Source: a gamma proteobacterium symbiont of Ctena orbiculata (GTDB lineage: Bacteria > Pseudomonadota > Gammaproteobacteria > Chromatiales > Chromatiaceae). Taken from it: a stretch of DNA of 38,144 nt. Below, in pieces: positions 1-38,144 of the stretch. The stretch spans positions 1 through 38,144 of the forward strand of contig NATV01000087.1 in assembly GCA_003094535.1 (NCBI GenBank). The letters run 5' to 3'. The notes beneath the pieces are model-generated. The model saw only the letters and a program-made list of their open reading frames with translations. It had not been told where the DNA came from and did no database searches. How positions within the stretch are numbered: position 1 is the first letter of the stretch; each line of letters opens with the position of its first letter. Position numbers and translations under genes: made by a program.

Positions 1-978
1 AAAGTCCGCGAGCAGCTGGAGCACAGCGCGGACCTCGATATCCTGGAAGTTGAGCGAAAGTCTCTCACCCGTGAATACCAGACGCTCTTTTTGCAGGGCC
101 TCTTTCTCCTGCCGCGACAGGGAACGGACCTCGACGATAAAAATCTCGTTGGCCTGATACGCTAGATAGTCATACTCACCGGTCGGCGAGATCTCGATTT
201 TTACATTCTCCCCAAACGGCCTGGTCTCCACCCTGGTAATCGGCGTGGCGAAATCCATCACATCCAGGGACTGCACCAGGGAGGCGTCGACATTGGCCTT
301 GAAGGCCTCGACAACGATCTTTCCACCCTCCTCTCGTACGTCCACTGGGGTTGAGGGATTCGTCAAGGTAATCATCACCCGACCCTCTCCCGCCTCACCG
401 CGGCGGAAGTCAATGTTGGCGATGTCATATCTGTCGGCCCGAACCTCCTTTCCGCCCCCTGTGCTCGGAGCGGTGGCCGCCGGCATAGCCGCCTTGGGTG
501 CTTCTGCCACAGTTGACGATCCGATCCCTTTGTTACTGACATCAAGGGTGACCAATACATCCGAACCCGTCACTTCCGTCTTGTATCCAACCAGGGAAGT
601 GAGATTTATGACAACCCGGGTGCGGTTACCCGCCTGCAATGCGGTGATGCTGTGCGCCGGCCCCACGCCGATCATCTTGGTTTTGTAACCCAGGTCGTTG
701 CTTACACCGGCAAAATCGAGAGATATCCTGGCGGGATTCTCGGTGGTAAAACTCACCGGCTCATCTACCGGCGCCGTCAGGCCCAGCGATATCTGCACCC
801 TGTCACCCGGCAGCGCTGAAAACGTTATGGATTTGAGGGACGCCTCGGCATACACAATCAGCGGTGCACCCCACAGGATCAAGAGCAACATCAGGGTGTT
901 GAAACTCAAGCTCCGGTCCCCTCTCATTTCTGAATGACTTTTCCAACTGTGTCTGAGTGCCATTGGCAAACCCCTCAT
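1..978 (-). CDS. pilQ: Type IV pilus secretin PilQ, N-terminal part (cut by left window edge)
   Basis: Outer-membrane secretin through which the type IV pilus leaves the cell. Only the first 326 codons are in the window; the secretin barrel lies beyond the left edge. The frame is open from an ATG at 978, preceded by a good AGAGGA ribosome site. Two later in-frame ATGs (963 and 927) have weaker sites. Visible parts are a long signal peptide (hydrophobic LMLLLILWG near residues 30-38), then two beta-rich repeats of AMIN type (about residues 47-130 and 165-250) separated by a Gly/Ala/Pro/Ser linker, then the start of the secretin N0 domain (LNFQDIEVRAVLQLLADF) at the edge. AMIN domains bind peptidoglycan. 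The gene starts 16 bases after the pilP stop and is the last gene of pilMNOPQ. Confidence 0.93.
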   Translation of the reverse strand, partial: MRGLPMALRHSWKSHSEMRGDRSLSFNTLMLLLILWGAPLIVYAEASLKSITFSALPGDRVQISLGLTAPVDEPVSFTTENPARISLDFAGVSNDLGYKTKMIGVGPAHSITALQAGNRTRVVINLTSLVGYKTEVTGSDVLVTLDVSNKGIGSSTVAEAPKAAMPAATAPSTGGGKEVRADRYDIANIDFRRGEAGEGRVMITLTNPSTPVDVREEGGKIVVEAFKANVDASLVQSLDVMDFATPITRVETRPFGENVKIEISPTGEYDYLAYQANEIFIVEVRSLSRQEKEALQKERLVFTGERLSLNFQDIEVRAVLQLLADF

Positions 979-994
979 CTCGAATTCCTCTTGA

Positions 995-1534
995 CTATTC
1001 CGCCAACGCTAGCGAAGCCTGACGCTCAATATACCCACCAGAACCATCCTGTACTATCTCAGTCAATTCGATTCTGTCTTCAGAAATCAGCACGATGCGG
1101 CCGTGGTTTTGACCCATGTAATTGCCGCTCTTAACCTTGTGCACGGTCCCTTCCGTAGTCTTTACCAATCCCCATGTGGCCCCAATTTGCTCAAGTGTTC
1201 CCACCATCCGAATGGAGTCTAATGGATAGGTTTCAAGTTCCTCTTTACGCCGATTGAAATCAGGCCTGATACCGCTCCCAGCAACACTTGCGGTTTCCGC
1301 TTGATCCCCGAACATATCGAGGAAAGGATTTCTGCGTCCGGTATCGGAGTAGATGAACGTCTCGATCTGCCTGATCTCCGGCAACGGCTCGATACGCTCA
1401 GGTGGCTGAGCCTTTTGCTGCGCGACAAACCCCCTTAGCTCGTCCAGATTCGGATTTGCACAACCTGAAAGAACGGCTACAGAAAAAAGAAGCGGGAGCC
1501 ATAGGACCCTATCGTTGAGAATACGCATGCTCAT
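995..1534 (-). CDS. pilP: Type IV pilus assembly lipoprotein PilP
   Basis: Inner-membrane lipoprotein that links the PilMNO alignment complex to the PilQ secretin across the periplasm. The 179-residue length is normal for PilP. A lipobox LSGC puts the lipidated cysteine at residue 25. A disordered Glu/Pro-rich stretch follows, then a small beta domain (about residues 95-170) containing MVGTLEQIGATWGLV and VKSGNYMGQNHGRI, typical of the PilP homology domain. Its start overlaps the pilO stop by 4 bases (ATGA arrangement), which indicates translational coupling. Confidence 0.95.
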   Translation of the reverse strand: MSMRILNDRVLWLPLLFSVAVLSGCANPNLDELRGFVAQQKAQPPERIEPLPEIRQIETFIYSDTGRRNPFLDMFGDQAETASVAGSGIRPDFNRRKEELETYPLDSIRMVGTLEQIGATWGLVKTTEGTVHKVKSGNYMGQNHGRIVLISEDRIELTEIVQDGSGGYIERQASLALAE

Positions 1535-2136
1535 TGACCTTCCTCTTCTTCATCAAGGTAGCGATAGGTTTTTGCTGTCGCCTCCATGAGCAGATCAGCA
1601 TTCGCATCCTCTTTGGATACTCTGCTTATCTTCACATCGTGAATCGTGACAATTCGCGGCAATGCAGCCAAGCCACTGATAAACTGACCAAATTCATGAT
1701 ATTGGCCGGTCACTTTGACCTGGATCGGGAGCTCGGCGTAAAACTCTCTCGGCACCTCTTCCTGCGGCTTGAACAGCTCGAATTCCAGTCCTGAAGCGAG
1801 ACCGGTCTGCGATACATCCACCAGCAGCTCCGCCACCTCGGTCTTGTCGGGGAGCTGTCTCAGCATGGTGCCGAAAGACTGTTTCATCTCTTCCAACTGT
1901 TTCCGATAGGCTTCGAGATTCGATGCCTTTTTCTGCTTTTTCGAAAAATCCGCGCGCAGCTCCTGCTCTTTCTTCTGCACCCCCTCCAAGCTGTTTATAT
2001 CATCCTCAACAACCAGGTAATAACCGGCCACCAAGACGATTATTGCAGCCAAGATGACCACAATGACCTTGATCGGCATCGGCCAAACGCCGACATTATT
2101 GAAGTCAAGTTCGCCGAGATCTTCTAAAATACTCAT
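1531..2136 (-). CDS. pilO: Type IV pilus inner-membrane protein PilO
   Basis: Bitopic inner-membrane protein that heterodimerises with PilN in the pilus alignment complex. A short cytoplasmic N-terminus is followed by one membrane segment (about residues 20-43, VIVVILAAIIVLVAGYYLVV). Next comes a charged coiled coil (about 50-95, with QKKEQELRADFSKKQKKASNLEAY-like heptads), then a ferredoxin-like periplasmic domain ending near residue 190. The 201-residue length is typical. It overlaps both pilN and pilP by 4 bases, so the operon is tightly coupled. Confidence 0.95.
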   Translation of the reverse strand: MSILEDLGELDFNNVGVWPMPIKVIVVILAAIIVLVAGYYLVVEDDINSLEGVQKKEQELRADFSKKQKKASNLEAYRKQLEEMKQSFGTMLRQLPDKTEVAELLVDVSQTGLASGLEFELFKPQEEVPREFYAELPIQVKVTGQYHEFGQFISGLAALPRIVTIHDVKISRVSKEDANADLLMEATAKTYRYLDEEEEGQ

Positions 2137-2692
2137 TCTTCAGCCTCCGCGTTCTGGGAGGTTTGCTTTACCATAAGCTTAAAATTGCTGTAGCCGGTAC
2201 CGGTCTTCTCTTTACTCTCGATAAATACCAGCGCAGGCCTTTCCAGCCATTCGGAATCATCGACGTTGCGCATCATCGAGGAGACGCGGGCATTCGATTG
2301 CGCCTGTCCGCTGAACGTAACCAGTGCGCCCTGCTGCTCGATTTCATCGAGGAAGACCCCATCCGGCAGCGTGGTAACAACCTCATCGAAGAGGTGAACT
2401 ATCTGCGGCCTGCTACTCTGCAACTCTTGAATAATATTCATTCTGGCCAGGAGATTCTGCTTGGTCTTGTCAAGATCCTGGATTTCACGAATCTCCTTCT
2501 CAACAGCCTTTATCTCTTTTTGCAGAAAATCATTTCGCGCATTCTGCGCGCCTATCTGGCTCTGGATAAGCTGATGGACCCCGAATACCACAAAAGCGGC
2601 AAGCAGCGCGCCCGCCAGCACCATAAGTCCGAATTCCTTCTGACGCTCTTTGCGTTCCGCTTCTCGCCATGGGAGTAGGTTAATTCGCGCCA

Positions 2693-2693
<1 letters not shown>
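2133..2693 (-). CDS. pilN: Type IV pilus inner-membrane protein PilN
   Basis: Bitopic partner of PilO. The cytoplasmic N-terminus carries the conserved INLLPWRE sequence at residues 4-11, which in characterised pilus systems docks into a groove of PilM. A membrane segment spans about residues 22-44, followed by a coiled coil (about 50-85) and a PilO-like periplasmic fold that includes the DGVFLDEIEQQG strand-loop. The start codon shares one base with the pilM stop (TGATG), again indicating coupling. 186 residues is the usual length. Confidence 0.95.
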
Positions 2694-3799
<1,106 letters not shown>

Positions 3800-3833
3800 T
3801 TAACTAGGATTCTCTTTAAATAGAGTAAGTAAC

Positions 3834-3862
3834 TATATAGCAGCAAATGATTTTTTTGTGAA
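3834..3862 (-). promoter_or_regulatory. Sigma-70-type promoter of the pilMNOPQ operon
   Basis: Reading the minus strand there is a -35 element TTCACA (3862-3857), a 17-base spacer and a -10 element TATATA (3839-3834). The expected start of transcription near 3827 leaves a leader of about 60 bases before the pilM ATG. The -35 lies inside the left arm of the inverted repeat at 3854-3879. This is a consensus-based call; no transcript data. Confidence 0.55.
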
Positions 3863-3879
3863 GACATTTTTTCACAAAA
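3854..3879. repeat. 9-8-9 perfect inverted repeat between pilM and mrcA
   Basis: TTTTGTGAA (3854-3862) and TTCACAAAA (3871-3879) are perfect inverted arms around an 8-base spacer. The core halves TGTGA/TCACA resemble CRP/FNR-family half sites, but the gap between them is 10 bases instead of the usual 6 (CRP), so CRP binding is doubtful. The left arm covers the pilM -35 element, which makes it a plausible operator for the divergent pilM and mrcA genes. Confidence 0.5.
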
Positions 3880-3961
3880 GAGCTAATATTGCTCACATTT
3901 TATTTGCTAGACTATCGACCTTCATACGGACCATTCTGGTCTGCCCTGATAAACTAATTCT

Positions 3962-6460
3962 GTGAACCAGCGCATGAAGTCGTTTTACAGACTCTTAAGA
4001 TACCTCGTTTACTTCTTATTCGGCCTTTCAGTGATAGGCGCTGTAGCTCTATTTGGCGCCTATCTCTACCTTGAACCCAAGTTGCCATCCATCGAAACTC
4101 TCAAGGATGTACGTCTACAGGTCCCCCTACGTATCTACAGTAACGATCACCTGCTGATCGCTGAATTTGGCGAGAAACGTCGAGAACCACTCGATTTCGA
4201 TCAAATCCCGCCAATCATGATCAACGCCTTCCTAGCCGCTGAGGACGACCGCTTTTTCCAACACCCCGGCGTAGACTATCAGGGCATCATGCGCGCCGCC
4301 ATCCAACTTCTGCTCACTGGCGAGCGAAGGCAGGGCGGAAGCACCATCACCATGCAAGTGGCCAGGAATTTCTTCCTCAGCAGCAAAAAGACCTATACCA
4401 GAAAACTCAATGAGATATTTCTCGCACTGAAGATAGAACGGCTGCTCTCCAAAGAGGAGATACTCGAACTCTACCTTAACAAGATCTATCTCGGCCACCG
4501 TTCCTACGGCGTCGGTGCAGCTGCCTTAGTCTATTACGGCCGGCCTGTAGAAAAACTTGAGCTTTCTGAAATCGCCATGATTGCCGGGCTCCCCAAGGCC
4601 CCGTCCCGCTACAACCCCATCTCCGACCCAGAACGTGCATTGATCCGCCGAAACTACGTTCTGGGCCGCATGCGGGAGCTCAACTATATCAGCCATTTCG
4701 AGTACGACACAGCGGTAGCCGCGTCGATAACCGCAAAACTTCACACCGCCCCAAGCGAGGTGGAAGCCCCTTACGTTGCGGAAATGGCCCGCGCGGAGGC
4801 GGTCAGCCGCTTCGGCCAGGAGGCGTATACCAGTGGCTATAGTATCACCACCTCCATCGACAGCCACCTGCAAGCAGCCGCCAACCAGGCCCTGCGCCAG
4901 GCCATTCAGGCCTACGACAAACGTCACGGCTTTCGCGGTGTTGCCGGTCACCATGATATCACCGAAGTGGAGGATGAAGCCGAACTGATTGCGTTGCTGG
5001 ATGACACCCCGGACGTGACCGGCATGAAAAAGGCCGTGGTGACGGCCATCGGCGAACAGCATGCTGAGGTATACACAGCGCAGGGAGAGAGGCTGACCCT
5101 CGAGTGGCCGGCCCTGTCATGGGCAAGCCCCTACCTCAACCATGACGCCAAAGGGGACGCACCAAAACAGACCCAAGAGATTCTTACAACCGGCGACGTT
5201 GTCTACCTATACTGGGAAAAACCGCTAGAAGGTGAGCCCTATTGGCGACTGGCGCAGATTCCCGCCGCCTCCGGCGCTCTTGTCTCCGTCTCCCCGAATA
5301 ATGGATCGATAAAGGCATTGGTAGGCGGCTATGACTTCTACCTAAGTAAATTCAACAGGGTGACACAGGCCAAACGTCAGCCGGGATCAGGATTCAAGCC
5401 ATTCATCTATTCCGCCGCCCTCGAGGCAGGCTTCACCCCCGCAACGCTGATAAACGATGCACCGGTGGTGTTTGAAGATGATGCCCTGGAGGCAGTTTGG
5501 CGCCCGGAAAACTACAGCGGCAAGTTTTTTGGCCCCACCCGGCTCCGCTACGCGCTGACCCACTCCCGCAACCTGGTTTCGATCCGGCTTCTGCGCAAGA
5601 TAGGAATTAAATTCGCCATCAACTATGCCAGCCGTTTCGGTTTTGACAAGAACGATCTGCCCCACGATCTATCGTTGGCCTTGGGCAGCGGCTCGGTAAC
5701 CCCGCTTGCCATGGCTGGCGGCTACAGCGTACTGGCCAACGGCGGCTTTTATGTACCACCCTACATTATCGATTCGATCCAGGACGACCAGGGCGAAGCG
5801 ATCTACCAGGCGAATCCCATCCAGATCTGTGATGACGAGATGAAGCAACTCGCCGAGCAGGCCGCCCAATCCGCCGCAGAAGTGACGCCTGGGCAAGCCG
5901 AGACCGCGGCAGATGACGGGATCGATGAGATTGATGCGGTCATCATACCCCGCTGTGCGAAACGTGCGATTACCGAACAGAATCACTACCTGATGCACTC
6001 AATGCTGCGGGATGTCATACAGCAGGGTACGGCGCGCAAGGCACGCGTACTCGGCAGAGGGGATGTTGCCGGAAAGACAGGAACCACCAATGACCAGAAA
6101 GACGCCTGGTTCAATGGCTTCAACCACTACCTGGTTACCACCACATGGATCGGTTTCGACGATGTTGAACCCCTGGGACGGGGGGAGGTCGGCGGCCGCG
6201 CCGCGCTTCCCGCCTGGATAGACTACATGCGTGTGGCGCTTAACGGCATCAATGAGACCGTACCCGATATGCCATCTGACATGGTCACCATGCGCATTGA
6301 CGTTGACACAGGACAACCCGTGGGGGTTGGCAGTTCGAATGCCATTTTTGAGGTTTTCGAAGTCCACAACGCGCCTAAGTTACCCCGGGAGGACCGCTCC
6401 GGGAGGAATCAAGGCACTACCCCGCAGACAGTTCTAACACCAATCGAAGATCCCTTTTGA
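3962..6460 (+). CDS. mrcA: Penicillin-binding protein 1A (bifunctional transglycosylase/transpeptidase)
   Basis: Class A PBP that polymerises lipid II into glycan strands and cross-links them at the periplasmic face of the inner membrane. Order of parts: one N-terminal membrane segment (about residues 12-34); GT51 transglycosylase with AAEDDRFFQHPGVDY (catalytic Glu94) and QGGSTITMQVARN; an OB-like insert (about 310-420); then transpeptidase with SGFK (nucleophile Ser476, Lys479), SRN (535-537) and KTG (705-707). All catalytic motifs are intact, and 832 residues is normal for PBP1A. The start is GTG at 3962; an ATG at 3974 is possible. Divergent from pilM. The following gene starts 6 bases after the stop. 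Confidence 0.96.
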   Translation: MNQRMKSFYRLLRYLVYFLFGLSVIGAVALFGAYLYLEPKLPSIETLKDVRLQVPLRIYSNDHLLIAEFGEKRREPLDFDQIPPIMINAFLAAEDDRFFQHPGVDYQGIMRAAIQLLLTGERRQGGSTITMQVARNFFLSSKKTYTRKLNEIFLALKIERLLSKEEILELYLNKIYLGHRSYGVGAAALVYYGRPVEKLELSEIAMIAGLPKAPSRYNPISDPERALIRRNYVLGRMRELNYISHFEYDTAVAASITAKLHTAPSEVEAPYVAEMARAEAVSRFGQEAYTSGYSITTSIDSHLQAAANQALRQAIQAYDKRHGFRGVAGHHDITEVEDEAELIALLDDTPDVTGMKKAVVTAIGEQHAEVYTAQGERLTLEWPALSWASPYLNHDAKGDAPKQTQEILTTGDVVYLYWEKPLEGEPYWRLAQIPAASGALVSVSPNNGSIKALVGGYDFYLSKFNRVTQAKRQPGSGFKPFIYSAALEAGFTPATLINDAPVVFEDDALEAVWRPENYSGKFFGPTRLRYALTHSRNLVSIRLLRKIGIKFAINYASRFGFDKNDLPHDLSLALGSGSVTPLAMAGGYSVLANGGFYVPPYIIDSIQDDQGEAIYQANPIQICDDEMKQLAEQAAQSAAEVTPGQAETAADDGIDEIDAVIIPRCAKRAITEQNHYLMHSMLRDVIQQGTARKARVLGRGDVAGKTGTTNDQKDAWFNGFNHYLVTTTWIGFDDVEPLGRGEVGGRAALPAWIDYMRVALNGINETVPDMPSDMVTMRIDVDTGQPVGVGSSNAIFEVFEVHNAPKLPREDRSGRNQGTTPQTVLTPIEDPF

Positions 6461-6466
6461 ACGGCC

Positions 6467-7069
6467 ATGCGGACAGGAAAGCGTGAACTACAACGGCGTA
6501 TCGCCTACGACGCGGCTCGTATTCTGACCGAACTGCGCAGTGACAATATCGCGTATGCCTGCCAAAAGGCCGCGGCCAAGTATGGCGTCACCAAACGCCA
6601 GCTGCTGCCGACCAGGGAGGAGGTTGAAAGCGCCCTGCGGGAACAACAGCGCCTGCTGCGGGGAGAGGGCCAGGCCAACACCCTTCAGGCACTTCGTCAA
6701 AGCGCCCTCGGCGCCATGCAGGCGTTGCACCAGTTTCACCCCAAACTGGTGGGGGCGGTGTTCGATGGCACCGCCGACAGCAACAGCAGGGTAAGGCTGC
6801 ATCTGTTTGCGGATACACCCGAGGAACTGCTGTTCGCGTTAAGCGATATGCATATCCCATGGCAGGAAAAGCAGCACCAGATGCAGTTCAGTGACGGCAG
6901 CAGGGAGACAATGCCATGTTTTCTGTTCAGCGCCGACGGTGTCGGTTTCGAACTTACCCTGCTGCCTGTGCAAAATTCACGCAACCATCCCCTGGATCCT
7001 TTGGATAATCAACCCATCCAGGGGGCTACCATAAAGCAGCTGCAACGGCTCATCGAATCACCCGCATGA
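6467..7069 (+). CDS. Uncharacterised 200-residue protein downstream of PBP1A
   Basis: Not firmly recognised. The first 90 residues are helical and charged, with a stretch (ARILTELRSDNIAYACQKAAAKYGV) that looks like a small helical bundle. The second half begins LVGAVFDGTADSNSRVRLHLFADTPEELLFAL. This resembles the G-[GST]-x(n)-S-D-x-D-L beta-strand pattern of minimal nucleotidyltransferases, but with the aspartates not clearly kept (SRVRLHLF). It may therefore be a catalytically dead nucleotidyltransferase-fold protein. No signal peptide or membrane segment. It lies 6 bases after mrcA, so it is probably co-transcribed, and it converges with gltA 10 bases downstream. The coding frame is real: long, same strand, and with operon spacing. 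Confidence 0.75.
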   Translation: MRTGKRELQRRIAYDAARILTELRSDNIAYACQKAAAKYGVTKRQLLPTREEVESALREQQRLLRGEGQANTLQALRQSALGAMQALHQFHPKLVGAVFDGTADSNSRVRLHLFADTPEELLFALSDMHIPWQEKQHQMQFSDGSRETMPCFLFSADGVGFELTLLPVQNSRNHPLDPLDNQPIQGATIKQLQRLIESPA

Positions 7070-7079
7070 GGCAATTCAA

Positions 7080-8381
7080 TCAGCGCTTATCCAGCGGCAC
7101 GTAGTCGCGTCTGGCGTAACCCTTGTAGATCTGACGCGGACGCCCGATCTTCTGCCTGGGATCATCCATCATCTCCAGCCAATGAGCCACCCAACCGACC
7201 GTGCGCGCGATGGCGAACATCACGGTGAACATATTGTTGGGTATACCCAGGGCGCGATAGATGATACCCGAGTAGAAATCGACATTCGGATAGAGCTTGC
7301 GTTCGATGAAATACTCGTCATTGAGCGCGATCTCTTCCAGGCGCTGTGCCAATTCGAACATCGGGTTGTTGGCATCCGCCAGTTTCTGCAGGACCTCGTG
7401 ACAGACTTCCCGAATGATGCCGGCCCGGGGATCATACTTCTTATAGACCCGATGCCCGAAACCCATGAGACGGAAACCATCATCCTTATCCTTGGCCTTG
7501 GCGATGTATTTGTCGATCTGGGAAACATCACCGATCTCGCTGAGCATATCCAGCACCGCCTCATTGGCGCCGCCATGGGCCGGACCCCAGAGGGATGCAA
7601 TACCGGCAGCGATGCAGGCGAAGGGATTGGCCAGGGAGCTGCCGGCAAGGCGCACGGTGGAGGTACTGGCGTTCTGTTCGTGATCGGCATGGAGGATGAA
7701 GAGCAGGTTAAGCGCCCTCTCCGCAACCGGATCCACTTCATACTCTTCACAAGGGGTTGCGAACATCATGTGCAGCAAATTGGCGCAGTAGGAGAGCTCG
7801 TTGCGCGGATACATAAACGGTTCGCCGACATTGTGCTTATAGCTGGCGGCGGCAATCGTCGGCATTTTCGCAATCAATCTGTGCGCTGCGACCCGGCGCA
7901 GTTCAGGATCGTTGATATTGAGCGAGTCGTGATAGAAGGCCGAGAGGGAACCGACCACACCCACCATAATCGCCATCGGGTGGGCATTATAGTGAAAACC
8001 GTCGAAGAAGTGGGTCAGGGTTTCATTCAACATGGTATGGCGGCCGATCAGTTGATTGAACTCCTTCAACTGATCGGCATTCGGCAACTCACCATTCAAC
8101 AGCAGATAGGCAGTTTCAAGATAGTCACCGTTCTCAGCCAGCTGCTCAATGGGATAACCCCGATATTCCAGAATGCCTATCTCGCCCTGAATAAAGGTGA
8201 TCTTGCTTTGGCAGCTTGCCGTTGACATGAAACCCGGATCATAGGTGAAGACCCCGGCTTCACTATAGAGTGCCGAGACATCGATTGCGGGCGGACCTTG
8301 TATCGATTCGCGAACTGGCAGCTTTATCGACACACCGGTCTCGTCATTGGTCAATGTATAGGTCTTTTGATTATCCGCCAT
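7080..8381 (-). CDS. gltA: Citrate synthase (hexameric Gram-negative type)
   Basis: Condenses acetyl-CoA and oxaloacetate to citrate, the first step of the TCA cycle. With the start chosen here (433 residues) the catalytic triad is visible: His269 in WGPAHGG, His310 in [14 protein letters not shown] and Asp368 in NVDFYSG. The oxaloacetate-site segment [10 protein letters not shown] is near residue 234. The N-terminal beta domain (about residues 5-60) is that of the large, NADH-sensitive Gram-negative enzymes. I chose ATG at 8381 because GGAG lies 6 bases upstream; an in-frame ATG at 8393 lacks such a site. The gene converges with the small gene before it and has a long leader. Confidence 0.96.
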
Positions 8382-8510
8382 GTTGGGCTCCATGAGTTAC
8401 TTCAAGGCTTGCGTATGAACCGGGTGTTGAACCAACCATTGTCAATACCCTACACCGCGTGTGGTATTAATACAGGACTGAGAATATAACTATTTTTTAT
8501 AGGGACCAAA

Positions 8511-8541
8511 ATTATAGCCCCAAATCGACGCGGCGCTTCAA
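8511..8541 (-). promoter_or_regulatory. Possible gltA promoter
   Basis: In the 268-base gap between gltA and the aminomutase gene, the minus strand has TATAAT (8516-8511) preceded after 19 bases by TTGAAG (8541-8536). The -10 is perfect but the spacing is long, so this is a modest call. It would give a leader of about 120 bases. The rest of the gap is AT-rich with no other recognisable feature. Confidence 0.3.
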
Positions 8542-8649
8542 CAAGATTATGTAAATGATAACTATTGTTTTTTACAAATTGTTGTCCCCTTTGACCATCC
8601 CATACGGGCCGCTGCCCGCCAGCCGGGGCACTGCCTGCAGAGTGCTCGC

Positions 8650-10002
8650 TTAATTCAGGGCCTCGGCAAAAGGTAACTCCTGACCTTGAACCGGCTGTAA
8701 TTGATCGAACCAGGTGGCCTTTTCATCATACCGGGCGAAAAAGGGCTTCTGCACCAGATCGTGATCCCTGGCCTGGATAAAGCGCAGCACAAACACCCTC
8801 TCACCATTGACCTCGGTGACACCCTGCACCTCCACCTTGCCGGGACCGGCACTCATACTGGGCCCACGGGCGGTGCGGCCCAACCCGGAAACCTGCTTCA
8901 TCGCGTCGCGATAGATCCGCCATGCCTTATACAGAGGGACCTCAAAATATCGCCGGGCACCGGTATCGCGCTCGACAAACATGTAGTAGGGGACGATTCC
9001 CAATTTAACCTGTTCATTCCACAGTTTCGCCCAATCGTCGGGGTTGTCGTTGATCTTCGCCAACAGCGGCCCCTGGCTGCGGATCTCCGCCCCTGTGTCG
9101 CGAATGCGGCGAATCGCCGCACGGGCAATGTCGGTATCGAGTTCGCGCCAGTGGTTGTAGTGGGCCATGAATGCGACATGCTTACCGGCCAACACAAGGT
9201 GGTGAAGCAGCTCAATCAGTTCATCGGCATCATCATCCGAAATGAAGCGCTGCGGCCAGAAGGTCAACGCCTTGCTGCCGATGCGTATGGTCTGGATATG
9301 GCTGAACTCGGGGTGGAGCAGAGGTTCCAGGTAGCTCTTCAGCTGCCTGCTCTTCATCACCATCGGATCGCCGCCGGTCACCAGCAGATCGGTCACTTCC
9401 GGATGGAGGCGGAGATAATCGTAGAGCCTCTCGGCCCCGGTCGTCGCCATGCGCAGTGCCTTGTTGCCGATAAACTGCGCCCATCTGAAACAGAAAGTGC
9501 AGTAACTGTGGCAGGTCTGCCCCTGGCTGGGAAAGAACAACACCGTCTCTTTATATTTATGCTGCAGTCCTTGAATCGGCTCGCCGTCTGCATCACGAGG
9601 TATGTTCCGATCCAGCTGTCCGGCAGGATGGGGATTCAGCTCAGCCCTGATCTCGTTGGCCAATGCCCGCACGCCCTGTTTCTCCATGCCGGAGCGCAAC
9701 GCCATGTCCATCCGGTTGTAATGCACATCCGACAACATACCGCGCTGCGGAAAGGTCAGCTGAAATATCGGATCATCCGGCACCCGCTGCCAATCGATAA
9801 GCTCGCTCAGCACGTAATCATTGACACGAAAAGGGAGTACGGATGAAACAACCTTCATCTCATGGCGCAACTCAGCGGATAGCTGATCCAACTGGCTGAT
9901 CCGATCCAGATCACGAGCCGTGTAGACCGTGAAGCGCTGAGGTGTATATTCAAAATCAACCGAGTGCAACAATGACCTGGTTGATCTGGAATTAAGCGGC
10001 AT
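8650..10002 (-). CDS. Lysine 2,3-aminomutase-like radical SAM enzyme (KamA family)
   Basis: Radical SAM/PLP enzyme of the KamA family, which moves the alpha-amino group of an amino acid to the beta carbon. The 4Fe-4S site is C164-HSY-C168-TF-C171, followed by the SAM-contact motif TGGDP (209-213). Lys389 in SAGPGKVEV matches the position of the PLP lysine (GGGGK in KamA). Asp346 in ERDTGARRYF fits the first substrate Asp of KamA, but the second (the VDAPGG aspartate) appears replaced by Ser/Met (PSMSAGPGK). At 450 residues it is longer than EpmB (about 340), so it is not the EF-P enzyme. The start ATG has AGGAG 7 bases upstream. A beta-amino acid osmolyte role (for example beta-lysine) is possible but unproven. 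Confidence 0.85.
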   Translation of the reverse strand: MPLNSRSTRSLLHSVDFEYTPQRFTVYTARDLDRISQLDQLSAELRHEMKVVSSVLPFRVNDYVLSELIDWQRVPDDPIFQLTFPQRGMLSDVHYNRMDMALRSGMEKQGVRALANEIRAELNPHPAGQLDRNIPRDADGEPIQGLQHKYKETVLFFPSQGQTCHSYCTFCFRWAQFIGNKALRMATTGAERLYDYLRLHPEVTDLLVTGGDPMVMKSRQLKSYLEPLLHPEFSHIQTIRIGSKALTFWPQRFISDDDADELIELLHHLVLAGKHVAFMAHYNHWRELDTDIARAAIRRIRDTGAEIRSQGPLLAKINDNPDDWAKLWNEQVKLGIVPYYMFVERDTGARRYFEVPLYKAWRIYRDAMKQVSGLGRTARGPSMSAGPGKVEVQGVTEVNGERVFVLRFIQARDHDLVQKPFFARYDEKATWFDQLQPVQGQELPFAEALN

Positions 10003-10503
10003 AGTCGTCTCCTCGAGGAATCACATATAACCTTGCCAGAGATCCCTCAACTGGTTGGAAAATGCAGCCCATAAACACCGGAAGTCGACAGTGATTTGAT
10101 GTCAATCTGTCACCTAAAATACGACCAGAGAATCGGGCATAAGGAGCCGTACCCTAACAAACAATGGCAAAAGCATCAAAAAAAGCTTAAAGCAACCTTA
10201 TGCACAATAACGTCAATTAGGAACAAATAATGATATTAAGTGAATTATAAACACAAATATAAGCATATTAACGTTACATTTGAAAATGCAATACCTATGC
10301 GGATTTAGATTGAAATATCTTTATTTCATAGGACGATTTGATCAGCCCCGGATGGCCGCACCAGACGAGCTGGCCACTGGTCAGCTGCACATTTGTGCAA
10401 AGCACTATAAATATTTATCATCAACATGCATAATTTGATTTATATACCTATAAGCAAAAAAGATATTGTATTCATATAAATAAAGAGCGACTAAGGCTGC
10501 ACC
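10003..10503. other. 500-base divergent control region between the aminomutase gene and sucC
   Basis: AT-rich, with no reading frame I can support. It must hold the promoters of the minus-strand aminomutase gene and the plus-strand sucCD-ppk2 genes. Directly visible are an 8-base inverted pair GCATAAGG (10137-10144) / CCTTATGC (10196-10203), and two adjacent dyads at 10368-10386 (AGCTGGCCA-C-TGGTCAGCT, one mismatch) and 10386-10399 (TGCACA-TT-TGTGCA). The dyads form a GC-richer island about 105-135 bases before sucC. Several TATAAA/TATATA strings occur after them, but I cannot choose one convincing promoter. Confidence 0.5.
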
Positions 10504-11664
10504 ATGAACCTACATGAATATCAAGCAAAATCCCTATTTGCCAGCTACGGCATTCCCGTACCCCAAGGCCAACCCGTCACCAGCCCAAGCGATGCCCGAA
10601 CCGCGGCACAGGGCGTGGGCGGAGATCTCTGGGTGGTCAAGGCCCAGGCCCATACCGGCGGGCGCGGCAAGGCGGGCGGGGTGAAACTGGCACGCAGCCT
10701 GGACGAGGTTGAAGAGGCGGCGGGCGATATCCTCGGGATGACCCTGGTCACCAATCAGACCGGCGCCCAGGGACTGCCGGTGAATACTGTCCTGGTGGAG
10801 GAGGGGAGTGATATCGCCAGAGAGCTCTATCTGGGGGCGCTGCTGGACCGCTCACACTCGCGCATTACCTTCATGGCCTCGGCCGCCGGCGGCATGAATA
10901 TCGAGGAGGTGGCCGCGGAAACACCGGAGAAGATTCTCACCACCATTGTCAATCCATCAACCGGCATGCTGCCGTTCCAGTGCCGGAAGCTTGCCTTCGG
11001 GCTCGGCCTCTCCGGGGATCAGATCAAACAGTTCTCCAAGATCATGATGGCCCTCTATAAGCTCTACATTGACAACGATGTCAGCCTGATCGAGATCAAC
11101 CCATTGATCGCCACCTCCTCCGGTGATCTGATCGCCCTGGACGCCAAGGTCAATCTCGACAGCAATGCCCTCTATCGACACCAGGAGCTGCTCGCACTGC
11201 GCGACGTCACCCAAGAGGACGAAAAGGAGGCCGCCGCCGCCCAACACGACCTCAACTACATCACCCTGGACGGCAGCATCGGCTGTATGGTGAATGGGGC
11301 CGGTCTCGCCATGGCCACCATGGATATGGTTAAACTGCATGGCGGCGAACCCGCCAATTTTCTCGATGTCGGCGGCGGAACAACCGCCGAGCGGGTGACA
11401 GAGGCCTTCAAGCTGATTCTTTCCGACGCCAAGGTGAAGACGGTACTGGTCAACATTTTCGGCGGCATTGTCCGTTGTGACCTGATTGCGGAGGGGATCA
11501 TCACGGCAGCCCGCAGCATCGGCGTCTCGATACCCGTTGTGGTCCGTCTGGAGGGCACCAATGCCGAGCAGGGACTCGAAATGCTCGAGACAAGCGGTCT
11601 CGATTTCCAGACCGCGAACGACTTTGCCGAAGCTGCGAAGAAAGCCGTCGCCGCCGCAGCCTGA
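10504..11664 (+). CDS. sucC: Succinyl-CoA synthetase, beta subunit (ADP-forming)
   Basis: Beta subunit of succinate-CoA ligase, which makes ATP or GTP from succinyl-CoA in the TCA cycle. It begins [20 protein letters not shown], the diagnostic N-terminus of the family, followed by an ATP-grasp domain ([21 protein letters not shown], about residues 43-63). The C-terminal CoA-ligase-type domain contains NFLDVGGG and [14 protein letters not shown], the loop that meets the alpha-subunit phosphohistidine. 386 residues matches the usual 388. AAGG lies upstream of the ATG. It is followed after 25 bases by sucD and then ppk2. Confidence 0.97.
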
Positions 11665-11689
11665 ACAAGAACAGAAGGATAACAAGCCA

Positions 11690-12559
11690 ATGAGCATACT
11701 CGTCGACAAAGAGACCCGTGTAATCTGCCAGGGCTTCACCGGCAAGCAGGGCACCTTTCATTCCCAGCAGGCCATCGAATATGGCACCCAGCTGGTGGGC
11801 GGCGTTACCCCCGGAAAAGGCGGCCAGACCCATCTCGACAGACCGGTGTTCGACACCGTCAACGATGCCGTTGCCACCACCGGCGCCGATGCCACCATGA
11901 TCTATGTACCACCTCCCTTCGCTGCAGACGCGATCATCGAGGCGGCGGAGGCCGGGATCCGTGTCATTGCCTGTATTACCGAGGGCATACCCATACTCGA
12001 CATGCTCAAAGTCAAGGAGGCGCTGAAATCGTACGATGCCCGCCTCATCGGTCCCAACTGCCCCGGCGTCATCACACCCGGAGCCTGCAAAATCGGTATC
12101 ATGCCTGGTTCGATCCACCGCCCGGGGAGGGTGGGCGTAATGTCACGCTCCGGCACCCTCACCTACGAAGCCGTTCACCAAACAACCCTCGCCGGACTCG
12201 GCCAGAGCACCTGTGTCGGACTGGGTGGTGATCCGATAAACGGCACCAGCTTTATCGATTGCCTGAAACTGTTTGAAGAGGACGCCCAGACCGAAGGCAT
12301 CATCATGGTTGGTGAAATCGGCGGTTCCGCCGAGGAAGAGGCGGCGGACTACATCAAAACCCATGTCAAGAAGCCTGTGGTTGCCTACATTGCCGGTGTT
12401 ACCGCGCCACCGGGCAAGCGAATGGGGCATGCGGGGGCCATCATCAGCGGCGGCAAAGGCACCGCGGAAGCTAAATTCGCAGCCCTGGAAAACGCCGGTG
12501 CGCAGGTGGTGAGATCCCCTGCGGAGATGGGGAGTCGCATAGCGCAACTGATCAACTGA
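11690..12559 (+). CDS. sucD: Succinyl-CoA synthetase, alpha subunit
   Basis: Alpha subunit with a CoA-binding Rossmann fold ([25 protein letters not shown], about residues 1-25) and the ligase domain. The transiently phosphorylated histidine is His247 in [26 protein letters not shown] and SRSGTLTYE motifs are present. The frame is open further upstream, to 11486, but there it only overlaps sucC. The ATG at 11690 with AGAAGGA upstream gives 289 residues, the family length. It is 25 bases after sucC and 12 bases before ppk2. Confidence 0.97.
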
Positions 12560-12571
12560 TATACTGCAGCA

Positions 12572-13444
12572 ATGAAACCGGTTAAAAGCCCCTACCTCGT
12601 ACCCATCGATGGCCGCATTAAGCGCAACCGCTTCACCACCAAGCCGCCAAAGGATGGGATGGACAAAAAAAGTTGCAAGAAGGCCCTGGCCCGGGAGATC
12701 GATCAGCTTGACGAACTCCAGCGAAGGCTCTATGCGGAGGACAGGCGCTCCCTGCTGATCCTTTTCCAGGCCATGGATGCTGCCGGCAAAGACAGTACGA
12801 TCCGCGCCGTCATGACCGGCATAGACCCGAGCGGCTGCCAGGTTTTCTCATTCAAACAGCCCTCCAAGGAGGAGCTCGACCACGACTTTTTATGGCGCAC
12901 CACCCGGGCGCTGCCGGAGCGCGGACGGATTGGCATCTTCAACCGCAGCTACTACGAAGAGACACTCGTGGTCAGGGTTCATCCCGAATACCTGGAGGCA
13001 CAGCGCATCGATATTCCCAAAGAACTCGACAGCTTGTGGCAACAGCGGTTCGAGTCGATCCGCCAGTACGAAAAGCATCTATCGGACAACGGAACGGTGG
13101 TGCTCAAATTCTGGCTCAATGTCAGCAAGGAGGAGCAGCGCAAGCGTTTTCTTTCACGCCTGGATGAAGCGAGAAAAAACTGGAAATTTTCCGTCAAGGA
13201 TGTGGAGGAGAGGCAGCATTGGGATGACTATATGCAGGCCTATCATCAGGTCCTGGAGCAGAGTTCCAGGGCCTGGGCGCCATGGTATGCCATACCCGCC
13301 GACAACAAACCCTATATGCGTTGGCAAGTCGCCCGCATCATTCGCAAGACCCTGAAAAGGATGGATCCCGACTATCCCAAGGTGGAACAGGACGAGGCCG
13401 CGAGATTTAACGAAATGCGTACGCTGCTCGACAGCGAACAGTGA
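12572..13444 (+). CDS. ppk2: Polyphosphate kinase 2 family protein
   Basis: P-loop phosphotransferase that moves phosphate between inorganic polyphosphate and nucleotides. A Walker A-like segment AMDAAGKDST (residues 67-76) with the catalytic Asp69, and a Walker B/lid region GIFNRSYYEE (121-130), identify PPK2. The single PPK2 domain of 290 residues with the N-terminal YLVPIDGRIKRNRF element resembles the short-subgroup enzymes that phosphorylate AMP or ADP from polyphosphate. Nucleotide preference cannot be read from the sequence. The 12-base gap after sucD suggests co-transcription with sucCD, which would place two nucleotide-phosphorylating activities in one unit. Confidence 0.92.
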   Translation: MKPVKSPYLVPIDGRIKRNRFTTKPPKDGMDKKSCKKALAREIDQLDELQRRLYAEDRRSLLILFQAMDAAGKDSTIRAVMTGIDPSGCQVFSFKQPSKEELDHDFLWRTTRALPERGRIGIFNRSYYEETLVVRVHPEYLEAQRIDIPKELDSLWQQRFESIRQYEKHLSDNGTVVLKFWLNVSKEEQRKRFLSRLDEARKNWKFSVKDVEERQHWDDYMQAYHQVLEQSSRAWAPWYAIPADNKPYMRWQVARIIRKTLKRMDPDYPKVEQDEAARFNEMRTLLDSEQ

Positions 13445-13553
13445 CAAGGTGTAAAAAAACAGCTATCGGGTCTATGCTGAGAGATAAACCCGTTGTCCAG
13501 TCCATGCGTCAAAGGATGGAGCCCAAACCGCTAGCCGACTTAGAATTCGAACC

Positions 13554-14330
13554 ATGCGTCCATGGCAATTCACCATAATCTGCATCTCCCTGCTCAGCCC
13601 GTTCATCAGCCAGGCGGACCCCAATCCGGTACAGCGCAGCAATCGCCAGCTGGCGGTAACTGTCTGCAACGACTATCGGGAAACCAATCGCTTGCCCTGC
13701 TTCGTCTCACGCAACGATTGTCCCCGGGGCTTCGAGGTCATCGAGCGCTTCGCCGACAGCAGCGGACCGACCTTTTCAGCCTGTCGCGACAAACGGCACG
13801 AACGACCCAGGCACAGCAGACCGCCCGGCAGCCTCTACGCCAGCAAGAATCCGCAGCTGCTGAAACAGTTTGACCGCCTTGTCAGGGAAATCGAAAAGCG
13901 ACAGATAGGCAGGTCAATGCATCTGCCAAAGGCATCCCAGGAAAAACTGGCGCACTTTTTCTCCGCGATCGATCTCAATAGGATCAAATTGGGCTACAGC
14001 AAGGCCCTGGCCAACGGCTGCTTTACCGATTGCCGACAGATCTTCTGCGCCAGCGGAGACCAGGTCAATGCCTGGACCGATCCACAGGCCCCGGTTCTGT
14101 CGATCAGGCTCCTGCATCAGCTGGCCCATGTCGAACGATGCGAAATTCAGGGTGGACGAGACCGCTTTGTCTTGGCCTGGTTGAAACACTTGCCTGACGA
14201 AGTCTTCAACGCCCTCGATCGCGGCGAAGCCATAGACACGGAGATGATTCATTTTGCCATGTTCATGAATAGCCATGCGAATAATAGGGCGGAGAGCATC
14301 TGCCGTCGCCTTAGCTGCGAAAGAGAGTAA
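13554..14330 (+). CDS. Exported Cys-rich protein with degenerate metallopeptidase motif HQLAH
   Basis: Unknown function. A signal peptide (MRPWQFTIICISLLSPFISQA) indicates export. The mature part has about nine cysteines, suiting disulfides in the periplasm. Residues 188-192 read HQLAH in LLHQLAHVERCEIQGGRDRF. This matches the H-E-x-x-H-V-x-Q layout of DUF4157-type gluzincin relatives, but Gln replaces the catalytic Glu. A downstream helix (AMFMNSHANNRAESICRRL) completes the domain. It may therefore be an inactive peptidase-fold or binding protein. The ribosome site is weak. It converges with the hydrolase gene only 12 bases away. Confidence 0.75.
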   Translation: MRPWQFTIICISLLSPFISQADPNPVQRSNRQLAVTVCNDYRETNRLPCFVSRNDCPRGFEVIERFADSSGPTFSACRDKRHERPRHSRPPGSLYASKNPQLLKQFDRLVREIEKRQIGRSMHLPKASQEKLAHFFSAIDLNRIKLGYSKALANGCFTDCRQIFCASGDQVNAWTDPQAPVLSIRLLHQLAHVERCEIQGGRDRFVLAWLKHLPDEVFNALDRGEAIDTEMIHFAMFMNSHANNRAESICRRLSCERE

Positions 14331-14342
14331 TCTCAGCAAGCC

Positions 14343-15131
14343 TCAGTTTCCATAGTGCGCCTTCAGCGCCTTCGCCAGGGCAGCCCAGGACTGCCTGTCT
14401 GCCGCCTCATCATACTTAAGCGGCAGATCGAATGCCTTACCAAAATTGTCGGCGCCCGGATTGGTGAACGAGTGCTTCGCCCCGGGGTAGTTGGTAAAAC
14501 TGTATTTCACCCCGGCCCGGTCCATTTCCGCCATGAATGCGTCGATATGCTCTGGCTTCACAAATGGGTCGTCCGCGCCATTGAAGACCAGCACCTCGGC
14601 CTTGACCGCCCCTTCAACAGCCGGGTGTGAGGTCGGCAGACTGCCGTGAAAACTGCCGACCAGATCGAGATCCAACCCACGCCTGGCCATCTCCAAGACC
14701 ATACCGCCGCCAAAGCAATAGCCAATTGCCGAAATATCATTTTTTGCCACGCTTTTATGCGCCTGCAACAACTCCATGGCCGCCTGGAAGCGGGCTGTGG
14801 CTGTCTCCATATTCTTCTTTACTTCAGCGGCGAAGCGTCCCGCATCCTTGGGGTGATCCGCCTGCTTGCCATCGCCATACATATCCACAGCCAAGGCGGT
14901 GTAACCCATGGCCGCCAACTGCCTGGCGCGGTCGCGGGCATACTCATTGTGTCCCCACCACTCGTGCACCACCAGAATCCCGGGGCGTCGTTCGCTGGCT
15001 GCGTCGTCGTAGGCTAGAAAGCCCTTCATCTGGATGCCTCCATGGTTATAGCCAACCTCCTCTCCCACAACCGCGCTCAACAAGGTCAGGGGAAAACTGC
15101 ACAATACCAATGCCATTACAAGCTTGTTCAT
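14343..15131 (-). CDS. Periplasmic dienelactone hydrolase family protein
   Basis: Alpha/beta-hydrolase of the dienelactone hydrolase family. The signal peptide (MNKLVMALVLCSFPLTLLSA) predicts a periplasmic enzyme, unlike the cytoplasmic enzymes of chlorocatechol pathways. The triad is visible: nucleophile Cys139 in GYCFGGG, Asp188 in NGADDPF and His220 in GAKHSFTNPGAD. The oxyanion segment VHEWWGHNEYARDRARQLA is near residues 55-72. The 262-residue length fits the family plus leader. No aromatic degradation genes are nearby, so the substrate is unknown. GAGGAGG lies upstream of the ATG. Divergent from the TlpA-like gene. Confidence 0.9.
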   Translation of the reverse strand: MNKLVMALVLCSFPLTLLSAVVGEEVGYNHGGIQMKGFLAYDDAASERRPGILVVHEWWGHNEYARDRARQLAAMGYTALAVDMYGDGKQADHPKDAGRFAAEVKKNMETATARFQAAMELLQAHKSVAKNDISAIGYCFGGGMVLEMARRGLDLDLVGSFHGSLPTSHPAVEGAVKAEVLVFNGADDPFVKPEHIDAFMAEMDRAGVKYSFTNYPGAKHSFTNPGADNFGKAFDLPLKYDEAADRQSWAALAKALKAHYGN

Positions 15132-15247
15132 CTCTCAACTCCTCCTCATCAATAATCGACAGCCTCAGCGATCTGCATACCGCAAGGGAGCCTGCACGCG
15201 TTTTTACACTCTACACTTAGCACAGTTCCAAGGGTAACATCACCCAG

Positions 15248-16489
15248 ATGCGACTCCTGATATTTTTGTTTCTGCTTCTGCTCCTCAGTTCAACAATCTC
15301 CGCCGGGGAATTAACCGTGACCGATGGTCAGGGTAATGATATCTCAATCGAAGTCCGCGAGGCCTCAGGCGACCTGGTGATGATCTGGCTGGTAGACCAC
15401 GATGAATCCCGCGCCCTCTTCGACAGTCTGCTGCAACAACTCACTGATGCCGGGATCGAGGTATGGCGGGTCGATCTGCTGCAGGCCTATTTTCTACCCC
15501 GCACCAGCGAAACCGTACGCACCCTCGATGGCGAAGGCGTCGCCGCGGTACTCACCGCCGCGCACGCCCACAGCGACAAGCAGATCCTGCTCGCCAGCTA
15601 TGACCGCATGCCACTGCCGCTTTTGCGTGGCGTGAATCGCTGGCAGGCCAGTCAAACGGAATCGCGCCTGCTGGGGGCGCTACTGTTCTATCCGAATCTC
15701 TTTGGACCCGCACCGGCTGCGGGGGAGGCGCCGGTTCACGATCCGATACTGCAGGCCACAAATCTGCCGCTGGTGATATTCCAACCTGAACTCGGCAGTC
15801 AACGCTGGCGTCTGATGCCGATCGTAACAACCCTATGGCGAGCGGGCTCGCCTACCTATATCTACATGGTCCCCGGGGTAAGGGATTGGTTCATCATGGG
15901 AGATGAGGCATCCACGGAACAGAAACGGAAGACCGTTAACAAGCTTCCCCGGCAGATTGCTGAATTTGCCAGGCTATTGGCCGGCCATCCCAAGCCTCTT
16001 TCGAACATCGAGGCCAGGGGCAGACAGATACCCTCGGCCGACCTCCATACCCTTATCCCCACCAAAGAGGTCACTCCAGCGCCGCCACTTAGGCTCGAGG
16101 ACAGCAGTGGCAGGCAGCTGGATCTCGCCTCACTTAAAAACAGTGTGGTTTTGGTCAATTTTTGGGCAACCTGGTGTCCACCCTGCGTCGAGGAGATACC
16201 ATCGCTGAACCGTCTGCTGGCCCACTATCGGGGCCAGCGGATCGAGATCATCTCAGTCGATTATCGTGAATCTGCCGAGGAGATAGGTAAATTCCTCAAG
16301 GAGAGACCGGTGGATTTTCCCGTCCTCATGGACAGAGATGGCCTGACTTCCCTCAAATGGCAGGTGTTTAGCTTCCCCAGCTCCTTCATCATCGACCGCG
16401 CGGGCCGGATACGCTATACCGCGAACAGGGCCCTCAACTGGGACAGCCCGGAGGTGATCGGCGGCCTCGACGACCTGCTGGCGGAGTAG
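15248..16489 (+). CDS. Two-domain exported protein: alpha/beta-hydrolase-like N-terminus plus TlpA-type thioredoxin
   Basis: A signal peptide (MRLLIFLFLLLLLSSTISAGE) is followed by about 240 residues of alternating hydrophobic strands and helices (LVMIWLVDHDESRALFDSLLQQL, KQILLASYDRMPLPLL). These look like an alpha/beta-hydrolase fold without a GxSxG nucleophile. From about residue 280 comes a TlpA/ResA-like thioredoxin domain, with the redox motif WCPPC (Cys310, Cys313), a later SFPSSFIIDRAGRI cis-Pro segment and the family strand LVNFWATWCPPC. The role is probably periplasmic thiol-disulfide exchange, possibly in cytochrome c maturation. The fusion with the N-terminal domain is not one I recognise. 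Confidence 0.85.
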   Translation: MRLLIFLFLLLLLSSTISAGELTVTDGQGNDISIEVREASGDLVMIWLVDHDESRALFDSLLQQLTDAGIEVWRVDLLQAYFLPRTSETVRTLDGEGVAAVLTAAHAHSDKQILLASYDRMPLPLLRGVNRWQASQTESRLLGALLFYPNLFGPAPAAGEAPVHDPILQATNLPLVIFQPELGSQRWRLMPIVTTLWRAGSPTYIYMVPGVRDWFIMGDEASTEQKRKTVNKLPRQIAEFARLLAGHPKPLSNIEARGRQIPSADLHTLIPTKEVTPAPPLRLEDSSGRQLDLASLKNSVVLVNFWATWCPPCVEEIPSLNRLLAHYRGQRIEIISVDYRESAEEIGKFLKERPVDFPVLMDRDGLTSLKWQVFSFPSSFIIDRAGRIRYTANRALNWDSPEVIGGLDDLLAE

Positions 16490-16583
16490 CGGATAAAATA
16501 TAATAAAGCGTGACTTGAATCAGGGTTTAAATTAGATAATTATTATAAGCTTAATTACCCGTCCCCTAAACCAGTAGAGTCCC

Positions 16584-17369
16584 ATGGCAAGTCAAACCAC
16601 CAAAAAGAAGGCTGCGCCCGTAAAAAAAACTACGGGTGCCGCCACACGCAAGAAGCAGACCGCCAAGAAGCAGTCCGCTTCGACCCGTAAAAAGCAGACC
16701 GTGAAGAAGCAAACTGCCAAGCGCACCACGACCACCGCGGCGAGCAAAGCCGCAGCGCCGGCAAAGGAGAGCAATGAGACTCGCGTCCTACCCGGATTAC
16801 TGCAGGGCCTGCAGTCGGTCTTCGACAAGATACACAAAGACAGCCGGGACCGTGAGGATCACCAGGAAAAGATCATCGAGGAGTTCAGCGACCGGCTGAC
16901 CCATGCCTTTGAACAGAGCCATACCGAGACCGAGGAGAGGGAGAAACTGCTGCTGGAGAGGCTGGAAGCCATAGAGAAAGAGCAGTCCTACAGGATACAG
17001 CGCATCAAGCTCTTCTCCCTGCCAGGCACGCTGATCGCCATCGCCGCCCTGATCTACCTGTTTTACGTGGTCCACATCATGGAGCGTTCCATGACCAGCA
17101 TGTCCGCTGATATGAACCAGATCAGACACCATATTGCATCGATTGGAAACGACACCAACACCATGTCAGGCGGCGTTGTCGAGATGAATCAGCAGATGGC
17201 GCAGACCAACAAGAACATGAAGGCCATCACCAACCAGGTGAAAGGGATGAACGGCAGCATGAATCACCTGACCCGCAACGTGGGCGTGATGACCCATGAC
17301 GTTGGCGCCATGTCACATACCGTCAGCCCGGTGATGAACGGAATGCGAAATTTCCTGCCATTTTTCTAG
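16584..17369 (+). CDS. Membrane protein with histone-like Lys/Ala/Thr tail and heptad-rich C-terminus
   Basis: Not recognised. Residues 1-65 are low-complexity Lys/Thr/Ala/Gln repeats (KKQTAKKQSASTRKKQTVKKQT), like histone H1 or nucleoid-protein tails. A charged helix follows (about 70-140, EFSDRLTHAFEQSHTETEEREKLLLERLEAIEKEQ), probably coiled coil. One membrane segment lies at about residues 150-170 (LPGTLIAIAALIYLFYVVHIM). The C-terminal 90 residues are Met/Asn/Gln-rich with hydrophobic heptads (MNQQMAQTNKNMKAITNQVKGMNGSMNHL), ending in LPFF. The layout suggests a cytoplasmic, DNA- or polyanion-binding tail anchored to the membrane, with a periplasmic coiled coil. That is inference from composition only. 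Confidence 0.8.
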   Translation: MASQTTKKKAAPVKKTTGAATRKKQTAKKQSASTRKKQTVKKQTAKRTTTTAASKAAAPAKESNETRVLPGLLQGLQSVFDKIHKDSRDREDHQEKIIEEFSDRLTHAFEQSHTETEEREKLLLERLEAIEKEQSYRIQRIKLFSLPGTLIAIAALIYLFYVVHIMERSMTSMSADMNQIRHHIASIGNDTNTMSGGVVEMNQQMAQTNKNMKAITNQVKGMNGSMNHLTRNVGVMTHDVGAMSHTVSPVMNGMRNFLPFF

Positions 17370-17390
17370 CGCCTGTCAGCAAACCCCGGT

Positions 17391-18515
17391 TCAATCGTCC
17401 CCAAAGCTGGTTCCAATCCGTTTCGCGCTGACCACCCAAGGGTGGTCGGCGGGTACCAGTTTCTTGTTTCCGGCCACCTCGGTGAGGGGAACGGGTACCG
17501 CGAGTTCCCCTTTTGCCGCCACCATGACACCGAACACCTCCTTCGATATCAGATCGGCGCATGCGGTGCCGAGACGGGTGGCGAGCAATCTGTCCACGGC
17601 GGACGGTGTACCGCCGCGCTGCAGGTAGCCAAGGATAGTCACTCTCGATTCCAACCCCGTCAGCTCTTCAAGCTGACGGGAGAGCGTAACGGTATGGTTG
17701 GCATGTGCCGCCTCAAATGCGGCGAGCTCCGCCTTTGCGCTCTTGCGTTCCTTCTTGTTTTCCGCACCGCTCTTCGCATCCAGCAGCGCCTGATACTGTT
17801 CGGCATCCCCCTTTGGCAATGCACCCTCTGCCACAGCCACGATACTGAAGTGCTTGCCGCCGGCCGCCCGCCTTCTGATCGCCTCCGCCACGCTCTCGAT
17901 ATCGTAGGCGATTTCCGGCAATAAAATGACATCCGCGCCGCCGGCCAGGCCAGACCCGAGGGCCAACCAGCCGGCGCGATGCCCCATGATCTCAACCACA
18001 ATGATGCGATGGTGGCTGTGTGCCGTGCTGTGGAGCCGGTCAATGGCGTCGGTGGCGATGCCCAGGGCGGTATCGAAACCGAACGTGGTATCTGTATGCG
18101 CCACATCATTATCGATGGTCTTGGGCAGGGTAATCACATTCAAACCCTTCTCCATCAACTGCAGGGCATTTTTCTGGGTACCGCCGCCGCCGATACAGAC
18201 CAGCGCATCGAGATGGTGCGCCTGGTAGTTCGTCACAATGACATCGGTCATGTCCTGGCGCTTGCCGTTGAAGTTCATTCGATGGGGCTTCTCGCGGCTG
18301 GTGCCGAGAATGGTTCCACCGCGGGTGAGAATGCCCGACAGGGCGGCGCTGTCCAATTGCAAAAAGCGGTTTTCCACCAGTCCCCGAAAGCCGTCGCGTA
18401 TGCCAATCACCTGCATATCGTAGTAGTTCGAGGCCGCCTTCCCCACACCGCGGATTGCCGCATTGAGGCCCGGGCTGTCACCACCTGAAGTCAATATTCC
18501 GATATGTTTGGTCAT
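17391..18515 (-). CDS. pfkA: 6-phosphofructokinase with atypical phosphoryl-donor site
   Basis: Phosphorylates fructose 6-phosphate; the donor may be ATP or pyrophosphate. The family signature is clear: [17 protein letters not shown] (residues 7-23), TIDND with catalytic Asp135, and [19 protein letters not shown] near the C-terminus. Two donor-site features stand out. The GGDGS motif of ATP enzymes reads GGGGT (109-113), and Lys132 precedes TIDND (PKTIDND), where classic ATP enzymes have Gly. A charged insertion ([18 protein letters not shown]) lies about residues 230-250. 374 residues is longer than the E. coli enzyme (320). The start ATG and the glycine-rich loop agree. It converges with the membrane protein gene 21 bases away. 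Confidence 0.92.
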
Positions 18516-18602
18516 TGAGGCACCTGCTACCGATCACCCGCTGCCGCTGCATCGGGTCGTGATTACATTTCGATCAGCCAATGATACACCACAACTGAGC
18601 GT

Positions 18603-19367
18603 TCAATGCCAATCCAGCCAGCGGATCGAGGCCGGGTGTCTCACCCGGATGCGCTGTCTGCGGTCCCGATGATAGATCCAACCCCTTATTTCAACAGCCG
18701 CGTGGAGCAGATTATCCGGGTCTTCGACTTCGAATCTCTCCCAGTCATCCCAGGTTATGCGCAATGCCAGGCCGCCCTCCAGGTTCAACCATAGACTGCT
18801 GCGGCTCTTACCGACCCGCGCCACACGCCCGGTGAGAATACGAAAACCTGACTCAGTGCCATGCAACTCCGCTGCGTCGGCGATGGGGTGGCGCCAGACG
18901 CCGCTGAGGCCCCTCCGCGCCTCCCGCTCGGCATCCTGATAGCAGCGAAGGTTTCGCAGATTGGGCGGAACCGCGATCTGGTACCCGGCCCCCTGTCTCA
19001 ACAACTGACGGTTTATACTCTCACCCCGATGATCATAAAGATGGGCCAGGGTGCGTCCATACCTGTCCCGCTTCTCGGCATCGAGGCAAAGCCTGACCCT
19101 GCCGCCGCTCCGACTCACCAGGTTCTCGAGCAGCTGCCTGGCTGCCAGGGCGCCCGGCTCAGCTGCCGCTCCCTGTCCAAGCTCCGGTGTATTCACGCCG
19201 ATCAGCCGGAGCTTCCGTCCGTCCTTGAGCCCCAGGGTATCGCCGTCGTGGACATAGGCGACCTCGAGCAGACCGCTATCGCAGGGCGCGCAGCTCTGGG
19301 CATGGAGATCGAAAAATAGGAGTGAAGCAGACAGCAAAAAGGCCCCGCGAAGCGGAGCCTTTTTCAT
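18603..19367 (-). CDS. Exported staphylococcal-nuclease-like (thermonuclease family) protein
   Basis: SNase-fold nuclease for DNA or RNA, outside the cytoplasm. With the ATG at 19367 the product (254 residues) starts with a clean signal peptide MKKAPLRGAFLLSASLLFFDLHAQS; the frame is open to 19397, but that start would put ten charged residues before it. SNase landmarks are VHDGDTL, RLIGVNTPEL (Arg and Glu of the active site) and DRYGRTLAHL (second Arg). Asn stands in GVNTPE where the staphylococcal enzyme has a calcium-binding Asp. An extra 80-residue C-terminal beta domain follows (FRILTGRVARVGKSRSSLWLNLEG). A terminator-like hairpin lies over its first codons. Confidence 0.88.
   Translation of the reverse strand: MKKAPLRGAFLLSASLLFFDLHAQSCAPCDSGLLEVAYVHDGDTLGLKDGRKLRLIGVNTPELGQGAAAEPGALAARQLLENLVSRSGGRVRLCLDAEKRDRYGRTLAHLYDHRGESINRQLLRQGAGYQIAVPPNLRNLRCYQDAEREARRGLSGVWRHPIADAAELHGTESGFRILTGRVARVGKSRSSLWLNLEGGLALRITWDDWERFEVEDPDNLLHAAVEIRGWIYHRDRRQRIRVRHPASIRWLDWH
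19336..19364 (-). terminator. Rho-independent terminator of rpmE, lying inside the nuclease signal-peptide codons
   Basis: On the minus strand an A-tract, a 13-base-pair stem (AAAAAGGCUCCGC / GCGGGGCCUUUUU, one G-U pair), a 3-base loop and a U-tract follow each other without a break. The plus strand has an A/C mismatch at the same place, so it is better as a minus-strand terminator. It sits about 60 bases after the rpmE stop and begins immediately after the nuclease start codon. Confidence 0.75.
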
Positions 19368-19424
19368 CTGATCGGCAAGCTCTCTCAGTAACGTCATGCT
19401 GCTACACAGCGTGACGCTGAAAGA

Positions 19425-19628
19425 TCAGCGGTTGTATTTCTTGCGGAACTTGTCCACACGACCGGCAGTATCTACGATCTTCTGCTTACCCGTATAGAAA
19501 GGGTGGCAGGATGAGCAGACCTCCACATGGAGCTCCTCCTGTCCCAGCGTTGAACGGGTGAGGATCTCGTTACCGCAACTGCATACGACTTTGATCTCCT
19601 CGTAACGAGGATGAATATCCGGTTTCAT
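19425..19628 (-). CDS. rpmE: 50S ribosomal protein bL31 (zinc-binding form)
   Basis: Large-subunit ribosomal protein of 67 residues. Four cysteines, at 16, 18, 38 and 41 (CSC and CSSC), form the zinc site of the C-plus type, so this is not the zinc-free YkgM paralogue. The [12 protein letters not shown]-terminus and [21 protein letters not shown] segment are characteristic. It has its own strong promoter (19693-19721), a hairpin leader and a terminator (19336-19364), and so looks like a single-gene unit. Confidence 0.97.
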
Positions 19629-19663
19629 GATTGACTCTCTTGTGAGCAGGACACCGTTTACAA

Positions 19664-19681
19664 CCTGCCCACCGGGGCAGG
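19664..19681 (-). promoter_or_regulatory. GC-rich hairpin in the rpmE leader
   Basis: CCTGCCC / GGGCAGG form a perfect 7-base stem with a 4-base loop, inside the predicted rpmE 5' leader about 35 bases before the ATG. In E. coli, L31 is reported to repress its own mRNA, so a leader structure could be the target. That link is inference. Confidence 0.4.
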
Positions 19682-19692
19682 GAAAGAGCGGA

Positions 19693-19721
19693 ATAATATG
19701 CCAAGACGGCGGTTAAGGCAA
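19693..19721 (-). promoter_or_regulatory. Strong sigma-70 promoter of rpmE
   Basis: On the minus strand TTGCCT (19721-19716), a 17-base spacer and TATTAT (19698-19693) give a near-consensus promoter. It lies just downstream of the DUF3135 gene and would start transcription near 19686, leaving a leader of about 58 bases. Confidence 0.65.
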
Positions 19722-19727
19722 GCCCGT

Positions 19728-20078
19728 CTATTGGCGGGAGGGCCGGAGGGGAAATTCCAGGACATCCGCCTGTTGCTGGTCCTCCTGCTGTTTGTGCTTG
19801 ATATCGCCCTGTAAATAACCCAATAGCCCCTGGGGCCCGACCATATGCTCCCACATCATGCTGGAGATCTTTACGCAGGCACTGAGCGGAGAGCGGTTTC
19901 TGCGTTCCTGGTCGATACGCCACTGCAGGCGCCGCATCCTCTGCTGCCTCTCCTTGGGAAGGGTGGAGATGAAGTCGTCTATGGCCGCTTGACGCATATC
20001 CTCAAACAGCATCGGATCCCTCTCTGCCAGTTGTAGAAGGTGGTCGAAATCTAGGTTTCGGTTACTGAGTTGCGTCAT
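19728..20078 (-). CDS. DUF3135 family protein
   Basis: Small cytoplasmic protein of unknown function (116 residues). It matches the DUF3135 pattern: LDFDHLLQLAERDPMLFEDMRQAAIDDFI at the N-terminus, then RMRRLQWRIDQERRNRSPLSACVKISSMMWEHM. The remainder is a polar Gln-rich tail (about residues 88-116). No signal or membrane segment. A promoter candidate lies upstream at 20173-20202. The rpmE promoter begins only just after its stop codon. Confidence 0.85.
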   Translation of the reverse strand: MTQLSNRNLDFDHLLQLAERDPMLFEDMRQAAIDDFISTLPKERQQRMRRLQWRIDQERRNRSPLSACVKISSMMWEHMVGPQGLLGYLQGDIKHKQQEDQQQADVLEFPLRPSRQ

Positions 20079-20172
20079 CGGTCTACTCTCGTAGCTCCTT
20101 AACTAGAAAAGTTATCACAGCCTATTGATCATGTCCCCGATGAAAATTCCTAAAATGCGATAATGGAGCGGC

Positions 20173-20202
20173 TCTATAAACAACATATAGCCTTATAATC
20201 AA
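20173..20202 (-). promoter_or_regulatory. Promoter candidate for the DUF3135 gene
   Basis: Minus strand TTGATT (20202-20197), an 18-base spacer and TATAGA (20178-20173), with a predicted leader of about 88 bases. The -35 overlaps one arm of a 9-base inverted repeat, CCTATTGAT (20121-20129) / ATCAATAGG (20198-20206), whose arms bracket the promoter. Confidence 0.42.
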
Positions 20203-20245
20203 TAGGTTATGGCCATTTCCATGTAAACGACAATATTTTGACAAC

Positions 20246-20509
20246 TCAATCCATCAGACTCTCCCCGTCTATGACCCTGTTCGCCGCAATAATCCGGTCC
20301 AGCCTTATCGAGCGAATCGACCCATCCTGCTGTTTTATTACCAGAAACTCAGCACTATCCCGAGTGACGACATCGATCGGTTGCGCCCGTGCCCCGCACT
20401 TCGCCCCCCTCTCGTCTTGCCAGCTCAGGTCCAGCATTGCACCTTTGATCACCGCATACTGGTAGGCCTCATGCTGGGCGCAGGGGATAGGCAGGTAGTT
20501 ATCTTTCAT
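20246..20509 (-). CDS. rof: Rho-binding antiterminator, Rof family
   Basis: Rof (YaeO) binds the Rho primary RNA site and inhibits Rho-dependent termination. The 87-residue product has the family outline: YLPIPCAQHEAYQYAVIKGAMLDLSW (conserved P-I-x-C and helix), a short beta-strand series, and IRSIRLDRIIAA near the C-terminus, with one Sm-like barrel in total. It is divergent from the H-NS-like gene, an interesting pairing because H-NS silencing and Rho termination cooperate in enterics. The family call rests on motif memory. Confidence 0.8.
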   Translation of the reverse strand: MKDNYLPIPCAQHEAYQYAVIKGAMLDLSWQDERGAKCGARAQPIDVVTRDSAEFLVIKQQDGSIRSIRLDRIIAANRVIDGESLMD

Positions 20510-20523
20510 TTCTCTTGCCGTAT

Positions 20524-20553
20524 TTGCTATTGATCATATAGGCGCCTTAAAAT
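20524..20553 (+). promoter_or_regulatory. Promoter candidate for the H-NS-like gene
   Basis: TTGCTA (20524-20529), an 18-base spacer and TAAAAT (20548-20553), about 60 bases before the start codon, inside the 104-base gap between the divergent rof and H-NS-like genes. Confidence 0.4.
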
Positions 20554-20613
20554 CCTAGTGTTAAACCGGCGTCGAGAGACCTGCATCAGGAAAAAACAGA
20601 AGGGCATGGTTGT

Positions 20614-21066
20614 ATGGCGAACATAGAAAAAGAGATCGAGAGCCTTAGAGCAAAGATAGCACGTCTGGAAAACGAGCAGAAAAAGGCCGAAGTGCAAAAG
20701 AAGGCGCTGGGCAACGCCAGCGGACAGATCGATAAGATTCTGAAGGATAACGGTATTACTTTAGATGCCTATGTGCGCCATAACTATAAGAAAATCAGTC
20801 GAATCATGCAGAAGATAGCGGGACAGTCCGCACAGGCCAAGACCAAATCGAGAAAATCGACGAAAAAGAAGGCGGCACGCAGGGGGGGGCGTACAGCAAA
20901 AGCCGTCGCCACAATCAAGATCCCCGCGGGGAGATACGGCAATCTGCCGGACAATCCCGATCAGGTCATCGAAGTCAAGGAGAAAGGTCCAAGGCCAAAG
21001 GTCCTGAAGCGTTACGCGGAAGAGATCGGTCTGGAGGCCTTCATGAGCCAGTGCCGGCTCGACTGA
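20614..21066 (+). CDS. H-NS-like nucleoid-associated protein
   Basis: DNA-binding, probably oligomeric nucleoid protein (150 residues). The N-terminal half is a coiled coil (MANIEKEIESLRAKIARLENEQKKAEVQKKAL), as in H-NS/MvaT oligomerisation domains. The middle is a Lys/Arg-rich linker (KTKSRKSTKKKAARRGGRTAK). The C-terminal 50 residues run NLPDNPDQVIEVKEKGPRPKVLKRYAEEIGLEAF. This has the layout of the H-NS DNA-binding domain (Y-x-[HN]-P-x-N-P ... G-R-x-P-x-W ... ), but KGPRPKVL stands in place of the usual W-x-G-[RK]-G-R-x-P. AAGGG precedes the ATG. Family membership is likely; DNA-sequence preference could differ. Confidence 0.78.
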   Translation: MANIEKEIESLRAKIARLENEQKKAEVQKKALGNASGQIDKILKDNGITLDAYVRHNYKKISRIMQKIAGQSAQAKTKSRKSTKKKAARRGGRTAKAVATIKIPAGRYGNLPDNPDQVIEVKEKGPRPKVLKRYAEEIGLEAFMSQCRLD

Positions 21067-21118
21067 TTGGTCGGGAGCCCAGGCGCCAACCACTCAACTC
21101 CAGTTTCGGCAAGCTGTG

Positions 21119-23863
21119 CTAAGCGGCGTTGAGGGGACCGCGTCCGGCAATGTCCAAAGGCATGGGACGAACGACACCAAAACCCTGCGCATAGTCGACA
21201 CCGATGTCGATCAGCTGTTCCAGGGTTTGATCGTTCTCAACATACTCTGCAATGGTCTGTAGCCCCATCAAGTGCCCGATTTCATTGATCGATTCCACCA
21301 TCGCCCTGTCCACCGGATCATTGACCATATTGGAGACAAAACTACCGTCGATCTTGAGATAATCCACCGGCAGGCGCTTGAGATAGGAGAAGGAGGACAT
21401 GCCGGTGCCGAAGTCATCCAAGGCAAAGCGGAAGCCCCGGCGTTTCAGCAGGCTGATAAAGCGAGCCGCCTGGTCCAAGCGACTGACAACCGCGGTTTCC
21501 GTTATCTCGAAGGAGATCTTATCCGCAGGAAGATTGTATTTACGCAGCTGTTCCAGGATATGTTCGTGCAGACCGCTATCGCCGAGGGATTGGCCGGAGA
21601 GATTGATCGCGCAGAGACCCAGTTCATCCAACCGCTGCGGGTTCTCAGACAACCATCGGAAGGCGTGGCTGATTACCCAGCGATCCAGGCTGACCATAAT
21701 ATTGTAGCGCTCCGCCGCCGGGATGAATGCACCCGGCATGATCTGTTTGCCGCGTTCATCTTTCATGCGCAATAGCACCTCGATGTGCTCATCGCCGATG
21801 GCTGAACTGCGCAGCGACATTATCGGCTGCTGCAACAGAGAGAATCGCTGCTGATCCATGGCACTTTCAATTCGGCCCACCCAGCGCATCTCCCCCTGCT
21901 GGCGCTTGATCTCCTCGTCATAGGGCTGATAGACGTGAATCCTGTTTCTCCCCATATCCTTGGCCACATAGCAGGCCGCATCGGCGGAACTCAGCGCGCT
22001 GTGAGGGCTCTCTGTGTTGGGCCCGATTGCGACGATACCGATGCTGACACCGGTGGAGAAGGACCTGCCTTCCCAGGAGAAACGGAAATCCTTGACCACG
22101 CTGCAGATCTTGTTGGCCAGCTGCTGCGCCCGTTCAAGCTGGCAGCTCTCCAACAACAGACCGAACTCATCGCCGCCGAGGCGGGCCAATACATCATTGC
22201 CGCCGATGGTGCGTTGCAACCGATGGGAAAGCTGCCGCAGCATCATGTCCCCCGCAACATGGCCGCAGGTATCGTTGACCAGTTTGAACTGATCCAGGTC
22301 CATATAGAGCAATACATGCTGCACGCCCTTCTCCTTGGAACTGGCAAAGGCCTGCCGCAACCGTTGATCGAAGGCATGACGGTTGAGCAGATGGGTCAGG
22401 GAGTCATGGGTGGCGAGAAAGCGCATCTCTCGCATCATCGAGCGGGTAGCGGTGACATCCCTGAATACTGTTACCGAACCTTTGAAGCGGCCGTCTTCCA
22501 TGATTGGGTAGGTTGAATATTCGACGGGAAACAGGGTTTCGTTCTTGCGCAGAAATGACTCATCCTTGACCCGAACCGACTCGCCTTGCTGCAAAACCGT
22601 GCTGTTGAAGGATTTACCGGCCTCATCGAACATCCGTATCCTTTTATGTATCTCCAGATTCAACAGTTCATCCTGGTTATAGCCCAGCATCTCCGCTGCC
22701 GCCTTGTTTATGAAGGTGCATGCACCCCGTTCATCGATACCGAAGATGCCTTCGCCCGTCGACTCCAGTATCAGAGACATTTTCTTGTTCACTGCCTCAA
22801 GCTGGCTTGATGATTTTTCAAGGGACTCGTGCGCCACCTGATGCGCCTGATTGCGCTCGTAATTCTCAATTGCAAAGGCGAGATCGTTTACCATCTCATG
22901 CAGCAGATCATGAACCGTGAGGGTGAAGTAGTTGCGATCCTGGGCATAGACAGTAAGGGTCGCAACCACATGTTGGCGATTGACGATGGGAAATACTGCA
23001 GCGGAACGGCTACCGCTTAGCCGCGCCAAACGATGCCAGGCTGTCCTCCCCGGATCGACATCGATCTCGTCTATCACCGATGGGCACTTGCCGTAGACCG
23101 AGATCGCCAGGGGGCTGTCTGCCTGCGGATCGGTTAGATCAAGGTCGAATGTGCAGGCCTTGAGACTCTCCAGGTTGATTCCGGCGCAGGCCATGGGTAG
23201 GACACTGTTGCCCATGTTGTTGACTTCGCCGATCCATGCCGCATTGAAGCCGCCGAATGTCACCGCAATATCGCAGACCCTTTCGAACAGCACCTGTGGT
23301 GATCGATTGCGCAGTATCGTCTTGCTGGTTTGCGACAGCGCGGCATAGAGCCCTTTCTGTTGATTCACCGCCTGTTCACGCTTCGCAATCTCACCGGCCA
23401 TGCGCTTGAATGCCTGAGAGACATGGGTCAATTCATCATGTTCCGGCAGGTTTTCCGCCGCAAGATAGTTGCCTCGCGCAAGCTCGGTCGCGACCTGTTT
23501 CAGACGTGATACCGGGGTCAGCAGCATCTTGTTCAACAGCCATGAGACGAGAAGAAAACTGAGCAAAAAGCCCAGGGTATAGAATATGGCGCGCTCTTTT
23601 ATCAACACCAACATCTTCAACCTGAGCTCGACTTCAGGCTGTGAATTCGATGTCGCGACCGAGAACAGGTCGAGATCGGGTTTATGCGGGAGGGAGGAAG
23701 ATTGGGTTGCCTCACTCGAGCCCCTGGCCGGCTCCACAGCGGCAGCTACCCCTTCACTGAGATCGAGGTATTCAAGATAGATGTCCACAGCGAAGAGGCA
23801 TAGGAACAGTGCTGCCAAAGCTGCAACAAATTTACTCTTCAGCTGCATCTCGCGTATTGGCAC
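21119..23863 (-). CDS. Membrane GGDEF-EAL cyclic-di-GMP receptor with HAMP, GAF and PAS domains
   Basis: Signal-transduction protein of 914 residues that makes and/or breaks cyclic di-GMP. Order: membrane segment 1 (about residues 10-28), a short periplasmic loop, membrane segment 2 (about 92-111), HAMP (112-165), GAF-like domain (about 175-335), PAS (about 355-475), GGDEF (motif 563-567) and EAL. The cyclase motif GGDEF is intact. The inhibitory I-site RxxD is absent (GGND at that place). The EAL motif reads EVL (695-697); the other phosphodiesterase residues NLSGQ, EITETAV and DDFGTG are present, so it is probably active. It converges with the H-NS-like gene. Upstream on the minus strand a TATAAT (23896-23901) lacks a good -35. 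Confidence 0.93.
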   Translation of the reverse strand: MPIREMQLKSKFVAALAALFLCLFAVDIYLEYLDLSEGVAAAVEPARGSSEATQSSSLPHKPDLDLFSVATSNSQPEVELRLKMLVLIKERAIFYTLGFLLSFLLVSWLLNKMLLTPVSRLKQVATELARGNYLAAENLPEHDELTHVSQAFKRMAGEIAKREQAVNQQKGLYAALSQTSKTILRNRSPQVLFERVCDIAVTFGGFNAAWIGEVNNMGNSVLPMACAGINLESLKACTFDLDLTDPQADSPLAISVYGKCPSVIDEIDVDPGRTAWHRLARLSGSRSAAVFPIVNRQHVVATLTVYAQDRNYFTLTVHDLLHEMVNDLAFAIENYERNQAHQVAHESLEKSSSQLEAVNKKMSLILESTGEGIFGIDERGACTFINKAAAEMLGYNQDELLNLEIHKRIRMFDEAGKSFNSTVLQQGESVRVKDESFLRKNETLFPVEYSTYPIMEDGRFKGSVTVFRDVTATRSMMREMRFLATHDSLTHLLNRHAFDQRLRQAFASSKEKGVQHVLLYMDLDQFKLVNDTCGHVAGDMMLRQLSHRLQRTIGGNDVLARLGGDEFGLLLESCQLERAQQLANKICSVVKDFRFSWEGRSFSTGVSIGIVAIGPNTESPHSALSSADAACYVAKDMGRNRIHVYQPYDEEIKRQQGEMRWVGRIESAMDQQRFSLLQQPIMSLRSSAIGDEHIEVLLRMKDERGKQIMPGAFIPAAERYNIMVSLDRWVISHAFRWLSENPQRLDELGLCAINLSGQSLGDSGLHEHILEQLRKYNLPADKISFEITETAVVSRLDQAARFISLLKRRGFRFALDDFGTGMSSFSYLKRLPVDYLKIDGSFVSNMVNDPVDRAMVESINEIGHLMGLQTIAEYVENDQTLEQLIDIGVDYAQGFGVVRPMPLDIAGRGPLNAA

Positions 23864-24119
23864 GAAAGCGCGCCATACCCCCCACAGATCTTTTAATTAT
23901 AGGACTGGAATCTAAAATCCCGCCATCTCCGATTCGGTCAACATCGCCGATCGTTCGGTCATATGGGGGGGCCGGTTCGCTCCCTGCTTAACAGCTCGCG
24001 TATCCAGATTAGACGAGGGGTTGTTACTGCTCCTGATTGATGGCAAAGCTACGGCCATTAAGATAACTTATAAATTAATACCTTACACTTAATATGTAAA
24101 GAACAAATTAAGTCGTGGA

Positions 24120-25316
24120 TCAGGTCTCGAATATTGATAATAGATCATTTAGGAATCTGCATCCTAATAAGGTAGGTTGGAGTCGATCTCCAACGGGGTG
24201 AATCAGCCCCTTTTCAATCGCTACCGAGAGTGGTCCACGGAGGCTGTCGAGCCCAATTCCCGTGGTTGCGGGAAACAGCTCTGCCTCCACGCCTTCGCGC
24301 AGACGCAATGCATTCATCATGAATTCGACGGTTAGATCCTGCGCATTCAATTGGCGTTCCCCCTGGAGGAATGGAAACGCCCCTTGTACGGCCGAGAGAT
24401 AGTCGTTTGGATGACGTCTCTTCCAGCGCCGCCAAATCACACCGTCCCGGGTAGTGATCTTGCCATGGGCTCCGGCACCTATCCCCAGATAGTCACCGAA
24501 ACGCCAATAGTTGAGATTGTGTCTGCAGCGCTCACCAGAGCGGGCGAACGCCGAGACCTCATACTGCCCGAATCCCGCCTTGTCCAACAGCTCGCCGGCC
24601 TGCTGCTGAATCTGCCAGAGGCTATCCTCGTCGGGCAGTTCGGGGGGCGAGTGATGGAAAGGGGTGTTGGGCTCCAAGGTGAGCTGATAATAGGAGATGT
24701 GCCCCGGCTTCAAGCCTATAGCGGCGGCCAGATCCGCAACCGCCATGGCCGGGGTCTGCCGTGGCAGGCCAAACATGATATCGAGGTTGATACGCTCGAA
24801 ACCCGACTGTTTCGCCCTCTCCACGGCATCAACGACCTCATCGGGTCCGTGGATGCGTCCCAGGACCTGAAGCGAGTCGGGATTGAGACTCTGCGCCCCC
24901 AGGGAGAGGCGATTGACGCCTGCCTCCCGATAACCGGGAAGACGCAGCGACTCCATGGCGCCTGGATTTGCCTCCATGGTGATCTCAATCTCATCACTTA
25001 ATGTGATCGTATCAGCTATCCCCGACAACAAACGCCCGATACTCTCTGCCGAGAAGAGGCTTGGTGTTCCACCACCGATGAAGATGCTCCCGATGGACCG
25101 CCCGATCACCAATTCGCGTTCGATCTGCAAGTCCTCCAGCAGGGCATCCACATAGGCCTTCTCATCAAACGCTGTGTTTTGTGGGTGGGAGTTGAAATCA
25201 CAGTACGGACATTTGCGCACACACCAGGGGATGTGGATATAGAGCGAGAGGGGAGGTAACTGCAGCAGGCCGCTTCTCCCTGGTGAACGAGAGTCCCGCA
25301 CCCTGTCAGAGTTCAC
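24120..25316 (-). CDS. hemW: HemW-type radical SAM haem chaperone
   Basis: Radical SAM protein related to coproporphyrinogen oxidase HemN, now regarded as a haem-trafficking chaperone in HemW members. The SAM cluster motif CVRKCPYCDFNSH has the three-cysteine CX3CX2C form; HemN has an extra cysteine (CX3CX2CXC), which is lacking here. GGGTPSLFS and NLDIMFGLPRQT motifs and a C-terminal HemN_C region (EFMMNALRLREGVE) are present. No ATG lies near the start. I chose GTG at 25316; GTG at 25301 or a TTG at 25343 are alternatives, but the TTG lies inside a 12-base-pair hairpin. The domain proper begins LQLPPLSLYIHIPWC. Confidence 0.88.
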   Translation of the reverse strand: MNSDRVRDSRSPGRSGLLQLPPLSLYIHIPWCVRKCPYCDFNSHPQNTAFDEKAYVDALLEDLQIERELVIGRSIGSIFIGGGTPSLFSAESIGRLLSGIADTITLSDEIEITMEANPGAMESLRLPGYREAGVNRLSLGAQSLNPDSLQVLGRIHGPDEVVDAVERAKQSGFERINLDIMFGLPRQTPAMAVADLAAAIGLKPGHISYYQLTLEPNTPFHHSPPELPDEDSLWQIQQQAGELLDKAGFGQYEVSAFARSGERCRHNLNYWRFGDYLGIGAGAHGKITTRDGVIWRRWKRRHPNDYLSAVQGAFPFLQGERQLNAQDLTVEFMMNALRLREGVEAELFPATTGIGLDSLRGPLSVAIEKGLIHPVGDRLQPTLLGCRFLNDLLSIFET

Positions 25317-25327
25317 AGCGTACTGTT

Positions 25328-25360
25328 CCCCGACGGCACACAAGATCGGTGCCGTCGGGG
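25328..25360. terminator. Strong 12-base-pair hairpin between the TRAP protein gene and hemW
   Basis: CCCCGACGGCAC (25328-25339) and GTGCCGTCGGGG (25349-25360) pair perfectly around a 9-base loop. It stands 37 bases after the TRAP protein stop and just before the hemW start. There is no U-tract on either strand, so it may be an mRNA 3'-end stabiliser or attenuator and not a rho-independent terminator. Confidence 0.55.
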
Positions 25361-25396
25361 TAGCGGTAGCAGAAAAACGGATTCACGCTGATTCCG

Positions 25397-26482
25397 CTAT
25401 GCCTTGTCGCGGGCCTGCAAGTAGGCAAAATCGGAGATCGCCCCCCATTCCCGCGAGCCTTTGAGGAAGGCCATGTAGGAGTCGTAGACCTTCTTCGCAA
25501 ACTTGTCCTTGGCGGCCAGCTCCTCGACCACCTCGGTGGAATATTTACGCAGGGTCTCCAAGACGTCTTGGGGATAGACGCGGATATCGACCTTATGCTT
25601 TTCGACCAGGGTCTTGAGCGCCGCGGGATTACGCGCGGTATATTCGGCCAGCATCTCCTGGTTGGCTATCTTGCAGGCGTTGAGAACGATCGCCTGCAGA
25701 TCCTTTGGCAGGGCATCAAAGGCCTTTTGATTGATAATCGCCTCGAGGGTGGTGCCGGGCTCGTGAAAGCCCGGGTAGTAGTAGTACTTGGCCGCCTTGA
25801 ACAGGCCAAACGCCAGATCGTTATAGGGATTGACCCACTCCGTAGCGTCGATCGCCCCCGACTGCAGCGAAGTGAATAGCTCGCCTCCGGGGAGGTTGAC
25901 CGGTGTTCCCCCTGCCCGTTTCAGCACTTCGCCGCCGAGGCCGGGAATACGCATCTTCAGGCCCTTGAGGTCGCCGACACTGTTGATTTCCTTGTTGAAC
26001 CAGCCGCCCATCTGCATCCCGGTATTGCCGCCGGGCGCAGGGATCAGGCCAAAGGGTTTGTAGAGTTCCTGCCACAACTCCTGGCCGCCGCCAAAATAGA
26101 GCCAGCCGTTCATCTCCTGGGCGGTCATGCCGAAGGGCACCGTGGAGAAGAACTGGGCGGTCTCACTCTTGCCTTTCCAGTAGTAGGCGGCACCGTGCCC
26201 GAGTTCGGCGGTACCCCTGGATACCGCATCAAACACCTCAAAGGCCGGCACCAGTTCTTTCGCGCCATACACCTTGACATGCATGCGGCCGCCGCTCATC
26301 TCATTGATCACCTCGGCCAGCTTGTTGGCTCCGGTACCCAGGCCGGGAAAGTTCTTCGGCCAGGTAGTGACCATCTTCCACTTGATCTGATCTTTCGCCT
26401 CGGCAACCCGAAGCCCCGCCATACCGGCGCCCAGAGCCAGCGTGCCACCGCCCGCATGTTTGATAAAATCACGACGTTTCAT
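25397..26482 (-). CDS. Tat-exported TRAP transporter substrate-binding protein (DctP/TakP type)
   Basis: Periplasmic solute-binding protein of the TRAP family, which binds carboxylates or keto acids for a sodium-driven permease. The start at 26482 (AGGAG upstream, 361 residues) gives a twin-arginine leader MKRRDFIKHAGGGTLALGAGMAG, so export is of the folded protein. The DctP fold begins IKWKMVTTWPKNFPG. Ligand-site landmarks are GLKMRIPGLGGEVLKRAGGTPVNLPGGELFTSLQSGAIDATEWVNPYND, with the Arg that binds the carboxylate (KMRIPG) and a YYYYPGFHEPGTTLEAIIN segment as in TakP-like proteins. No DctQ/DctM permease genes are adjacent, so it is an orphan in this window. Confidence 0.92.
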   Translation of the reverse strand: MKRRDFIKHAGGGTLALGAGMAGLRVAEAKDQIKWKMVTTWPKNFPGLGTGANKLAEVINEMSGGRMHVKVYGAKELVPAFEVFDAVSRGTAELGHGAAYYWKGKSETAQFFSTVPFGMTAQEMNGWLYFGGGQELWQELYKPFGLIPAPGGNTGMQMGGWFNKEINSVGDLKGLKMRIPGLGGEVLKRAGGTPVNLPGGELFTSLQSGAIDATEWVNPYNDLAFGLFKAAKYYYYPGFHEPGTTLEAIINQKAFDALPKDLQAIVLNACKIANQEMLAEYTARNPAALKTLVEKHKVDIRVYPQDVLETLRKYSTEVVEELAAKDKFAKKVYDSYMAFLKGSREWGAISDFAYLQARDKA

Positions 26483-26516
26483 GCCTCTCTCCTGTTCCGT
26501 TTGTGTTATTAATTTT

Positions 26517-26550
26517 CCGCGGTCGTCTCGAATGTCCACGGCGACCGCGG
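26517..26550. repeat. 9-base perfect inverted repeat upstream of the TRAP protein gene
   Basis: CCGCGGTCG (26517-26525) and CGACCGCGG (26542-26550) around 16 bases, 35 bases before the TRAP protein start and just after the uvrD stop. There is no T-run on either side, so it may be a repressor site or the 3'-end structure of uvrD. Confidence 0.4.
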
Positions 26551-26580
26551 CACCAGCAGCAATGTCAAATGCTCTTTTCC

Positions 26581-28743
26581 TCAACAGGGCAGCAGATTGG
26601 CATAGGCTACCACCAGCCACTTACTACCCACCTCTTCGAAATTGACCTGTACCCGGGCGCTGCGCCCCTGTCCCTCTGCGTTCAATACCACGCCCTCACC
26701 GAACTTTGCATGGCGCACCCGCTGTCCCAGGCTGAATCCGCTCTGCTCTGCAACCTCGAGGTAGGGTGCACGGCCGTAGAGAGGCTGGCCGATGCCGGGG
26801 CCGGCCCGCACCTCGGACATCAGCTCGGCGGGCATCTCCCGGATGAAGCGGGAGGGGAGGGGATAGCTGTCGCTGCCGTGGAGACGCCGGCTTTCCGCGT
26901 GACAGAGATAGAGTTCCCGCATGGCGCGGGTCACCCCGACATAGCAGAGCCGTCGCTCCTCCTCCAGGCGGTCGGGATCGTCCGCCGACATGCTGTGGGG
27001 AAACAGCCCCTCCTCCATGCCGACCAGGAAAACCAGGGGAAACTCAAGCCCCTTGGCGGAGTGGAGGGTCATCAACTGCACACAGGATTCCGAGGGGTCG
27101 CCCTGGGCCTCACCCGCCTCCAGGGCGGCATGGGAGAGAAAGGCGGAAAGCTCGTCCATCTCCTCCGTCTCATCCACCTCGTAGCCGAACTGGCGGGTGG
27201 CATTGACCAGCTCCTCCAGATTCTCCTTGCGGTCGATCCCCTTGCCGTCACGGCTTTTGTCGAAATGATCGGGCAGTCCGCTGGCCGTGAGCATCTGCTC
27301 GACCTGTTCCGGCAGCGAGAGATTGGCGCAATTGACCCGCAGCTCCTCGACCAGGTCGAGAAAGCCCTGCAGCGCGGTTGCCGCCCGCTTCGGCATCGCC
27401 CCCCCTCGCAGCAACGCTGAAGACGCCTGCCAAAGGGAGCAGTCGAAATCCCTGGCGTGGGCGCGCACCGCATCCATGGTCTTGGGCCCGATGCCCCGGG
27501 GCGGCATGTTGACCGCACGCTCGAAGGCGCCGTCATCCTGTTGGTTGCTGAGCAGCCTGAGGTAGGCGAGGGCATCCTTGATCTCGGCACGCTCGAAAAA
27601 ACGCAAGCCTCCATAGACGCGATAGGGGATGGCGGCCTGAATCAGCGCCTCTTCGAAGAGGCGTGACTGGGCGGTGGTGCGATAGAGTATGGCTGCTTCC
27701 GACTGGTTGTTGCCCTCATCGATAAACTGCCGGATCCTCTCCACCACGAAGCGCGCCTCGTCGATCTCGTTGAAGGCAGCATAGAGTTTGATCGGCTCGC
27801 CATCGCCATCCTGGGTCCAGAGTTGTTTTCCCAGGCGCGAAGGATTGTTGTTGATCAGGGCATTGGCGGCATTCAGGATATTGCCGGTGGAACGGTAGTT
27901 CTGCTCCAGGCGCACCAGGATCGCATGCTCATAATGGGTCTGAAAACTCTGAATGTTCTCCACCCGGGCACCACGCCAGCCGTAGATCGACTGGTCATCG
28001 TCGCCGACGACGAAAAGATTGTTGCGCGGACCCGCCAACATCCTCAGCCAGGCATACTGGATTGCATTGGTATCCTGGAACTCATCCACCAGGATATGCT
28101 GGAAGCGCTGTTGATAATGCTGCAGGATATCCGGGCGCTCGCGCCATAGTTCATGGGCGCGCAGCAACAGCTCGGCAAAATCGACCTGCCCCCCCCGGTC
28201 GCAGGCATTCTGGTACTCGCTGTAGAGACGGATCATCTGGCGTTGATAGGGATCGCCGCCGTCATCCAGATGGTGGGCCCGCAGGCCCTCGTCCTTGCGG
28301 CCGTTGATGAACCATTGAATCTGCCTTGGCGGCCAGCGGGCCTCGTCGAGATCGAGGTTCTTCAGCAGGCGCTTGATAAGACGAAACTGGTCATCGGAAT
28401 CGAGGATCTGGAAACCCTGTGGCAGACCCGCCTCTTTCCAGTGCCCCCGCAGCAGACGGTGGGCCAGGCCGTGGAAGGTACCGACCCACATGCCGCCCAA
28501 CGGCTGGCCGAGCAGGTTTTCGATGCGATAGCGCATCTCCCTCGCCGCCTTGTTGGTGAAAGTAACCGCCAGTATCGACCAGGGAGATGCGGACTCAGCC
28601 GCCAGCAACCAGGCGATCCGGTGCACCAGCACCCGGGTCTTGCCGCTGCCGGCCCCCGCCAGCACCAGCAGATTACCCAGGGGTGCCGTGACCGCCTCAC
28701 GCTGTGCGTCGTTGAGCGGATCTAGTATGGGAGAGACATCCAT
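26581..28743 (-). CDS. uvrD: DNA helicase II UvrD
   Basis: SF1A 3'-5' helicase for nucleotide-excision and mismatch repair. From ATG at 28743 it is 720 residues, exactly the E. coli UvrD length, beginning MDVSPILDPLNDAQREAV. The frame is open to a GTG at 28815, but that would add 24 atypical residues. Helicase motifs: Q-motif, Walker A LAGAGSGKTRVL (I), DEFQDTN (II), GDDDQSIYGWRGA (III), LEQNYRST (IV), TLHSAKGLEFPLVFLVGMEEG (V) and VGVTRAMRELYL (VI). The C-terminal Tudor-like RNA polymerase-binding domain (GQRVRHAKFGEGVVLNAEG) is complete. No LexA box was found upstream. Confidence 0.96.
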   Translation of the reverse strand: MDVSPILDPLNDAQREAVTAPLGNLLVLAGAGSGKTRVLVHRIAWLLAAESASPWSILAVTFTNKAAREMRYRIENLLGQPLGGMWVGTFHGLAHRLLRGHWKEAGLPQGFQILDSDDQFRLIKRLLKNLDLDEARWPPRQIQWFINGRKDEGLRAHHLDDGGDPYQRQMIRLYSEYQNACDRGGQVDFAELLLRAHELWRERPDILQHYQQRFQHILVDEFQDTNAIQYAWLRMLAGPRNNLFVVGDDDQSIYGWRGARVENIQSFQTHYEHAILVRLEQNYRSTGNILNAANALINNNPSRLGKQLWTQDGDGEPIKLYAAFNEIDEARFVVERIRQFIDEGNNQSEAAILYRTTAQSRLFEEALIQAAIPYRVYGGLRFFERAEIKDALAYLRLLSNQQDDGAFERAVNMPPRGIGPKTMDAVRAHARDFDCSLWQASSALLRGGAMPKRAATALQGFLDLVEELRVNCANLSLPEQVEQMLTASGLPDHFDKSRDGKGIDRKENLEELVNATRQFGYEVDETEEMDELSAFLSHAALEAGEAQGDPSESCVQLMTLHSAKGLEFPLVFLVGMEEGLFPHSMSADDPDRLEEERRLCYVGVTRAMRELYLCHAESRRLHGSDSYPLPSRFIREMPAELMSEVRAGPGIGQPLYGRAPYLEVAEQSGFSLGQRVRHAKFGEGVVLNAEGQGRSARVQVNFEEVGSKWLVVAYANLLPC

Positions 28744-28807
28744 AATCGATAGTTTACTCGGCCGGCGCCAGGTATTCGACCCGATTCGATCACGGACGAT
28801 CTGTTCA

Positions 28808-29116
28808 TCACTCACCCTCGGTGCTGATGATCACCTGATGCATCTCGATGGCGCCCTCGCCTTCGAAGGCCTCCTTCGGCATCGGATTGGCATGGGCGGC
28901 GCGGAAATCCTCGCTGCCCACCCAGCCCTCGAACGCGGCCTTGTCCTGCCAACTGGTAAGCACGATATAGGGCAGCCCCGGCTTGGCCGGTTGCAACACC
29001 TGCATGCGTACGAAACCGGGCTGCTTCTCGATCTGACCCTCGCGGTTGCGAAAACGCGCCTCGAACATCTCCCGATAGCCCTCGGCAACGGGGACACGGT
29101 TGGCGACAATGAACAT
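28808..29116 (-). CDS. Antibiotic biosynthesis monooxygenase (ABM) family protein, IsdG/HmoB-like
   Basis: Small ferredoxin-like alpha/beta barrel protein, 102 residues with ATG at 29116 (AGGAG 8 bases upstream; the longer frame to 29161 has no good site). Features: MFIVANRVPV strand, EGYREMFEARFRNREGQIEKQPGFVRMQVLQP, then PYIVLTSWQDKAAFEGWVGSEDFRAAH, which is the ABM signature with the conserved W and the H of the F-x-x-A-H end. In the family such proteins include haem-degrading IsdG/HmoB enzymes and quinol monooxygenases. The arrangement WxxxxxFxxWxxSxxFxxAH is most like HmoB/IsdG, so a haem-related role is possible. It lies directly upstream of uvrD. Confidence 0.85.
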   Translation of the reverse strand: MFIVANRVPVAEGYREMFEARFRNREGQIEKQPGFVRMQVLQPAKPGLPYIVLTSWQDKAAFEGWVGSEDFRAAHANPMPKEAFEGEGAIEMHQVIISTEGE

Positions 29117-29374
29117 CTCTTTAACTCCTGCACTAGTGGGCAAATAGGTCTTCAGCCGCAATTTGCCAGTATCATTCTGCCTGCCGCTCGGAGCCGTTGC
29201 TCCAATCAGCTAACATCTCAAGCCTTGTTAATACGCGCAATCTTTAGAACGACTGAAGGGTAAGACGGAGCAGCAAAGCCGCTACCCGAAGGCGATATCA
29301 AAGCCAATATAACTATAGAATTGAATAAGGGCAGGAGATACCCTAAGCCCTCTACAATCAGAGCGAGGATCTAG

Positions 29375-30358
29375 ATGCGGATTTTGGCAGGTGATATCGG
29401 CGGCACCAATACACGAATCGCGCTTTATCAGGCAGTACCAGGATCACCACTGGAGTTACTCCTGCACAAGACCTATTTCAGCCAGTCCTACGAAGCCATC
29501 GAGTCTGTGCTGGAACTCTTCCTGGCCCAAGCGGGAGAAAGGCAAATCGAAGCAGCCTGCTTCGGTATTGCCGGACCGGTCATCGACCAGGTCTGTGAAA
29601 CGACCAATCTGCCCTGGCGTGTATCCGCAAAAGAGATAAACGATCGATTCAACTTCAGGCAGAGCTGTCTGATCAACGACCTCGAGGCCAATGCCTGGGG
29701 TATAGAGATCCTGGAGGAGAAAGACTTTGTCACCCTCAGCCCTGGGGCTGACAACGCCAAGGGCAATCGATCCATCATTGCTGCCGGCACCGGCCTGGGT
29801 GAGGCGGGGCTCTACTGGGACGGGGAGAGCTACCAACCCTTTCCCTCGGAGGGGGGACATAGTGATTTCAGTCCGAGCACACCGTTTGAATTTTCTCTCT
29901 ACCAGGTGTTACAGGACAGATACGGCCACGTCAGCTGGGAGCATTTGGTCTCCGGACCGGGACTGGAGGCCATCTATGATCATCTCCGTCGCCGGCGGAA
30001 TCTGCAGACACCCGATTGGCTGATTGAGTACATGGAGCAGGTCGGCAAGACCCCGGCCATCTCCGAAACCGGTCTCGAGTCGACGGATCCCTTGTGCCGG
30101 GAATCCCTGGAGATCTTTACTCGGCTCTACGCCCGTGAAGCAGGCAATCATGCCTTGAAAATCATGGCCACGGGCGGCGTCTACCTGGGTGGCGGCATCG
30201 CGCCCAAGATCCTGCCGATACTTCGGGAGGGAATCTTCATGGAGGCGTTCGTCGCCAAGGGACCGATGCGAAGGATCATGGAGGCGATGCCGGTTAAGGT
30301 CATCCTCAATGAAAATACCGCGCTCTTCGGTGCCGCAAACTACGCCATGACGATCTAG
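29375..30358 (+). CDS. glk: Glucokinase
   Basis: ATP-dependent glucose phosphorylation, bacterial hexokinase type (Glk, not ROK). The 327-residue product begins MRILAGDIGGTNTRIALYQ (phosphate-1 loop). It contains FGIAGPVIDQ and INDLEANAWGI (catalytic Asp in the NDxEA motif), IAAGTGLGEAGLYW (ATP loop), PSEGGHSDFSP (the Glu/His glucose contacts of this family) and GGVYLGGGIAPKIL near the C-terminus. SD GAGGA precedes the ATG. With phosphofructokinase elsewhere in this window it suggests an active upper glycolysis. Convergent with the peroxidase gene; a large hairpin lies between them. Confidence 0.95.
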   Translation: MRILAGDIGGTNTRIALYQAVPGSPLELLLHKTYFSQSYEAIESVLELFLAQAGERQIEAACFGIAGPVIDQVCETTNLPWRVSAKEINDRFNFRQSCLINDLEANAWGIEILEEKDFVTLSPGADNAKGNRSIIAAGTGLGEAGLYWDGESYQPFPSEGGHSDFSPSTPFEFSLYQVLQDRYGHVSWEHLVSGPGLEAIYDHLRRRRNLQTPDWLIEYMEQVGKTPAISETGLESTDPLCRESLEIFTRLYAREAGNHALKIMATGGVYLGGGIAPKILPILREGIFMEAFVAKGPMRRIMEAMPVKVILNENTALFGAANYAMTI

Positions 30359-30434
30359 ATCGAGACAAGAGAGCGGTCTCCGGCAAGCCTGCGGAGATAG
30401 GGCCTCTGTCGCCCCCCATACCGGTGACTCCCCC

Positions 30435-30469
30435 TTCGGGAACCTCTGACCACTACAGAGGTTCCCGGA
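30435..30469. terminator. 14-base-pair hairpin between convergent glk and the peroxidase gene
   Basis: TTCGGGAACCTCTG (30435-30448) pairs with CAGAGGTTCCCGGA (30456-30469), giving 14 pairs with one G-U and a 7-base loop. Flanking C-runs and G-runs (30430-30434 and 30474-30479) may extend it. No T-run follows. A smaller stem (TCTCCG / CGGAGA, near 30376-30396) precedes it. It is probably a transcript end for both genes, possibly Rho-assisted. Confidence 0.5.
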
Positions 30470-30524
30470 TTGCGGGGGGTTCCCTGATCGTACCGGCCAG
30501 GGCATCGATCAGGATATTTTTCTT

Positions 30525-31514
30525 TCACTCAAAGGGTTTGGGCATCGGCGTCTTGTCGGTTGAGGGTGGCAGGATCGGCATCTGGAAGGAGGGCTGGTCA
30601 CCGGTCAGGCTCTTCAGAAACGCCACGATCATAGCATTCTCCTTGTCAGAGAATTTCTTGCCCAGCTGCAGCCGTCCCATCACATCCACCGCCTCGGTCA
30701 GGGTCTCCGCCTCGCCATCGTGGAAGTAGGGATAGGTCATCTCCACGTTGCGCAGGGTTGGGACCTTGAACTTGAAGCGGTCCGCATCCTTACCGGTAAC
30801 GGCGCTCAGGCCCTCGGCCGGACTTTTTGCCTTGTAGGGTTCGACCAGACCCATCTTCTGGAACGAGTTGCCACCTACAGCCTCACCGTTGTGGCAGGAG
30901 ACACAACCACTCTCCTTGAACAGTTTATAACCGGCCATCTCATCCTCTGTCAGGGCGGTCGCATCACCCAGCAGCCACTGGTCGAAACGGGAGTTCGGGG
31001 TCACCAGCGTCTTCTCAAACTCGGCGATGGCCTGGGTGACTTCGTCAATGGTGATCTTGTCGGTACCGTAGACCTGTTTGAACTCCATGACATATTGGGG
31101 AATCGAGGTCAGCACGTCGATCGCCAGGGTATGGGTAAAGGCCATCTCGCCAGGATTGGCGATAGGTCCCCCCGCCTGCGCTTTCAAGTCGGCCGCTCGG
31201 CCGTCCCAGAATTGAGCCACATTTAGGCTGGAGTTGAGCACCGTCGGGGCGTTGATGGGACCCTGCTGCCAATTGTGACCGATGGAGGTCTTGAGATTGT
31301 CAGTACCGCCCATACTGAGATTGTGGCAGGAATTACAGGAAATAAATCCAGACTTGGAGAGACGGGGATCAAAATAGAGCTTTTTGCCCAATTCAACCTG
31401 ACCCAGGTTGATATTCTGTACCGGTTTGATGGGCTTGATCGGCTCATCCGCCGCGAAGGCCAGGCATGAAACACCCAGCATGAGTGAAAATGTAATCAAT
31501 TGTTTACGTATCAT
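30525..31514 (-). CDS. Periplasmic di-haem cytochrome c peroxidase (CcpA/MauG family)
   Basis: Reduces hydrogen peroxide with electrons from cytochrome c in the periplasm. With ATG at 31514 it is 329 residues and starts with a signal peptide (MIRKQLITFSLMLGVSCLAFAA). The frame is open to 31691, but that would bury the leader. Two haem c motifs, Cys60-NS-Cys63-His64 and Cys204-VS-Cys207-His208, are at the family spacing. QFWDGRAADLKAQAGGPIANPGEMA (101-125) is the conserved peroxidase-domain segment, and Met279 in DVMGRLQLGKK is a candidate distal ligand of the high-potential haem. The promoter region overlaps an Irr-type palindrome at 31706-31722, leaving a leader of about 190 bases. Downstream of the Fur-family regulator gene. 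Confidence 0.95.
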   Translation of the reverse strand: MIRKQLITFSLMLGVSCLAFAADEPIKPIKPVQNINLGQVELGKKLYFDPRLSKSGFISCNSCHNLSMGGTDNLKTSIGHNWQQGPINAPTVLNSSLNVAQFWDGRAADLKAQAGGPIANPGEMAFTHTLAIDVLTSIPQYVMEFKQVYGTDKITIDEVTQAIAEFEKTLVTPNSRFDQWLLGDATALTEDEMAGYKLFKESGCVSCHNGEAVGGNSFQKMGLVEPYKAKSPAEGLSAVTGKDADRFKFKVPTLRNVEMTYPYFHDGEAETLTEAVDVMGRLQLGKKFSDKENAMIVAFLKSLTGDQPSFQMPILPPSTDKTPMPKPFE

Positions 31515-31705
31515 GTTGCTTAACCCGATAGTTGAAGTACTGTTAACACCATCCTCTACCTGAATAGCCTTTCGCTGTTGCTTAACAAGGAAGAGGCTCT
31601 CCAGCGACAGGGTGTCTGATTCGGTTTTTCCAACTCTTAGCGGCCCTGGGTTGTTCATAATCCGGACCGCGCCAAAAACCCTACCAAACACCGGGTAATG
31701 CTAGA

Positions 31706-31722
31706 TTTAGAATAATTCTAAA
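31706..31722. promoter_or_regulatory. Perfect 8-1-8 Irr/PerR-type operator upstream of the peroxidase gene
   Basis: TTTAGAATAATTCTAAA is a perfect palindrome (8-1-8) and fits the published Irr-box form TTTAGAA-N3-TTCTAAA. It also resembles PerR boxes (TTATAAT-N-ATTATAA). On the minus strand a possible -35 TTGATC (31739-31734) and -10 candidates (31709-31717) overlap it, so a bound regulator would repress the peroxidase gene. The rest of the 308-base gap 31515-31822 holds a perfect GC palindrome GTGCGGCCGCAC near 31795-31806 within a stem at the regulator's 3' end, and otherwise nothing I can name. Confidence 0.7.
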
Positions 31723-31822
31723 ACAATGACGCAGATCAATAACTGCTAGGGATAGGGTTGAGGGGATTGGAGTCGAGGGTTCAGATCCCGGCGCGTGCGG
31801 CCGCACCCAGCCGGAGATCCCC

Positions 31823-32257
31823 TCAGGGGTGACTGTTCCTCACCCGGATCACCAGGTCCACCATGTCCATCGCCGTGCCCGCGGGCAGTTCCTGATTGAC
31901 AAAGTGTGGTGCGAGGCGCTCTTTAATGTCGATCAGGTCGCCGGTATCGACATTATAGAAATGGTGGTGGTGGCTGGTATTGGAGTCGTAGAAGGTGCGG
32001 CTTGCGTCGATAAAGATTTCACGCACCAGCCCCTTCTTGACGAACAATCCAAGGGTATTGTAAACGGTGGCCTTTGAAACCCGGGCACCCGTCTGCTTTA
32101 CCATTTCAAACAACTGGTCGGCGGTAATATGTTGATTACGCGCGAAGAGGGTATCGGCGATAACCCGCCGCTGCCTCGTCAGATTGATGCCGTGATCACT
32201 GAGAAGCGAACCGATTCTCTCTTCCTGGGTTGTTTGACTGTCGTTTTTCGAATTCAT
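31823..32257 (-). CDS. Fur-family regulator, Irr/PerR-like, cysteine-free
   Basis: Winged-helix metalloregulator of 144 residues; the start at 32257 is chosen because the longer frame to 32305 adds a hydrophobic non-family tail. The recognition helix lies in VSKATVYNTLGLFVKKGLV (60-78). There is no cysteine anywhere, so the CxxC structural zinc site of Fur/Zur is missing. FYDSNTSHHHHFYNVDTGDLIDI (90-111) and ELPAGTAMDMVDLVIRVR (123-140) closely follow the Irr/PerR pattern, where the His cluster binds haem or metal. The Irr N-terminal Cys-Pro haem motif is not present. It sits between its probable targets, the peroxidase gene and the divergent rubrerythrin unit. Confidence 0.88.
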   Translation of the reverse strand: MNSKNDSQTTQEERIGSLLSDHGINLTRQRRVIADTLFARNQHITADQLFEMVKQTGARVSKATVYNTLGLFVKKGLVREIFIDASRTFYDSNTSHHHHFYNVDTGDLIDIKERLAPHFVNQELPAGTAMDMVDLVIRVRNSHP

Positions 32258-32483
32258 CACCGAAGTATAAATAGAGAACCCGATAAATGCCAAGCCCAAG
32301 AGCAAAAAGCTTCCGCTGACCAGGAGCTTGGCTGAAGTTCAGAATTGATATACAAAGCCGGGAACAGCACTGTACATCGCTGCACGGCACTACCACAGCC
32401 ATACATTATCCTCGATTGAGGCGCCAAGACTAATAGGCACAGGCTATTAATATCATTGAAAAGACCGTTCGCTCAGAATCGAT

Positions 32484-32500
32484 TTTATAACTATTCTAAA
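32484..32500. promoter_or_regulatory. Second Irr/PerR-type operator upstream of rubrerythrin
   Basis: TTTATAACTATTCTAAA matches the peroxidase operator at 14 of 17 positions, and 6 of its 8 arm positions are symmetric. It ends 68 bases before the rubrerythrin ATG. A possible -10 (TATAAC, 32486-32491) falls inside it. The surrounding 311-base gap (32258-32568) between the divergent regulator and rubrerythrin genes also has a 6-base inverted repeat TAATAG (32431-32436) / CTATTA (32444-32449). Confidence 0.6.
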
Positions 32501-32568
32501 CACCTACGAAGGGCCCCTAGCGCTCGACGTTTCTATCCACAACAAACCATCTTTTTGGAGAACCAGAC

Positions 32569-32985
32569 ATGGAACTCAAAGGTAGTAAGACTGAGCAAAA
32601 TCTGAAAGACGCTTTCGCCGGAGAATCCCAGGCCAACCGCCGTTATCTCTACTTCGCCTCCAAGGCCGATGTGGAGGGATACAATGATGTAGCCGCCCTG
32701 TTCCGCTCCACCGCGGAGGGCGAGACGGGCCATGCCCACGGACATCTGGAGTACCTGGAGCAGTGCGGCGATCCCGCCACCGGTCTGCCGATCGGTCCGA
32801 CCGGAGACAACCTGAAGGCCGCAGTCGCCGGCGAAACCCATGAGTACACCGATATGTACCCGGGTATGGCCAAGACCGCCCGCGACGAGGGATTCGACGA
32901 GGTCGCTGACTGGTTCGAGACCCTGGCGAAGGCTGAGCGCTCCCACGCAAACCGTTACCAAAAAGCACTGGACGAGATGGACTGA
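32569..32985 (+). CDS. Rubrerythrin family di-iron protein without rubredoxin domain
   Basis: Non-haem di-iron peroxidase of 138 residues, a single four-helix bundle. Iron ligands are readable: Glu19 (AGES), Glu52 and His55 (EGETGHA), Glu89 and Glu92 ([11 protein letters not shown]), Glu123 and His126 (KAERSH). The C-terminal rubredoxin domain (CPxCG) of classical rubrerythrin is absent, so electrons must come from another protein. GGAG lies 9 bases upstream of the ATG, and an Irr/PerR-type box is 69 bases further up. It is the first gene of a unit with an HdrD/GlpC-like Fe-S protein and a DUF3501 protein, and two hairpins follow its stop. Confidence 0.95.
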
Positions 32986-33000
32986 AGTCCGGCCAGCAAA

Positions 33001-33049
33001 CCTGAACCCATGGTTCAGGATGATCCAAGGGCGGTCTTCGGGCCGCCCT
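33001..33049 (+). promoter_or_regulatory. Two tandem hairpins between rubrerythrin and the Fe-S protein gene
   Basis: Hairpin 1: CCTGAACC (33001-33008), 3-base loop, GGTTCAGG (33012-33019). Hairpin 2: AGGGCGGTC (33028-33036), TTCG tetraloop, GGCCGCCCT (33041-33049), one G-U pair. A C(UUCG)G loop is exceptionally stable. No U-tract follows. Such structures usually protect an upstream mRNA from 3' exonucleases or cause partial termination, giving more rubrerythrin than Fe-S protein. Confidence 0.65.
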
Positions 33050-33073
33050 ATGACACAACCAGGAGTAGTAGCA

Positions 33074-34417
33074 ATGGCAGCACCCAGCAACCAGAGAGAG
33101 GGTAATCTGGAGGCCCCCACACGGCATCCAATCGACTGGAAGAGCCCGGAATATTACGACGAAGAGAAATTGATGGCAGAGCTCGAAAGGGTCTTCGACC
33201 TGTGCCATGGCTGTCGACGTTGTGTCAGTCTCTGCCAGAGCTTTCCAACCCTGTTCGATCTGGTGGATGAATCGGAGACCATGGAGATCGACGGTGTCGA
33301 TAAACAGGATTACTGGCAGGTGGTCGATCACTGCTACCTCTGCGATCTCTGCTACATGACCAAGTGCCCCTATGTACCGCCCCACGAGTGGAATATAGAT
33401 TTTCCCCACCTGATGCTGCGCGGGAAGGCGGTCAAATACAAGAAGGGGGACGTCAAATTGCGCGACCGAGTGCTCACCAGCACGGACAATCTAGGAAAGT
33501 TGGCGGGCATTCCGGTGGTTGCCGGCGTCGTCAACCGTTTCAACAAGGCCAACAACTTTCGCGAGATTCTCGATCACGCACTCGGCGTTCATCCGCAGGC
33601 AAAATTGCCCGAATTCCATGGCAAACCGTTACGCAAGCGGCTTGCTGAAAGGATAAACAGCAGTGCGCAAGGCACCCCGGCCGGAGCAACCAAGGGCAAG
33701 GTAGCCCTGTTCAGCACCTGTTACGGCAACTACAACGAACCCCATGTGGGTGAGGACCTGGTTGCCGTCTTCGAGCATAACGGGATACCGGTCACCATCG
33801 CCCCAAAGGAGCAGTGCTGCGGCATGCCGAAACTGGAGCTGGGAAACCTCGAAGCCGTGGAAGCGGCGAAGGAGGCCAACATACCGGTGTTGGCGGAACT
33901 GGTCGACGCGGGCTGGGATATCGTCGCCCCGGTACCCTCCTGCGCCTTGATGTTCAAGCAGGAGCTGCCGCTGCTGTTCCCGGACGATCCAGCGGTAAAA
34001 AAAGTGGCGGATGCAATTTTCGATATCTTCGAATATCTCGTGATTCGCCACAAGAACGACCTTCTGAAGACCGATTTCAAGCAGGGACTTGGCAAGGTTG
34101 CCTACCATGCGGCATGCCATCAACGGGTACAGAATGTGGGCGCCAAGACCAAGGAGCTGCTGAGCCTGATTCCGGATACCCAGGTCACCGCCATCGAACG
34201 ATGCTCAGGCCACGATGGCACCTATGCGGTAAAAAGCGAGTTCCACGCCCATGCGATGAAGATCGGCAAACCGGTGGTCAACCGGGTCAAACAGGCGGAG
34301 GCAGACCACTATGGCAGCGACTGTCCGATGGCTGGCCACCATATCGAGAACGGCCTGGATGACGGCAGGGCACCGGAACATCCGATCAGCCTGCTGCGCA
34401 TCGCTTACGGCGTTTAA
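33074..34417 (+). CDS. HdrD/GlpC-like iron-sulfur protein of the rubrerythrin operon
   Basis: Electron-transfer protein of the heterodisulfide-reductase-related family, 447 residues. The frame is open to 32840, but ATG at 33074 has AGGAG 8 bases upstream. Two 4Fe-4S motifs come first: C44-x2-C47-x2-C50-x3-C54 and C87-x2-C90-x2-C93-x4-C98-P. Two CCG-type domains follow: FSTCYGNY ... CCGMPKLELGN ... PSCALMF, and ACHQRVQN ... ERCSGHDGTYAVK ... SDCPMAG. The second has Cys-Ser-Gly in place of Cys-Cys-Gly. No membrane segment or signal is seen. By position it is the likely electron donor to the rubredoxin-less rubrerythrin (inference). In GlpC and HdrD relatives these domains pass electrons to or from quinones, thiols or flavins. 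Confidence 0.92.
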   Translation: MAAPSNQREGNLEAPTRHPIDWKSPEYYDEEKLMAELERVFDLCHGCRRCVSLCQSFPTLFDLVDESETMEIDGVDKQDYWQVVDHCYLCDLCYMTKCPYVPPHEWNIDFPHLMLRGKAVKYKKGDVKLRDRVLTSTDNLGKLAGIPVVAGVVNRFNKANNFREILDHALGVHPQAKLPEFHGKPLRKRLAERINSSAQGTPAGATKGKVALFSTCYGNYNEPHVGEDLVAVFEHNGIPVTIAPKEQCCGMPKLELGNLEAVEAAKEANIPVLAELVDAGWDIVAPVPSCALMFKQELPLLFPDDPAVKKVADAIFDIFEYLVIRHKNDLLKTDFKQGLGKVAYHAACHQRVQNVGAKTKELLSLIPDTQVTAIERCSGHDGTYAVKSEFHAHAMKIGKPVVNRVKQAEADHYGSDCPMAGHHIENGLDDGRAPEHPISLLRIAYGV

Positions 34418-34459
34418 ACCAAGGGAGCGAATGATCTCAATCAAGGCTATCATAGGCCG

Positions 34460-34600
34460 ATGGACCAGTTCAGCGATGAAATCCGAGACATCAGGCGGGC
34501 GACAACCTTCTTGGTCAAGGAGTTGAAGGATTACCTATTCATTGACAAGCCCGCCGTCCACGACTCGGCGGCTGGCAACGGCACGTTAGATCAAGATTGA
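34460..34600 (+). CDS. Possible 46-residue small protein in the rubrerythrin/DUF3501 operon
   Basis: An ATG at 34460 opens a 46-codon frame ending in TGA at 34600: MDQFSDEIRDIRRATTFLVK, then ELKDYLFIDKPAVHDSAAGN and GTLDQD. The first half would form an amphipathic acidic helix. It fills most of the 233-base gap between the Fe-S protein and DUF3501 genes on the same strand. The ribosome site is weak (TAGG close to the ATG). It could be chance, or the eroded remnant of a gene. Confidence 0.35.
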   Translation: MDQFSDEIRDIRRATTFLVKELKDYLFIDKPAVHDSAAGNGTLDQD

Positions 34601-34650
34601 TAGCGTACAAATTCAGGGAAGTGACGATTTGTTCTTAACGGGAGTAATTA

Positions 34651-35235
34651 ATGACCCAGCTTTCACACAACGATCTCTATAGTCTCGAGGAGTATGCGCG
34701 GATTCGTCCGGAATTCAGGGCCAAGGTGATAGACCACAAGAAGAGTCGCCGCCTTGCCATCGGTCCTCACGCCGCTCTCTATTTCGAGGACGAGCTGACC
34801 ATGCAGTACCAGATACAGGAAATGCTTCGTATTGAGCGGATCTTCGAACAGCAGGGTATACAGGACGAACTCGATGTCTACAACCCGTTGATACCGGACG
34901 GCATGAACTGGAAGGCAACCTTCATGATGGAGTATCACGATGTGGACGAGAGAAAGAAGGCCCTTGCCGAGTTGATCGGCATCGAAGAGGCCATCTGGGT
35001 AGAGGTGGCCGGCTTTGACAAGGTCCGCCCCATCGCCAATGAGGACCTGGAGCGCAGCACTGACGAAAAGACCTCCGCGGTGCATTTCCTCCGCTTCGAG
35101 CTGACGCAGCCGATGATCGATGCCCTGAAGGCGGGTGCGGCCCTCACCGCGGGCATCGATCACCCAAACTATGACTACCGTGTGGAGACGCTCGACGCCA
35201 GGGTGCGTGAGTCCCTGATCAAGGACCTGCACTGA
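34651..35235 (+). CDS. DUF3501 family protein
   Basis: Cytoplasmic protein of unknown function, 194 residues, with GGGAG 6 bases before the ATG. It starts LSHNDLYSLEEYARIRPEFRAKVIDHKKSRRLAIGPHAALYFEDELTMQYQIQEMLRIERIF, the conserved N-terminal half of DUF3501, and continues with an NWKATFMMEYHDVDERKKAL core and a C-terminal FLRFELTQPMIDALKAG segment. There are no cysteines in the visible core and no membrane segment. The family is repeatedly found next to rubrerythrin and the Fe-S protein, as here, suggesting an accessory role in this peroxide-reducing system (established association, unknown mechanism). Confidence 0.9.
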   Translation: MTQLSHNDLYSLEEYARIRPEFRAKVIDHKKSRRLAIGPHAALYFEDELTMQYQIQEMLRIERIFEQQGIQDELDVYNPLIPDGMNWKATFMMEYHDVDERKKALAELIGIEEAIWVEVAGFDKVRPIANEDLERSTDEKTSAVHFLRFELTQPMIDALKAGAALTAGIDHPNYDYRVETLDARVRESLIKDLH

Positions 35236-35628
35236 GGCACCGCCGCGGCGTAGATTCACACAACCGGACAGATATCGATAGTACGCCAGGCTCCCCGGCA
35301 TTGATCAATCGCCCGGGAGGCCCTGGCTGAACCATCGAAACCAAGTTAATTTTCGTAAACTTTCCCGACCTTGATTATCCAGGCCCATTCCGTGCAATCT
35401 GCACCGGCCACGCCCGCTTCGTGCCACGATCATGCCTGACTGAAAAAGGATTTATTGACAGCCGAAATCGGTACCCCCGGCAATCGAGAGGATGAGAGGG
35501 CTATCAAGTTTCCAAACGCCAATACCCGGACAGGTTGACGAAGCAGTCTTTCACTCTAATAATCAACCCTATCCAACCTGTATGTATGCATGCTGGATTG
35601 CCACCTATACCAATAAAGGAACCTTGTC
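35236..35628. other. 393-base gap after DUF3501, with an imperfect hairpin
   Basis: Contains a stem GCCAGGCTCCC (35285-35295) / GGGAG-GC-CCTGGC (35315-35327), with a 2-base bulge and a 19-base central part, 50 bases after the DUF3501 stop. It lacks a T-run, so it is a possible but weak transcript end. The remainder has no convincing gene or promoter; the ribosome site AAAGGA for the next gene is at its end. Confidence 0.35.
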
Positions 35629-36024
35629 ATGATGATCGATCGCATCCCCCGCTTAGAGCGCTCACCTGCAATTCCTCTCTTCGGCGCATTGACATTTGCC
35701 CTGCTTATCGGTTGCAGCTCGACACCCGAGCCGGTTGCAGAGATGGCGGCAGCCAAGACCTCCCTGGTGGCCGCGGACAATCAGGAGACCATAAAACATG
35801 CCCCCGTCGCCATCGACCGCGCCAAGCAGAAGCTGAAGCGCGCGGAGACCGCAATCGCCAAGGAAGAGTATGAGGAGGCCAAACGCCTCGCTGAAGAGGC
35901 ACAGGCCGATGCCGAGCTGGCACAGGCGATAGCGGCCAAGACCGAGGCGGAAATGGCCGTCAGGGAGTTGGAAAACAGCATTCAGGTGCTGCGTGAAGAG
36001 ATCATGCGTGCCAGGAGCAGGTAA
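35629..36024 (+). CDS. DUF4398-like lipoprotein
   Basis: Small lipoprotein of 131 residues. The lipobox LLIGC puts lipidated Cys29 at the mature N-terminus; Ser30-Ser31 after it favour the outer membrane. The rest is one long alanine/glutamate helix pair (AAKTSLVAADNQETIKHAPVAIDRAKQKLKRAETAIAKEEYEEAKRLAEEAQADAELAQAIA), the form of the DUF4398 domain, ending with a coiled coil. Two ATGs (35629, 35632) follow AAAGGA. It is 37 bases before an OmpA-type gene whose N-terminus has the same domain, so the two probably assemble. Confidence 0.85.
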   Translation: MMIDRIPRLERSPAIPLFGALTFALLIGCSSTPEPVAEMAAAKTSLVAADNQETIKHAPVAIDRAKQKLKRAETAIAKEEYEEAKRLAEEAQADAELAQAIAAKTEAEMAVRELENSIQVLREEIMRARSR

Positions 36025-36061
36025 ACCATAAAACAGACCCATTGATTAGGGGGGATCCAAG

Positions 36062-36895
36062 ATGTCTCGAACAATGATCAACTTGATCACAGCCATATCA
36101 CTGGCACTACTCTTCGCCGCCTGCGGCACACTGCAAAAAAACCAGACCCTGCTCGACGCGGAGCAGGCCTATGCCGAGGCGAAACAGAAGGAGCGGCTGC
36201 TGCGCTACGCACCCGACGAACTGGAACGTGCCAATCAAGCCCTCAGCCGAGCCGCCGAGGCCAAGAATGACGAGGACATGAGTTCGCTGGCCTATGTCGG
36301 TACCACGCGCATCTCGATCGCGGAATCGGTTGCCGCCCGCAAGGCCGCCAACGCCAGGCTCGCCGAACTGGGCGAGGTGAAAGACAAGGAGCGGCTGCGC
36401 GCGCGGGAGATAGAGATCCAAATGGAACAGCAGGCCAGGGCTGAGGCATTGCGCGAAAAGGAGGCGGCCCTGATGGAGCGGGAAAACGCCCTCGCCAAGG
36501 CGGAGACACTGCGCCAGGAGCTCGCCGAACTGCAGGCGATGAAGACCGAGCGCGGCATCGTCCTGACCCTGGGCGATGTACTCTTCTCCACCGGCAAGAC
36601 CGATCTCCTGCCGGGCGCCAAGAGCACCATCGAGAAGCTCGCCTCGTTCCTTGCCGAATATCCGGATAAGACCGTTCTGGTCGAGGGGCACACCGACAAC
36701 GTGGGCACCGACGCCTTCAACCAGGATCTCTCGGAGCGGCGGGCGATCTCGGTGAAGAATGCCTTGATCCAGGCCGGGGTCGACGGCTCGCGCATCGACA
36801 CCATGGGACTTGGCGAGAGTCAGCCTATCACCGACAACAGCACCAGCGCGGGACGCCTGAAGAACCGCCGGGTGGAGATCGTGATTCGCGACTGA
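36062..36895 (+). CDS. OmpA family lipoprotein with N-terminal DUF4398-like domain
   Basis: Outer-membrane-associated lipoprotein of 277 residues. Lipobox LLFAACG gives lipidated Cys21. Residues about 28-110 form a DUF4398-like helical domain (AEAKQKERLLRYAPDELERANQALSRAAEAKNDEDMSSLAYVGTTRISIAESVAARK). A Glu/Arg coiled coil (about 110-165) follows, then an OmpA C-terminal peptidoglycan-binding domain with VLVEGHTDNVGTDAFNQDLSERRAISVKNAL (the Asp and Arg that bind diaminopimelate). A GGGGGGA stretch lies before the ATG. It probably tethers the outer membrane to peptidoglycan together with the preceding lipoprotein. Confidence 0.93.
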   Translation: MSRTMINLITAISLALLFAACGTLQKNQTLLDAEQAYAEAKQKERLLRYAPDELERANQALSRAAEAKNDEDMSSLAYVGTTRISIAESVAARKAANARLAELGEVKDKERLRAREIEIQMEQQARAEALREKEAALMERENALAKAETLRQELAELQAMKTERGIVLTLGDVLFSTGKTDLLPGAKSTIEKLASFLAEYPDKTVLVEGHTDNVGTDAFNQDLSERRAISVKNALIQAGVDGSRIDTMGLGESQPITDNSTSAGRLKNRRVEIVIRD

Positions 36896-36930
36896 GCGGA
36901 CGCCACCGTCGTACGCCTCAATCCAATTAA

Positions 36931-36953
36931 CGGGTGCGGTCCAGCCGCACCCG
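36931..36953. terminator. Terminator-like hairpin between convergent genes
   Basis: CGGGTGCGG (36931-36939) and CCGCACCCG (36945-36953) pair perfectly around a 5-base loop. On the minus strand it is followed by GTTAATTGG, a weak U-tract, and on the plus strand by ATTCCATTCG. It lies between the OmpA gene stop and the stop of the minus-strand membrane protein gene, so it is probably a two-way terminator. Confidence 0.55.
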
Positions 36954-36963
36954 ATTCCATTCG

Positions 36964-38144
36964 CTACCCAGCCGCCGGCATAGGTTCCGGCCTGTATCTG
37001 GCCGCTAGCCAGTGGAGGAAGAGTATCGTTAGCAGGCAATAGCCGAGCGCCTTCAACGGAGAGGACCAGAGCGCGTGGTTCTTTTTTATCCGTTGTGCCG
37101 CTGTTGGCCGGATCGTCACTACTCTCTCCCCCTCCCCAGCGGAGGAGAGCTCCACGAGCTCCCGGTATCCATCCGACTCGATCAACACCCTGCCCCTCTC
37201 CCTGCCCGTGGTCAGCACAACCTCAACCGCCAACCCATGGGTCGCCAACCTGGCCATCAGGACACCACTGCTGCTGTTCCCGCTGAGCCGTCCATGTTCA
37301 TCGGTTTGCCAGCCATGGGGTGACAGTTCGCCATCCACATTGAGCCCCATCCAACCGGGTTTCGAGGCGCTGTGCAGACCCTTCAAGACCACCCTTCTTT
37401 CATCCATCGGCGTCAGGCTCAGCTGACGTTCGATCGGCGGCAGGGGATCGGCTGTCGTCACCAGGCCGACACCCGTGCCAAGCAACACAACCACGGCCCT
37501 GACTGTCCAGTTGCCGATACTGCAGACACGGCCCCGCCTGTTAGTAAAAGCCAATGAAAAGACCGTTATCACCATACCCAGATAGATCGAAAAACCTGAC
37601 CAGTAAAAGTAGCGGTACTCGGCTGAAACCGTTACCAGGAAGTAACTCAGAATATTGACCAGCCCTGAACACATCAGCGCCATGGCGAAGAGGCCGTCCG
37701 CGTTGATTTCCGCGCGCGATACAATCAACAGCGAAAGACCAATCATGGCGAGGACCGCGAAAAGCAGCGGCCTGCCGAGCAGGTCATTGACCGGCGAGGT
37801 TACATAGCCTTGCGCCAGCGTCGTCGCCAGCCTGGGTGGATCTGTTTCGACTTCCCAATGGAACAGCTTGCTCTCTCCCGGTCTGTAGAACATGGAGCGG
37901 GAGTTGGGATCGCTGATGCTTTTGTGGAAGCTGGCGGCGATAACGGTAAACAGGCCAAGCGGGTTGTTTAGCGCCTCGCTGATCCATGCCCTGGTCAACC
38001 TGTCGGAGCCCCACAGCTTCTGTCGCATAAGCTCTTTGTGTATAAATCCGCACTTGCCCCAAAGCGCGGCCGTATCCCACTGAATCGGGGTATAGCATGA
38101 CTCGACTATTCTCCTCGCCTGATCGTCGCTCCACTCCCCCGGAA
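36964..38144 (-). CDS. Polytopic membrane protein, C-terminal part (5' end beyond right window edge)
   Basis: The frame stays open to the right edge: upstream of the first internal ATG (38028) the codons read PGEWSDDQARRIVESC, then YTPIQWDTAALWGKCGFIHK. The gene is therefore cut off and does not start at 38028. 393 codons are visible. Membrane segments are recognisable near LLFAVLAMIGLSLLIVS, LFAMALMCSGLVNILSYFLV, FYWSGFSIYLGMVITVFSLAF and VRAVVVLLGTGVGLVTTA. A soluble beta-rich domain of about 120 residues follows (QLSLTPMDERRVVLKGLHSASKPGWMGLNVDG), then a last membrane helix (ALGYCLLTILFLHWLAA). The layout resembles large PMT/GT-C-type glycosyltransferase relatives, but no catalytic loop is in view, so the function is left open. 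Confidence 0.75.
   Translation of the reverse strand, partial: PGEWSDDQARRIVESCYTPIQWDTAALWGKCGFIHKELMRQKLWGSDRLTRAWISEALNNPLGLFTVIAASFHKSISDPNSRSMFYRPGESKLFHWEVETDPPRLATTLAQGYVTSPVNDLLGRPLLFAVLAMIGLSLLIVSRAEINADGLFAMALMCSGLVNILSYFLVTVSAEYRYFYWSGFSIYLGMVITVFSLAFTNRRGRVCSIGNWTVRAVVVLLGTGVGLVTTADPLPPIERQLSLTPMDERRVVLKGLHSASKPGWMGLNVDGELSPHGWQTDEHGRLSGNSSSGVLMARLATHGLAVEVVLTTGRERGRVLIESDGYRELVELSSAGEGERVVTIRPTAAQRIKKNHALWSSPLKALGYCLLTILFLHWLAARYRPEPMPAAG

Follow-up and report, generated by a model that had tools for sequence, protein, structure and literature searches.

In the clam-symbiont genus Candidatus Thiodiazotropha, the gene of a Fur-family regulator is flanked by a gene for a haem peroxidase and by a rubrerythrin operon. 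Does this regulator control both neighbours, and would it do so as a single switch? The locus lies in a stretch of 38,144 nucleotides (the window), for which a sequence-only reading had proposed that one sensor switches the two units together. Our analysis leads to a more qualified answer, to which we assign a probability of about 0.6: the regulator would be an Irr/PerR-like repressor with a very small local regulon, acting as a shared brake on the cytochrome c peroxidase (CCP) and rubrerythrin genes, which would have separate activators.

The five genes that had been placed side by side are all present, with improved starts, and Pfam agrees for all five (Table 1). The CCP is of the di-haem type, as it combines a CCP_MauG domain (205.9 bits) with two haem motifs, CNSCH and CVSCH. 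Its nearest solved structure, 1iqc (E 1.9e-143; 1IQC is presumably the di-haem CCP of Nitrosomonas europaea), aligns with it end to end over 308 residues, with no sequence-level difference seen. Promoter alignment places its start at the ATG at 31514 in preference to a GTG at 31691. The rubrerythrin, whose nearest structures are 9onm, 4di0 and 8fuh, has no rubredoxin domain and is followed by genes for an Fe-S protein and a DUF3501 protein, which makes this an aerobic-type rubrerythrin cluster. Such RBR-RFO-DUF3501 clusters, with the same three genes and a rubrerythrin without a rubredoxin domain, have already been published, and the name RFO for the Fe-S protein is taken from that work (PMC5114695). 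DUF3501 is therefore not a new partner, and the crystal structure of a homologue exists (3FJV, E 8.4e-57). The words regulator, PerR and Irr are absent from the main text of that paper; the regulator, the operators and the insertion of an encapsulated-ferritin (EncFtn) gene are additions here. The fold of the DUF3501 protein gave no lead to its function: the AlphaFold model (pLDDT 93) matched only 3FJV, which is itself without a function in its annotation, and the other matches shown had low probability or a low TM-score. Between the RFO and DUF3501 genes lies a decayed encapsulated-ferritin gene; an encapsulated-ferritin-like gene stands at the equivalent place in 20 of 54 related loci, and that of a relative matches PF22277 at 153.7 bits, while the window copy has no Pfam match.

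Table 1. Genes and sites of the peroxidase locus, in window coordinates
Feature	Position	Strand	Remarks
Di-haem cytochrome c peroxidase (CCP)	30525..31514	-	Signal-peptide-like N-terminus; two CXXCH motifs
Probable CCP -10, TAGCAT	31698..31703	-	By eye; 22 nt after FNR-like site
Putative Irr/PerR-type operator, CCP promoter	31706..31722	.	Perfect 8-1-8 palindrome
FNR/ANR-like site, TTGATCTGCGTCAT	31726..31739	-	CCP promoter
Fur-family regulator, Irr/PerRA-like, cysteine-free	31823..32257	-	Pfam FUR, 72.3 bits
OxyR-like site, ATAG-N7-CTAT-N7-ATTG-N7-CGTT	32433..32469	+	Rubrerythrin promoter
Second putative operator copy, rubrerythrin promoter	32484..32500	.	Overlaps probable -10 TATTCT, 32492-32497
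Rubrerythrin, aerobic-type, without rubredoxin domain, 138 aa	32569..32985	+	Pfam Rubrerythrin 11-133, 103.1 bits
Fe-S protein (RFO)	33074..34417	+	Pfam CCG, 57.1 bits; GlpC-like, below cut-off
Encapsulated-ferritin remnant, 46 aa	34460..34600	+	Position of encapsulated-ferritin-like gene in related loci
DUF3501 protein	34651..35235	+	Pfam, 249.3 bits

The regulator had been described as cysteine-free and Irr-like. There is indeed no cysteine in the protein. The Irr models of NCBIfam are its nearest curated models, but it reaches neither cut-off (IrrA, 116 bits against 150 needed; FeRespRegIrr, 113.6 against 170), and 'Irr' is the nearest label for it rather than a statement of membership. Because it has no cysteine, the protein contains neither the Cys-Pro haem motif nor the CxxC pairs of the PerR structural zinc site; an HHHH stretch is present. 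Residues H43, D91, H97, H99 and D110, along with N67, are invariant in 15 sequences. The first five align with all five regulatory-metal ligands of Bacillus PerR (H37, D85, H91, H93 and D104 in B. subtilis; 2FE3 is presumably this protein), which form its peroxide-sensing site, and N67 is the Irr/PerR-type Asn. The alignment supports a PerR-type metal site at the level of sequence, although Bacillus PerR differs in having structural zinc cysteines, and the putative operator here is nearer to an Irr box. Among solved structures the regulator profile is closest to 5NL9 (E 1e-32), which we take to be Leptospira PerRA, but this protein comes from a different phylum and its regulon differs from a CCP/rubrerythrin one. 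Leptospira PerRA has been described as nearer to Irr than to PerR, and it lacks the structural CxxC site, which is also missing in Leptospira PerRB and in Irr (PMC8638967).

Both of the boxes pointed out earlier, a perfect 8-1-8 palindrome ahead of the CCP gene and a copy ahead of the rubrerythrin gene that is identical to it at 14 of 17 positions, are there. The copy differs by one mismatch from TTTAGAA-N3-TTCTAAA, a box of the ICE/Irr kind, and is a poor palindrome (fewer than 7 of 8 pairs). At the CCP box, perfect dyads of two sequences occur, TTTAGAATTATTCTAAA and TTTAGACTAAGTCTAAA, 6 nt apart; in letter-shuffled CCP promoters, perfect 8-1-8 dyads arose in 0.3% and dyads of at least 7/8 in 9%. 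Within the window, three sites match TTTAGAA-N3-TTCTAAA with at most three mismatches, against 0.44 expected, and 0 of 100 shuffles gave three. A scan of the 4.29-Mb genome (4,293,232 bases), as had been proposed, found no further site with zero or one mismatch beyond the two boxes, and the backward control pattern gave one site. By hand count, such sites number 44 over the 22 genomes of the genus, and those of the control pattern 22; 24 of the 44 lie in the CCP/regulator/rubrerythrin cluster, and the 20 elsewhere are at the control level. Across the family, genome-wide boxes at this threshold are not clearly commoner with the regulator (5 of 14 regulator-bearing genomes) than without it (8 of 43).

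Co-occurrence held up as well: of the 22 genomes of Ca. Thiodiazotropha, 21 have the regulator, 21 CCP and 21 rubrerythrin, and it is the same genome, G071, that lacks all three. Irr-box-type matches at the two promoters flanking the regulator are conserved. The CCP box matches at 11 or more of 14 positions in 21 of 21 genomes. The rubrerythrin box reaches at least 12/14 in 17 of 20, all of which keep the left half-site that lies outside the -10 (TTTAGAA or TTTATAA); it is degraded to 9/14 in the other three (G007, G060 and G061), which keep the CCP box. Mean pairwise identity within the genus is 0.82 in the CCP box against 0.48 in columns outside named motifs, and 0.87 against 0.62 for the rubrerythrin box. 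When 17-column windows were ranked by conservation, the two boxes came 14th of 241 and 19th of 170; other parts of these promoters are therefore equally conserved. The CCP -10, TA(A/G)TAT-like in many relatives, has a mean identity of 0.83. By eye, the -10 of orthologous rubrerythrin promoters falls where the 32484-32500 copy sits, and because box and probable -10 overlap, promoter constraint may explain part of the conservation. Many of the boxes are weak as dyads: an 8-1-8 dyad of at least 7/8 is missing from 8 of 21 CCP promoters in the genus, and just one rubrerythrin box of 20 has such a dyad.

Beyond the genus, the CCP box follows the regulator. A box of at least 10/14 precedes 7 of 8 CCP genes in family genomes with the regulator and 1 of 10 in genomes without it (one-sided Fisher, by hand, about 0.002, with the 10/14 threshold picked after the scores were seen and kinship ignored; about 0.003 without G047, one of the ten, in which 100 of 350 bases are unread). 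G010 has the regulator and CCP, and a good CCP box is absent there. The rubrerythrin box scores at most 9/14 in all eight regulator-bearing genomes of other genera that were scored, and among the genomes scored this operator is confined to Ca. Thiodiazotropha, apart from an 11/14 site at locus L326, where the regulator adjoins the DUF3501 end of the rubrerythrin operon and CTTAGACTAATTCTAAG stands ahead of rubrerythrin. CCP is the neighbour of the regulator in G029 and G053, which belong to two other genera. The CCP operator appears to be the older of the two.

Each promoter carries a second site, and both second sites look like binding sites of an oxygen or peroxide sensor. The earlier reading mentions neither of them, nor the ferritin remnant. 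In the CCP promoter it resembles the FNR/ANR consensus, TTGAT-N4-ATCAA, which lies about 22 nt before a -10. In 20 of 21 genomes of the genus, a match of 8/10 or better begins 17-23 nt ahead of the CCP box (7/10, by eye, in G066). This motif turns up somewhere in 400 shuffled nucleotides at a rate of 0.20, and it is thus the constant position that constitutes the evidence; in the family, it reaches at least 8/10 in 5 of 8 CCP promoters from regulator-bearing genomes versus 2 of 10 from the others. The OxyR consensus is ATAG-N7-CTAT-N7-ATAG-N7-CTAT. In the rubrerythrin promoter, ATAG/TTAG-N7-CTAT is found at -133 to -136 in 19 of 20 genomes of the genus, with an ATTG/CRTT-like second half; its shuffled rate is likewise 0.20, and the motif extends to other genera (21 of 25 rubrerythrin promoters of the family). 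At 14 of 24 loci in other genera an OxyR-like gene lies beside rubrerythrin, the place that the Irr-like gene takes in Ca. Thiodiazotropha. All 22 genomes of the genus encode an OxyR-like protein; none of these scores above 269 bits (cut-off, 329).

The nearest known system is the Irr regulon of Rhodobacter sphaeroides, in which two predicted boxes, at ccpA and at the rubrerythrin-like membrane ferritin gene mbfA, are both bound by Irr in vitro (PMC3413700). One regulator with boxes at a cytochrome c peroxidase gene and a rubrerythrin-like gene is common to both, with binding predicted here. The differences are that the second target here is the rubrerythrin-RFO-DUF3501 operon, with a soluble rubrerythrin, that the regulator gene lies in one cluster with its putative targets, and that a gammaproteobacterium carries the system. 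Under peroxide, mbfA rises about 9-fold and ccpA falls about 5-fold (PMC3413700), so that shared Irr binding in Rhodobacter does not amount to a shared response. What is known, then, is the rubrerythrin/Fe-S/DUF3501 module and the binding of Irr at ccpA and mbfA, and the variant is a clustered regulator with putative operators on both promoters. Among the papers that our searches listed, no title or shown abstract described an Irr-type operator on rubrerythrin-RFO-DUF3501 or the present regulon in Thiodiazotropha.

These observations support, from sequence, the earlier claim in part: a single regulator of Irr/PerR type and the same type of operator at each promoter, maintained throughout the genus, with a CCP box that tracks the regulator in the family. 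They do not support the common switch in its simple form: a different second site is conserved at each promoter, the rubrerythrin operator is genus-restricted among the genomes scored (L326 aside) and degraded in three genomes of the genus, and the Rhodobacter responses are opposite. We propose that a regulator dimer loaded with Fe or Mn would bind TTTAGAAT-N-ATTCTAAA. This box lies between the FNR/ANR-like site and the -10 of the CCP promoter and over the -10 of the rubrerythrin promoter, and its occupation would block both; the regulator would lose its activity upon exposure to peroxide, or when iron or haem changes, and both promoters would be freed. Release alone would not set the output. 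CCP would additionally need low oxygen, acting through an FNR/ANR-type activator, and an OxyR-type protein would additionally activate rubrerythrin-RFO-DUF3501. In the periplasm, the haem peroxidase would then act under microoxic conditions, and in the cytoplasm the non-haem system would act during peroxide stress, with a brake common to both.

Alternatively, the regulator could control CCP only, perhaps with itself, and OxyR could run the rubrerythrin operon, whose box-like sequence would be a -10 region that owes its likeness to the operator to descent or chance. The breadth of the OxyR-like motif and the adjacent OxyR-like genes in other genera fit this, as do the overlap with the probable -10, the poor dyad and the degraded boxes of G007, G060 and G061. 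We nevertheless regard it as distinctly unlikely, given that 17 of 20 genomes keep a box of at least 12/14, including the half-site outside the -10, and that the box is one of only two such sites in the genome. It is very improbable that the boxes belong to another Fur-family protein (Fur, Zur or a PerR): Fur-family boxes do look alike, and the genome encodes a second, distant Fur-family match, but more than two sites would be expected of a global regulator, and the CCP box tracks the adjacent regulator even though all nine genomes of the regulator-less group have other Fur-family matches.

A third alternative accepts the regulator and changes its signal. It would be a true alphaproteobacterial Irr that senses haem or iron, with the peroxidases regulated as consumers of iron and haem and not for defence. 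The nearest curated models, the ICE/Irr kind of box and the same kinds of targets in Rhodobacter (PMC3413700) all lean this way. Against it stand the scores below both Irr cut-offs, the lack of a cysteine and hence of the Cys-Pro motif, and the want of a conserved site at hemA, leaving it somewhat unlikely.

For Ca. Thiodiazotropha, the Irr/PerR-like brake suggests a history that we offer tentatively, at rather less than even odds when all its parts are taken jointly. The rubrerythrin operon would have moved beside a repressor that already controlled CCP and gained its operator over an old OxyR-dependent promoter, so that two compartment-specific peroxidase systems share a brake and keep their own activators; an 86-residue orphan protein may be a third target, and the clade that includes Ca. 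T. endolucinida, whose rubrerythrin box scores 9/14, would have lost the rubrerythrin brake and have rubrerythrin as one of its most abundant transcripts in the clam. In one lucinid symbiont, rubrerythrin is among the top 100 transcripts common to three hosts, at 11,097 to 16,627 median TPM (PMC13137333); it is probably the orthologue of the gene described here, since no other close match was found in that species. The locus would be a compact case of regulatory rewiring, in which two transcription units come under one repressor and older sites for other regulators remain. It would also give Irr-like proteins of gammaproteobacteria a likely physiological role, and it bears on peroxide control in lucinid-clam symbionts living at the sulfide/oxygen boundary.

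Of 80 named regulator loci, 73 showed none of the four partner genes within the stretch retrieved. Once the four loci with the full cluster are left out, 76 named loci remain; by eye, their commonest neighbours look like an oxidase of the ThiO type (35 loci) and genes for type IV pili (at most 30), with no link to peroxide defence. Autoregulation found no support: the best upstream matches of 13 other regulator genes were 8 to 10 of 14, and that of the window gene is the shared rubrerythrin box read from the opposite side. A 12/14 box directly precedes hemA in the window genome (G000), but as a haem-synthesis target hemA was rejected, as a site of at least 11/14 at that place recurs only in the sister genome G059 (11/14); 19 of 22 promoters of the genus were scored, the start not being found in three, and the other 17 had best matches of 8 to 11, elsewhere or with the site degraded. 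At two mismatches the genome has seven sites outside the cluster, and by eye no peroxide or iron gene was recognised beside them, hemA and an orphan gene aside. The orphan gene, which encodes the 86-residue protein, has boxes upstream.

The five genes and two boxes named in the sequence-only reading were found where it had placed them (see the table), with the ATG at 31514 preferred as the start of the di-haem cytochrome c peroxidase (CCP) gene. A genome scan for its pattern, TTTAGAA-N3-TTCTAAA, bore it out: within 4,293,232 bases, no site besides the two boxes comes within one mismatch of it, and a backward control pattern gave one such site. Three sites with at most three mismatches lie in the window, a number reached by 0 of 100 shuffles. 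The proposed co-occurrence also held in the genus Ca. Thiodiazotropha, to which both this genome and Ca. T. endolucinida (G007) belong: regulator, CCP and rubrerythrin are present in 21 of 22 genomes, and searches of the other, G071, found none of the three. G071 is rated 100% complete despite this. The order CCP, regulator, rubrerythrin, RFO, DUF3501 is identical in the fetched stretch of 20 of the 21, in which glucokinase adjoins CCP except in G065 (the contig ends before); in G072, regulator, CCP and glucokinase lie together and rubrerythrin is on a separate contig.

Features of the cluster and of related loci (window coordinates unless a fetched locus, L, is named)
Feature	Location	Strand or context
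CCP gene	30525-31514	-
CCP box	31706-31722	
Irr/PerR-like regulator gene	31823-32257	-
Rubrerythrin box	32484-32500	
Rubrerythrin gene	32569-32985	+
RFO (Fe-S protein) gene	33074-34417	+
Decayed encapsulated-ferritin-like gene (46-codon remnant)	34460-34600	between RFO and DUF3501
DUF3501 gene	34651-35235	+
DUF4398 gene, then OmpA/DUF4398 gene	35629-36895	downstream of DUF3501
Encapsulated-ferritin-like gene	L195 4525-4809	
86-residue orphan protein gene	L389 1373-1624; L124 1436-1693; also L257, L375, L382	Irr-like boxes upstream; five genus genomes
1-mismatch Irr-like box	L113 (G002) 1501-1517	~90 nt upstream of IscR-like (Rrf2) gene
DUF3501 gene with in-frame stop codon (TAG)	L053 (G010) 8825-9403	

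Conserved candidate operators stand at both promoters. Scored against the 14 defined positions, the CCP box reaches at least 11/14 in 21 of 21 genus genomes and the rubrerythrin box at least 12/14 in 17 of 20, with 9/14 in G007, G060 and G061. In the promoter alignments, identity is 0.82 in the CCP box and 0.87 in the rubrerythrin box, versus 0.48 and 0.62 in columns outside named motifs; when all 17-column windows are ranked by conservation, the boxes come 14th among 241 and 19th among 170, so conservation is as high in other parts of these promoters. A perfect 8-1-8 dyad lies at or overlaps the CCP box in seven of 21 genomes, and a dyad of 7/8 or better in 13, with none in eight. Perfect dyads include TTTAGAATTATTCTAAA in G000 (the window's genome), G062 and G063, together with TTTAGACTAAGTCTAAA, placed 6 nt beyond it, in G068 and G069; comparison of these lineages indicates that symmetry was retained while the sequence diverged. 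Such overlap at a 6-nt offset is reminiscent of a single Fur box occupied by two dimers. Dyad symmetry is poor in the rubrerythrin box, which reaches 7/8 in one of 20 genomes. By hand count, the 22 genus genomes hold 44 sites with at most one mismatch, versus 22 matching the backward control; the cluster accounts for 24, and the 20 elsewhere are about the control number, so the regulon looks very small.

We call the regulator Irr/PerR-like because the Irr models are the best curated matches, with scores below their cut-offs, because the PerR metal site is matched in the alignment by H43, D91, H97, H99 and D110 (invariant in 15 sequences), and because the protein has no cysteine. The nearest solved structures are 5NL9 (E 1e-32), which we take to be Leptospira PerRA, and the peroxide operon regulator 2FE3 (2.4e-18). 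In the recognition helix the PerR/Irr-type residue is N67, with the residue roles drawn partly from an excerpt of PMC8638967.

Across 57 family genomes, clear regulator relatives (E <=6e-25) occur in 14, the next matches appearing only at 1e-8; in G042 and G043 the relatives have just 37-38% identity. DUF3501 occurs in 36 and CCP matches at E <=1e-80 in 28. Among 18 complete CCP genes of at least 67% identity from 17 genomes (a partial G046 gene was excluded), a box of at least 10/14, a threshold set after the scores were seen, lies upstream of seven of eight genes with the regulator versus one of ten without, G010 and G045 being the exceptions. Within this comparison G002 has a weak box (10/14), one genus supplies two of the eight regulator-positive genes, and 100 of 350 bases are unread in the regulator-negative G047 stretch. 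Genome-wide, sites with at most one mismatch did not separate the groups (5/14 with regulator, 8/43 without). The regulator adjoins CCP in G029 and G053, and CCP adjoins the rubrerythrin operon in G010. The full cluster occurs in four of 80 named regulator loci, all assigned to Ca. Thiodiazotropha by name or contig match; CCP is present in a Sedimenticola locus (L278), L326 carries the rubrerythrin trio with its rubrerythrin gene preceded by an 11/14 box, L312 shows a distant CCP-like match only, and in 73 none of the four partner genes was found within the fetched stretch. Given this pairing, these neighbourhoods and the locus counts, the regulator-partner link is strong in Ca. Thiodiazotropha and occasional elsewhere. 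The IscR-like gene in the table was identified by eye, in another regulator-bearing genus (G002).

Both promoters carry a further motif. In 20 of the 21 CCP promoters of the genus, a TTGAY-N4-RTCAN site (at least 8/10) begins 17-23 nt upstream of the box; in G066 an FNR-like site is seen by eye, not by score; because 20% of shuffled 400-nt stretches contain an 8/10 match somewhere, the constant place is what counts. In many of these promoters a TAnnAT-like hexamer follows 22-23 nt after the site, resembling an FNR-type class II layout. In the family, the site scores 8/10 or better at five of eight CCP promoters with the regulator and two of ten without. An ATAG-N7-CTAT-N7-ATTG-N7-CAAT-like sequence is common to the rubrerythrin promoters of genomes with and without the regulator; we read it as a putative OxyR site from the OxyR consensus. 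ATAG-N7-CTAT at >=7/8 occurs in 21 of 25 promoters, sitting 114-152 nt upstream of the start in 19 and at -192 and -274 in the other two (11% of shuffled 300-nt stretches match); within the genus, 19 of 20 genomes carry the motif at -133 to -136, G074 being the one that lacks it. Of 24 other-genus loci with rubrerythrin, 14 have an OxyR-like gene no more than 1.5 kb from it, versus none of the 20 genus loci; one of these neighbours is only 40% identical, another stands at a distance of 1,096 bp, and some contigs stop nearby. The two scored reach 238 and 230 bits (cut-off 329); all 22 genus members encode an OxyR-like protein elsewhere, every score below the cut-off.

Beyond the sites and their conservation, which are observed, we propose that the regulator binds the boxes: the metal-loaded protein would repress both promoters, peroxide (or a change in iron or haem) would release it from both, and FNR/ANR-type and OxyR-type activation would act on top. 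Rhodobacter Irr is a caution for shared release: in the excerpt of PMC3413700, it binds both ccpA and mbfA, yet peroxide raises mbfA ~9-fold and lowers ccpA ~5-fold. In Ca. T. endolucinida, whose rubrerythrin box is degraded, rubrerythrin belongs to the top 100 transcripts common to three hosts (PMC13137333, in part); in this single species, and with the gene presumably the same, such expression fits lost repression but also OxyR activation. Irr binding of ccpA and a rubrerythrin-like gene, and the rubrerythrin trio, are already known (excerpts of PMC3413700 and PMC5114695); as far as the literature searched shows, a gammaproteobacterial regulon with the rubrerythrin operon, layered sites and exchange of the neighbouring regulator would be new.

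An 86-residue orphan gene lies near outside-cluster sites with at most one mismatch in G007, G060, G061 and G068. The box is 127 nt before it in the first three, the genomes with the degraded rubrerythrin box; in G068 boxes lie ~400 and ~950 nt before it, and in the window's genome two sites, 12/14 and 11/14, stand in tandem, separated by 21 nt. Because the loci were selected for bearing boxes, and boxes outside the cluster are at control level, this possible third target is no more than a lead. The best Pfam match to the protein (E 0.089) did not pass, and neither PHROGs nor PADLOC yielded a convincing one.

The CCP alignment with 1IQC spans the mature length, and the rubrerythrin, which is without a rubredoxin domain, groups with 9ONM, 8FUH and 4DI0. 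RFO and DUF3501 are its published partners (PMC5114695, in part). Between these two, 20 of 54 related loci (13 from the genus) have an encapsulated-ferritin-like gene; the two scanned match PF22277, and the window's remnant has no Pfam match. A DUF4398-type gene similar by eye to those downstream in the window adjoins DUF3501 in L195 and L199.
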